Below are positions 1-64,000 of a stretch of 64,000 bases of DNA, piece after piece. The notes beneath the pieces were generated by a model. That model had not been told where the DNA came from. It did no database searches and worked only from the letters and a program-made list of their open reading frames with translations. The position numbers and the translations under genes are program-made. This DNA comes from Bursaphelenchus xylophilus (taxonomy: Eukaryota; Nematoda; Chromadorea; Rhabditida; Aphelenchoididae): the NCBI GenBank assembly GCA_904066235.2, contig CAJFCV020000001.1:9672001-9736000 (forward strand), read 5' to 3'. How positions within the stretch are numbered: the stretch's first letter is position 1; the number at the start of each line of letters is the position of its first letter.

Positions 1-247
1 ACGATAACAGCTAGCAGCACCCAGATTACGATCACCAAATTGTTATTCTTCGAAACCAGCGTATCCAATCCTTCAAAATTTTTCGGCAAACATGTTATCG
101 CCAAATTCGGTCTTTGGGCAAAAGACATACAGTCTTCATCTTCTTCACAAGGACCCGAAATACCACAGGAGCCATTTAAATCCCCCTTGAACTTGATCTG
201 AAAACAGAATAAAAATGTCGAAAACAGCATACCATACGGGTACTCAT
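1..247 (-). CDS. Small cysteine-rich single-pass membrane protein of the Polinton (partial, C-terminus off the left edge)
   Basis: Two exons are predicted: 233..247 (MSTRM) and 197 down to 1, joined across a 35-nt intron with GTATG donor and TTTTCAG acceptor, in phase 0. The visible product has a short extracellular-type stretch with cysteines (NGSCGISGPC, EEDEDC, ITCLP), then a hydrophobic helix starting near residue 57 (NNNLVIVIWVLLAVI) that runs off the window. A strong acceptor (TTATTTTTCAG near 287) lies about 40 nt before the ATG and could be a trans-splice site. The layout resembles the other small membrane gene of this element at 2467..2864. Function is unknown. A role in the virion envelope or membrane is only inferred from context. 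Confidence 0.55.
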
Positions 248-468
248 GAAGCGCTCAGTATCCGGTGTCGACCAGAGTATGTTTCACTGAAAAATAATAC
301 AATTATAAGATAACCGAATGAATCGCGACAACAAAAAAAAAAAAAACATTTTTTATTTCTCGACATTTTTTTCTTTGTATTTTTTTTTTTTGCGGTAAAA
401 AGACACAATGCCATAAAAAAGTTTTGTTGCCAATTCCGAGGGATTTTCAAACTAACATTTTCTATTTT

Positions 469-1785
469 TTATACGCTGTAGGACATTTGAACGTTTCGGT
501 TATTATCGACAAGCATTGTGGCGTCATATTCGATCATAGCAATCAGGCTAAGACCTGATTCCCCGACGGGAGTGTTAAAAGCAAGTCTTAACGAAACAGG
601 TCCGTTTCTGATCAAGTCCATGCAGTTGTCATCTTCTAAGGTTGTTGTCATATTCAAGACAAAGATCGTAAAACCCTTTTTGTACATTTCCCTATCGATA
701 GTGCATGAATAATCGGTAAATGCGAAACCCAAAGCCTCATTAAAATCATGATAGGCCCTAATAAAATTATCTTTTGTAAAATCCATTTCATAAGGGATGC
801 AAGGGAATTGTTGACCATTAGCAGAGAGAGTAACGGATCTTAGGTCACTGTGTACAAAATTAAAGGGAGACTTTTTCGAAGAGTCTTGGACATCAGGGTG
901 ATTTGTTAAACCAAAAACAACCCTCCGAGGGACCTGGTCTGTACTTAAGGTTGTAACATATTCTTGTCTGCCTTGAGAAATGAAAAAGGATTTCAAATCC
1001 GTTTTCCTGATTGGATAGATTGCGGGATTTTTAATTAAAGTATTGGCAAATCCCATTCCCACACCATCGTTTAAATCCACAGTTTTCACATATAATTTAC
1101 AGGAGGTTATGGTAAGACGGAACTGCGTTGCTTGATTTGTCACATTACTCTCAATACAAAACAAATTCTTTGCAGGCGTAATCTCCAACACAAGATCCGT
1201 GTGATTAAGCATTAATTTTGGAACATTTGCGAGCTCGCAGAAAAGCCTTGTTACAAAGTGCGCTTCCTGTCCTCCCACAAACATTGCGCGGCGCTTTTGG
1301 AACCCCGAGTCCGTTTCATCGTTAAATTTTACACTATCATACCATCCCAGAGAGGAGAGATAAGTTTGACTGGCAGTTGAGGGGAAATTAAGCAAAAGGT
1401 CAAAGTAGGTTCTCCAGCTTTGTAAAGAATTTGAATGGTAAACCTCCTGGCCGTTTATTAGTAGTCTCATATTTTGAATAAAGGTTGCCCCAATGCCTTG
1501 GATAGGAGCGACCTTATCATTGGCTTCAATATTTATCCAAGTTTGACCATTATCTGATGATTTTTGCATTTTCATCGATGTCATAAGAAAAGTTTTTGTC
1601 AAATCAACAAAAGAGCTTCCAGGCATTACTTTAAATTGGTAAGGAGTTTCAGAAATTGGGTTTAGGGTTAAATATTCACTAAATTGGGAATGAGACGCTG
1701 ATATATTTGTTTCGGGGACATTGAAAACATCGAGAGATGACGAAACACTCTCTTCACTTCGAGCATCAATCTTCTTAAACGACAT
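469..1785 (-). CDS. MCP: Polinton major capsid protein (double jelly-roll)
   Basis: The 438-residue intronless gene matches the Polinton/adintovirus major capsid family, often listed in databases under the C. elegans name F54H12.2. Visible family hallmarks in the N-terminal jelly roll are the block DLTKTFLMTSMKM, the segment with NMRLLINGQEVYHSNSL, and the motif WRTYFDLLLNFP...YLSSLGWYDS. Normal length suggests an intact protein. The ATG at 1785 is preceded by a TATATAAA box 38-40 nt upstream. The protein ends in a GTA TAA codon pair followed by A residues, so the stop again lies in a TATA-like string. It should assemble the capsid together with the minor capsid protein at 11877..13370. Confidence 0.88.
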   Translation of the reverse strand: MSFKKIDARSEESVSSSLDVFNVPETNISASHSQFSEYLTLNPISETPYQFKVMPGSSFVDLTKTFLMTSMKMQKSSDNGQTWINIEANDKVAPIQGIGATFIQNMRLLINGQEVYHSNSLQSWRTYFDLLLNFPSTASQTYLSSLGWYDSVKFNDETDSGFQKRRAMFVGGQEAHFVTRLFCELANVPKLMLNHTDLVLEITPAKNLFCIESNVTNQATQFRLTITSCKLYVKTVDLNDGVGMGFANTLIKNPAIYPIRKTDLKSFFISQGRQEYVTTLSTDQVPRRVVFGLTNHPDVQDSSKKSPFNFVHSDLRSVTLSANGQQFPCIPYEMDFTKDNFIRAYHDFNEALGFAFTDYSCTIDREMYKKGFTIFVLNMTTTLEDDNCMDLIRNGPVSLRLAFNTPVGESGLSLIAMIEYDATMLVDNNRNVQMSYSV

Positions 1786-1817
1786 GTTAATAATGAAGCA
1801 GTAAGGCCTAATGTTCC

Positions 1818-1826
1818 TTTATATAC
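1818..1826 (-). promoter_or_regulatory. TATA box of the major capsid gene
   Basis: The minus strand reads GTATATAAA, 38-40 nt before the ATG at 1785. The same sequence with the same spacing precedes the 111-residue gene at 13743. It belongs to the shared promoter class of this element. Confidence 0.6.
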
Positions 1827-1829
1827 TGT

Positions 1830-2291
1830 TTAGTACATGCCAAACACATCGGTCCTTTTCTTCTTTATCATTCCTTTGCGCCCTGATGCCTTTCGTTTCC
1901 TTCCCTCCCCTTTATGCAAATATTTATTTGAAGCCTTGCGCAACAAATTCCGAGCTCCTTGTGAGGTGTTGCGAACCATTATGGTCTTCAAATCTTCACT
2001 CTGTGGTTGAGCCATATCTCCGAGAATACGACTCCCCGTTTCCAAGGCTTCTTTTCCCAAACTCTGCCCCGCAGCTTTCAAGACAGGAGCAAAATAACGC
2101 CACACATTACCAAGAACTGATCCTAAGCCATGCCCTCTGTGTATTCTTCCCATCCCGCGATGAAACATTTTTCCCGCATAAAAGGGAGATGAAGAAAATC
2201 CAGAACCATATTGAAAACTTCTACCGTATTGAGTCTTGCCCTGAGGCGAAAAGTCGACTATTTTCGAAGAGTCAAAGGGTACAAGAACCAT
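1830..2291 (-). CDS. Small basic virion protein (adenovirus pX/pVI-like minor protein of Polintons)
   Basis: This 153-residue intronless gene directly follows the capsid promoter region. The middle has a Gly-rich stretch (HRGHGLGSVLGNVW) followed by an amphipathic or hydrophobic segment (RYFAPVLKAAGQSLGKEAL). The C-terminus is very basic (GEGRKRKASGRKGMIKKKR). This order of Gly-rich, membrane-active-like helix and basic tail is common in Polinton and adintovirus proteins that have been compared to adenovirus pX or pVI. The ATG at 2291 lies 38 nt after a GTATAAATAC box. Likely roles are DNA condensation or membrane disruption inside the capsid, but this is inference from composition and position. 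Confidence 0.6.
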   Translation of the reverse strand: MVLVPFDSSKIVDFSPQGKTQYGRSFQYGSGFSSSPFYAGKMFHRGMGRIHRGHGLGSVLGNVWRYFAPVLKAAGQSLGKEALETGSRILGDMAQPQSEDLKTIMVRNTSQGARNLLRKASNKYLHKGEGRKRKASGRKGMIKKKRTDVFGMY

Positions 2292-2320
2292 ATCTAGTGT
2301 CCAAATAAGTCAAAACATAC

Positions 2321-2330
2321 GTATTTATAC
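2321..2330 (-). promoter_or_regulatory. TATA box of the small virion-protein gene
   Basis: The minus strand reads GTATAAATAC, with its first T 38 nt before the ATG at 2291. It is one of the shared TATA elements of this transposon. Confidence 0.6.
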
Positions 2331-2466
2331 TTTTATCTGCTTGCACCTCAACTGTAAGATCTATGACAAAACCAGAATCAAAAGTCTAGTGATTACAAAA
2401 ATTTTTTATTGATGATTAACATTTTGTTTTGGACACAACAATATTTTTTTAAAAACCCACAATGTT

Positions 2467-2864
2467 TTATTCGTTGATATCGATCTCCTCAATGACCTTG
2501 CTACGACATTGACAACATTTGTTCACACGGACCCCAATTAATCCTGAGCAAATGAGGATTAGAAGCTAAAATCGGTATAAAATGATATATTGAATTTGAT
2601 CTTACAGTGAAGAAGAAAGCAACTATTCCAAGGATTAAGCTAGCCAAGGGCCAGAATTTGATGGAGAAGTTCAAGAAACAATTTTCATCGAGCGTCTTTC
2701 CAACATTATAATTAGAATCCAAGCATATAAGGGGTTCCAGATACCTTAAAAAGGACATTTTAAAAAATCATTAATGCAAAAAATTACCCAAAAGGACGAT
2801 AACAGTCAAAGTTGTTGGGACACGTACAATTGGTCCTCAAGAAATCTTGAATTCTCAGAGACAT
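2467..2864 (-). CDS. Cysteine-rich single-pass membrane protein of the Polinton, three exons
   Basis: Exons 2788..2864, 2606..2744 and 2467..2565 join in frame across introns of 43 and 40 nt with canonical GTAA donors and TTTTAAG/TTTTAG acceptors, giving 104 residues. The N-terminal part has several cysteines (NCTCPNNFDC, ICLDS, ENCFLN). A long hydrophobic segment follows (WPLASLILGIVAFFF and LLILICSGLIGV, about residues 58-83). The tail is short and Cys-rich (KCCQCRSK) and acidic at the end. The second intron lies inside the membrane segment. The gene is divergent from the ATPase, with 74 nt between the ATGs. It resembles the truncated membrane gene at the left edge in layout. It could be an envelope or inner-membrane component. 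No database family is recognised. Confidence 0.65.
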
Positions 2865-2898
2865 TTTGAAGAAACGAGCGTTAGACGGAGCAGAAAAA

Positions 2899-2907
2899 GT
2901 ATTTAAG
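2899..2907 (+). promoter_or_regulatory. TATA-like element between the divergent membrane gene and ATPase gene
   Basis: The sequence GTATTTAAG places its first T 39 nt before the ATPase ATG at 2939. On the minus strand it reads CTTAAATAC, about 42 nt before the ATG at 2864. It is a weaker version of the TATA box shared by the element. Confidence 0.4.
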
Positions 2908-2938
2908 ACAGAAAAATTTTTGTATTTCGGGCTAAACA

Positions 2939-3568
2939 ATGGCTTTCTCTGCTACGGAGTTGAAACTTCACCTACCATCTGGTCTTTTATTAGGAGGTTC
3001 TTCAGGCAGCGGAAAGACGTCCTTAATGCTCCAAATTATAGAAAATGCGCGTAAAATTTTTGATCCCCCGCCAAAGGATGTGGTTTATTGTTATGGAGAG
3101 TTTGGAGAACATGTTACACATCTAGCAAAACAGGGAATTAAAGTTGTTTCAGGACTCCCGGATGATGAGCTAATAAAAAATTCAAAAAAACCTTTGCTCC
3201 TTGTGTTGGACGACCTGATTACATCGATAGACCCTCAGTACCTCACAGAGCTTTACACAAAGAAGGCGCATCATCAAAACTTGGGTGTGATTACATTGAG
3301 TCAATCAATTTTCGAACCAAAACTCCGTGTTCCACGCATAAATTCCCAATATATCATTTTAATGAGAGCTCCGAACGCTGAACTTCAAGTACGAACACTA
3401 GGCTCACAAATTTTCCCCGGTAAAAAGGGATTTATGGAAGCATATCGTGATGCAACAAAGGAACAATTCGGCTATCTTTTAATCGATCTACATCCAAAGA
3501 CACCTGTTGATTTGAGACTACGTACAAACATTTTTTCGACAGACTCCATGGTGGTGTACAAAGTATAA
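2939..3568 (+). CDS. ATP: Packaging ATPase (A32/FtsK-HerA-like)
   Basis: The 209-residue protein has a clear Walker A loop (GGSSGSGKTS, residues 19-28) and Walker B (PLLLVLDDL, about 85-93). A sensor-like stretch (NLGVITLSQSIF) follows at about 115-126. Length and motif order fit the genome-packaging ATPases of Polintons, virophages and NCLDV A32 proteins. It should drive DNA into the procapsid. The gene is intronless. Its last codons are GTA TAA, and this TAA is part of the TATA box of the next gene (ATG at 3600). Confidence 0.88.
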   Translation: MAFSATELKLHLPSGLLLGGSSGSGKTSLMLQIIENARKIFDPPPKDVVYCYGEFGEHVTHLAKQGIKVVSGLPDDELIKNSKKPLLLVLDDLITSIDPQYLTELYTKKAHHQNLGVITLSQSIFEPKLRVPRINSQYIILMRAPNAELQVRTLGSQIFPGKKGFMEAYRDATKEQFGYLLIDLHPKTPVDLRLRTNIFSTDSMVVYKV

Positions 3569-3572
3569 ATAG
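3561..3572 (+). promoter_or_regulatory. TATA box overlapping the ATPase stop codon
   Basis: The sequence AAGTATAAATAG has its TATA start at 3564, exactly 36 nt before the ATG at 3600. The ATPase stop codon TAA (3566..3568) lies inside the box. Confidence 0.65.
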
Positions 3573-3599
3573 CAAAGAGAACAACCAAAAATCTAGTTT

Positions 3600-3926
3600 A
3601 TGAAGCTTATTCAAAAGCATGTCTTGTTTCTAAAAAAATTGGCGTCGTTCAAGAGTCCTGAAAGTCGAAAATTGTTTTTAAGTTCTTGCTCTCCAGAACA
3701 AGTCCAAGCAATTGTGGAGATCTGTTATAATCTTGTTCAAGGGAACATCCATTTAACTCCCCACCAAAGGAAAAAGTTGTTGCCATACGCTACCTTTATT
3801 CGCGAATTGAGTCGAAAAAGGTCTACCGCCTCGGGGCTTAAACATCTTCAGAAAGGAGCCGGTCTTCCATTTGCTGCCTTAATTATTCCTGCACTACTTG
3901 AAGCGTCGAGATTATTCCTAAAATGA
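3600..3926 (+). CDS. Small conserved-type Polinton protein with basic centre and hydrophobic C-terminus
   Basis: The protein has 108 residues: a helical N-terminal part (KLFLSSCSPEQVQAIVEICY), a basic centre (LTPHQRKKLLPYATFIRELS) and a Gly/Ala-rich hydrophobic end (QKGAGLPFAALIIPALLEAS). Short proteins of this type, with an 'LQKGAG' patch followed by a hydrophobic tail, are usual next to the ATPase and protease in Polintons and adintoviruses. They are thought to be minor virion components, but the function is not established. The TATA box lies 36 nt upstream. Its stop overlaps the next start in ATGA (3923..3926), which suggests that translation of the next gene is coupled. Confidence 0.65.
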   Translation: MKLIQKHVLFLKKLASFKSPESRKLFLSSCSPEQVQAIVEICYNLVQGNIHLTPHQRKKLLPYATFIRELSRKRSTASGLKHLQKGAGLPFAALIIPALLEASRLFLK

Positions 3927-4855
3927 AAAAATTTTTCCTAGTGCCAGAGGATTTTTACAACAATATTCTAAACACAACAACCTCTGAAGATTTTTCTCAA
4001 TCAAATGTCAACAAGACCTTGCATCAAAAAGGCAATGTGGGCACAAAGTATTTGAAATATAACCAACAAATGCCTGATTATCTTCGCAGAAAAAGAGAGA
4101 TGGATAATAAACCTGTTAAGGTTACTTTTGAAGATGGATCGACAGGGGCCAAAACGGGAAAATCAATCTCAAAAGTAGATGATGATGGAGCATACGAGGA
4201 ACTGTTTGCCAAAATTTATAAGGAAGTTCAGAGAACTGCTGGGAAAACTCCGAGGGTTAAAATAAAACGTCGATTTGTCCCAAAACATTCTGAGAACCGG
4301 GAAGAAGAACATGAGCCCAATTCAGAACAAATCCCCGACCTCGAATCAGAACAATCCCCTGACCCCGAAAACGAAGAAGGCCATGAATTTTTTACACCTG
4401 TCAGCCGTAGAACCCCAAAAAATACGACTCCAAAAAGTGAACGCCAACCCTTTACGGGTTGGAAAGCCCTTCCTCCAATCACTCCTTCCAAAGCCTTAGA
4501 AATTGCAAATTCTTTAAAAGGGAAACTCCGACGGGCCCCAGATACGTTTGGGATATCAGAAAAGGGATTCTTAAAAGATAAAAAAGGAAAAGCAACGACT
4601 TTTAATGCTGAAGCTCTTCTCAAACAGTGGGCCAAGAATCCTGTTGTTGGTGCTGACACCGTTCCCATCGATTTTCTAAATAAAATGTACAAGAATGAAG
4701 GTACAAAGGATATGATTCATCAACTTATGAGCGGACGGACAAAGAGGGAGAGAAAGCAAGTAGCCCGAGGAGTTTTATTGAAAAGAAGACACTACAGATT
4801 CAAGGTTCTTTCGTGGAAGTATAAAAGCACACCGAAAGTTTTGAAAAGGCATTAA
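3923..4855 (+). CDS. Basic Polinton structural-type protein of unknown function
   Basis: The 310-residue protein starts at the ATG inside the ATGA overlap with the preceding gene. It has no TATA box at the usual distance, so it is probably read from the same mRNA by reinitiation. The middle (about residues 120-160) is acidic and proline-rich, with repeated short motifs such as EQIPDLE and EQSPDPE, and is probably disordered. The C-terminal third is folded-looking (DTFGISEKGFLKDKKGK, VPIDFLNKMYKNEGTKDM) and ends in a very basic tail (RTKRERKQVARGVLLKRR). Proteins of this layout occur next to the protease in other Polintons. Binding to viral DNA or cleavage by the element's protease are plausible, but I see no decisive motif. 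Confidence 0.65.
   Translation: MKKFFLVPEDFYNNILNTTTSEDFSQSNVNKTLHQKGNVGTKYLKYNQQMPDYLRRKREMDNKPVKVTFEDGSTGAKTGKSISKVDDDGAYEELFAKIYKEVQRTAGKTPRVKIKRRFVPKHSENREEEHEPNSEQIPDLESEQSPDPENEEGHEFFTPVSRRTPKNTTPKSERQPFTGWKALPPITPSKALEIANSLKGKLRRAPDTFGISEKGFLKDKKGKATTFNAEALLKQWAKNPVVGADTVPIDFLNKMYKNEGTKDMIHQLMSGRTKRERKQVARGVLLKRRHYRFKVLSWKYKSTPKVLKRH
4817..4828 (+). promoter_or_regulatory. TATA box of the protease gene
   Basis: The sequence AAGTATAAAAGC starts its TATA at 4820, exactly 36 nt before the ATG at 4856. It lies inside the coding end of the preceding gene. Confidence 0.65.
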
Positions 4856-5416
4856 ATGGATGTTTCAGTTCCTGAACTTCCCGACTCTTGCAATCGTTAC
4901 AACGAACTCATTTTTTGTGCTGTAAGCATAATTTACACTATTGTTTTGTTTGTATATTTTATTGTGCACGGACTTATAAATGGACGAAAACGAAATCCGA
5001 AGAATAATCAAGCTGACGCCCTCGCTAGCTTCGAGCTTCTTAGACGTGCTTTCGATAGACCAAGTCAGTCTTCCCCCAAGTACCCGTTTAGTGTCATATA
5101 CAATCTCGATAAGAGCTATGAGCCAGGTTCACATTGGGTCGCTTTGTACGGTGATTCTCAAAAAAGAGTGTTCTATTTCGACAGTTTTGGAGATCCGCCA
5201 CCACACGAAATTACAAGTAAATTTCCAAATACAAATTACTGGCAAAAGCCTGTCCAATCCTTGTTTTCATCAGCCTGCGGGCATTACTGTATTGCATATT
5301 TGATCCTCAAAAATAGAGGTTTTTCGGATACATCAATTTATGGTACACTCTCCCATATTAGTGAGAAACAACTGAGGAATGTGATTAGACGCCTCGAGGG
5401 AAAATGGGGAGTATAA
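4856..5416 (+). CDS. PRO: Adenovirus-type cysteine protease with an N-terminal membrane segment
   Basis: The 186-residue protein carries the adenain catalytic set in order: His93 (GSHWVALY), Asp109 (FYFDSFG), Gln134 (KPVQSLFSS) and Cys141 (SACGHYCIAYL). It should cut capsid precursor proteins during virion maturation. Unusually, residues 18-40 form a strongly hydrophobic helix followed by a basic stretch (GRKRNPKN). No in-frame ATG lies after this segment, so the membrane anchor is part of the protein unless translation starts elsewhere. The start directly follows the stop of the preceding gene. The last codons GTA TAA form part of the next TATA box. Confidence 0.85.
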   Translation: MDVSVPELPDSCNRYNELIFCAVSIIYTIVLFVYFIVHGLINGRKRNPKNNQADALASFELLRRAFDRPSQSSPKYPFSVIYNLDKSYEPGSHWVALYGDSQKRVFYFDSFGDPPPHEITSKFPNTNYWQKPVQSLFSSACGHYCIAYLILKNRGFSDTSIYGTLSHISEKQLRNVIRRLEGKWGV

Positions 5417-5420
5417 AAGT
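5411..5420 (+). promoter_or_regulatory. TATA box overlapping the protease stop codon
   Basis: The sequence GTATAAAAGT starts its TATA at 5412, exactly 36 nt before the ATG at 5448. The protease stop TAA (5414..5416) lies within it. Confidence 0.65.
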
Positions 5421-5447
5421 GATAGTTCTGGTTAGAAAAGACATTTA

Positions 5448-5718
5448 ATGTCTAAAAAAAAAACGTCATGTCTTCTTCTGAGGAGGGTGGTTCGTCTTTT
5501 ATTGGTATCCCCACTGATCTGGGTCAGAAAACGTAAGTATCTTTTAAAACTTTTTGTTTATTTCAAGTACTACCGTGTATCCGACGCCCTCGGGGCCATT
5601 CCTCTCAGTCCAAATAGTCCCAAACGAATCTTGGGCCATGTATGTATTTTACAATAATGGATCTTCACGTCATTTGATAACAATAATTTATTTACAAGAA
5701 GAAATGTATGATTTATAA
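5448..5718 (+). CDS. Small spliced Polinton protein, start disturbed by a ten-A run
   Basis: Exon 1 ends at 5532 (AAAAC|GTAAGT), the intron is 5533..5567 (35 nt) and exon 2 is 5568..5718. Read from the ATG at 5468 this gives 71 residues: a Ser/Glu-rich start (MSSSEEGGSS), a middle of Thr/Pro (TTTVYPTPSGPF) and a beta-rich end. The TATA spacing of 36 nt points instead to the ATG at 5448, which is in another frame. The two ATGs are separated by ten A residues. One extra A would put them in one frame, so an assembly error, a real frameshift or slippage is possible. The product is not recognised. Confidence 0.5.
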
Positions 5719-5748
5719 TATTATATAAAAAAAGTAATAAATAAATAA

Positions 5749-8700
5749 TCATTGTACATAACCGAATGGAAGAATAGTGACGTCGTCATTAGCAATATAT
5801 CCCTTATCACAAACACCTTGATAAACTTTTTGTTTATCATTTGTAGTGAAAACTCCAACGTTCTTAATGGCGCGAATCTCGTCGTAGACAGCTGTTAAAG
5901 ATTCTTGATATCCATCCAAAATAACTCGGTCAACCAGACCAGAAAAGGAGTCATAGTTAATGATCGAACATGTTTTTCCGTTTAAACTTATTCCGCGGAG
6001 TTTCAGATCATATTCCAACTCCCCAGTCACAACGTCCCTATATTTTAAGGCATATTGCTTGGCACCAAGTCCAAGAAACTCGAGGATATCCTTCCCTTTC
6101 TTCTCCAACTCCATATCTCCAAGGTAGTCTCCAGTCTTCAGAGGATACTCACCCGAAGCCTTATCAAAGGTGAAGATCAGACTATCTGAAAGATTGTTGT
6201 TGTTTTGCATGCACACCTACCTGTATCATAATACAGAATTTTTTCGCCTTTACTCTCCACCTGTTCAAAGAACGAGTAGAGATAGGTCCGGGCTTGGGCC
6301 GTGATCCATGTAGGGATCAACAGATTTGAAAACTCCAGCGGGGTTGTGAATTCTTCAGAGGTCTTGAAGCTAATGTATATTTTATCATCCTCCACCAAAT
6401 CAACACTTTTGATCACATTGGTGGAGTTGTTGAGTATCTTGTAGAACTCGGTGGCAGTGGAACATACCACAGTCTAAAAATCAGATTACAAAAAATGTGC
6501 TCATTCGTTACCTTGGGAAGATCCGTTCTCATACTCAATTTTCCCCATAAACTATTGAGATACAACTTGGAGATTGTTCGGAGAGCAGGATTTTTAGACC
6601 ATTTGCCCTCGTCAATTTCAAATCCATATCTTCGCTTAATTTCCTCCTTGAATTGTTGATTTTTTGCCTCGTCATCATAAGGTTTTCCCGAAGCCTCAAG
6701 CTTGGTTTTTAAAAACCTATATACATAGGGTTTGAATAGGGCGTCCGACATTTCATTAAATTTCAAAATTTCGAATATTTTCTTGACTTTGTATCCCTTC
6801 CTGAGGGCATTTTTAAGTTCAACTGATGTTGTAGTTGTCAAAAAGGACCTCTCTTCCTCTCCATGTTCGCATACCAAGTTTTTGTTGTAGCTGGCTCCTT
6901 GATTCTCCTGAGCACATGAATAACATAGAGGGTAGATTAACTTTTTGTTACAGGTAATCGGGAGGACAGGAAGCGCGAGATTCTGAGGAGGAAGAACAAC
7001 AACTTTATACAACCCATCATGCTCAATGTCTGCTTCAGATTCCCAATTCACATCATAATTTTGAATGTATAAGGGTGTAGGTATCCCTATGGGCATTGCA
7101 TAGGTCGCCATGATATAAGGGTAAAGACTCTGAATGTCGGTGTATCCTATTCCTTTCCTTTCATTAGCGTTAAATTTGAGACATTGCGTAGCAGTTCGTC
7201 CACCATGGAAGGCATCTCGGAGTCTGATAGAACCCGCCGAAAAGAATCTCTGCTCAAAATAAGCAGACATTTCGTCGTCCTCTTGTAACATTTTCCTAAT
7301 CTCACATTCCTTATAAACAAGGACTTCAAATCCCAAATCTTCGAGAGCTTTTACTCTTTTTTCTGTTTTTAGTAACCCTTCTTTTACAGATATTCCAGAG
7401 GGCAAACGGTCTCCGAGATCTTTACAACAATCTTTGCACCCGTGATAATAGCAACCATTTAGCTCCAATGCCAAAGGTTTCTCATTCTGCCTTTCCAAGA
7501 ACCCATCTATCGAGATTTTGTGGACCTTTCCGTCGATGACAATCTCAACTCTATAAAAATTTTTTATTATTTTTGTTTTTGTTCTAACCTTTTTTCCCCA
7601 TTATCCCTAAATTGGAGATCTTTCATGTCCTTTTTGTCTCTCAGCCATCTGAAGAAAAGTAATGCCACTTTTGATTGTTGTATAAAATCTCCAAACCCAA
7701 TAGTAGGAGTTCTGATGACGGTCCTTTCCTCCAGGTCTAACATTCGCCAGATTCTCAGACATGAAGAAGCAAGGGTTGGACAGTAGTATAATACATCGTC
7801 CGTAGGACAATGCTCTTGAATCATACTTCTAAACTTTACTAAGGCATGCAGCAGGATTCTGGTGTCTTGAATTCCATAATCGTACAACTGTTGTTTGAAG
7901 TTGAAAGGTTTATCCCGATTTTCTTCGTAAAAGTCAAGCAACTCTTGTCTTTTGTTCGCATTCAAACTGTCTGGACAATAATATTGAATATCCGGATGAT
8001 GAGGGAGGTCAGCTTGATAGTGAGCAGGAGTGTTAAAGAGATGGGGGAATGTCCCCTTGGAATCAACTTCAAGACCCAAAGCCTTTGGCATCGATCCGAG
8101 AGGCATTTGGAGGTAATTAAAAGAGTCTGTAAATTTGACCTCTGTGAAAGCTCCAGCAGTTCCAGCGACATTAATTGTGTAATATTTGGCCCCTGTCAAG
8201 ATCATATCGATCTTGGAGATGGCTGAAAAAAATATTTGAATTTGTTGCAATGACCTACTCTTGTCTTTGTTTATTTCTTTCATGAGCAAATGACAATCGA
8301 ATTTGCCTCCGAAATGTGCTATTGCGAGGACTGGTATCTTTTTTGCGCAACTTTTTAGATACTCCCATACGTCTTTGACAACATTTTCGGAGTCACCATG
8401 AGGAATACTAAACGTCTTTAGATGCTCTCCACATTTTTCACATGGAGTCTCTTCGTCTCTCCATTTACCGTTTGCCATACAAGTTGTACAGGCCTTGTGA
8501 ATTGATGCGAAATTTACAGAGTGTTGACTTCTGTTCGAGTTATCGTTCAAAGGAGTGGTGGTAGTTTCAAAGTCAAAGGCACACAAGTTGTAGTTGACAG
8601 GTTTTTTAGGCACAGGTATGGGGTTGACGTAACACTCACTCCCGACTTCGTGAAAGCCTCGGCATGACACGCAAAAACTTAATCCACATAAATGCCCATT

Positions 8701-10893
8701 CTTTTTTGAATATGCCTGATCACATTTGTCACATTTTTTGTAATAAGAGCAAATGTTTTTCTTCAGATGGTGTTCATAGCAATCCTTGTTTAAAAACTTT
8801 TTTGTACATGCGGCGCACTTCTTTTCAAAGCCATCATCCTTACAAGGAAAGTCGTTTCCTATACGACAACACTTGGTGCATTTTTTCTGGCATCTAGCTG
8901 TATGATCGATTGATTCTCTCATCAATTTCCGACAACTGAAACATAAATTGGAGAAAGATCTGACTCCGAAGAAAGCAGTGGGACTCCATATGGAGTCGTA
9001 GTGATTGTCGTGGTAATAAAGCATAATTGGAGTTTTTACATCCAAAATCTCATCCTTCTCCAGTTTCGGGTAACTCCATCCGTGCTCAAAAGATCTCCGA
9101 TCAAAAACTATAATTTTATGTGGAGCGGCTTCTGGGTATTTTTGGTCCATGAAAGCTTCCCAGAGGCCAACCGTGAACTCGATGCTTTCCTTTCCTGTTA
9201 AACTTGCAGCCTTAAAATGTTTGTATGCTTCTTTTAGTTCAGCACATTCTGTTGGTTTTGTAAATTTTCGAGCCTTGTACAATTTTCGTTCAGATTTTTT
9301 ATGGCCCGGAAGATCCTTGGTAGTTGCAAGCCTAGAGATGTTTATGGATACAGGAAGACAATCATTCTTCTGAGTGTTAACATGGAAAATGCCTGTACTT
9401 GTCTCCAAAAAGGATCTAGTTGTCTGTCGTGTCGGGGGAGCGCCACCGATTCTGCCATATAGAACTGTTATGTTGAGTACAAAGGGTTTCCCCAACAAGC
9501 TTGGAGTTTTGGATGACTGTGCAATTTTGAATAATTTTGTGTAAAGATGTTTAGGATCGAAAACATTTCTTTTGGAGAAATGATTTAGAGGTCTCGTTAA
9601 GTTATCGGACGATACTCTCACACCTACATACATGGCCCTTTCTGATCCTCCTCTTTCAACTAGAAATTAAATTTGATTTTTTTTTAAAGTGTTTACCTTC
9701 TCTGAGGCACTCGTTGACTGATTGTTCTACAAGCTGATTGAAACGTTTTTCAAAATCACTCATGTTTTCACTAATGTGTATATGGTACTTTTGTTCTCTT
9801 GAGTAGCATTTAAATCTCTCTGACGTTTTAACTCGAGAGGCTCCGACACGGAAGAATTGTATTCTATAATAAAATTTTTTGACTTTTTTATACGATTATT
9901 GCACTTACCCCCGACCTTTTTGAGGGAGAGGTCTGAAAAAATCGTCAAATTCAGGGAGGGTATCTGTGCCTCCTAAAAACCTTGCCATGTCAAAGCACGG
10001 ATCAGAAAAATTTTCCTCGTCAAGATCATCTAGAGAAATATTGGTTTCTGAGAATTCCTTGTAAAAGTCGAGATCTTCCAAAAGTTTTTGCATCATCATT
10101 TCGCGGGGATTATGTGAAGAACTCGATGGGATGTTTGAGAGATCATCACTAAAAAATGAATCAGAGAAAAAAACAAGAGATACCTTTCGAGTAGCTGCAT
10201 GTACTGCATGAGTTCTGCGGGCCCTAAGACCTTAAAGTCGGGCCTGAGAATGTCTTCAAGGGACAATGTATTATTTTGTTCTTGGGTTGTCATTTTTATT
10301 GATTCTTCATGATTGGAGTTTGTCTGCTCTTCCATAATGGTTTCCGAGCATTGGCGAAAATTGGGAGCCGATCTATGATAATCGACGGCCGGGTCTCTTA
10401 TATTCGATAAGTCCCTCAGGGGTGTAAGACGCCTTCTCTTGGAAGGTGGATGATTGGAGTTTGTCTGCTCTTCCATAATGGTTTCCGAGCATTGGCGAAA
10501 ATTGGGAGCCGATCTATGATAATCGACGGCCGGGTCTCTTATATTCGATAAGTCCCTCAGGGGTGTAAGACGCCTTCTCTTGGAAGGTGGATGATTGGAG
10601 TTTGTCTGCTCTTCCATAATGGTTTCCGAGCATTGGCGAAAATTGGGAGCCGATCTATGATAATCGACGGCCGGGTCTCTTATATTCGATAAGTCCCTCA
10701 GGGGTGTAAGACGCCTTCTCTTGGAAGGTGGATGATTGGAGTTTGTCTGCTCTTCCATAATGGTTTCCGAGCATTGGCGAAAATTGGGAGCCGATCTATG
10801 ATAATCGACGGCCGGGTCTCTTATATTCGATAAGTCCCTCAGGGGTGTAAGACGCCTTCTCTTGGAAGGTGGTTGTTCTATTTCGTTAGTCAT
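5749..10893 (-). CDS. pPolB: Protein-primed DNA polymerase B with a repeat-bearing N-terminus, eight exons
   Basis: Predicted exons are 10184..10893, 9909..10148, 9697..9863, 8259..9659, 7589..8222, 6512..7550, 6221..6473 and 5749..6185, all in frame, about 1626 residues. The intron 8223..8258 is 36 nt and open, so it may be retained. Exonuclease motifs are CAFDFETTTTP, HFGGKFDCHLL and YGIQDTRIL. Polymerase motifs are YTDIQSLYPY (A), KLYLNSLWGK (B) and YYDTDSLIF (C). Motif C is split by intron 6186..6220. A Cys/His-rich zinc-binding region lies before the exonuclease part. Exon 1 encodes four 47-residue repeats. The first three exons could instead be a separate gene: an ATG at 9763 gives a polymerase of about 1276 residues. 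The ATG at 10893 follows TTTTTTAG, a likely trans-splice site. Confidence 0.85.
10311..10872 (-). repeat. Four identical 141-bp tandem repeats in the first polymerase exon
   Basis: Units begin at 10311, 10452, 10593 and 10734, and I see no base difference between them except at the outer edge. Each encodes 47 residues with a basic patch (PPSKRRRL, nuclear-signal-like), then TPLRDLSNI and ETIMEEQ. Perfect identity over four units suggests very recent expansion or active homogenisation. Copy number could also be affected by assembly collapse. Confidence 0.95.
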
Positions 10894-11041
10894 CTAAAAA
10901 ATTTTTTTCTTTATTAATTGAATTAAGAAAGGTACGATAATAACACGCCAACAGTTCACGAAAAATATATGATAATAAGAGGGAATCAAAACATTGTAAA
11001 TAGGTGTAAGGATAAGGGGAACATTTAACGATAAAAGGGGG

Positions 11042-11834
11042 TCAGTCGGATTTTTCTTCCTCGAAGACTTTTTCAATCTGTTTCTGTAGTTTACGAAGTG
11101 TATTCTTGCTCACATCTGTTGCCCTGTAAATGTCCATTAGTGTGTATTCTTCTCTGCACATGTAGTATAAAGTTGCAGCGATAGTTGAAAGAAGAGGATT
11201 TCTGAACATTTTTTATTTTTTAGATTGATATATGTTACCCCGTCAGCACACTTTTATTTTGAACTGTATGAACCATTTTTACTAGTTGAGCATGTCTTTT
11301 ATAGGAGAGCCCTAGATAAGCGCAAAATCTGCTTGCATATTCCTCGACTCCAATCGGTTTGTTTGCATTGGCAATATTTCCGGGGATCTGTTTGAAACAT
11401 TTATAGATCTTCTTTATGTTAACCGCCGACAATTCTGAGATTTCTAAAAAGGGAAAAATGAAACGCTTGGGTCATTGATAACCTTTGAAACTCCGTGGAA
11501 CCCCATTTTTACGACATGTTATGTACAAGCAAGTGGCTAAAACATGTTTGTCACTAGTGTTTTTTACATAGTCTTTGATTCTGTCAAATAGGATTGAAAC
11601 ATCCTTTTCAATGCTTGAGGGCAGATGTCCTTTACTGGTCATCTCTTGTAATATTTTTGTATTCTCTTCAGACATTTTTGATGTAGGTGTTGTGGTATAA
11701 AAAGGCACATCATTTAAGACGTCAAAGATCCGTTCGCCGACAACGACGCCACACTCTGGGCAAATCAGATCTCCACATCTAAAATCTTCTATCAACTCCG
11801 CCTCTGTATGAAAGGGGCACGTCAAACGCTCCAT
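11042..11834 (-). CDS. TFIIB-like transcription initiation factor carried by the Polinton, three exons
   Basis: Exons 11483..11834, 11239..11443 and 11042..11201 join in frame across 39- and 37-nt introns, giving 238 residues. The N-terminus is a TFIIB zinc ribbon: Cys6, His9, Cys25 and Cys28, with CGDLICPECGVVVGERIFD. The 15-residue gap between His9 and Cys25 equals that of the eukaryotic factor. Two cyclin-like repeats follow: one around VLATCLYITCRKNGVPRSF and one around NPLLSTIAATLYYMCREE with DVSKNTLRKLQKQI. It is shorter than cellular TFIIB (about 316 residues). It should bridge TBP and RNA polymerase II at promoters. A splice acceptor 5 nt before the ATG suggests trans-splicing. The gene is divergent from the minor capsid gene, with 42 bp between the start codons. 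Confidence 0.85.
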
Positions 11835-11839
11835 GTCAC

Positions 11840-11847
11840 TATAAAAA
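11840..11847 (+). promoter_or_regulatory. TATA box of the minor capsid gene
   Basis: TATAAAAA starts at 11840, 37 nt before the ATG at 11877 and 28 nt before an in-frame ATG at 11868. Because the other genes keep 36-40 nt, the box favours the ATG at 11877. On the opposite strand the same bases form the acceptor (TTTTTATAG) of the TFIIB-like gene. Confidence 0.6.
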
Positions 11848-11876
11848 CAAAACGGTTAGTGATTTGTATGTTAGAT

Positions 11877-13370
11877 ATGCGTTCGTCATTTTTTATTGTG
11901 CTTCCCAGCAACGATCCTAGTAACACCTTTGGGAAAAATACCCCTGCTGATTTCAAAATCGTGTTGCCTAAACCCTTGACATTTGACGCCCCCTATTTAT
12001 GTGGTTTACAGAGCATTGTCTATCCTCATTCATGGGCTTCTATCGGGACCTTGGATGGGCAATATATCGATCTTACAACTGCTTACGCAATCTTGAGAAT
12101 ACACATCCCTAAAGGGAGTTTTAATACAATTGAGAGTTTGGTGACATATTTGAATTCGGTGGTTCAAGAAGAGCTTGAGAAGGGAGAGGGGCGTCGTAAA
12201 AGAAATGCTCCGGAAGAGCCAAAGGTTTTAAAAAAGGGTAAAAAGATGGATGTCGCATTAAAGAAGTCTGTGAAGACTGATGAGGGAAATCCAATCCCTT
12301 TGACAAAAGCCGCGGTACAAAATGTTTCTCTTCCAAACGTTTCTAATACTAATATTGCTGATGTTGGTACTAGAAATAATCCGGGGGGTATTCGAAATAC
12401 TACTAGAGATACTGCTAAAAGTACTACATTTCCTCATGGTGCTGCTCAACCTAGCCCTTTGCCTCCTTCTAATCCGCCTGTTTTACAACCGTCTACTCTT
12501 AGCAATCCAATTACTACTAGCATAGCTACTCCATCTACAACAACACTAACAGGGGCACAACATACCGCTCCCTCTGCATCCTCAAAGGCCTCGTCATCAC
12601 ACCTTTCCAATAATATACAAAAAGGCAATTTATCTCTCGAAAATGAAAAAAAGGCCCCGAATAACAACAACTCCCAATCTGCCAAGAACAAAAGCGGCGC
12701 GACCTCCTTCTCCCCGGTTTCGACCGACCATCTGCCTACGCACAATCCTGCGATTGGTTTTATGGATGTTGAGTATCCCAGAATGTCACGCCCCCTTGCC
12801 CTGGTTGGCACGAGACGTATTGAGACTGAACCTTTGAAGGTCCCCGTCTATGAATTGAACCGCCCTCATAAAACGGTGAAAGAGCCAATCAAAGCAATGT
12901 ATAACCTGAGACCTTTAAGATCTTCCGATTTCGCAATATTATACGACAAGAAAATTCAGCGTGTGAAAACACATGTTAATCATGAAGTAGTGGGGAAGAT
13001 TGAGTTCTCACCCCAATTAAAGTACACTCTAGGGTTTTCGGATTATGGGGAAATTGTAAACGAAACTGTCGCTCCATTCTCTCCTGATCTCAGTGGTGGC
13101 ATCAAGAACCTAGCCGTATACGTTGACGATTTAGTTGAACAGGTTATTGTCGGCAGTTTTCAAACACCTATGCTTCGTATGGTTACAGTAAAAGGCAAAC
13201 CGGGGGATGTTGTGGAACAGATTTACGATCAACCGTTAATGATACCTGTTAGAGCAAGGGAGATCTCTGTATTACATGTTCAAATTAGAACTCTAGATGG
13301 ACGTTTATGCCCTTTTGATTATGGCATTACTTGTTTAACTTTATGTTTCAAACCTCTGGCGGTTTTTTAA
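11877..13370 (+). CDS. mCP: Minor capsid (penton-like) protein of the Polinton
   Basis: From the chosen ATG the protein has 497 residues. The N-terminus (SSFFIVLPSNDPSNTFGKNT, then DFKIVLPKPL and CGLQSIVYPHSW) is the typical start of Polinton minor capsid proteins. The C-terminal region is beta-rich and ends in DYGITCLTLCFKPLAVF. Between them, about residues 100-300 form a low-complexity Ser/Thr/Pro/Asn-rich insert, which makes this protein longer than usual. The upstream in-frame ATG at 11868 is an alternative start. AATAAA signals shared with the convergent 111-residue gene follow the stop. It should form the capsid vertices. Confidence 0.82.
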   Translation: MRSSFFIVLPSNDPSNTFGKNTPADFKIVLPKPLTFDAPYLCGLQSIVYPHSWASIGTLDGQYIDLTTAYAILRIHIPKGSFNTIESLVTYLNSVVQEELEKGEGRRKRNAPEEPKVLKKGKKMDVALKKSVKTDEGNPIPLTKAAVQNVSLPNVSNTNIADVGTRNNPGGIRNTTRDTAKSTTFPHGAAQPSPLPPSNPPVLQPSTLSNPITTSIATPSTTTLTGAQHTAPSASSKASSSHLSNNIQKGNLSLENEKKAPNNNNSQSAKNKSGATSFSPVSTDHLPTHNPAIGFMDVEYPRMSRPLALVGTRRIETEPLKVPVYELNRPHKTVKEPIKAMYNLRPLRSSDFAILYDKKIQRVKTHVNHEVVGKIEFSPQLKYTLGFSDYGEIVNETVAPFSPDLSGGIKNLAVYVDDLVEQVIVGSFQTPMLRMVTVKGKPGDVVEQIYDQPLMIPVRAREISVLHVQIRTLDGRLCPFDYGITCLTLCFKPLAVF

Positions 13371-13372
13371 AT

Positions 13373-13743
13373 TTATTGTTTAATAAATAATAATTGCAAG
13401 TTAAAGGGAGTATTCGTGAAAGTTCTCGTACAGCTGTAAGCATGACAAAAGGCTCTAATAACATCTGAAGGCTTGAAATCTTTTAATGGCAATGCCTCCA
13501 CCTTAAACTCATCGAGATCCATCTCCCCAGAAATGTGCATAGTAATGTAATTGAAACCTATAACAATATGATAATTCAAGTTAGTCTCCAACCTTTTGAG
13601 TATCTGTCTACAAGTTCTTTTACAAGCCTTTCAATATTTCGAACAGTTGCATTCCGGGGTTTCTTTGTCTCGTACGAAGCAGAATATGAAAAATAGTTAC
13701 CGATTGAACTTTCTGATGTTGAGGTACAGTTAAACAACTCCAT
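13373..13743 (-). CDS. Small spliced Polinton protein of unknown function
   Basis: Exons 13593..13743 and 13373..13557 join in frame across a 35-nt intron, giving 111 residues. The first half is Ser/Tyr-rich (GNYFSYSASYETKKP) with a short amphipathic helix (NIERLVKELVDRYSK). The second half looks folded (YITMHISGEMDLDEF, PSDVIRAFCHAYSC). No family is recognised. It lies between the minor capsid gene (convergent, 2 bp apart) and the integrase gene (divergent). It has the same TATATAAA promoter and spacing (38-40 nt) as the major capsid gene, so it may be expressed with virion genes. Confidence 0.6.
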
Positions 13744-13760
13744 GATAATATTTTTTCTAC

Positions 13761-13785
13761 TATAAAAAAGAAACATTTATATACT
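13761..13785. promoter_or_regulatory. Divergent TATA boxes between the 111-residue gene and the integrase
   Basis: On the plus strand TATAAAAAAG starts at 13761, exactly 36 nt before the integrase ATG at 13797. On the minus strand GTATATAAATG (13774..13784) lies 38-40 nt before the ATG at 13743. The two promoters face away from each other. Confidence 0.6.
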
Positions 13786-13796
13786 GTGCACAGATC

Positions 13797-14828
13797 ATGA
13801 GCATTTTAAAAAGCTTTCGTGATCTAGACGATCCCTCTGCATACACAGGGCCTTCTCGTTTGGCAAAAACAAAGAAGCTAAAATACGAAGATGTTCGGCG
13901 GATCTTGGCACGTGATTTTTCGTATAGTCTCCATAAACCGAGACGTCGAAGATTCAATCGTTTGAAGACTATCCCCTCAGGGTTCATGACGGATGTGCAA
14001 ATGGATTTGGCGGACTTTCAGGCTCTTTCAAAATACAACAAGGGCTACAAATATTGTTTATTGGGGGTTGACGTAATGTCGCGCAGGTTCTTTGCTTGTC
14101 CTGTTCTCTCCAAAAAGTCTTCGGATATGCTCAAAGCATTCGAATGTATGTTCAGAAAAATGCCGCAAATCCCCCAGGTGATTTTTACGGATAAGGGCAA
14201 AGAGTTTGTTGCCAAAGATGTCAAAAACTTTTTGGATTCAAAAAACTTGGAGCTTCGCCATGGAGAAAACGCGGAGATCAAAGCAGCAGTTGCAGAGAGA
14301 GGAATTAGAACTTTAAAATCTCGTTTATACAAATACTTTTCCGCACAAAACACTTTGAATTGGATTGGTGTGCTGGACAAGTTTATTAACGCCATCAACA
14401 ATACTGTGTGTAGGAGCACAGGCTTGAAACCTAAGGATATTAATAGCTCAAACTGGTTCGAAATTTGGAAAAAAATTTATCAATCTGATTCCCCAAAAGC
14501 CAAAGAGCCCAAGTTCAAGGTGGGGGATTGGGTCAGGATTTCACGGCAGGCCGGGGACTTTGATAAGGGCTACTGGACTACCTTTACAGATGAAATTTTC
14601 AAGATTACAAAAATTAATAGAACTAACCCCATTACTTTTGAACTTGTTGACTCGGAAGGCGAACCGATTGAGGGCCGATTTTACACCGAAGAACTTTCGC
14701 TGACTTCTGAAGATACTGAATATCGAATCGAAAAGATTCTCAAAACACGATTGCGTAAGGGCATTAAAGAAGGGTTTGTCAAATGGATTGGATTTCCCTC
14801 ATCAAAAAATTCTTGGGTTCAGCTATAA
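13797..14828 (+). CDS. INT: Retrovirus-like integrase with C-terminal chromodomain
   Basis: The 343-residue protein has an rve core with catalytic residues near Asp70 (VQMDLADF), Asp132 (VIFTDKGKEF) and Glu167 (AVAERGIRTLK). The last two are 35 positions apart, as in DD35E enzymes. An SH3-like segment follows (KFKVGDWVRISR, about residues 240-251). The C-terminus is a chromodomain-like motif (YRIEKILKT...FVKWIGFPSSKNSW). This is the usual Polinton c-integrase, which cuts the element ends and joins them to host DNA. The chromodomain may guide insertion to certain chromatin. All catalytic residues are present. Confidence 0.9.
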   Translation: MSILKSFRDLDDPSAYTGPSRLAKTKKLKYEDVRRILARDFSYSLHKPRRRRFNRLKTIPSGFMTDVQMDLADFQALSKYNKGYKYCLLGVDVMSRRFFACPVLSKKSSDMLKAFECMFRKMPQIPQVIFTDKGKEFVAKDVKNFLDSKNLELRHGENAEIKAAVAERGIRTLKSRLYKYFSAQNTLNWIGVLDKFINAINNTVCRSTGLKPKDINSSNWFEIWKKIYQSDSPKAKEPKFKVGDWVRISRQAGDFDKGYWTTFTDEIFKITKINRTNPITFELVDSEGEPIEGRFYTEELSLTSEDTEYRIEKILKTRLRKGIKEGFVKWIGFPSSKNSWVQL

Positions 14829-14896
14829 TTCCAAATTTACAAAAGTATGTTTATTTATAGCACGATTCCTTAAAAAAATATATATATATATGACAA

Positions 14897-15737
14897 TTAA
14901 AGTTTTCTCTGCTTCAGAGGCATTTTCGCTCTTTTCGGTGTGACATTTTCCTTGTTTTTCTCATCGTAGTCCGGGAGTTTATTTACGTAATGGGGAAAGA
15001 CGACTTCAGTCATCTTCCATTCGCCATTTATACATTGGCAGTTCAATTGACGAGAGAAATTTTTGATTCCCAGAACCGTGATCATAGAATTCGGAGTTAT
15101 TTTGTGATGCACATCGTCGGCATTATGAGGAAATTTCTCCACATTTTTAAGATCATAAACATGTCCTTCTCGTAGAGGCGAGAACTTTGAGACGTTATTA
15201 TGTGCATTTACATATATTACAATCGGTCTTTTGAACATGTCAGCTCCATTTATTACCATATCCGGACCTCCGTCAGCAGGTCTGTTGTTCTTCCAAATTC
15301 TCAGAATGATAACCGTCTCCGTATTCCTAAAAATCTTGTATTATACAAATCGTAACTTACTTATCTTCTTGACGTGCTTTTTGGCACATTTCATAAAACT
15401 CGCTTCTCTTTGTGGTTCCTCCAAGATGTTTTACAACAGTAGTGTCATCAACAAAAATTACCTTTTCGGCCAAATTTTTCTGGACCTCTGTATTATCCAG
15501 CTTCAGAAGTGTGCCCGGATATATTGCCTCACCTCCCATATTAAAATCAGGGAACGGCCATTCTAAAGTGATGTGATTGTTAAAGCAATCAGTTGCACAA
15601 ATTGTCCTGGACTCCTCGCTGTTGAAGGTCTTGAGGACCTGGACGACTACAGTTTTGGATGTTGTCGTATCCATCATTGGGTTGATCAGAAAAGAGGCGC
15701 GCGTCCTCTCTTCCTCCGTCATAATAGGCGCAGCCAT
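14897..15737 (-). CDS. Spliced Polinton protein, possibly nucleic-acid binding, unknown function
   Basis: Exons 15361..15737 and 14897..15326 join in frame across a 34-nt intron, giving 268 residues. I start at ATG 15737 because the open frame further upstream has only a TTG. The protein has mixed beta-type segments ([58 protein letters not shown]). Its lysine-rich C-terminus ([17 protein letters not shown]) holds a KEN-like triplet and a TPKR nuclear-type signal. The string of strands suggests OB-fold single-stranded DNA binding proteins, but no specific motif proves it. It has no TATA box. A 32-bp palindrome lies just upstream. Confidence 0.6.
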
Positions 15738-15750
15738 ATCGCGAGGAGAC

Positions 15751-15782
15751 AAAATAAGCAAATGAGGTCATTTGCTTATTTT
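15751..15782. repeat. 32-bp near-perfect palindrome between divergent Polinton genes
   Basis: AAAATAAGCAAATGA is followed by GG and its exact reverse complement, so the arms are 15 bp with a 2-bp centre. The flanks (CGAGG...CCTCG) add partial pairing. It lies 14 bp from the ATG of the minus-strand gene (15737) and 44 bp from the plus-strand gene (15827). It could be a dimeric regulator site or a cruciform. Confidence 0.8.
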
Positions 15783-15826
15783 CGCCTCGTGGAGTTTAGC
15801 CCCAATCTTTTTCTAGCTCCGCCCTC

Positions 15827-16191
15827 ATGATTTCGATTACCCTTAACGAATATATCCGGAAGACATACGCCGTGTCCATTGATGGGGTCGATATCAATAC
15901 TTTGAAGTTAATAAATTTTAGTGTAAGTTTTTAATATCATATATTTTATGTTTTTTTTTTTAGAATTTTTACATGAAATTCCGTGGGCGTAAGATTTGTC
16001 GTCTGAAACCTGTTCAAAGCAAATGCGGTGAGAAGCTGTGGTTCTTTTCGCTGTACGATAAAGATGATGGATGTGAGAGCGACACTAGATGTCTCTTTGA
16101 CGGAGATGAAATTCAAATTTATTTAACACCTGTTACCAAACGTCACACTGAAGTCCCTCAATCTGATCTTATTTTTTATACAAATATTTAA
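15827..16191 (+). CDS. Small spliced Polinton protein of unknown function
   Basis: Exons 15827..15922 and 15964..16191 join in frame across a 41-nt intron with GTAAGT donor and a long T-tract acceptor, giving 107 residues. It contains basic and cysteine residues (FRGRKICRLKPVQSKCGEK), an acidic stretch (YDKDDGCESDTRC) and a beta-type end (GDEIQIYLTP). No known family is recognised. The ATG follows TTTTTCTAG by ten bases, a likely trans-splice acceptor. It is the last gene before the terminal repeat region and is divergent from the 268-residue gene. Confidence 0.55.
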
Positions 16192-16390
16192 AAGATTTTT
16201 TTTTTGAATAAACGAATAAAAGTTATTGGATTCTTAATCCTTTTGAAAAGGGTAAAAATTATTTCATCATCATTGAGTCGAAAAGTTTATTGAAGGGTCA
16301 TCAACCTTTATTGATGGACCAGACTTACTCTTGATCCTTCCGCTTTTTCCGGAAAAAAATCACAGACATAAATCATAAACTCTTTAACCT

Positions 16391-16490
16391 ACCGCAACCT
16401 CTAGGTTGCGCAACATTCATAACATCTCGGTTGCGGAACACCCCGCAACCTCTTGCCCTCCCGCAACCTCTAGGTTGCGCAACAACCCGC
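16391..16490. repeat. Palindromic CGCAACC/GGTTGCG modules near the Polinton end
   Basis: An 18-bp palindrome (CGCAACCTCTAGGTTGCG) occurs at 16393..16410 and 16462..16479. Half-copies lie between and after them (GGTTGCGG, CCGCAACC). The base composition differs sharply from the AT-rich genes. Such clustered sites could bind an element protein or form hairpins near the terminus. Confidence 0.85.
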
Positions 16491-16519
16491 AATCCTCCTC
16501 CTTTCCCCACTTTCTCACC

Positions 16520-16930
16520 CTTTTTCAATTTTTTACCGCAAAATTCCCTCACCTCTCTCCCCACTCTCCTCCAATCCCACACTCTCTCCCCTTTTTCATT
16601 TTTTACCACAATTTCATCGCGTCCTTTCAATTACGACACCCTCTCATCTTTTTTGAAATTTGACCGCAAAATTCCCCTGACCTCTCTCCCCACTCTCCTC
16701 CAATCCCACACTCTCTCATCTTTTTCATTTTTTACCACAATTTCATCGCGTCCTTTCAATTACGACACCCTCTCATCTTTTTTGAAATTTGACCGCAAAA
16801 TTCCCCTGACCTCTCTCCCCACTCTCCTCCAATCCCACACTCTCTCATCTTTACAGTACTACCATACCATAAAAATTCCCTCACCTCTCTCCCCACTCTC
16901 CTCCAATCCCACACTCTCTCATTTACGGCA
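16520..16930. repeat. 129-bp minisatellite with a C-rich core
   Basis: The C-rich core (CCTCTCTCCCCACTCTCCTCC and following bases) begins at about 16552, 16681, 16810 and 16884. The first three are 129 bp apart and the last is shorter (74 bp). A TTTTTACCACAATTTCATCG segment separates the cores. I take it as part of the right terminal region of the element. The 16192..16390 gap before it shows only AT-rich sequence. Confidence 0.85.
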
Positions 16931-19900
16931 CCCCGCGCCGGCTCCTCCCCCCTTTTCCAGTGGATGCAAAATTTAGTGCCAGAAACTACCTCTTATTACT
17001 ACTAGGCTGCATCCCTTTTATTCCGTCGCTTCACACCTGACTTCAAATGACACAGGAAAAAATAAAAAAGTTTCCACTTTGTTAGAGACGACTACAACTT
17101 CAACGCAAACAAATTAGGATGTAGTATGATTATAACAACAAAAACTATCAAAAAAATTCTAAAACGATACCGCCGGGAGCGAAGAAGCCGTTGCAAAATA
17201 CTAATATTCCCAAGGTAAATACCCCGCTTCGCCATGAACACATGGCTATGCCAGTCGCACATGGTTATGTATATATGTTGCACCATGCTCCCTTTAGCCC
17301 CACGCTTTGTTTTTTCCCACAGACGTACATTACTTCCGCATAAACAGGCATTTAAATTTTCACTGGGTCAAAAAAACTTCTTCTTCACACAAAAAGTGTG
17401 TTTGCCCGAGGACGTGTTGCGTCATGTCATGTAAAAGGCAGAAATCATCCAGTTTGGAGGGGGACAGGGAAACATGAGAACCAGGAATCGGTCATTCAAG
17501 AGCCTCAGGGGATACGGGGATATTCGGAAAAGCGACTTGACAATATGCATAATGTCCTCACGATTTGGTTACATCGGAGGAAGTGTAAATTGGAAAAAGC
17601 AAAATTTTAGAGTATTATGTTTTGACTGCCCAAAAAATGAGATATTTTCGCTAAAAAACTTGAATCATACGAACAACTCGCTTTCGAAATTAATTTGGCC
17701 GCTTCCGAACGGATTTGATTACTGAATCAGCCCGTTTATTGCATTATCACAATTTCCTTGCAACGCTCACGTACCGGTTGTTTACGCGTCACCCACTCAA
17801 TTCGGCTCTCGGATTCCCAAGATGCCCGCGAATCTCCCCCGGGGACCGGCTCCGGCGCATACAAAACGTTCTTAAGCAATTTTAACCCAATTTAGAGACC
17901 ACAAACAGACGAACCGGGTGAGGTCCGGACGATAGCAGCGGATTCCACCCTGAGCCGAAGCGTTTAAAACAAGCGAAAAGCTCAGAAACTGTAGAAAAAC
18001 GAAACGATAGGATGCCCCCGGGGGACAGCGGAAGAAAAGAAAGCAAATTGGCAAAGAAAAGGGGAAGATGAACGTTCCCACGGGATGCCATCGGCCCCAC
18101 TTCAACTCCAACGTTTCTGAATCCTTAAACGGTATGGATCTTTGACAGAAAATGGAAATTTGGAAGCAAAGAGGAAAACAAAGAGTGGGAAGAAAAACAA
18201 AAATAAAGCAAAATGAGTTTTAAAGTAAGACCCAATATGGTGACAAAGCCCAAAAGTTTTTAAAGAAAACTTGGCACCAAGCCTAAAAATTGACTATTAA
18301 TAGGCGCCGTTCTAGTTTCGCAAGCCCAATAAATTATTCTCCAACACTCTAAAATTTAAAAGGCCGGGCAAAATTTCAAAGAAAAAGAGAAAAACAAAGT
18401 CGAATCCGGCCAAATTCTCCCCGCTGTTATTCAAAAGATAGGGGTTCTGCTTGCGCAAGTCCTTGACTCAACCGACCGTTCTATGAACTTAGACTGCATT
18501 TACCGCCATTTCTAGCCTCCAGGGAGTACAGAAATGCGTAAGGGTTTCGAATCATCATGAGTCGCTCAAAGAACATCGAGCTCGCTATTAGCCAAATTTG
18601 ATAGTCGTGAGGAGGGCGGTTTAAACAAATTACATGATGTTTCAGTGTTTCAGAGACGGCACATGCTCCTCGTAAATCAAATTTCAACCCTGATTTCCTA
18701 ATGCTACAGAATGGGTAACAACACACTCTCAGGATTTGATGCAAAGATAAAGAAATTGCCAGAATGTGAGCTCAATTTTGACGCAAGACGCCTCAAGTCT
18801 CCTACACGTGCAAGATTGCCCTTTACCAATTCCCCTTATATCCTGACACTCGATACGCTAAACTTGTATTGTTCACGTAATCCAAAGAACGCCGGCAATT
18901 TGCACAGAGCGCAGAGACCGAGACCAAGATAACCGCCAATGTGGTGATGACGATAAACAGAAGGGCCCATGACATCTCCGAAAAGCTGCAAATGTCAGAC
19001 GAACAGTCATGTCCAATACTTCAAATGTGAGCGATGTTTTTTGGAGATGAACGTTTGGAGATGGAGACAATGATAACATTTTGTATATCTTTGACTTCCT
19101 TGTTTTGCAATAGTAAGAATGGAGTTATTGATGGCTTAAGACAACTGTGTTCAGGGCATGTTTTTAGCTAAAACTCCTCAAAATCGCATTTTTTAGAACC
19201 GTGTCGAAAACAACGAATTTTTCATCCTATCTCTTTGTCACTTGATGTCTGACCCAGCTCTTCTTAAACGTCTTTAAATTCTTTGAAATTCCGGGAATTT
19301 TTGACTAGTCCCTAATTAGCCTCGGGTCGTTTTCCTGCTATTTGTTACTCAAAGATTGTTAGTGTCAGTCCGTGGGCGCTTCCAAATAATTTCCAGTTTT
19401 TTCGCGTGTTTTGAACTTCCAGCATCTGATATCCGACCTTCCTCATTAAAAGACCTAAATCTACGCAGTACAAAGAATACTTTTTTAAGATTGCTCTTTG
19501 AGAAAATAGAAATAGAGGATTTAATTGTATGGTGGGATCTTTTGTACTTTGACGTGTACAAATAACCGGGTATGCAAGGGCGTAATTAATTCAAATAACT
19601 GATGATTGATCCACTGTTTTGGAATTTAAACTTTGGAAGATTAAATTTTATTCAAACATTTTTGGATCGCATTTTACAGAAACTCAACGAAGACACAAAG
19701 ATTATTGTAATAAAGATTAATAGTCGACGGAACTTTCAAATTTACACTTTTTGTATGAAAGTTCAAAAATAAAGATGGACCAAAAATGAAGAGGACAGGA
19801 GAAATGTAACCCTCAAAACTCCCACACTTACCGTCGCCCATTGATGAAGATCTTGACATGATGCAAGATTTTGATAACCATGCTTACAGGCCTCCAGCCA

Positions 19901-22900
19901 CGCTTTATGTATATATGTGTAATCGAATTTAGATTTCGCGGTGCGAACCTTTACAACTTCCTTAAAACATTAGGGCATTAGACATTGCTACCGAGAAAAA
20001 CAAGGCCGCGTACATGAGGAACAGCAGAATGCTGACAAAACAGGGAAAATACAGCGAGTTTATGATTAAATGGATGATGTATTTACATTAACAGTGTCCT
20101 TATTTAGCTTAAAATTAGATTTGTTGACTAGAAGTTTCTTTTATTGGGAGAGTTGAATATCAAGGAAAGCGTTTGATTGTTATAAATAAGAATTTCGAAT
20201 ACTTCGTAGTATTTGTCAGCCATTCTAATATTGCAGATTATAAAATAAAATTGGATATTAGGCCAGCCGTAAAAATTATACTTTCCGTTCGACTTAACGG
20301 TAAGTTTAAAATATTGGAACAACATCACCGAGACAATAAACAACCGTCAGAACGAAAATCAATACAAGAAAAATAGAATTTTGTTACGAAAGACCCTCAT
20401 TTTTCTCCTTTCTCTGACCGCTCTCTCCGTCTTTCTGCGCGTGCCCTCTGCCTCTCGCCCAATTCACCTCCGAGATCAAACCAAGGAAAAAGAGAAAATC
20501 GCTATTTCGCGGATCGCTACGGCTCTGACGAAATTTCCTATTTATTTTGACGTGAACCAGACATCTCCTTGCACTTCATACACCTGTCAATGCAGCCCCA
20601 AATCACGTCTCGCTTCCAGATGGAAATAAGAATACGGTAGGACTGCTTAGCGAATAGTTACTTCCAAAGGATATTGGACTAAGTAATTGCCGTAGAAAGC
20701 AAAATTAACAATAAATAAGGAACCCCGACAAACGTCACTTCCTTACCCCCCAACGAACTGCTGTTATGTATTTTGACAAAAGCATAGAGCCTGAAGCAAT
20801 TTGCAACAGCTGGAAATTCGAGCCAAGAAATATTCCGGGAAGTCAGAATAAATTTAAGAAAAGAGCGGATACCATAGAATGCATACCGTAGAATCTACCA
20901 GTCAAAATTTGACATATTAAGGAATATTGGATCTGATGAAAAAACAACTTGTATTTTCACCAACAGCAAGACAGAGAGCCCATTCTACTTCCCGCATCTA
21001 TGTCCTAATTCTGGCTGAGCACTTCCGGTCTTTCTGCCTATCTATCTTCTCCTTTTTTTGCCACCTCTCAATTCGGACGTCTGTTCGAATCCCCCCTAAG
21101 AAGTTCTCCCAAACAAAACGTCAAATGAGCCGCCGGCCTGTTCATTTTGAAGCGACGTGACCGTTCCCTTTTCTTGATGGACTGCAAATAACCACCTCCT
21201 CGTCGTTCAAACCCCTGATTAGCCACATTAGCCGCCCATCGCAATGCGCAAACTCGGATACCAGGCCTCACTTAACTAACATAAGAGTGCGGCCAAGTAT
21301 AGACACTCCAAACGAGCCCCACGGATTCTGAAAATCCGCCGAAGCAAAGCTTTTGGGATCTATGAACGCTGACGGAACACTCAAAATTCAACAAACGTGG
21401 GTATGCGTCGTGTAAATGGGACAAGAAAGAACAACTCGAGGCAGTGAAATTAAATCAAAGCTCATCATAAATCTGATTACACATTTTTGCGAGCTGCTCT
21501 TAAATAGGAAAAAAGTTTGCCGAAAAACAAGAAAAATACGTAGAAAGCTCCTCAAACTCGTAAATATGGGGTGAACGGCATAAAGGTCTTTCCGGTTCGA
21601 AAGGAAATTCGAACTTAATCTGTAAATCTAAGATCTGTTTTAGCAAAGCCAAGTACATATAGATGTACTTTTATTAAAAAACAGCCAGAAATTGTAGAAA
21701 ATTGGTTTGCCCACAGTCGGCTTACCATAATTGTCCCAGAAAAACACAAATCTTATTAGTTTTGGGCACAAAAATTTCTATACACAAAGAAATGTCAGCA
21801 GCAGGTCACCGTGTCTGTCCATTCAAGCATCTCAATTTCGTTCCCCAAGATCTCCGAAAAGGGCGTTTTTGAGGTCGTTGAACAGTCATTAATTGAGTGA
21901 ACGACACTAAGTGGCTACGTAAGAATACGTCTATGGAATTGAAACAATGTCAGTCTTGCTAGTTTAACTACGACGATGTTAAAATACACAAACACTCCGA
22001 CAAAAGCTTAAGAAAAGGATCCATGTAGACTTTGTTTAGTCAACATTTACTTTACCTAGACCGATGTCTCCCAATTCCTTCGCCGAGACAAAAAAACATC
22101 CCAAGCGACAAGGAAGACCGAGAAGGAAATGATTATCGACTTGGCGGTCAGGCAGACCTCTAATGTTTACACATGCCGTTCCAATAAAACTCCACATCAG
22201 GAACTGCCAAAGTTGAAAAGACGAATCCAAATTAAAAATTGGAATTTGAAGAAAAATCGTAGTTTATTTGGGGACTTCCGGGGGAAGTGTTTTGCTTTCT
22301 ATAATTTTATGTCCGAACAAACCATGCAACAACTAGTGAAGTTAACAATGGAGAGAGATTTTCCAAAAGAAACAGGCAAAAAAGTTACAAACTGGATTAT
22401 CTATGGGGACTTTGTAATTGACTTAAAAAAAAATGTTTAAAAATAATGGCTATAATCGCTATTGTCTTGGGCTGCAAAACGTATCTAACAGTTCGGAAAG
22501 GTGATGCACTACCATGCGAAAAAAGGGTGAATACGGGGCAAAAGAATAATTGAACACCTGCACAAAAAATGTTAAAAATACAGTAGTGAATATGACGCTG
22601 CTGTCAGCAAAGATCATAAATAAAAGTAATGCTCCTTATTATGAACCTAATGAACTTATAAAGCAATTAGCTCCGCCGGAAAATAATCTCTTTGTCACAA
22701 TGGCAGAAAAATAGGCATGCACTTTCAAGCAAGCGGATCCTTTTCAAAGGAGTACACCAAAGTTCTGGCAGAATAAATCCGCTAAACTCCTGCTGTTTAC
22801 ACAGTCTAGACGTGCTAGCCCAAAGCCAAAAACAGAAATTTTGGACAAAGATAATTGTCAACCAGGCGTGCACCACCCATTTAATTATGCATACACGTAT

Positions 22901-25104
22901 TTTGGTAGAGCTTAAGAGTACTGTAGATTGATCCCAAAAAAACAACGGAAATTGAAAGGGTTGAACACAAGGGCAGACTAATCACGTCAGGACTGATCAT
23001 CCCGACGAGAATTTGATACTCTCTTTGACAAAAAAGTGTTCCGTCGAAACAGTTGTCAATATGAAAAAAAGAACGAAAACTGGAATTATCAAGCGACCTT
23101 TATATTAGCATTATCTAAGAGACAGTAATTGTTATTACGAAATTTCAGGAAGACAGCCATCCATTGTGAAATGTGAATACTGGAAGCCCTTTTCAGATAT
23201 GCATTATGACCGGAGACTTAGTCATGAGACGTGATGATGAAACATTTATTATTTTTCAAAAGGTAGCTTTCAAATATCAGCCAAAAAACCGGTACCAAAC
23301 GACCAGTCAATGCTTCATTGTCAATCACATTCAACCCTTTACATCTTCAATCAAGAAACTTCTTCCAGTGTTTCCTTCTAGCTCTCTACGTCAACAATGC
23401 CTCACCTATTCCAAAAACAGTTTGACGGCCTAACTCAGAGATTCAAAACTTTTTCTTTCAAGCAATCCCCGGAAATAACTTTTATTTTTCAAGTGTGTCC
23501 CCGAATCGCTAGACGCAAAGACATATTAGTTTCCAAAAACAAATTTCTCAGAATCCATGATGAGCACTTACGACGTAACAATTAAATGCATTTGTAATAA
23601 GGAAGAGAACACTTACTTTCTATTAGATCCCACTCTTCCTTATAGTTTTTATTTACCGAACGATCTTCGTCTCCGCGAATACGGTAATAAATTGGCAGAC
23701 GGCACGAACTTCCTGGAGAGGACGGAAAAAACTCTAAAGTGGTTGCTAATCGGCGTGCAACGCAATCGCTGTGTAAGATACAATTTTTTGGAGATCAAAT
23801 TTTTCACAAAGACGGAAAACATAATACGACTACAATATCTTGTCGAAGAAAAGTAAAGGAATTGTACAACGAAAGCTGCCCTGATCCAGGTCACGCTACT
23901 GGCCAGTAATTGGAATTTCCCAGGAAACATTTCCTAATCCGCTGACATTCCCACAAACTTAATCCCAAGCCCACCGTTCTCGCGCACATGCCCAAAACTT
24001 TGTAATTACTCGGAATCTAATTTCTCTGACGCCCCAAAAATGGGCGTACACCGGGTTAAACAGGAAAATACAGATTCAAATTACATAGACATTCCAAATG
24101 GAACAATATCATAGAGGGGATTCACAATATGTGGGAGGAGCGAAGGAAGGAAAAGATAATAAAAACATATTTTTGAGAATCCCTAGTTGGCCATTGCACC
24201 GTAACTGACATATGGAAATGAAAAAAAGATGTGCACAAAGACAACAACGAAGACCAGACATTCCAATGTACAAACAAACAAAGAGCTAAATTGAGGCGTT
24301 CCGTTGAGACTTCCAATCAGATAAGTCGTTAGGGCCAGCCCTAAATTCCCCTTACACCTATTCATATCGAAGCTCCGCCTTTTACAATAAATACCCACAG
24401 AGAGGAAAGCTTTAAACAATCCTGAACTCGACCTCAAGTACCATAGAACAACCCAATAATTGCTTGCCAACACGTGCCAACTAATTCTCTAACAATTAGA
24501 CAATTATATCTCAATCTACCACATATCCGATAATCTTTCGACACAAAGAACAACTCACCACAGAGGGCGGTTCTTGCATTCCACAACACATTGACACGAT
24601 ACCCTAGCATTTTCTGCATAGGTTATGGAATAATGAAATATCTTGGAAACCAGACTAAAGGTCCAATATTGGAAAAAGAATATCAAAATTTGGATGATAT
24701 TTACTTGCTGCAAATTGGCAAATTGTGCCTTCCAAACCGTCGAAGCGCAATGAAAAAAATCTCAAGAATTTCTCATTAGTAACCAAGAATGTAATTCAGA
24801 TCCGCAAAACGCTCTTAATTTCCTCGTATGTTAATCAAAGTAATTATCCGGTAAACTCGTGGCGTTCATTTTGATTTATTTATTTTTGATTTTTCACGTT
24901 TTGGAACAAATTCCATGTGTTGTAATCTAGAGAGGATACAGTTGTTTTTGGGATTTACAAGATTAATCAAGGCGGTGCAAAATTAATTTCAAAGAAAATA
25001 CTTTGCTCGTTACTTTTCAAAGTCGGCTCCAATGGTCGCCCATGCCCTTTTTAGATTAAAAACCCCCGTTGATAACCCAAACAAAACGTTTAGAGGGACC
25101 ATTG
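16931..25104. other. Gene-poor tract right of the Polinton
   Basis: No frame longer than about 100 codons occurs, and no convincing chain of exons was found. Two weak hints remain. A minus-strand hydrophobic stretch begins near 18975 (ATG followed by SWALLFIVITTLAVILV). Another at 24183..24473 has two membrane-like segments and could be a relic of a chemoreceptor. I would not call either a gene. Confidence 0.5.
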
Positions 25105-25106
25105 TA

Positions 25107-26620
25107 TACTCCGCGCATTTAATTTGGATCAACCTGGATCTCAAAAACTAAGCAAGGCCTGGACTTGATTCTTTTTGTATAATAATCTATTGTCATAAAG
25201 AACATGTTTGAGCAACAAACAATCACATTTCAGGCAAGTGTAAAATTTTAAATTGCAATTTAAGATTTCGGGTGCGCAGAAAATTTGGATCAACCTTGCA
25301 AAAAATTATTTTGCTCGCTGAGGTGGTCGATTTTATTGTTGTAAATGGTGAATACGGATACTACGGAGAAATAATATTCAGAGGGTATCAATTTTGTGCA
25401 ATATTTCTTATGACACGGCCTATTTAGGGAGATACCAAGGAATACGGTAAGAAAAGTCAAACAAAGCCCAAAAACTGATAATTGTAACTCCTCAAATTGC
25501 TTGCAAAGTGCACTAATATTTACTTGTAGGCCATGCAAAGTATTTTAGCAAGGCATCCAGTGGAGTTCACGGCATCTACGACTTCTACGAGACATAAATC
25601 AGAATTTTTCTGAAAAAAGTTTCTAACGGAAAGTTTACGGTACTTTTTAAAAATTTTCTGATGGGTTGTTCGATGCGCCGGCAAAAAGACAACAACATTG
25701 CTGAAATTTCTGCGTAAAAAGATTTGTCAATTTTTACTGTTTGAAGTCGCCTGACGGAGCGGGGATCAAAAACTACACCGTGCATCACACGCGTTCGGTT
25801 GGAAATTCCCTCCCTGAACTAAAACCACCGTTGTATTTGCTTTTATAGCAGTCTACAAGGTGCATATTTAATAAGCAAACAATAGATGAAATTCTCGGAT
25901 GCACTGTAGCTTCTCAACGAGTCTTCCATATTTTGAATTTTTGCGGGTTCAAAATATTGCTAAAGTTTTGTGCCCTACGGAATTGATACCAACGAATCGT
26001 ATGAACTAATAAAATCAAAAGCTGCCACATCATGTCCTGTATATGCTGAACCCTCAAAACAGGCACTAGAAAATTTTTAAAAGGTACCGTAAACTTTCCG
26101 TTAGAAACTTTTTTCAGAAAAATTCTGATTTATGTCTCGTAGAAGTCGTAGATGCCGTGAACTCCACTGGATGCCTTGCTAAAATACTTTGCATGGCCTA
26201 CAAGTAAATATTAGTGCACTTTGCAAGCAATTTGAGGAGTTACAATTATCAGTTTTTGGGCTTTGTTTGACTTTTCTTACCGTATTCCTTGGTATCTCCC
26301 TAAATAGGCCGTGTCATAAGAAATATTGCACAAAATTGATACCCTCTGAATATTATTTCTCCGTAGTATCCGTATTCACCATTTACAACAATAAAATCGA
26401 CCACCTCAGCGAGCAAAATAATTTTTTGCAAGGTTGATCCAAATTTTCTGCGCACCCGAAATCTTAAATTGCAATTTAAAATTTTACACTTGCCTGAAAT
26501 GTGATTGTTTGTTGCTCAAACATGTTCTTTATGACAATAGATTATTATACAAAAAGAATCAAGTCCAGGCCTTGCTTAGTTTTTGAGATCCAGGTTGATC
26601 CAAATTAAATGCGCGGAATA
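25107..26620. mobile_element. Foldback element with about 550-bp inverted arms and TA flanks
   Basis: The left arm (25107 to about 25658) and the right arm (about 26070 to 26620) are almost exact reverse complements, around a central region of roughly 410 bp. The ends read TACTCCGCGC on the left and, on the other strand, TATTCCGCGC on the right, with TA on both outer sides. This fits non-autonomous mariner/Stowaway-type elements. No transposase frame is seen in the loop. The same 82-codon open frame occurs once in each arm only because of the inverted repeat. Confidence 0.85.
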
Positions 26621-26622
26621 TA

Positions 26623-29600
26623 ATATTTCTGATCCGCCTGTCCTCTACAAATACCACTCAGACAATTAGGACGAGTGTCCTTTCAATACCATAATTGTGA
26701 TAATAACCTAATATGGACGCAGAACGCCATTAGAGCGTTTATAAAACATCGAAAACCCGAAATTTCCCAAGGACCATACAAAGGAAATGGAAGCGCAGGA
26801 AATTACATTATTAAATCATAAGCATCGGTGAATATCGAGGAATGGAAGTGCTGTTCGGTTCGAAAAGACATATGCCCTGGAGCGCTTAGTCGGTTTGAAT
26901 GGAAGATGTAATATTACGGAAGTAATTTGTTGCAGTTTTTTGTGACTACAGTATGCTTACTTTTTATGTTTTCGCAAGATGTTTGTTACGGTTGGAAGAT
27001 TAATTCCTGGGTATCACAAAAAAGATCTTGTGTTAGTGCAGAAACCACTAATCCGTATCATTGTAGAACGGACGATCCTTAAAAAAATATTCGAAAAATG
27101 CAAATGGGGCTTCTGACACCCCATAGTTAAAGTTAATGAACTATATGATCCGGTATTTCACACTGCAATATATCTGTTTTGCACAAACATAGGATTAAAT
27201 GTGATCTCCGCAAACTCGAAAGATATTTCAAAATATGTGTTTCGGAATGAACAATAAATAGACGCAGATATCGAGACTTCTTTCCAACATTACAAATTAT
27301 AATTTCCGCAATTTCGCAACAAGCTCTCTTTTCTCACTCTAATGAACTTTCAACTTTCCTTAAAGACAAACATCCCTAAAATAATAATATTTATACAGAG
27401 CGAGGAGTTTCTTTCTCAAGTCTGTGACGTTATTAAAAACGCAAAGTAATTCTGAGGAAGCATAGATCCTTTCTTAGAGCGTAAATATTTATTGTCTATG
27501 TGGGAACCTTACATTATTTACAGCAGATTTTTTGAATAAAATAGGAACTTTCACAAGGAATTTGTTACAAAATTTATTACATAATAAAGAAGGAAAAAAG
27601 TTACAAAACTTATTCCATCCGAGACCTGTGAGTATAGTATGCCATTGCTGAATTTCAGACTTTACACATTAATAATTCATTGGACAAGATGTCATACGTA
27701 AAAAACAGCAAAAAGGAAACAAATTTCACCTGTTTTCCAAAGTTCAGATGTCAGAAAAGTTACGGTCTAATTCGTTCATTTCTTGACAGGGGCTTTTCCT
27801 ACGAATTTTTGATAGGAAAATAAATTTTTAAACCTACATAAATTTATAACGAGGTGAGCAAAAATAGACTGCGGTAATGCCACAAGTTTCTTTTCTTTTT
27901 GGTACACAATAATTTCGACGAAATATTTTGCCCGAGTCCAAAAGTCCCCATAATTTTGGCACCGTTTCTTCTTTCATTTTCCTCCGCATGGTGCATCTTT
28001 TCGCATTTGTCGCCTCAATTTCCCGTTTTTGCACTAGCGACGTGCACTTTGCGCGCGACAAACCCGAATTTGCGGGCGCGACGTCCAAAACCCAAACTTT
28101 CGCACAGTGCGAAAATTGTCGGGACTTTTGCGTGCGCGTAGTATGATTGAGTTACTGTGTGTTTGTTCCCTTTCCCTGTCAAAAGCTGCATAAAGAAAAA
28201 TCATAAAGTATAGTGAAGTAGAAAACCCACTCCTAAGAGAGTATAAACACTCCGAGAACACAGGCCCTGTAAAGAAGGAATTAATTTTGTGAATGTTTCA
28301 AAAGGAGAAGAGACATGTCCTACATAAAGTTAGAGCTTCCCAAGTTCTCGTATTCCGAATATTCAACGAACTCCACTCACAAAAAACAGGGAAATTACAT
28401 GGCCCCGAACGTACCCGTCAGCAATTGCTCTATTAATTATTCATCGACGGCCAAGTTTTTAAGAAATACCGGGAACTCCGCTTCTACCCATTCATCATCC
28501 AATTATAATACTTTGGAGACAAAAAAGAGATGTATATGTAGTAGAAGCAAGTCTTCAAAAAAAATGGAGTATAAATAACAGAGTTCGAGTTATTTGAAAT
28601 TGTAGACAGAAGAGAAAACTTTGAGAGTTGAGACAAAGAAATTACGGGGGTCAGAAGCTTAGAAGTCATAAGTATTGCATTACACTATAAGTACGGCGCT
28701 AAAATTGCACTCAACAAGTACATATAACAGTATGACCTGAAAGAGTAAAGTATAGGATCTTACAGAAGTCATACTTTTGTTCACCGGTTCAGAGAATCTG
28801 ACAGTAAACATCACGAGCCACAAACTTTTTAAAAGTACAAACTGCCTTTGTTTGTTACATTTATAATTTCACCTGTAGCCAGAATGTCAAAAAAAATTTT
28901 TGGCTGCTCTATCAACAAAATAAGATGGTAACAAAAAACTGCATTGTAAATGGAACCTACCCGACTTTTGTCGACGGAGAAGCGCCGGTAAACAGGTTGG
29001 CCACGAAGCTGGTTGCCTGCCGTGCCAAGGTCGGCATCTTGGCCAAGTATGAGCTCATGGAACAGCCGCTGAAATTTAATATTTTAAACGTGCAAATTTT
29101 TAATTCCCCACACAAAGAATACTGCCAAAAGTCTCGAAATTTTGTAAAATCCTTGCAAAAAACTGCTGAGTTGTTACGCAAACAAACTTCTTTGCATATT
29201 CGCGCTCAGGTGGCAAGGTCACATTAAAATTCCAAACGTGGAATTTTGTCTGTCTTGCGTTAATCCGAAATGTCGATGATTCCAGCATTACTAAAAAGAC
29301 TGACTTTTTGTGAAATGTGAATCAACGCCTTCTAAAAATTCTGGTAAAATTTTTTTTTTGATTTCGTATTTTATGCAAAGAAAAAAGACGCAAATCTATA
29401 AAAAATGCAGACAAATTTGGCGAGGATTCTGCGGATCTTTTATTCTCGTATGTAACCGAATTTTTGTCTCTTTTGCATTTACCGTCGGCATAATTTATGA
29501 GGGAAAATTCCCAGATTAGCCGAAACTCGGTAAAAATAGAGGAATTCCAAATGCGCAAATCTTTTCCGTAGCGTATAATGTACATAATAAATCGAAATGT

Positions 29601-31772
29601 TTTTGCACATTACCAAAGGCTTGCAAATCAACATAAAAAAGCAACACGAGCTTGGAAAGGAAATTGCAAATTAAACTACCACAAAAAAGCCAGAGGCCAT
29701 ATGATAGCTATAAAATAGTTTCCATTGTCTTTCCCACAGCTGCAAAAGAAACAAGGTCTCGAGCAGCGTCTACATAGACTATGTACGACATGCCAATTAT
29801 ACATTCATAACAATCGAAGCCAAAACTGCTTCAAGACCCGACCCCTCATTATCGTATTAGACGATTTTTTCAAATCCTTTGTCATTGAAATTCTCAATTT
29901 ATTCTGTTTTAAGACTACGTCATTTTGTGACTTTAGAGGGGTCGAAAAAATGGGACAAATTGGAACCAATGTGCCAGATTTTACCAAAGAAATATACTGC
30001 TAAGGACATGTAGATATTCATTCTAACGAGTTGAAGGAAAGGTAATAAGATCTTTTGTGTCAAAACAAGGGTGCGAAGGATAGATGTTTCTCAACACGGT
30101 CAATACGCACAACATATCAAGGAAGTACAAACACAAGACTAAGTAATAGTATCACAAAGAGCTTAAAGACGGAGCCCCAAATTCTTGGCGTCCCTAATCT
30201 TACCCATTATGAAAGAAACAACGCACATGCTAATTCTTTTTTACTTAAGTAATTTCACCCTCAGTATGAGAAAAATAAATACGTATCTTGCATCCTTGAA
30301 ATGCCATCCGGGGCAACCATTTCCGGCCGTTACAGCTTCTCCTTGAAGAAAAACTTCAAAAACCAATAGAAGCGTCAAGGTTTATTCCCTGGAGCAAAGT
30401 CAAAACTAAAACTGAGGAAAATCGAGATTTATAGTTTGGGCGTTCGGCCGAAGGGCTCCCAAGCCTCCTGACGAATAATAAGTTTTCTGGGTCAACGAAA
30501 AAACTAACTCAATTTCCGACCATTGGCCTTCGAATTGGATTCAAAACGAAGAACGGTCTTTTCTACAACTTGTAGAAGAAGAAGGCAACAAAGTTTACCG
30601 CATTTTAGAGACTAAAAATAAGGCGGAAAGCAGGGCCAAGAACGTTCTGAACACAGATCAGACTGTTTTGTAAACACCCAAATTTAAGCGGAAGTCGATA
30701 AGAAATCAATTAAGTCAAGAACCTGTAAACTTTGGCAGAATTACAATCTTATCGCCCAAAGAAACCGCCGAAACTTTAAAAGTAACCACTCCACATCCCA
30801 CGGGATCCCACTCCTGACAAGACTTTTGAAATCCCATCCCATCATATCTCTTGCCAAACGGAGAGAAACAATAAGTCGAACGGAAAAAGAAATACACTTT
30901 TTTCGAAGACTAGTCGAATTTCCAACAACTGGTGCCTCTTTCCGGGCTGTTCCAAAATAAAGTCTGTAATCGGAAGGGACGAGACGTTCCTCTCGAAAAA
31001 ATTATTCTAATGAAATTCTTGAAAACTTTTACAACTTCACATTAGGTTAAACCCCGCTGGAAAGGGGGCAATATTGGAAACGAGAGGAGTAACGGGTCAA
31101 AAGTTGGGTTGGCAATGGAGAAAGGGTTAAAAAAACAAACCAGCTATCGTAAAAACAAAAATACGAGAAAAGACCATAAAAAAGGTGGGTACCTTTGATC
31201 TTAAGGCTTTTTGAGATCAAGTGAAAAGCAGTGTTAAAAGCGATACGAGAGATAGTCGTCAAAAATTACAAAGGTCCTTCCTCAAAGTTCCGAAATTCAA
31301 CAGAAGCCCCTCCATTAAACTTATGAGTGTACCCCCGCAATAACAAGGAGAGACCGTCAGACGTGCCGGAAACGCCACAACGAGAAGAGAAACGTTGACT
31401 CGCGGGATATTAGATTATGATTATCCCAAGTTTCTTTCCCCATGGCCGCAATTTTTTCGACATTTAAGGAGATGCGAGCCGAAACGTTGGACGCTTCATT
31501 CCTGCCAAAAAGTGCCTGCTGAATTTGAAATTCGGAAAAGAGTAAAAATAGAGAGCCAAAACAGTTGGGGGCAAATAAATATAAAAGTCAACCCTATATT
31601 GCTATATGTATTACTGTTTATCGGAAGTATTAAAAGCACTTTTGAACAAAGGTCCAGCGTTCTGCAGCTGCAGAAGTTTTTGTGAAAGACGATGCCAACA
31701 ATGAGAGTAATATTATAGAATGCATTTTTGCGTAGTTGATCAATTCACCCAAGCCGTTTTTTATGTACTTAC
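26623..31772. other. Gene-poor tract
   Basis: No supported gene was found. A 100-codon plus-strand frame at 28925..29227 lacks a recognisable motif and splice partners. A Ser/Asn-rich frame at 28315..28578 is likewise unsupported. Confidence 0.5.
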
Positions 31773-32129
31773 ACATGGTTGATGAACTCCGTCGACCTTT
31801 CGACGGTGTCATTACTCGGAAGCAAAGGCTGTAGCTCGGGAAATCTCCAGGTAAACGGTGGATGCTGAGGTGGTTGTGGAGCCTCCGTGGAGGGCTTGGA
31901 CAGCTTATGTCCCGAGTTGGCCACATTATTGTGGAAGATGGAAGTGGGCACGGGGACGTGCTTCATATGTGGCTATATCAGAAAGGTTTAACTGTTCTCT
32001 CAACATGATTTTCCGCGAAAAAAATAAAATAATATGATCAGATAAACAACAAATAAGGAAGTCTCCAAAAATACTCAAAAAATGACGAACTCTTATATTG
32101 AACCACACAGTTACCCCCACGAGGTCCAT
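31773..32129 (-). CDS. Probable host gene fragment, two exons, 3' part not resolved
   Basis: Exon 32115..32129 (MDLVG) and exon 31773..31972 join in phase 0 across a 142-nt intron with GTAACT donor and GATATAG acceptor. The second exon ends at a good GTAAGT donor in phase 2, so more exons should follow, but I cannot choose them. It is Pro/Ser-rich (STEAPQPPQHPPFTWRFPEL) and has clearly higher GC than the surrounding tract, which is why I call it coding. The start may also be internal to a longer gene. No family is recognised. Confidence 0.35.
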
Positions 32130-35100
32130 CTTCCCCGGGAACTCACGTAAATTCCTTTTTCAGAAACCGCTTTATCGGATAATGAAGCCTCCCTAACCGA
32201 CTTTTCCATTTTCATGGTCTCGTAAAAATCGAATTATGTAAATAAACTATTCGGTTACAGGACTGTTGCCAACATCGCCGCAGCCCATTACTGAGTAAGA
32301 ACGGAAAATCGAAAAATATTTATAACCCCGTCGGGCCGCTCCCAGCACGTGATTTCTTGGTCTTCATGCCGCGAATTTACTTTTGCCACCCTTCCTTCGA
32401 TTTCCAGAAAGAGAACATACGTCATTGAGAGAGTACTTTGGATAAGTCAAGTAAATTCGAAACATCATGAGTAAACAGCAATTGGCGAGTCATCAGTTAA
32501 CCGTGCCAGAAGGCACGTAGGCTGGAGGTTTGCAAACGCTGATGCCCACAATGTTGGCTTATTTACGGCATGAAAAATGGGGAAGAGCGAAAGATTCAGT
32601 TTTAGAATTTGGTGGACGGAAATGTTCTACTCACCCTGAAGTTTGCTTAAAATAAAAGTAAAAAAACTATTCGTTAACCAAGAATAGTGGCAAACCAGTG
32701 ATACCTCAATTATGTGTGAAGGCAGTAGACAGCGTAGAAAATAATTTTTGAGGTTTTCCAGGAAACCTTTGAAACCGCAAGGCTTCAGGCATTGTGGAAT
32801 ATAATAAATTGCGTTCCATGGAAAATTAATCAACCTTTTTTATTGTGCCTTTCAGTATCTTAATTTAGAAAGGAAGAAACGCCTATGCACAAAAGCAAGT
32901 ATTTAAAAAGGTCATGTTAAAATTTAGAAACTTCAAAATTCGTTTTTCTGCGCAGATGACAAGCCAATGATAAAAAATTCCACCGATAAAATTGATGGAT
33001 CTAATTTTTTTAATTTTTGATAAGGCTGCTTTAGCCTATCAAGCGGATAACTATACTGAAAAAAACCTCGCCACTTTCGAAACTACACCCACGATGCTAT
33101 TTTAGAATATTAAGAAAAACACCGCAGATCTAATTACTGCCCTTTCACCTCCACGATTATTAACGGCGAGGCCCCTATTACAGTTCCTTGTGCCAATCTA
33201 ATAACCTTCTCCTTCCCCATGACCAAAGTCTAGGTGTTCAAAGCCGTCAGGCTTCGATTATTGACCGGAAATCCAATACCTCTCCCGTAAAAGCCAATAA
33301 ATGCATGAAACGCCTAAGGCGGTGCGGAGATTTCCTCAAGCGTTAAATGTTGAATGAGATAACTGGGAACAGACAGAATGCTTGTGGACATCGAAGTTTG
33401 GCTTTCTTGCTTCACACAAATTGGGAGGGAAGTCTAGAGCGACATGTGGGGTAAAAGAATAAATCTGATTAGTTGGAAGGTACCACGTTTTATATCTACG
33501 AACATGAATAAATGTTTAGAATTTAATCATCAAGACGTGGAAGATAATTTGGGTCCTATTCAAGAAATTTCATTGAAAATGCTGATTTTCGCTTAAGAAG
33601 TCAAAGTTTTTGTCACAATTAAGGGATTAAATAAAACATCTTGAAACCTGCCTTCGCATTTGAATCTCTAAAGGGCCTTGGATAATCTTTGATTTTGAAA
33701 TACATAAACGCCTGAAAACTGCAAGAATACCCTTTAAAATTTCCTTCCTAAAGCTCAAGTTCCAAATTCTTCTGCAGCCTTTGACATGCTCTTTACTTTA
33801 TTATGACCTTGCCGTACGTTACACAGCAAAAGAAGAGCAGAGTAGACCTCCCTGGCCCCACGAACTCCTTTCGTATTCCCGGAAGACTCATAAAATAAAC
33901 AAAGCTGGAAATCTTAGCAAAAAATTATTATAAAACGGCACCCTCCGCATTCCTTGGGAAGGGTCGACAAGCTCTTAAAATCCCGAAAAGGGCATCTTCC
34001 ATAATATTTTCTCGTTTGACATTGCCGGAAGCGAAGTAACTGCCTTGAAAGAAAAAACAGCCAAAATTTGAGTCACGCCGAGAAAATGGAGCGCTTTACC
34101 GATTGAACTATATATATCCCGAATTCCCCAAACCGAAATAAGATATTGTAATCGGCCGAAAGTAAAGATCTCTTGAGAACTTGGAGCTGCAGCCCCTTCT
34201 CTCCCACGGTAACTCAATCAACCTGCAATCCGTCAACAACCCAAGGGTAATCTCATTTCTTATATAATAAACCGGATAAGACTTGTATTGGCAACAAAAT
34301 ATTTTCTTCCTTTTGGGGAAGGCCGTTTTGTTTACTCGTTTTGGATTTCGGCTCTCCTCATTCCAAGATCAATATCATTTGCATTAATCTTGCATGAAGA
34401 CCGTGAATGGAATAGTTTTGCATTTGAATTAGAAAATTTGGAAGAGGAAGCCCAAAAAAATTAGAAGCGGAACAAAGATCAGAAGATGAGAAGATACGTA
34501 AACATGCAACAAGTTAGATGGGCGTTTCAAAACAAAAATTTAGTCGGTGAAACTCGATTTACAAAAAAAAAGTTCTCGTGCGACGCTTAGATTTTCTTTA
34601 ACTGCTGCACAGTTTTTAAAAATTTTAGTGCATGCTTTGCAGAGCCTCCGAGATGTTCAGGAATAACGTTTCGACACATCTATCGAAAAAGATGATTTTT
34701 TACACAAAATATTTTTTCGTATCTTTTTAGTCAGCTGTTGAAACCCCATTTTATCGGCCTTTAACCTGACGCCGTTTTTCAACAAAACCTTCTGGCAGTT
34801 TTCCTTGTTAATAATTAAAATGCAAACCTACCACATCTTGGCGTAGCTTTTGTAGTCTTAAAACAAATTAGATGGGGAAGTCTGGCTAGATTATCCACCG
34901 ATATCCAAAGTCTCTTTTGTATCTGAAAAAACGAATGTTAAATCACGAGACTTATATTTTAAGACAATTCGCGGAGTAAGTTAGAAAAAAAAATATTAAA
35001 ATTCCACAAATAAATGCTCTGAACATCCAAATTGTATGTAGGACGATGGGAAAACAACGTAACACGTAGGCTTTAATTCATGCCTTTAAACTACAAGAAT

Positions 35101-38100
35101 AATAGCTGAGAAAAGATAAGAGTGCCGTTCAAAGTAAAGGATTTCCTTACATGAAACAGGCAGAAAAAGATGCTCATAAAATAGTGCGGTATACGCTTTG
35201 GGACATAAAATTACATAGGGTTCATTAGAAGGCCTCTGAAGAAAACAATGGCCCATTTAAAAGACCCACTTGAGTTTTTTCGAAACTCTTCTCAATTTAA
35301 ATATTACATCCTTACATGGAAAAAACTATAAAATTTTGGATGTCTCTATAATTCTCTCTATAATTTCTGTTCGGAAGCTTCTAACTGCAGACTAACCATC
35401 ACTATAAAATACAAGAAACCTCAGGTTATTAACAAACAAATCACATGACGATGAATAGTGCTCTAATTGCAAGGAATTGTGCTCAGAACCGCAACAGAAT
35501 GCTATAACATATGCAATCAAGGACATGTTCAGGGACAATTATCTGGTCATTGTACGGACAAACATATAAAATTCATGAAAGCCACAGGCATATTCCGAAT
35601 ATTTAACAGAAATGTATAATTAGGCCCCGACTATAAAATTAAAGTGTATTTTTAAGCCTTAAAAAGATGTTGGTTCGGCTCTTAACGCTTAGACAAGTCT
35701 AGATTAAGAACAAGAACGCTAAACATTACTAGGAATTGATATCTACAACATGTTTTCCCAGTGGTCCCAACGGACCGATTTGAATAATTGCTATCGGAAG
35801 AGACTTTCACTGAGATGAACCTGGAAAGGTAAAATATTCGTCATAAAGAAGGGGGAATAAAAATATAGAAGGGTGTACCAAAGAGCAAACGCTCTAATGT
35901 GAGAAACTTTCTATTGATTATATTTTATGACAATGGCTTGAATTGTTGCGCCGACATCTGTTAACCGCCTGAACGAGCTTGAAGCCGGAGATAAAAAACA
36001 ATAGTATCAAAGGCTTTCCAAATAAAGGGCACAACAACGTTAACAACACAACGTGATCAGCAAAGGAATTAATGGAATTGCAAACCTATGATCAGAATAA
36101 ATCCAGAGTCCACACCTCGGACGTCCTTCAGAAGCACAAATAAAAAAATCCGCACTAACGAAAGCCCCAATAACAAAGTTAATGTACAAATAAGCGTTTT
36201 TCCAATATCTAAACAGAGATTTCAATAATTCATCAGCCAAAAAAATTGTTGTGATTCCCGCTCAAAATGGAAGGTGACAAATGAACAAGATTAAGGCCGA
36301 CTGGTGACATTTTTGCCACATCGTAACGATATTACTTCACTCATTATTGGTCGATTTTGAAACTGGCACAAGATCAGAGTACACATACTGGTGAAGAGAA
36401 CTATGATTTATAAGTCAACGCTATTTCGAAAATTCGAATTGAATAGAACCCTCAATGAGAGCAATCAGCCACGATCGTCATCGTTTGAGCTCTAAACAAG
36501 CCACAGTAAAGGATTAGAGCCATGTCGTCAGCCATTTAAAGGAACGTAATTAAACCCCTCTACTACGACAAGAACTGAAACAGACAGCAATGCTCTCAAT
36601 CATCGTCCTCTTCACGATACACGTCTCCCAAGGCAGCTGTAACGACATCAACCTGGACTGTCGCTAATTTCATCTGCCCAATGCACGTTCATAAAAGCCA
36701 TGCTTGCGGAAAAGACAAATTAAATCAACGAGTAACAAGGTGCCGCTCACAATTCTCTGGCCCACACCACTTCCTGACACCTTTTTTTGTGAACCTATTA
36801 AACGGACAAGAATCTGGGAATGTCCTAATTCAACCGCAAATCACCTTAAAATAAAGAAGTTCGTGCAAGTGGCACGACGAGGTAGTTGCACATAATATAT
36901 TGGATAATAATGGAAGTCATGGGGAGAATGGTGTCAAAATAGCCGTTTAATAACTTATTTTGCCGTATAATTGAGTGCTGTGATACAAGCTTTAGGATTT
37001 TTTTGGGACACAACGTTTAGAAACAACTAGAAAAGCGGAAGTCGAGCTCTAATTGCGCCATTATCGATCGAATTTTTGTGACACTTGGCTCCAAAAAGGT
37101 GGTCTTAAAGATACGATGTTTTCACCCGATCATCCAAAATTGAGCGACTTGATAAATGGTGAATTGGAAAGAGTAGACAGTTATCTCTCTGTTAGAGGTT
37201 CAGAAATTTGTATGTGTTATTCAGTCTTTGAGATATTCGACTTCAAACTTCCCAAAATTGAGAACTTTGCAATCGCCTAGCGGGCGACGTTTAGTCACGA
37301 ATCCTACAAAAATGGGCGATCAGCACTACAACATCATTCTCAATCATCATGCAAAGTTTCAGAACGTTTTCTGGCTCGAAACTCGACTTATTGAGCCATC
37401 TTTCCTGCTATTATAATGATTGAAATCGTTGCCCGGGCTTTTCGCAAAATGACAAAATCCGTGGCATTCCGCAACTAGAGATATTTTAATTATCAAACTC
37501 ATCAAACATGGTGTTTTTGAAAGACAAACCAGACCTACTATAACAAGAAAAATTCACTGATAGGGTCTATAGCTTTTTTCTGTCAAGATTTTGTTCAATA
37601 CTGGGCTAAATTACAATTTTTGTAATTTCTCGAAGAAGCCAAAAAACATTATTTAACAGTACGCCAAACATTTGTTTTCGTGGCGTGACGCGACCAGAGT
37701 TCCGTGAAAAAACGTTGTGGGAAGACTGCAAAAGTTTGGGCATCGAAAAAAATTGAAAAAACAAGAAATCGATCATTGATTTTTGACGCAATATCACCGA
37801 ATAACGAGTCACAAAAGAAAACTTTGCCAGAAGTTTTTTTTCGAGAAAACTAATTTTTCGGGCTCGATAATTCTGTGGCACTTCGCAAAAAATCAATGAT
37901 CCGAGATTCCTTGTTTTTCAAATTTTCTGAAAGAATTTTTTTGACGTGTGAGCTTGAACACTTGAATTAGGCGTAGGACCGCTTGCGAGGGGCCGTATGG
38001 AGGGCCGAAAGAGACCCCTAATTTCTGATCAACCCTTATTCATGCAAATCAACTCGGTATAGAAAACGGAGCTAAGCCTATAATTAAAGTCAAATACGTG

Positions 38101-41100
38101 CCAACCCAAAATTTCCCCGCAACTCATGTTGAGGTTGACTTTTCAGCCAGACTAAAGTATGTCTATTCATACTGATTGCATTAGTTGTGAAATCAGGGCA
38201 CGTGTAAAACCAAGGAAACAGTAATAGGCTAACCGAATAAACTGAATGGCGCAAAAAAAGCAAGATGAAATACATCTACCAAAGTTCAGAAGTTAGGGAT
38301 TGGACATTTCTGAGAGGCTGTAATGTTGGCCTGGAGAGCTTGTGATATTGCCCTTTAAAAGTTCGACAAAAGTTTGTTTTAGTACAGATGTAAAGATTGT
38401 TGGGGTAATTAAGTTAGAATGCCGGGGTCAGTGGCTTGATACTTGGTTTGTAAACGGTCAAAGAAAATTTTGAAACGAAATTTGTTCATAATCTGATATT
38501 TTTATCCCCCACTGATTCCCTACCGAAAATTACACTGTCAAATTTGCGGCGTTCTTGGAAGTGATTCAAAAATCCGCCCCTTGAATTCCTTTGCCCGAGA
38601 AACAATAGGAAACACCACTGGCCAAGAGATTTTTGATTGGACGTTCCCCCTTTCTCCATCACGTCATAACCCCAGGAGACCACAACCCCGGAATGTTCTA
38701 TTCTGCACCGTGCATTCGAAACAACCGGCCGTTCCACCGGAAACGTGCAAATAGATAGAATGGCTAGAGCAAAAATGATCGATTAAGACTCGCGACACAA
38801 GTGCCAGATTCGTGAATTATAAAGGGGGATAAATCATGGATCAGGGGGCAATTTATAAATTGAAATATTACCGGGAATCTTCTAAACTTTTTTCTTTATG
38901 TCTTCTTAAAGAAGCGGATCTTAGGAGGTCCTCGGGATGCTTTCTAGAATTATCAAACTATTTTTTGAACATAAGGCAACCATGGTAGCAAAAATATTTT
39001 CAAACAATTATTCTCTCAAGAAATTCACAGACTAAAAGTCACCACTCATCCAAAATTCCGCAAATATGCGAGCTGCAGTAAATTTGGATGCTCTAAAAAT
39101 ATAAAATATTTCAGTAAAATTCCGTCCATCTAATTCCAAGTACTCCGAGAATTGATTACAATGGCACGAACGGATCCTTAATGAAATTGGACGACTAATC
39201 TCGTTGACGACTTTGTCGGAGAAAGGATCCAAAAGTTTGTCACATTATTGCGAGGCGGGAGGAGAGGACATCAATTAATTTTAGTTAGATTATGGCTTTC
39301 GAGGTTAATTGGATGACCTTGAAGAGAGAAAAAAATTCGAATCAACCCAGTTGAGTTCCGCTGGGCCCAGGGACCAGCACTTTCTGCACATGTCGGCGCC
39401 TCCGTGCAGAAATAAGAGAGGGTACTCTGGTGAGTAATATTGTACATATAACAGTGGTGCAGCCCATCAAAGCGTTATTTGGGACAAAAAATCCCTAACC
39501 CCTTACATTAAGAACGTCACCTTTTTAAGATGTAATCAGAGCCCTCTTAATTTAATACTAATGGCAACAGTATTTTGTTTGTATAAGTCACATGAGAACT
39601 CAAGCTACATCAAATGCAAACTCTGTTTTGCTTGCCGTTGTGTAGCTCAAGCTAATCTCAGAACAAAAAATAACTCCGTCTTAGACATTCTAAGAACTAA
39701 ACACGTGGTCAGCAAAGAAACACATAACTAACGGCTTAACAAATCCAAAAGTAGAATCAAAAATATTTCGGAGTAAAAGATCTCGTCTTTTAGGAAAATG
39801 ATGACAAATCAGAGTCGAAAGCATGGTCAAAAGTGATATTATTTATAAAAAAAATATTCTGAAAACCGCAATAAAACCTTGAAAAGATCTTTGTCACTTA
39901 TGGGCATTATAATCAGTGCTAAACCTATAAAAGTATAGTTCAAATGACCTTGATTTTACCCGGAATCGGAGCTGAAGCTAACGTTAGGGCTGCCCTGCGT
40001 GGACAGCGGTAATCAAATATGAGAACGACAATAAAATTGAAACCTATGTACTTACCTGCACTACCTCAAATCAAATTTTCATTTCTACTCAATGCAATCA
40101 ACCCTGAGGATAATTAGGTCTAAACGTGAGGGAACTGTTTCTTGCGCAATGTATACATTAGATTATTTTAATTTACAATAAATCGAGTATGCTATGCAAT
40201 AATTTTTGAATTTTCAACCTTTGAAATACCCTTTTCAATTAAATTACAGCAGTATCAAAATAAACTTTTGAAATCGACTGTTGCCAGCCCCCGACGAAAA
40301 CAGGGCCCCCGACGAAACGATGAACGTGCAACACCCGTAATTGCAATTTTTTTGGCGAAAGTCGGCAAATTACATTAAACTCGATGCCATTAAACTTTGA
40401 CTCCGCAAATTCCAATAAAAATGTCGCTACTTTTTTTCAATGTACTTGTCTTTCTAACCTCACCCGCCAACGTCTACAATATCATTAAGTCGCGGCCATA
40501 ACATAAGGTAAAATTTATTCGATTACATCGGCCCAGCTGGCCAAGGAATTTCAACGAGGAGGGCTTGTGTAATTGGAGTGATAGGATGAAGGGAAATTGA
40601 TCTTTATGCAAAATTTTTCGCAAAAACCCTTCCAGGAAATTAGCCTGTTTTTTGACAACAACATATTCCAGATAGTTGCCTTTTTCTTACCGTAAACATT
40701 ATTGCGAGCAAACATCGACTTCATTACCCAAAAACCCTGAGTTACAAGCCCCTAATACTCCAACTCAGCTTTATATGCGGAACTCATTACCTGAGGCATT
40801 CATTCCACAAGACGCTTTACGTTTTAGTCTCGGGATGAACGTACATGACTGGAGAAACGGAAGTCCCCCGACTTCAGAAAATTTTTATCATCCTTAAATT
40901 AGATGGTGTTATTCTTCGGGGGACTATGGGTCTAAATGAGACTTCTCATGGAGTTTTGCACAAACAAAATTCGCAGAATTGGATGTTGTGATTTGAAGTC
41001 AGGATGGAGAAGATGGAGTTGAAAGAACGGTGAGCAGAGAAATTTCTTCCCAGTATTGGCAGGCCTTTGGGTTTTCATTGACAACCTCAATGTACCATTA

Positions 41101-41301
41101 AAATCAGCTGATCATTCACCTTCTCCTCAAAAACAACTCGAAACCGAACTTTTATTAAGAAATCTGATTCCTTATCTGATAAGTCTTCAACAGTAATGTA
41201 CAAAATTTGTGAGCACTAATAACCAGCTGTATAAAAATATAAATAGATGAAAAATAAAAAAATGAGAGCTATAAAAATTAAATATAAAATCAAGTTAGGA
41301 G
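32130..41301. other. Gene-poor tract
   Basis: Nine kilobases without a supported gene. Short signal-peptide-like frames that stop early occur at 36590 (listed separately) and near 40422 (MSLLFFNVLVFLTS), and may be remnants of secreted-protein genes. Confidence 0.5.
36590..36667 (+). pseudogene. Possible remnant of a secreted protein
   Basis: A 25-codon frame starts with a signal peptide (MLSIIVLFTIHVSQG) followed by SCNDINLDC, then stops. The cysteine spacing recalls the start of nematode ShK-type domains, but too little remains to be sure. No donor site rescues the frame in an obvious way. Confidence 0.25.
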
Positions 41302-42938
41302 TCAACAGGTCGCATTTCCTCTACTTACAAACGACGGGAGTTGCCAGATGGTCATTCTGATGGTCCGCTTTTCCATTTCGTCTCCATTGTCATAGACAAT
41401 ATTAATATATCTTCCTCTGACACTAGCACTGTACTGATGAGGTTCAGTGACGGTGTAGGAAGTCCCAGAGTCCAGCAGCGTTGCACCTTTCATCTGAATG
41501 ACCTCTAATACGGATTCATACCAATTTGGATTGACTGGTGGGGCAACTCGAACTTGGCTGATTAGACCGGCCTTCAGGAGCTTCAGTTTGACCGAGTTTG
41601 AATTGCAGATCGCCTTCAAATCATCCAGATTTCGTATAAAGGACTTCAGCAACATGACGAAGTGGTCTACACTCTAAGATTGCAATAAAATTTATAAAAT
41701 TGGTAAGTAAAGTCAAGCGTAATAAAACAATTCTTACCTCACAAAGAGGAAATTCCACCTCGACCTCAAACGAGGCTTGCCTCATCCGCGGAAAAAGCAT
41801 TTTGAAACAAGGAAATGCCCGTATCAGATGGAATGGAGTACATCGGTTGCCCATGTATCTGAACTCGAGTACTGTCGTATTTGGAATGAACCTCTCGAAA
41901 TGCACGTCTCTAAAGTCAAGCCTCCCATTGATGGCCAACTTCTGAACGTTTATCGCAAATATCTGAGTGTAATCTAAAAAACAACGTATTATGCAACAAT
42001 CTTTTTCGCAAATGTTAAGGAACCTAGTTCAATAAGAACTCACTCTGTCGGCTTGGAGGTGAGTCCGTCAAATATTCTGCTACATGACCTTCAAATTCGG
42101 AAAGGTCCAACCTTTCGGGAAGTCTCTTCGCCAACGTCCAGCTTGTATTCATCCTAGCAATTTTACGTTGCAGACTGTGGACAAAATAATCGAAAGCAAC
42201 TCGGCGTCCACCTGGGAAGAAGAACGACAAGCTGATCGTCTTAAGGTATGGTAGACCTAAAATACAAGAAACCCATCGAATGGACTTACTTTTCAGCATT
42301 GTGACAGCCTTCTTGACTACAGAAAACTGTGCCGCAGCCGCCAACCAGATGTCAAGTGTAATGTGCCTGCGTACCCGCAGAAGAGCAGTGATAAGACTGG
42401 CTTCGCTTATTGAAAATGTCGTGAATATGTGATCAGACGATACCCGAAGTGGAGAGATGAACAAATCAAAGTTCCCGGAGAGTCGCATCGTTCCAAGAAA
42501 GCTGTTGGATACAATCTAAAAGAAATCGAAATCAAAAACTGAACAGTAAACCAGTAAAAGCAAGTTCAATTTTAGTATTTTCCTATATTATCCATGAGAT
42601 GCGAGATTCGGATCTCGTCGTATATTTTCAAATTCTACAAAAAAGCACTACAGTCCAACTGCGAATAAAACACTGCCATAAAAACATACGCAAATCTTTT
42701 GCTTAGGCATCAAGAAATGCGTAGAACACCAGCGCATGGTCCATTCACGAGATGCTCTGTTCAGTCTGGGTGGTTGAGACATCTTTAACGGAATTGCAGG
42801 TCTTTCAAGCTCTCCGAGCGGCGCCTTCTCTTCAACGAACTCAACAAGACAGCACGGAGTATGCAGACACTCGAAGAAGTTTGAGGCAGAAGAAAAGGGA
42901 GTATCCGCCGATTCTTCGGCCCCAAACTGGGGAGACAT
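41302..42938 (-). CDS. Uncharacterised multi-exon nematode protein (F-box-associated-like layout)
   Basis: Predicted exons 42690..42938, 42290..42515, 42044..42256, 41738..41973 and 41302..41673 join in frame, about 431 residues. Introns 2 to 4 are well supported by GTAAGT or GTGAGT donors and TTTTAG acceptors. The first exon is less certain. The visible parts are alternating helices and strands without catalytic motifs (e.g. LPYLKTISLSFFFPGGRRV, TTVLEFRYMGNRC). This pattern, with hydrophobic strands after short helices, resembles the C-terminal (FTH/DUF38-type) part of nematode F-box protein expansions. I see no clear F-box. It neighbours a similar gene at 43090..44852. Confidence 0.55.
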
Positions 42939-43089
42939 TTTATACGACAAAGAGCAAAACTCGGATCAAACGAAAGATTGCATAACACACAGAGCGCATC
43001 GTCACACTAACACACCTAGTCACCCATCAACCGTAAATTTTATTTACATTTCCAACATTAATTCATATTGTTAACGTACAATAATAACA

Positions 43090-44852
43090 TTAAATATCTG
43101 ATATAACCAAATGTTGAGTTACAATAGATGACGTATGTGGCCCCTGTTCCTGCAAGTCTCCTGATGATTCTTCCGACGATTTTTCTTGGCTCTGTTTAGG
43201 CGTCAGCAATGGTTCCATTCTATCCTTTGCCATCACTAATATTCGCCCATGAGTATTGAAGGCCTTAATGTTTACTTTGACTCCTGCTTGCCGGTACACG
43301 TAATCCTGACATTCCGCCTCTCCTTTTCCGCAAAAAGACAAGACTGCTTCTCCGACATGTTCGGTGTCAGGAGGGAAAGACTCAAGGATGTCGGTTGTCC
43401 AAGACAGAAATTTGATTCTGAATGTGGCTTCGAACCCGATTTCTACAGTCAAATCGATGGAGTTTGTTTGGCAATAATCCAAAAGCCGGTCAATCTGAGA
43501 CTTCAAAGTATTGAAAGCGCGTTTTATTTGTTCGACGACGTTTTTCTGACTCGGCTAAAAGCAGGTGAAATTAATATATCAAAAACTCCTACCAGAACAT
43601 CCACTTTTCGCGCTTTTAAGGTTCCGAAGTTGACAGCATTCAACCCCGGAAGAATTCGACGAAATCCTTTAATCAGCTCGATAAGCTCCCGAAACTCCGT
43701 TCCTTCTGCTCGATACTCAATCCGTTGAATGTGAGGGTTCTGTTGCGTATGATCCAGTCCATCAAGCTTCATTTTAAATTTGTCGATCTGGCCATCAATG
43801 ATCAGGATAGTCGTGTTCAACCTACATTCAAAACAACTTGCTTAAAAATTAATTTGCAAAGAAATAAAGTAAAGCAAACCTCAAGAGAGCGACCAAATCC
43901 AAAGGTGCTTCTTCCTGCCTTTCGTCAAAATGGGTACTCATTCTGAGCAGAAACTTCTCCAAGACAAGGGAGTCTGGTACCATTGTTAGTCCATTCTTGT
44001 CGGTCTGAACACCTTTGACCTTCGTTCCAAACACCGACAGCATCGTCCTGAAGCCTTCAGGCGCGGGCTCATCCTTAGGAAACATCGTCACCTCCAATCT
44101 TTGCAGTTTTGCAGCTAAAAACAAAAAATAATAATCGTTTAAAAAAACAGACTGTTCAATTTCGTGGTAACCTTGCGCCAGAGCTTCTCTTCCACTCCGC
44201 GGAGGATCAACAAGTGTACGACTTCCGCCCTTTCTTTTAGATCTCTCAACACAACTTTTTGACTTTCCGGAGTTATGTAAGCGAAGAACTTTGCTTCGGT
44301 AATGTTTTTCCAGGTGATCATTGGTTTTGCCGAAACAAGAACATTGTATTCAGTGCCGTCTTTTAGTCCAACTGGCTTCCCGCGATTAAACCATCGACCA
44401 TAGATCTGAAGAACAAATATGAAAATTAACGGGAAACTAAATGGTGTTTTTCAGAGAAAGTTTTACTTTAGCGCCTGATTCCCGCCTTCACAAGTCAATC
44501 TGTAGAAAACGGAACGGGCTATAAATCACTCATGGATAACATACTTAATTCTAATTCACTGAAATTTGAAGGCCTTTTTTTCTTTAGAACACCAACGGTA
44601 CAAAATGAGTCACTTCAACCTAGAAAGCAAGCAAAAAAGATTGGAAACCGTACATACAATTGGGGGTTCCTGTACGGGACGGTCATTCGGATCAACGCCG
44701 AAAAAGGTAAACTCTTCCCAAAAGTCGTGAAGATGGCTAAATGATCCGGGTTTATCCCCGCTCCTCGATGTGGTTTGGCCGGAGGTGAGCTCGGGAGAAC
44801 TGTCTTCTGGAGGCGGGGAACGTTGACGACTGAAGAGGCGGGGCCAACGCAT
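43090..44852 (-). CDS. Uncharacterised multi-exon nematode protein, likely related to its neighbour
   Basis: Predicted exons 44658..44852, 44153..44405, 43880..44114, 43593..43821 and 43090..43554 join in frame, about 458 residues. The first exon is Pro/Ser-rich and less certain. Later parts contain helix-strand units (REALKERAEV-like DLKERAEVVHLLILRG, AKLQRLEVTMFPKDEP, NTTILIIDGQIDKF). The C-terminus is Ser/Glu-rich (QSQEKSSEESSGDLQ) and disordered-looking. The layout recalls FTH/DUF38-type F-box-associated proteins of worms, as for the gene just downstream. The two may be tandem relatives, but sequence similarity is weak by eye. Confidence 0.55.
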
Positions 44853-45155
44853 CTTCTTCTTGGTGGATTACCAGAAGGCTGAAGAAGCTCGAATAGGTCG
44901 CGAACTCGACCATCATGGCGAGAAAAAAACAGTCGGACGGCAATTCCGCCAGAAGCAAAAACTTTCGAGAAATTATACAAGAAATGCGGGCGCAACTTGC
45001 GGCGACATTCTCTACGATGAAATGTGAAATCAGTTATTGGTTACGAAAAACCTGGCATCTGTATGAAGTTGAAATTTGGAACGTACAGAATTTGATTAGG
45101 AAAATTATTTCATCTTTTATTTACGTTTACCAAGTTATTTTATTTGGGATTGCCA

Positions 45156-48100
45156 TTACAGACATTTGTTATAAACGTCAATGATGTAATCAGAGAGGTA
45201 ATCGTCGTTCCAAACCATCGAATCGGGGGCTTCATTATCGGATTTAAATGTTACTTCATCGCTATGTGAGACCTCAACTAAAAAAATAAGACTGTCTAAG
45301 GCCAAACCGAAACTCCCAAACTTACATATAAACACTGGTGGGTCCAAAAACGAAGAATCAGATGTTGAGTCATCAGAAGATGGGATTTTCTCTTCGATTT
45401 GCGAGAATCTAGAGATTGGCTGATCTTTTTTCTCTTCAATCTCTCGCAAGACTTCGCTGAAGCGTGTACAATATTTGTTTTGTAATAACCATGGCGTATT
45501 TTACAGTAACCTCGAGAAATATTACTTACAAAAAATCTTTCGGAACAGTTTCCAATGACGATTTTGTTGGGCCAAAAGATCTAAAGGCTTCTTCTGCGCG
45601 TCTCTTGGCTTCAATTTGCTTGGCATACGGCTTCAGAATATCTGTAAATGATTCAGTCAAACTTGACAAATCAAACTTGACAAATATGTACTTATTGTTA
45701 GGTAAAACTTTCCCGGGGCATATACAGGACTTCTACGAAGCTTTTTGTGCCATCAGACTTACTATTCAAGTGCTTGATCTCTTTTAAACACTCTTTGAGC
45801 TCTTTCTTCTCCTCCTTCAGATTCTTATAGTCCGCTTTCAGCCGTTTGTTTTCCACGGATTTACTGGCCTTTTGCCCTCTAAGGCCACACAAGAGATATT
45901 TTTTGCGGCTCTCCCTCAACTGCCAGAATTTGGCAGCAATTCGTTTGGTGACATCTCTTTCCTCAGCGATTATCTTTTTAAAATCGTGGTCTAAGTCGGC
46001 CAAGTAATCCCAGGCGTCAACGTTGAAATTGGGATCAAAGTTGATTTGCATCAAATCACTTCGTGAATATTCGAGGTTCGGCTTCTGAAAACTTGGAAAA
46101 TGATTAAAAATCGAGAAATATACTCCCCGCCAAAAGTTTTGACCCCCCTTCTAACTCGGCCCAAAGTGCACCAATTTGGACCAAATTTGGCACGTAGTCA
46201 AGTGACAACCTATTAGTAAAAAATATCATAGTAGGACAAACCATATAGCTGTATTTCAAAATCCAGGGACAATTTTCAAAAATCGCCTCAAAAAAACGGG
46301 ACAAAGGTTTTGACCCCCCTGCAAAAAAATGAAATATCGCCAGCGGAGGTAACCAGAACCTTTTGGAACCTGTGTCCCATACCTGAACATGGGTTAATAA
46401 ATGCTTTTTTGTTGAATGCTTCGTTGCATTTGATGATGCAACGCGTTAAACTGATTTTGATGTAGAGCTGCCCAAAATGGTAAAAATCTTGTACTTTCGC
46501 TTTCTAAAAGTTTCAAATTATGTTCACATCATGTGATTTTGACGTGTTATAACCTGCATTAATCTTTTCCTTTCGAAAAAAGTCCATGATGGCCCAGCGG
46601 TATCGATTCGGCCGATATCCAGTTGTCATGGTCAGCCTTGGTGAGCCATTTGCTCTTTGACTAAAGGTCTAGATGGGGTCGCTAGGTCCTCAATCTAATC
46701 CTGAGACTCCTATTTACTCTCAGCAGGGACAAAGGTTTCGATTTGACACATTTTGGAATAGGTTTCATTCACCTTAATCTTAAGTTTGCCGTTACTGTAG
46801 ATGCCCCCGAGTACGATGCCATCCCCACCGCCCATTTGGCGTTCCATACGTCTCAAATGAGTATGGCGGGTGCTGTAGCGTCGTAAATTACCTGGCCCAT
46901 CAAATGAAAGCCGTTTTTGTTCGCAAAAAATCCATTTGAAAAACGTGGGTTTTTCTTTAAGGTGCAGATCGGTAAAGTTGCATCTACAAACCATTTGGGA
47001 TCGTGTCAGCGGGGGTTTATTCTTGTTTTGAGGGTAGACACAAGTCTCAGGATTAGATTGAGGACCCAGCGACCCCATCTAGACCTTTAGTCAAAGAGCA
47101 AATGGCTCACCAAGGCTGACCATGACAACTGGATATCGGCCGAATCGATACCGCTAGGCCATCATGGACTTTTTTCGAAAATAAAAGATTAATGCAGGTT
47201 ATAACACGTCAAAATCACATGATGTGAACATAATTTGAAACTTTTAGAAAGCGAAAGTACAAGATTTTTACCATTTTGGGCAGCTCTACATCAAAATCAG
47301 TTTAACGCGTTGCATCATCAAATGCAACGAAGCATTCAACAAAAAAGCATTTATTAACCCATGTTCAGGTATGGGACACAGGTTCCAAAAGGTTCTCGTT
47401 ACCTCCGCTGGCGATATTTCATTTTTTTGCAGGGGGGTCAAAACTTTTGTCCCGTTTTTTGAGGTGATTTTTGAAAATTGTCCCTGGATTTTGAAATACA
47501 GCTATATGGTTTGTCCCACTATGATATTTTTTACTACAAGGTTATCAGTAGACTACGTACCAAATTGGGTCCAAATTGGTACACTTTGGGCCGAGTTAGA
47601 AGGGGGGTCAAAACTTTTGGCGGGGAGTATAGGAGAATTTGAAATGAAGGAATCAGGGGCCTGTCCCACTAACAAAGCGTAGCGCGAATCACGAATTGGA
47701 AGCGCGAAAAATCATGCAAAAGCGAGAGAGGTGAGAGAAAAAGCGGGCTCTCTCGGAAATCCGCGCTACGGTTTTTTTGTGCTAAATACCGAAATGTGTT
47801 TACTTTTTTGGCTGTAACTCCTTTCAATGACGTCCGATTTACATGATTTCAAAAACCATCAACAGAGAAGACACACAGCTTCCAGAAAATGTAAATTTTG
47901 TCTGCTTTGACGCGGATTAAAGCTCCCCGCCAAGACGAATTACATTTTCCTCCTCAAGAATCACGATTCCAAAATGTCGTATTTTCAAGTAAAATGTATC
48001 CTTAAACTACTCATCATAACCCCCAAAGCTGATGTTGTCATTTATCAGCCCAAACTGCCCCTTCCAAGCCCAAACTGCCCATTCCAAGCCCAATTTTGAC

Positions 48101-49233
48101 CTCCGCTTGCCATAATTTGTTTGAATCACAAAAACATTTACGTTTTAAAATTTTTTTTTTTAAAAAATTACTCGATTCGTCTCCCAGAGGGACTGGGGCG
48201 GTTTTATCAGCCCAAATTTGCCCTGCCAAGCCCAATTTTGATCTCCCCTTGCCATAATTTCTTTGAATCACAAAAACATTTACGTTTTAAAATTTTTTTT
48301 TTTAAAAATTGCTCGATTCGTCTCCCAGAGGGACTGGGGCGGTTTTATCAGCCCAAATTTGCCCTGCCAAAAAAATATTTTAAAACGTAAATGTTTTTGT
48401 GATTCAAACTAATTATGGCAAGGGGAGATCAAAATTGGGCTTGGAATGGGCAGTTTGGGCTTGGAAGGGGCAGTTTGGGCTGATAAATGACAATATCAGC
48501 TTTGGGGGTTATGATGAGTAGTTTAAGGATACATTTTACTTGAAAATACGACATTTTGGAATCGTGATTCTTGAGGAGGAAAATGTAATTCGTCTTGGCG
48601 GGGAGCTTTAATCCGCGTCAAAGCAGACAAAATTTACGTTTTCTGGAAGCTGTGTGTCTTCTCTGTTGATGGTTTTTGAAATCATGTAAATCGGACGTCA
48701 TTGAAAGGAGTTACAGCCAAAAAAGTAAACACATTTCGGTATTTAGCACAAAAAAACCGTAGCGCGGATTTCCGAGAGAGCCCGCTTTTTCTCTCACCTC
48801 TCTCGCTTTTGCATGATTTTTCGCGCTTCCAATTCGTGATTCGCGCTACGCTTTGTTAGTGGGACAGGCCCCAGGATTTCTGCAAGAGATCTGACGTTTC
48901 TGTTGGAAAACAATTTGGGGCCGAACACGAGCATCATGGCCGGAAAATATTTCAATTTACCTGGTACTCTTACAAGAAAAAGCCAATTTTCGGAAATTCC
49001 TACCGTAACCTCTCGAAAAATTCTGTAAATCCAAAAAACGCTCAAAAATATTCTTACATCTGGCTCGCTCCTCAAACCCGCCTCCTTTTCCATCTCCTGG
49101 AACCATTTCTTGGAACGAATGTAGCTCAGGAACCTCAATTTAGTTCGATCAGCTGCTGTAACCTGTCTAAAACAACTTATTTAGCCAAAACAAATATTTA
49201 AACTTACTTTTCGACCACTTTTTTCTTCTGCAT
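45156..49233 (-). CDS. Uncharacterised coiled-coil host protein with a transposon-filled intron, seven exons
   Basis: Predicted exons are 49208..49233, 49058..49166, 48961..49022, 45763..46091, 45530..45641, 45326..45456 and 45156..45277, in frame, about 296 residues. The 2.9-kb intron 46092..48960 holds two inverted-repeat transposons, while the other introns are 35-120 nt. The middle is rich in Lys/Glu (LKEEKKELKECLKEIKHL) and probably a coiled coil. The C-terminus is acidic and Ser-rich (SSDDSTSDSSF). If the link across the large intron is wrong, the 3' part still reads from an ATG at 46051 as a 217-residue protein. Function is unknown. Confidence 0.5.
46121..47629. mobile_element. Tc1/mariner-type element with about 590-bp inverted arms
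   Basis: The ends are exact inverted repeats (TACTCCCCGCCAAAAGTTTT...) with TA on both sides (46119..46120 and 47630..47631). The arms run from 46121 to about 46711 and from about 47040 to 47629. The loop holds part of a transposase frame. The TA target and CTCCCC-type ends fit the mariner/Stowaway group. It lies inside an intron of the host gene at 45156..49233. Confidence 0.85.
46710..47078 (-). pseudogene. Remnant of a Tc1/mariner transposase
   Basis: The 122-codon frame contains the central transposase block: FKWIFCEQKRLSFDGPGN, then an Arg-rich stretch, then GGGDGIVLGGIYSNGKLK. In working enzymes the corresponding place reads F-D-E-K and W-G, so the second catalytic Asp appears replaced by Cys and the conserved Trp is lost. 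The N-terminal DNA-binding part and the third acidic residue are absent. It is a non-functional fragment. Confidence 0.65.
47656..48872. repeat. Second long inverted-repeat element with internal duplications
   Basis: The outer ends (GGGGCCTGTCCCACTAAC and its complement) and about 500 bp of each arm are inverted copies. The centre (about 48045-48375) has two direct copies of a unit of about 130-145 bp containing TCGTCTCCCAGAGGGACTGG and a run of T. It begins only 26 bp after the mariner element. I could not identify a target-site duplication. It belongs to a foldback/MITE class of unknown family. Confidence 0.8.
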
Positions 49234-49474
49234 GTTGATGAAATGAATGAAACATCCATAAATTTTGCTGACAAAACTTTTCAAGAGTGTTGATTATAAG
49301 ATTAGGATCGGAAATGATGCGGAAGTGTTCAAAAAACAGCAGAACAAGCAAAAAATATTTATTATACCATTAAACTGGAACTACTTGCTTTCCTCGGAAC
49401 GCACTAGGATAATCTGCTATGAAATGCTATAAAATTCAAGGTAAACAAGTCCAATTTGCTTATTTTCGACAGGA

Positions 49475-50176
49475 ATGAAGGCTAGAGAATGTCTGCCGCT
49501 TCTGTTTTTACTTCTTACAGCAGTCCAGGCTGATAGTTATGCGAAGATAAAACAGATCATCGCCAAATATGGAAGCCCTTATTTTACCGACTCTTTTTTG
49601 ACAGCCGTAAGTAAAGGAATAAGTAATCATTGTGGGATCTTTTCACAAAATTTTAATAACTTCGCAAATGGTCCATTCCTACCTCCTTTTAGGGATGTGA
49701 CAGCGTTTACAACTCCGTCATATCGAAGGCCAATTTGAGCGACGCGACTGATGGTATGGACTGCAAACTTTTATAGTCCACAACGTAATTTTAGACCTAG
49801 AATCGGCCCTGATGGGCAAAGTGATGAGTCAAACCAAATTTATTGGCCCAGCAATGGCCTTTCTGGGTCATGTTCCTAATGCCACAGATTATATTGACGT
49901 GTTCGTTGGTATCTTTAGTCCAAAGCTGACCAAGATTTACAACAACATCAAGAAAAAGAACCCAAAAAATAAGAAGGTGTTTTCAAACCTGGTGGCAAAG
50001 GTAGGAGAGGTCTATTGTCGATAATGGAGATACTTTAGGCGGCAACCAAGAAGTTCTTTACTACGAGCGTCAAACAGATCGAGGCGCAGGTTGGCCCCAC
50101 AGTTTGGAAACACGCCGTACATGACTTGTATAGCGTCGTGAACTTTAATTTCTATGGTATCAAGAAAATAAATTAA
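49475..50176 (+). CDS. Small secreted protein, member 1 of a three-gene family
   Basis: Exons 49475..49606, 49693..49753, 49795..50000 and 50039..50176 join in frame, 178 residues. It starts with a signal peptide (MKARECLPLLFLLLTAVQA) and is followed by a helical domain. Shared family features are a first exon ending ..FTDSFLTA, a GCDSVYNSV-type second exon, SQTKFIGPAMAFLGHV and a C-terminus DLYSVVNF...YGIKK. The ATG follows TTTTCGACAG, a likely trans-splice acceptor. No known domain is recognised. It is probably secreted or pseudocoelomic. Confidence 0.75.
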
Positions 50177-50231
50177 AGACATTTCGGGGAAAATACTTTA
50201 TATTTTCGGCTACAGTATTCCACCAAAAAAT

Positions 50232-50923
50232 TCAAGATTTCTTTATTCCATAAACACTAAAATTTAACACGCAGTAAAGATCGCTGACCAAATACTTCCA
50301 TGTTTTTGTGTCCAGAGCAGCTTGTACATTATTTACCGCTTCAGCAAAAAAACTTTTTGGTAATACCTAAATGCAGTGTAAAATGAATACGAACGGTGAT
50401 AGTTACCTTCACAATAAGATTTGAAAATTCCCTTTGAGTCGCAGGTTTGGCGTCTCGAACTGTATCGTAGGCTGACTGTAGACTTGGTGACACCGTTTCA
50501 CTGAGTATATCCCAGAGATCTGAGATACTCCCAACGTGAAAGCTTAGTTGAGTGAAGGGCTCAACGAATTCTGTTTGGGTCAAAAGAAGAGGAAGCATTT
50601 CGTCGTCAAACTCTAAAATTGTTGCGTTGAATGGTTGCCTCGAAAGTAGGGTTTGGTCGCGAGAATAGAAACGGTATCTTGTTGCTCTTACCTTCATGCG
50701 CGTCAACAAATGTGGCATTGTTCTGCACAGAGCAGTAAATGCTGTCAAACGCCTAAAATAATCACCGTTTAAGTCCATCCCTCAACAGACTTACCGCTGT
50801 TAAAAAATCATCCGTAAAATTTGCAGAAATGTATTTTATAACCACGGCTTTTGCACTGGCAAAATCATCCGTCGCCAAGACATTGGTGACAAGGAAAACA
50901 CAGACAATTGACAGAATCTTCAT
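50232..50923 (-). CDS. Small secreted protein, member 2 of a three-gene family
   Basis: Exons 50795..50923, 50692..50752, 50407..50612 and 50232..50366 join in frame, 176 residues. It has a signal peptide (MKILSIVCVFLVTNVLA) and the family features FTDDFLTA, FDSIYCSV, TQTEFVEPFTQLSFHVG and DLYCVLNFSVYGIKK. Exons 2 and 3 have exactly the same length (61 and 206 nt) and phase as in member 1. It is convergent with member 1, with 55 bp between the stops. Function is unknown. Confidence 0.72.
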
Positions 50924-51888
50924 CGCGAAAAATACTTTTTCCTTTATAGCCGTCTAATATATACTATTAACAGTAAATTGAAAAACAAATTAATTCTAGG
51001 GGAAGGGTAAACCAAGAAAATATGGTTTACTATATTTTCTTAATGCACTTATCGATCCTTGACAGCCATTACTGTTTACAGTGATAATTGCACTTTCCAG
51101 TTTACAAATTGAAGATCTTTTGACATAGGATTGGCCCAAAAGGCTTGACAAACGAAACAAATTGGATGTCTTGTAACACACTTTATTTGATTTTCAACAT
51201 TATGCAAATCAAATTTGAACCCGCAGTTATTTTTCGCTACAATCGCCCCATTGCCTTTTTATTTTTAATTTTTTTGTTTTCCCTTTCACTCTTGACATGT
51301 TTATGAGGATAAAACAAGTAAAAAGCGACGGTTCCGGAAGAACGGACAATGGTAATGAGTTCAACCTGTTCAATAATTTGTAATCGGGGAAGTTAATAGG
51401 AAGCAAATGTTAGAATTGTAAATTATGAACACGAGGTTGACTTATGGAGAATCATAATTTGATTGGTTAGTGCAAAAAAGGAGGATCGGCATCTTAAAAA
51501 ATCCTTGTTTCAATTTTTATTTTTTAAAGGCACATTTGCAGATTCCGGATCTCTTCAGTGGTACCAAGTTGGATTCTTGACGGATCACAAAACTTTATTA
51601 CCGTACCTTCTGAAGCCGCTTACAAGTTTCCAAAATACAAGAGGAAGTGCACAACCATTTGTACCCATTAGCTTCTCTTTCCCATACCATAGACGGGTTA
51701 TAACAAACGGAAGACCAATTTTGTTTCCAAAGCCTCCTGTTTTTACCGAGCAAAACAAGAGAAACAATCATGTCGCCACATGTAGACAAAAGCGATCCAA
51801 TTTGATGGAAGATAATCCGAGCAGCTTATCTGTAGTCCTATGGTATTTAATGTTGTAGCCGTAGGACAAATAGTTACACATTTGAGGC
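50924..51888. other. Intergenic region between secreted-family members 2 and 3
   Basis: No supported gene is seen. A 131-codon plus-strand frame at 51463..51858 has no signal peptide, domain or splice partners and starts with GTG. I treat it as chance. Confidence 0.5.
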
Positions 51889-52621
51889 ATGAGGTCGACG
51901 TTGTTTATCGTGCTCTTGGCGGTCATTGCCACGGCCGATGACTTTCCAAAGACTAGGGTACCAGTCTCTAACTACTTGTCGAGTGCGCTGACAACTGACA
52001 TTGTCACTGCTGTAGGTTGGAAAGAAAGAGTGTTTGAAATCAAATTTCAGGGCATCACAAGCATCTACCAATCAGTGGCTAACAAAACCACATTCAAAGT
52101 GGCTATAACTAGTAAGCACTCGGCCATAATATCCAATGCATTTATTCCTGGTATTTTATTTTATTATTTTGTCGTTTTTCAGACTTCAAGAATGCGGCAG
52201 TAAACAAAGTAATGTCCCAGTCAAAGTTCATTGGGCCTGCGCTGACATTGTCGGGTCACGTTAGCAGCGTCAGCAATATCCTTTCCGAAGTAACTACAGG
52301 AATTTCAGTTTGCTTAAAGCCCGCCTTCAAAAACGTAAGTGTAATCTTTCTTTCACCATAAGCTCCACTCTCTTCTAGCTGAAGAAGCAGAACGTCAAGA
52401 CTACCGCCGTTTTCGATAACAAATTCTCCAAGGTATGCCTTCATTATTTAAGTGCTGATTACTTTTTAATTCTTCAGGTGTTGAGCAAGAAGTTCTTCAA
52501 GAAGTGTTACGCCGATGTGAAGGCTGCAGTTGTAAAGGGCAACCCTTCTGACTGGAAATACGCGGTCAACGACCTGTACAGTGTTATTCAATTCGCTGCG
52601 GTGGGGATTCCGAAACAATGA
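51889..52621 (+). CDS. Small secreted protein, member 3 of a three-gene family
   Basis: Exons 51889..52011, 52051..52111, 52183..52334, 52379..52432 and 52478..52621 join in frame, 177 residues. It has a signal peptide (MRSTLFIVLLAVIATA) and the family marks TTDIVTA, GITSIYQSV, SQSKFIGPALTLSGHV and DLYSVIQF...GIPK. Exon 2 is again 61 nt. The 206-nt exon of the other two members is here split into 152 + 54 nt by an extra intron. AATAAA follows the stop. Function is unknown. Confidence 0.75.
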
Positions 52622-53199
52622 TCAGAAAAATAAAGTTGTGTTCGGTAACCTTGAAGGCATATTCGATAATCTTTAAAGAAGATTTGGGGCTAAAGAAAAA
52701 CAATAATATTTTTAGTCATCATAAAGATAAAGGTGTTTGTTGTATTCTCAAAAAGTCCAACATAAATCGTGAACACTGTAAAATACGCTAGTTTTATATT
52801 AGAGTATCCAATGAATACCTCGGTTAAATTATTTATTAGCACCCTCATTTACAGAAAATTTTTGATTGTTCCATCACCTGCCACTCTTCCTTCTGCTCCT
52901 TTTTAATCCCACTTTCCCCAGCGCAATCCTTCCGTCGGTCATTGATCCAACGTTATTTTACGTAATGCCGCCGACTTATCGGACCTGCCTCTCATGTCCA
53001 GGGTGTTTTCAGCGACACCAACCAGTTCCATAATCCGGCAAAAACCATCTGAACGAAAGTTTTTTGTCTGAAGTCCATGGGCGTGGTCGACAGGTTTTTC
53101 GGCGGGGTTCGGAAACAGGAAAGTCACCTGGATATCCCGGCTATAAAGCCCACTCAATTTCCGGTCATCTATTCAGTCGCGCGAAAAGTCAAGGGTGAC
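52622..53199. other. Intergenic region
   Basis: AT-rich 3' flank of secreted-family member 3, then sequence leading to the orphan signal-peptide exon. No gene is supported. Confidence 0.5.
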
Positions 53200-53256
53200 A
53201 TGAAACTGTTGTGTTTCCTGTTTGTGATCTGTTTCGTTCTGGTGGAGATTGTGAAT
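53200..53256 (+). pseudogene. Orphan signal-peptide exon
   Basis: ATG at 53200 encodes a 19-residue hydrophobic leader (MKLLCFLFVICFVLVEIVN) that ends at a perfect GTAAGT donor. No following exon of the secreted family is seen before the next gene, so this may be a decayed fourth member. The first exon is much shorter than in the family, so the relation is uncertain. Confidence 0.35.
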
Positions 53257-53459
53257 GTAAGTCTTCTTGATCGGTTTATGGAGTCACTGGAGCCACTGTG
53301 ACATTTCTTAGCTGCCTTAAATTTTGTCAGTAACAAGAAATTGCTTTTTTAAAACCATTATTTCGAGTAACTTTTACAAAAATCACATAGTAAATAAAGT
53401 ACATCCTCTGCACACAACAAATCGCAAGGGACAATATAATGTTCTTTCGGAGGTTCATT

Positions 53460-53696
53460 CTACCCTGAGATTAAATTTTGGCACATAACGAGTTTGTTAT
53501 CTGACCTTCTAAGACAGGGTATCTTGGCTGTAGCTGCATCATCTCGTGGAAAATCGGCTATTGTAATTTCAGGCCTGTCTGCCTCCGCCAGGAGCACAGC
53601 CAATTTACGGAAGGCGGAAACGCTCTCTTCACAACAACGACCTCTTCCAAACCCCTGATCCTCAAGCTGTCCCAATACCGGATCCGTATGAAGTCC
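53460..53696 (-). CDS. Exon-like open frame downstream of the Nudix gene
   Basis: The frame begins at a splice acceptor (GGTGACAG|GGACTT at 53696) in phase 0 and runs 78 codons to a TAG. It looks coding (FGRGRCCEESVSAFRKLAVL, IADFPRDDAATAKIPC). Exon 3 of the Nudix gene also ends in phase 0, so this could be an alternative last exon that replaces the SKL-bearing exon. It may equally be a leftover of another gene. No family is recognised. Confidence 0.3.
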   Translation of the reverse strand, partial: GLHTDPVLGQLEDQGFGRGRCCEESVSAFRKLAVLLAEADRPEITIADFPRDDAATAKIPCLRRSDNKLVMCQNLISG

Positions 53697-53822
53697 CTGT
53701 CACCGAAAATTAAACTTCGAATAAAAATCTCATTGCCAAGAAACTTATATTCAAAAGTGTAAGATACCTTTATTGTCTGTATAAATTTCAATGAAAATGT
53801 ACAAACGTATTTCAATCATAAA

Positions 53823-54845
53823 TTAGAGTTTGCTTTTGGTCATTGAATCGTATTCCTCTTGTTTTACCAACTGGGGCATCGTATTATACACCATGAGCTC
53901 CTTACATAGACATTCTTCTGGAGACTCGGACGTGTTCATATTGCTGATTTCGAACTCTGGAAACCTATTGTAGACATTCATTGCAATCAGGATGGCGACG
54001 TAGGAGGTAAAGCCAAAGATATATTCTCCATTATACTGGAAGCAAAAAATAAAAAATCAAGATTTACACCAGAGTATGACATACCTCAACTTTATGCGAT
54101 TTTAATTTGGCCTCAGGGAAATAAAGATCTTCGTGATGTTCCTTTGACAGGAAAACACTCAAGGGCATCCAGAAAGCCCGCTCAACTTCTTCGTTGATTT
54201 CTGGTTCAAATTCCTCTCGAAGGACAGCCAGAATGGGTCGGACTTGGATACCCATTCGTGTGATTAGATGAGAAATAGCTCCAACAATGATGACGGAGTC
54301 GTAGGGAATTCCGGCTTCCTAAAAAACTAAATTCAGTATTGATTACTCGGAATTTCGGTTCCTAGAATATTATTCACCTCATTCGCCTCCCTCAGCGCTG
54401 TTTCCACAAAGCTTTCGTCTTGTTCTTCTCTTTTGCCTCCAGGAAAACTGACTTCGCCTGCATGAGCCCTCAAATGAGCTGATCGGAGGGTAAGGAAGAC
54501 ATGCCAGTCATTATCTGAAGGCACACATACTTAGTTGGTATCATCTTAAGGAGCTATGATGGTTGCAAAAGGCGTAGCTCCCGATTCCTTGTCATCGCAA
54601 TTTGACTAACGTAATAATACTTTTTCTATCACTGTAGGCTTTTTTAGCCTTTTAGACTTTCTCCGAATGGATTAGAATATATATAATATAAACTATTTAC
54701 CTTTCCAATGAAGTAATATTAAAATCGAGGCCTCCTTTTGACACCCTTCTACTGTTGGTCCAGGTTCTGTGTATAAAGTGTTAGGCACGAATGCCCTTTG
54801 AAACCTTTGCTTCAAATATTCGACTTGATCTTCTACCCTTTCCAT
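53823..54845 (-). CDS. Peroxisomal coenzyme A diphosphatase (Nudix, NUDT7 type), four exons
   Basis: Exons 54701..54845, 54378..54514, 54085..54318 and 53823..54035 join in frame, 242 residues. The CoA-specific Nudix signature is clear: LRAHAGEVSFPGGKREEQDE followed by ETALREANEEAG, split by the second intron. The last three residues are SKL, a classic peroxisome-import signal. The enzyme should hydrolyse CoA and its thioesters to phosphopantetheine products and 3',5'-ADP, and so controls peroxisomal CoA. C. elegans ndx-8 is the known worm enzyme of this type. It lies head-to-tail with another peroxisomal gene. Confidence 0.88.
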
Positions 54846-55233
54846 TTTAGAACTGAATAAAACAATTTTAAAAATTAAATAAAGGTTTAGTGTCCAACTG
54901 AAATAATAATATTTAGTTTGCTTTTACACTTTCAGTCTCCGAAAGACGATAGAAATGAGTAAGGTTAAATTTAACACAGGAACGGCTCTTTTTCCGCAAT
55001 CAAAAAAGAAAAAGCACAAGTTTTATAGTTCGTTTGCTTTTGAGTCGGAAGCTAGACTTTGGAACTACCTGTGACACTAGGATCAAAATAACTTCAAATT
55101 CTACGAGTCATTCGATTTGCAAAGAAACAATAAGTAAGCGTCTATTAATTATTGGTGATAAGGTCTGATGATTGCAAAAATAATTTTATTTCAGTGTAAT
55201 GGTACGTTTATTCCTTTCATCAGCTAATTTCAA
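54846..55233. other. Intergenic region between the two peroxisomal genes
   Basis: The 388-bp gap is AT-rich. It should hold the 3' end of the oxidase gene (minus strand) and the promoter of the Nudix gene. I see no further gene. Confidence 0.5.
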
Positions 55234-56891
55234 TCATAATTTAGCATAGTAATGTTCATGTACAACGATATCCTTTGTTTCCCTAATTGATTTGATTGAT
55301 GGGCATCCAGCCAGTAATAGAGCGTATTTGAATTCGGTTCGGAGAATGTTCAGGACATGTTTGACTCCATCCGCTCCCTGAAAAAGCAAACCTTATGATC
55401 GGAAAAGAATTTATTTCTAGTATTTTTCGAAACGTTGTTGCATTGTGCAGTTTTAAAAATTTTTATTTTGCACAATGCAATCCTACTTTTTCAATATTTC
55501 TGTAGTGTTCTACTGCAAGAGCAGAAATCAAACTTAAAAAATTTTTTTTTACTCACTCCAACAGCCAGTCCATGCAAAACAGGTCTTCCAACAAAGCACA
55601 TAGAGGCGCCTAACGCCAAGGCTTTGAAGATATCAGTTCCAGCGCGGATTCCCCCATCAATAAAGACTGGAACTCTTCCGTTGACGGCTTTGACAACTTC
55701 TGGCAGGGCTTCGATCTAAAATTAACATCAAATTAGAAAAGAAAGGAGTAAAACAAGGTCCAAGCATGGCAACCTACAGTCGCGGGAGCATGGTCAAGTT
55801 GTCTGCCCCCATGATTTGACACAATAATAGCCGCGGCTCCATGTTCAATGGCTTTAACGGCATCGTCGGCTCTCATCACTCCTTTCACAATAACCTAAAG
55901 AGGAGAAAAAATATGTTGAACCAATAAAAATCAAGTCTAAAATTGTAATACTTACGGGTAATTTGGTGGTGTTGACAAGCCAAGTCAGGTCCTTCCAATT
56001 GAGACTCTGATCGAACAATGAGTTAGTATAAGCGGATAGACCGGAAGTTCCAGAGGCTCCAGTCTTTGTCCGGGCGTGCAATTGATCCGCAAAATTGGCC
56101 ATTCTACAAATAAAAAATCATCGTCTAAAAGTTTTAACTCGCGCTTTGCAGTGGCAGTTTTTTTCCAAGAAAATCTTTTTAGAAAGTAAAATTTTAATAA
56201 CTGATCAAATTTCTTTAAAGTTTGATTCAAATTACTCAGCTTACTCCAAATGCTTCGGCAGTTCGAATCCGTTCCTCTCATCGGCCCTTCTCCTTCCAAA
56301 AGTTGGCGCATCAACTGTCAGCACCAACGCTTTGAATCCGGCGCTCTCGGCTCTTCTCACCAACGTCTCCGTCAACGATCTGTCCTTATAAACATACAAC
56401 TGAAAGAATAATTGGGCATCCGATGGTTTCCCAGCAGCCGCGACGTCTTCCAGTTTGGTCGTTGAGATGGTGCTGTTCACCATGAGGGTGTTGGTCTCGC
56501 CGGCAGCTCTCGCAGTAGCTGCTTCTCCCTCCACATGAGCCATTTTTTGGAAAGCAGATGGAGCTATAGCCAAAGGGTAATCGAAGACGTGATCAAACGC
56601 AATATTTCCATTTTTGTCCTTGAGAATAATGTGAGTTTTTGGATCCAATTGAGAGACATCACGAAGAGCGACGGGTCGGATTAGGTATCTGAAAAGGTTT
56701 TTAAATGTTCATAGGTTAATTAAAAGTATTTTTAAGGAAAAGTCTTACTTGGAAAACATTCTGGCGTTTCTGGCAAGAGTTTGTTCATCGTCAGCTCCAC
56801 TTTGATAGTAATCACGGACAGATTTGGGCAATAATTGGATGGCGTGGCGTTCCACTTCGTCTAGACTCACAAAACGGGTAAGCTGGGACAT
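55234..56891 (-). CDS. FMN-dependent (S)-2-hydroxy-acid oxidase (glycolate oxidase family), six exons
   Basis: Exons 56749..56891, 56245..56688, 55956..56103, 55778..55894, 55557..55715 and 55234..55377 join in frame, 384 residues, the usual family length. Visible motifs are [12 protein letters not shown] near the N-terminus, [50 protein letters not shown] and the active-site block [13 protein letters not shown] with catalytic His and Arg, then [21 protein letters not shown] for FMN phosphate. The protein ends in AKL, an accepted peroxisome-targeting tripeptide. It oxidises 2-hydroxy acids to 2-oxo acids and makes hydrogen peroxide. Confidence 0.9.
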
Positions 56892-59800
56892 CCTCTGGAA
56901 ATTTAGGATACTGTAACAAAATAAATTTTGTTACGCAAAAAATCCATAAATTTTAGAAATTTTAGCAAAAATCGATCTACAGTCTCAAGAAAATTGATTT
57001 TTCAGTATATCCGTTAATTCTTCATTATACTGTATAAATATAAATAATCACAGTAGCCTCTAAACCCTCTAATAAACACTGTCCCCACCTATCTAAAACT
57101 CCAAAAACATCCGAAAACGACCAATCTTCCCTCACCACATGTTTATATCGAAAACGGCAGAATCCGTTCTTCAGAGTTTATCAACGCCTCAAGAAATGTG
57201 GAAAACTGCCTGATAAGATTATAACCGACCCTAATCACTTGCTTTTCTTACATTCTGCAGCATAAACATGAAGAGGATCACGCAGATTCGGGGGTTAAAA
57301 TACGTTAGAAATATAATCATTATAGTCGGAGTTTGTATTTTATACTCGATATTTACCTACAGGAGAACACAAAAACACTTGTTTACATTGTAATAGAGGG
57401 TGGGAGAGTGTAAAGTACGAAAGAGATTTAATTCGAAATTCTAAAAAGCTCAAAGATAAAAATAAATTCCTCTAAAAATCCTCCAAAGATCCCAAAAAAC
57501 TTACGATTCCAGAAAGTCGTAGCATGATCACGAACCGCCTCAACTATAAAGTGCATGGAGAAATGAAGTCTCCAAAAGGAAATCACAACTCAAAGAGCAA
57601 AGTATTATTATCAGGAAGGTCATATGGGTTGGGGTCACAATAAGTGTTCAATTATTCATTTATCTTTCCAAAACTTGTAGTTCATCGATGGAGTCTGCGT
57701 GGGCAGAAGAGTTTCATAGTTAGCACAATTTTCTGCAAGTGCGGAGACATCCGTTTGGTTTTTGGTAAAACTTTTGCGAGGAAAACAAAGGATTTATTCG
57801 AGAATTTTTTTCCGAAATTCGATTTTTTTCAATTTTGCGATTTAAAATTCCCGCCAAAGCAAAGTATGCCAAATACGTGGGAAAATTCATGGGAATTTTC
57901 GTGGCACGCTCGTTTCCATCGTATTCACGAGCCCTAAGGCCCAATTTGGTGAAATCCGCTAGATTTTAGTTGGTTTTGAGTTTTTTGTGTTGTCCTTGTC
58001 GGATTTTGTTGATTTTCGTCGTAATTTACGTCCTTTTTCCGTGTTTTCATGGGTTTATTTTGTTTTACAGACAATATTTGCAGAGTCTTCATGCTCTAGA
58101 CGAATTCAGCGCGGAGCCCCACCCATTCCCATGTTATCCATCAAGCAGAGCGATCCAAGGATTTGTTGTGTAAGTCAATTTACTTTTATTGTGTTTGATA
58201 TTTAGCTGTGAGGGCGCTAACGTAGTAGTAAGACTGTTGAATTTGAAGAATTTTTTACTTTTGAATGGTGGGGGACATCGCCCTTTCTGTATTAAATGAC
58301 AAAAGTTGATTAAATGACAAAAGTTGAATAAAATTGTATTCCAAATTATTATCCCCTTCCAATCTCCGGAACATGCGCTGTAGACGTTGTAATACGGACT
58401 TCCCTCTTTATTCTCTCCTCTTCTCATCAGCTATATCAGTGACAGAATTTTATAAAAGAAAAATGTCGCAAGATGCCCAAGAAAAGATCAAATCGTCAAA
58501 AGATGGCCTAACATAATATGAAACTTGAGAAAAAAGAGATAAAAAGCCCAAGGAGAAGATAAAAACGGACTTGAAAAGAGGAATTATCCCAATAAAACAT
58601 GGCTGAAAAGATTGACGGCCCAGAATAAACAAAATTCAGACTGATTTAGCTGATGAGAAGGCGTTTTAAACCTAAAATAAGGTCATAAGTTTAATAGACC
58701 TTAGTATTATGAGGTCTGCAGTTCATCTTCCACTTTTTCTTCCCTCTATTCTCCCCATTTCTTGGCTGATCTTGACCTGAAATTGTATGGTCAAGACAGT
58801 CCACCACAATTTTTGTATCCTCATTTTGACTTGGAATTGCGTAATCATGGGTAATACGCGAAAATTATTAGCAACAACAGTCAACATCAAGAGCAGTTTT
58901 GGCGTTTAGAGGGGGGTATGTTTGGGACATAGATGAGGCGAGGAGTAAGATTGATCCTTCTTCATATCATACTTGATTTTTTATGAAATTTTAATTATTG
59001 TTTTACTTTCCGGTTCAATGGATATTGGAAAGCCTCTTATGGATGTTGGAGACAATGGAGCCGTTAACAAATCAGATTTGGATTCGCATGGACTTCGAAC
59101 CGGATTTTTTTTTTATTATTGTTTTCGTTTGTTTGTTGTTTGTTTTCGTTTTTTTGTTTGTTTTATGTTATCATTGATGATTATTCATCAAGCAAGGGTA
59201 AAAGCGCCATTTATTCGTATTTTGTCTGCAGGAAAAGGCCAGTAGGTCCTTGATGGGCTCCAAAGATCGGTAATTTGGTGATATAAGGGTTAACATACAA
59301 ATCAAATCGGGTTTCGTGGCCAGAAACCGCGATTTCTTGTCTGTTAGGTTTGTGCAACTTTGCTCAAATTGCGTAATATTGCGCAAATTTCTGCTCTCTC
59401 CCCGTGAAGATTTTTTTCTTTTTGCTCTGCTCGGACAAGAATTGCGTATTTCTTGTCTAGAAGCCTAACAGACAAGAAATCGCGGTTTCTGGCCACGAAA
59501 CCCGATTTGATTTGTATGTCACCATCCTTACATTTTTGAGTTTACTCAGTGGCGTGAGCTTGCGCAATGTCTGGCCGTGGTGGAGTACTTTTATTTTGGT
59601 GACCTCAGTCTTGCTTTTCGGAGAGGGTTTTGATCGATAATGTGAGAGCAGGGTAGCTTCGGTTGATTCATCTAGTCCAACATAAACTGGTTCAAGCAGG
59701 TAAGAGGTACTTCTATTGGGACGTTACTTTTCCCACGCGTTATTCAGCCGAGCGCTTCTTTATCCAGGTAAGTCGCGCAGTACGTCATGACGCGTCACCC

Positions 59801-60756
59801 ACTCGAAATTCGTTTCTTACTTTTTTATCGTAATCATAGCCGCATCTTGCCCTAGACATATTTAGCCATTTCACTGAAAATATAAGCCAATTAGCCTTCG
59901 TGGGCTTATTTTTCAGTCCTTGCCCGCATTCGGATCAAACCGACAGTATACAGTTAGGTTTCTTTAAATGTAAAGCTCGTGATAAACGGTTGCCCTATAC
60001 TAGTTTTTAAATCCGTCAGGCCCAAAAATGTTTCTATATTATTAAAACTAAAACAGTTTAAATATAGGAGTCGAGATGGAAGGATAAAAATTAATTTAAA
60101 AAAACCAAATGTACAACTCATGACGAAGGGAGCTTGGACTGCAAGCGTTGAAATTGTTAATGGGATAATTTGAAGACGATATTACAACACGATAAGGGTA
60201 AGGTTAGGAAAAGACGAGGCTTTCATGTGGTAATAATATATTATAAAAAAACAACGGGTTTGTACAATACAACTTGGGTTCAAAAAGATGATTCATGGAA
60301 GTGGAGTATAGGCAATCGTTGTAAAAGGAAGACAGTGAAGACATGTTTTTGAAAAATCTAGACTAAAATTTCGAAAACTTTGAATTTCCCGACAAATTTT
60401 TAAATTCTTGGCATTGCACCATAAGCTAGTTAATTTGATCTAAATTTCAATATAGCTGCCCTAATTTTGAGAGCTAAATAAAGCTTCAAGTTCCAAAATG
60501 AAACGTTCCAGGGCATTTATAAATTTTTTATTTTTGGCGGGAAATTTAAACATTCAAAAAATCGAATAGTCGATCAGATGGCCTTACAAAAAAGGTGTGA
60601 AAATCGTTGCGAAACCGGTTTCAATACGAGTTATCGAGATTAATTACAATGCTATTCTAAATTTGACATAAATTCAAAGACAAGAGCCGCAAGTCTATTC
60701 AGCTACTAAATAAATAACTGTCATATGTATTCAAATATAACATAATTGCCCATCCA
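56892..60756. other. Intergenic region
   Basis: No supported gene. Open frames up to 97 codons (for example 57644..57937) show no motif. The only clear structure is the inverted repeat at 59293..59519. Confidence 0.5.
59293..59519. repeat. Short foldback repeat with about 58-bp arms
   Basis: ACATACAAATCAAATCGGGT and following bases on the left (to about 59350) recur as the reverse complement on the right (about 59461..59519), with only scattered mismatches. The spacer is about 110 bp. It looks like a small MITE or hairpin. No flanking duplication was identified. Confidence 0.8.
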
Positions 60757-62671
60757 TTATACATAGAGCAGTTTGCCGGGCTGGAAGTTCTCGGTTCGAC
60801 ATCTCTTCGGGCCTGCGACCAGTGGATCGATCCCAATTCGATAAGATTTCTCGATGATCGTTTGCCAACACTTGAACATGGGGAGTCCACCATGCGGTTT
60901 GAAGACTTGCCCGATCCAAGTTTTGTTGAAATAGGTGTTTTCGTAGAGGGCTGAGGAGTCGGCGAGAATCGCCACAACTCTGAATTTGGAATTAGGATTG
61001 CGTTTGCGATGTCGGGAAGCCATTGAGAGGGCGGTGACAAAGTTAAGGCCGGTCGAAGTTCCTCCATTTACACCCAACTTTTTGAGGACATGCATGGCGG
61101 CAGTGGAGGCAAGGTCTGGGACTTTGAAGGCTCTGTCGATCACTGAGGGCAGTAAACTGAAAATCAAACATTAATTTTCGGGACTTTGATTCATGTCAAG
61201 GTCTTCCTAGTGTAACATAAAAGAGTTTTAAAAATTCAAAAATAAAATGTCGACTCCAAAAATCATCAAAAAGCCCGAAAAGACAAGTAGAAATGTCTTA
61301 CCTCGTCGTTTTTCCCAAAATCGCGGGTCCTGAGTACCCGAATCCAGTCCCTGCCATTCCCGGCGCCACCCAATAACAGGCTCCACTCTCGTTCGAGAAC
61401 TTGTCGAAGATCACGTAATCATAATAAACCGAGAACTCCGTGTCCGACATGATCACCTTTGTCTTTGCACCATACTTCCGAACATATCTCCCAACCGATG
61501 AAATTGTCCCGCCAGTCCCGGCAGAGTGGATAAAATAGTCCGGATAAACCGGGCGCGCGCTCCGATCCACGGTCTTCAGCTGTTGGATGACCTCGTGGAA
61601 CACATTCACTGATTCCAGGCCATTGTTGGCACCTGGAAAAAATTGAATGTTGAATTGTTAAAGCTCGGCGCTCAGATTTTCTAGGAACAAATTTCTTACT
61701 TTCATGGAACTCCTCGGCATGATGGGCATTCTGGAACTGATTCATGTAGAAACCGTGGTTCTTTTCCGCCAACTCCGCAGCGTCTTTGAACATTTGCGAA
61801 GACTTTGTTTTGTGTACCTCGCCGCCGTACTTCTTGATGTTGTCGATTTTCTGTTGGTCCGTTGTTTCGGGGATCTAAAAACATAAGGTAAAAAATACAG
61901 TATAAATTATCGTAATCATAATAAATCACGGAGAATGAAAAAAAATGTCAACTTATCACACTATACAAAAAATTAACTCACCACAGCGACAAATGGAACA
62001 CCAATAAGTTGTGAAAAGTAGGCCTCACAAGTGGCCGTATTTCCCGAAGATGCCTCGTAAATAGTCGTATTCCTATTCACATTTCCTTCCACCAATGACC
62101 ACATAAATAAACACCATGCAAACCGATGCTTCAGATTGCCGGTACGGGATCGCGACTCATCCTTGAAGTAGAAATCCATCTCCGGAGAGCCGGGAATTCG
62201 CATCTGGACTAACGGAGTGTAGCCCATCCGTTTCCGCTCTTCCCATAGTTTCTGGATTGATTGTCGAACCCAGGCCGAGTCGTCGACTAAAATGAGGTCG
62301 AATTAGACGGGCAAATTGAAAAAAATCAAAGTTTAATTATGATGTAGCCAATATGGCTAAAGATCCATTTCGGTAACAAGTATTGTAAAAACTTTTACCA
62401 TGCAAAATATAGCTTTACCATAGCCTCCCAAAGACCCCTGCAAAAGATCCTCGCAACTAATCCGCACTGCGCAAAACACCAAAAAATTTGCATAAAGCGA
62501 TGTCATCAAATTCTAAATTCCGCCCCCCAAACAATTAGCCTCCACCCACCTACCTCGATTGCTATCCATGGGGACCTTGGACATTTGGTCGGCGCCGACT
62601 GCCGATCGGCTGATATGAAGCGCCATGCTGGCCACCAGCACTCCAACTAGACCCATACTTTTTCGTCGCAT
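60757..62671 (-). CDS. Secreted PLP-dependent cysteine-synthase-family enzyme, five exons
   Basis: Exons 62554..62671, 61982..62286, 61700..61874, 61302..61632 and 60757..61156 join in frame, 442 residues. The start has a signal-peptide-like stretch (SMGLVGVLVASMALHI) after RRK, so it may enter the secretory path. The PLP lysine is in RTGNLKHRFAW, the substrate loop is YEASSGNTATCEA and the phosphate loop is HSAGTGGTISSV, as in cysteine synthase/CBS-type fold II enzymes. Worms have several divergent members of this family (cysl genes). Substrate cannot be told from sequence. The ATG follows TTTCTTTCAG by two bases, a likely trans-splice acceptor. Confidence 0.82.
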
Positions 62672-64000
62672 CACTGAAAGAAAATATTCAATTAAGAAAA
62701 CGGGATTACATCTGCACAATATACGACCGTCAGCAGAATGAGTGAAACCGGTGTAAACACAGAGTCGGCCCCGCCCATTCATGATGTTTTGGGGGATAAA
62801 ACACATTACATACACCATGGGATTCAGAACAAATTAATCTGGGAAGACAAATACGGCCATAGTACAAGAACAAAAATTGTTTTCTTGTAAAATACGGAAT
62901 GTTTCATTAATTTTTAATCAAAATTTTTCAAAGAATCAAATTTAAAAAAGTTCGAATCAAAAGTACAGTAAGCCGCAGCCGTAAACCACAAAAAAAGTCG
63001 ATCACTCAAAAAGACCCCACTGTATACCCTGCATGAGTCCTGAAGCAGATTTCAAACCATTTTCTGTTGTAAAAACTAATACATACTACAAATCCCAGAA
63101 GATGACTCAAATCCTAAGCTTTTCCTTTAAATTTTACAAATCCCCGCTTAAAACAGAGTCCAACTCTTGTTTCATCCTATCAGACCTCACCAAAGTAATT
63201 TGAAAGCCAAAAAATACTGTTAATTTTATCTTGACCCGTGACTTCCCTTGACTATTTACAATTAAAAAAAATAGGGATAAATGTCATTTGGAGCTCAGTA
63301 ATTTTTGTAAAATCCAGGGATTTACATTATGAACGGCATTTACAACAGGACGAAAGGGGAAGGTTAAAACAAATGTAATTCAAAACTGCCCACGATTAAC
63401 AAACTTTGGCTTTAAGGAGATCATCAGTACAGTTCTTAAATTTTTAAATTTCAGAAGTCTATTTTAAAAAGGCTTGAAAATAAAACTTGAGCGATTCTAT
63501 CCTTTGGCAATCATCACAAGTTACTAATTTGCCATAAAAAAGTCAATAAGCTAAAGTTAAAAATCCCTGACGTCAAACGAAAATGAAAAATTTCAATAAA
63601 TCAAATCCTTCCCCCACCAAAAAACCCCACCCATCTTTGTTTAGATTCACAGTAATACATACCTCAGAGTCCTTTTAAAGAAGCCCTTCAAATCCCCACA
63701 GATACAACCGAGAGAAAGGGGATTGCTAAATTCGTATTTTTGGTGAACTTTAGAGTGTAGGCGGGGCGAACGTGGCATAAAGAATCTCCTGTTTAGGGAA
63801 TTACTAATCAAAAAGAGTTTGAGTAGACAGACCGTGGATGCAATTTTAAACAACGTTGCAGCATAGCTGGAGACTCTTACCGGCTTTAAGATACCGTAGG
63901 AAAACTTTGATTCAACGTCTTTTCGGGACTACGAATCCTCCAAGAATGACGACTTCATTTTCCTTTAAACTTCGCGTGCATTATCTACGAAAGCCATACA
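62672..64000. other. Right-edge intergenic region
   Basis: No supported gene is seen. It should contain the promoter region of the cysteine-synthase-like gene. Confidence 0.5.

Follow-up and report, generated by a model that had tools for sequence, protein, structure and literature searches.

A Polinton in the genome of the nematode Bursaphelenchus xylophilus carries a gene for a TFIIB-like transcription factor. It is well supported that this factor derives from an animal gene, most likely a nematode one, and that the Polinton family in which it sits is otherwise ordinary. The window, by which we mean the whole stretch of 64,000 nucleotides that was analysed, holds the gene on its minus strand at 11042–11834, where three exons are predicted to encode, after conceptual splicing, a protein of 238 residues. 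A search of the open literature, with a main nematode Polinton survey outside its reach, found no description of a Polinton or Maverick with TFIIB.

The Polinton and its genes

The whole element is 19,831 bp long. Its left end lies 2.8 kb before the window (position 7173 of locus L009) and its right end is at 17003, so that positions 1–17003 of the window belong to it, as delimited by terminal repeats and a 6-bp target duplication, aggctg. The inverted repeats are about 1 kb long, with AGTAGTAATAAG as the outermost bases, and the right one occupies 16201–17003. They also hold a 129-bp tandem repeat (16531–16852 in the window, 7257–7873 in L009). On the minus strand some 1.3 kb away from the left terminus (L009 5246–5836) there is a host ORF that, judged by eye, is globin-like.

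Several of the genes are recognisable from profiles. The PolB coding blocks (6413–9666, minus strand) match Pfam DNA_pol_B_2 twice over the cut-off (5.3e-15 and 2.2e-26), and the presence of this profile in both blocks identifies a predicted family B polymerase of the protein-primed type. An integrase (13797–14828, plus strand) has an rve match over the cut-off (8.7e-11) and a probable chromodomain (Chromo, 3.6e-4, below cut-off). Three further plus-strand genes are conserved in the Polinton families B–D described below: a probable adenovirus-type protease (4856–5416; Peptidase_C5 at 0.0041, below cut-off), a probable P-loop ATPase (2939–3568; a weak AAA match below cut-off) and a 108-aa ORF (3600–3926; no Pfam match). 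The ORF at 469–1785 on the minus strand, also conserved in families B–D, is a likely candidate for the major capsid protein, in Polintons a double jelly-roll protein; it gave no Pfam, PHROG or PDB match and its structure model was unusable, and it is named as a candidate on its conservation in other Polinton families. Head to head with the TFIIB-like gene lies a 500-aa ORF (11868–13370, plus strand) that is conserved in families A–D, has no Pfam or PHROG match, and is perhaps a minor capsid protein. In the nine further ORFs that were scanned, no Pfam family was matched except in the ORF between TFIIB and PolB (10096–10893, minus strand). This ORF contains four 47-aa repeats and may, judged by eye, be a 5' exon of PolB; its UPF0227 match (1.4e-6, over cut-off) lies within the repeats, and no stretch passes alone. 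The underlying 141-bp repeat (10309–10872) has four units in the window copy and two or three in six other near-identical copies (L010, L011, L013–L015 and L043).

With animal Polintons or Mavericks the element thus shares the terminal repeats, the 6-bp duplication, PolB and the rve integrase, and it has a probable protease and a probable ATPase as well; what sets it apart is the additional TFIIB gene that lies between PolB and the 500-aa ORF. The first-pass annotation had described a TFIIB gene inside a Polinton, between polymerase and capsid genes. The terminal repeats, the 6-bp duplication, PolB and the rve integrase bear out the first part of this description, and the gene does lie on the polymerase side; for a capsid gene as the other neighbour the searches gave no support, as the 500-aa ORF found there is conserved in families B–D and matches nothing in Pfam or PHROGs.

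A TFIIB-like protein

The gene starts with an ATG at 11834 and ends with the stop codon TGA at 11044–11042. Exon 1 (11483–11834), with its limits set by alignment and GT/AG, encodes the zinc ribbon and the first half of cyclin repeat 1, and is followed by intron 1 (11444–11482; 39 nt, GT..AG, phase 1, with one in-frame TGA). Exon 2 (11239–11443), placed by alignment, encodes the end of cyclin repeat 1 and the first half of cyclin repeat 2. After intron 2 (11202–11238; 37 nt, GT..AG, phase 2), exon 3 (11042–11201), placed by alignment with the TFIIB of the host, supplies the remainder of cyclin repeat 2 and the stop codon.

The zinc ligands follow the pattern C6-x2-H9, 15 residues, C25-x2-C28, with all four intact, just as the first-pass annotation had read them. 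Exon 1 matches both Pfam Zn_Ribbon_TF (2.5e-8) and the Pfam TFIIB repeat (1.4e-5) over the cut-offs, and a profile search therefore finds TFIIB similarity for the ribbon and the first cyclin repeat. The second cyclin-like repeat, which had also been claimed, is confirmed mainly by alignment, with profile matches that are weak and below cut-offs: exon 2 by itself matches no Pfam family and reaches NCBIfam TFIIB at positions 190–254 of 312 with 0.0012, far below the model cut-off, and exon 3 matches the Pfam TFIIB repeat at 0.042, below cut-off. Against PHROGs, a single match was obtained for exon 1 (0.0012), and the function of the matched family is unknown.

Comparisons with whole proteins are much clearer. 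Human TFIIB (PDB) matches the stretch of exon 1, intron 1 and exon 2 read through at 4.6e-23, and the sole query insertion in the core alignment is 13 residues, the length of intron 1. The spliced protein matches host TFIIB at 6e-38. In one joint comparison the values are 8e-38 for host TFIIB and 2.7e-12 for the pieces of host BRF1, the Pol III TFIIB-related factor, which shares the ribbon and two cyclin repeats with the element protein but is a far weaker match. On these sequence comparisons, chance is excluded as the source of the TFIIB similarity. An identity as BRF1 was considered as well, and is rejected on the pairwise values, though the first of the two trees described below places the element protein beside the long BRF1 branch.

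A structure model was made for the read-through stretch, with the intron kept and exon 3 absent, and is of low confidence (pLDDT 63). With this model Foldseek found 13 structures at E <= 0.001, all of them chains of Pol II initiation complexes with TM-scores of about 0.3; two of the 13 (5iy6_M and 5iy7_M) come from PDB entries named TFIIB. When the read-through sequence was used as query against a protein database, none of 32 candidates matched at E <= 1e-3. Of the 252 candidates found with the spliced query, three matched at E <= 1, and the best of these is a tapeworm protein (1.8e-24); the spliced protein itself was not returned from the 5.8 billion proteins searched. In a search with a two-row profile, 7986 candidates were scored and 1922 of them matched. 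The best 120 of these 1922 all have TFIIB domains and are from animals wherever the organism is named, and no NCLDV names occur among them.

Like cellular TFIIB (from the host, C. elegans, Pan and the human PDB structure), the element protein has the zinc ribbon ligands and two cyclin repeats, and the two introns of its gene agree in position and phase with introns of host TFIIB. It differs in being encoded in a mobile element, in a shortened C-terminus, and in the absence of about 48 residues in the B-reader/B-linker region, a stretch that is retained in host TFIIB and in all 21 aligned database TFIIB proteins. Because this region is missing, the protein is classed as TFIIB-like and not as a full TFIIB; a TFIIB-like gene does lie at 11042–11834, as first annotated, and it is the word "complete" that has to be dropped. 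The B-reader acts in start-site selection near the active centre (PMC4361453).

The conservation of the remaining protein is uneven. Overall identity to host TFIIB is 28–34%, and by region it amounts to 23/41 in the ribbon, 31/92 in cyclin repeat 1 and 18/89 in cyclin repeat 2, so that conservation is highest where the protein grips Pol II, and divergence greatest where it contacts TBP and DNA. At the positions aligned to human V283, R286, G153 and R154, which we take to be residues that read the BRE, the element protein has N, R, N and T.

Origin of the gene

The host TFIIB gene lies at G000:C5:4540108-4541358 and has four introns; its splicing as used here agrees letter for letter with the public Bursaphelenchus xylophilus protein, which ranked first in the two-row profile search. 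Intron 1 of the element gene has the position of host intron 2, in phase 1, after GVPRTFK/GVPRSFK. Intron 2 has the position of host intron 4, in phase 2, at the glycine before RSPIS/NPLLS. A match of both introns in position and phase is not expected by chance, and means that what was captured was an animal TFIIB gene in its genomic form, with introns. The TFIIB-like gene was thus most likely taken from a nematode chromosome, judging from an intron comparison that covers the host TFIIB gene.

The trees by themselves decide nothing on origin. The first contained 39 rows (37 of the 123 fetched database proteins, plus the element protein and the BRF1 pieces) and placed the element protein beside BRF1, on a branch of 4.68 and outside all TFIIBs at 82/83. 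This placement counts against a nested nematode position, but it joins two long branches. For the second tree, with 33 rows, BRF1 and five other rows (P0066, P0072, P0075, P0077 and P0086) were removed, and the element protein grouped at 80/95, unstarred, with 20 nematode rows, leaving 12 others outside, on a branch of 10 and with the bootstrap unsettled. AU tests on this second tree rejected neither of the alternatives tested (p 0.507 and 0.427). A tree with nematode TFIIB and BRF, as the first-pass annotation had proposed, therefore gives an answer that changes with BRF1: beside it when it is included, with the nematodes once it is removed. The branch of the element protein is the second longest in the first tree and the longest in the second, which suggests that the capture is old or that the gene evolves fast.

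A connection with NCLDV TFIIB, raised in the same annotation, finds no support, and both introns coincide with introns of the host TFIIB gene. Three surveys of IMG/VR contigs (9, 67 and 35 stretches) yielded no TFIIB relatives that tblastn confirmed, and a further survey gave two loci on contigs that are phage-like by their ORFs, as judged by eye.

Copies and related Polinton families

The Polinton belongs to a family, here called A, of which seven copies are found on three contigs, in the same element context and with distinct flanks at the ends seen. Target duplications were confirmed at three copies (aggctg in the window, aatact and catatg), and one end was seen for the other four. All seven family-A PolB loci have the TFIIB gene. 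Across the 871 nt of the TFIIB region that were compared, five copies, including that in the window, are identical, a sixth has a single change in intron 1, and the seventh has six changes, five of them in exons, together with a one-base insertion in intron 2 that is the sole indel among the seven. The coding sequence is therefore the same in six of seven copies. In two family-A copies (G000:C1:2751283-2751495 and G000:C5:1544817-1545029) the integrase match covers residues 1–69 only and has internal stops, and the TFIIB region is intact.

Between the window copy and the diverged copy at 3.53 Mb on contig C1, the TFIIB exons show four nonsynonymous changes and one synonymous change, as against 14 nonsynonymous and 23 synonymous in ten other pieces of the element pooled for the same two copies (three pieces of that comparison were unmatched, probably because the fetched stretch was too short). 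Changes in a ratio of 4:1 are too few to decide, and on these counts purifying selection on TFIIB does not show. The reading frame, the splice-site dinucleotides and the zinc ligands are intact despite 28% identity to host TFIIB.

The other PolB loci of the genome were sorted by identity into families B (three loci), C (two) and D (three), with one short fragment in addition. Whole-genome searches with two profiles, the cyclin repeat at E <= 1e-3 and the ribbon at E <= 0.1, found TFIIB at none of the eight family B–D PolB loci; the matches were the seven family-A copies, host TFIIB, host BRF1, and two ribbon matches below cut-off that lie near no listed PolB locus. The gene content of families B, C and D was read at one locus each with a match threshold of 1e-4. 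Ten family-A genes are common to all three: PolB, the 500-aa ORF, the integrase, the protease, the ATPase, the capsid candidate and four small ORFs. At 1e-4 these three loci gave no match to TFIIB, to the repeat ORF or to the ORFs at 5448, 14897 and 15357, and TFIIB is therefore not the sole ORF particular to family A.

The junction between PolB and the 500-aa ORF differs among the families. In family B, the start of PolB and the 500-aa ORF stand head to head about 50 nt apart. In family A, TFIIB and the repeat ORF occupy the junction, with 33 nt between the start codons of TFIIB and the 500-aa ORF. Other, unrelated-looking ORFs were seen by eye between PolB and the 500-aa ORF in families C and D (L046 at about 7800–8560, L047 at 7800–9000 and L055 at 1–860), and for this reason the junction may be a site for family-specific genes.

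Two observations lie outside this set of families. Two more distant integrase relatives, 33–36% identical in the main match, occur outside the listed A–D loci (G000:C6:12233467-12234447 and G000:C4:3284279-3285261). There is also a lone 103-bp stretch that is 88% identical to TFIIB exon 1 (L017 1501–1603, which is G000:C5:2175556-2175658), in a locus of 3.1 kb that otherwise matches nothing of the element; the stretch may be an old remnant of this gene.

Promoters and start sites

Several genes of the element are preceded by a TATA box. The sequence TATAWA is found 28–42 nt before the ATG at 5 of 13 element gene starts, compared with 13 of 586 background ATGs, taken from both strands of positions 1–16300 of the window (binomial P 6e-6, an optimistic value since the range of 28–42 nt was chosen after inspecting the sequences). 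If TATTTAA is allowed, the PolB block omitted and the starts at 3600 and 5448 added, the count becomes 8/14 against 14/586; it is biased in that the start at 5448 was added because a TATA box precedes it, a bias of which 5/13 is free. The genes of virion type and the integrase have the box 28–40 nt before the ATG: 28 nt for the 500-aa ORF, 38–40 nt for the capsid candidate, 39 nt for the TATTTAA of the ATPase, and 36 nt for the integrase and the protease, as also for the 108-aa ORF. Four TATA boxes are exactly 36 nt before the ATG.

TFIIB, the repeat ORF (which starts at 10893) and four other genes have no TATA-type box at the tested distance. In the first two, a T-rich AG resembling a splice acceptor stands no more than 12 nt before the ATG, directly before it in the case of the repeat ORF; this is seen at 2 of 14 genes, against 20 of 586 in the background. 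Before TFIIB the acceptor-like site is TTTTTATAG (11839–11847, minus strand), which ends 4 nt before the ATG. On the plus strand the same nine bases, 11839–11847, are the TATA box of the 500-aa ORF, and since the acceptor-like site is that box reversed it is not independent evidence. TFIIB and the repeat ORF are on the same strand 148 nt apart, a spacing that, we assume, would suit a nematode operon. A spliced-leader-like RNA with GGTTTATTAACCCAAGTTTGAG is present in the host genome, which fits a nematode. The exact C. elegans spliced leader, in the form searched, is absent from it, and 48 SL1 matches there fall short of the gathering score.

TATA boxes also occur in the families without TFIIB. 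In families B–D, TATAWA lies at 28–42 nt in 8 of the 25 starts that could be judged (5 of 30 starts gave no ATG). Family C has TTATTTAAG instead of TATAWA before three genes, at a similar distance from the ATG, which suggests that the promoter boxes may be family specific; the three are homologues of the 500-aa ORF and the 108-aa ORF (both in L046) and of the integrase (L053). The idea that the TATA pattern is specific to the family that bears TFIIB was rejected, as families B–D have TATA boxes too. Since the corresponding genes of these families carry TATA or TTATTTAAG boxes although no TFIIB accompanies them, host TFIIB suffices there.

What the protein may do

The reading that we prefer, ahead of a decoy or a mere passenger, is that the TFIIB-like protein recruits host Pol II to the element's own TATA-box genes, and from the sequences we would give it a little less than an even chance. 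TFIIB and the ORF on the PolB side would be made early, by the initiation and trans-splicing machinery of the host. The well-kept TFIIB-like ribbon would hold Pol II, the diverged cyclin core would, with host TBP, favour the TATA class, and the TFIIB-like protein would in this way act as an early-to-late switch. A precedent speaks for such a mechanism. In African swine fever virus, as described in PMC10881513, TFIIB also has a shorter reader and linker and is thought to serve late genes. Several results speak against it: the missing B-reader, given its part in start-site choice (PMC4361453); the similar TATA boxes of families B–D, which have no TFIIB; the four nonsynonymous changes against one synonymous; and the spliced protein not being among the proteins searched. 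The longer history, in which a Polinton without a recognisable RNA polymerase captured TFIIB, shed the reader and linker, and now switches from trans-spliced TFIIB and replication genes to TATA-box virion genes by means of host Pol II, is tentative, and as a whole we would call it doubtful.

NCLDV TFIIB, for example that of African swine fever virus, resembles the Polinton protein by description, in being encoded by a virus or element and in its shortened reader and linker. Large DNA viruses with a TFIIB, African swine fever virus among them, possess an RNA polymerase of their own (PMC10881513), whereas none was found by Pfam among the scanned ORFs of the Polinton. Unlike NCLDV TFIIB, the Polinton gene retains host introns.

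It is unlikely, if still worth weighing, that the shortened protein is a decoy, one that binds Pol II and perhaps TBP but cannot open promoters, so that host transcription is damped in favour of the element. A best-kept ribbon beside a lost reader and linker would fit this, as would the fact that the lost stretch is kept by 21 of 21 aligned database TFIIBs and the function of the reader as given in PMC4361453. A pure ribbon decoy would, however, have no need of a cyclin core whose frame is open through the second repeat, and the viral TFIIB with a short reader and linker is thought, according to PMC10881513, to be active in transcription.

We rate just as low the chance that the gene is a passenger, taken from the host and now of little or no use. 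The ratio of changes between the two copies agrees with this, as do the three families that do without TFIIB, the failure to find the spliced protein among the proteins searched, and the very long branch in both trees. Drift alone would nevertheless hardly keep the frame, the splice dinucleotides and the four zinc ligands at 28% identity, and a count of five changes is small; the six of seven copies with the same coding sequence also speak against a passenger, though they are perhaps merely young.

That the gene was inherited from a giant virus, or from some other DNA virus with a TFIIB, is very improbable: TFIIB does serve as a near-universal marker of NCLDVs (PMC12638062), but the two introns agree with host introns in both position and phase, and the placement is with nematodes, weakly supported and among compared rows that were without NCLDV TFIIB. 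Nothing was found in favour of an artefact, in which a host gene or pseudogene lies beside the element or was mis-assembled into it, and seven separate insertions on three contigs, with the same element context, distinct flanks and three confirmed 6-bp duplications, make its probability negligible.

Significance

The matching introns document cleanly that a Polinton captured a nuclear gene, introns included. If recruitment of host Pol II by the TFIIB-like protein, the reading preferred here, is true, a 20-kb animal element with a TFIIB derivative that works on host Pol II would be a case of a small DNA virus taking over promoter choice without a polymerase.
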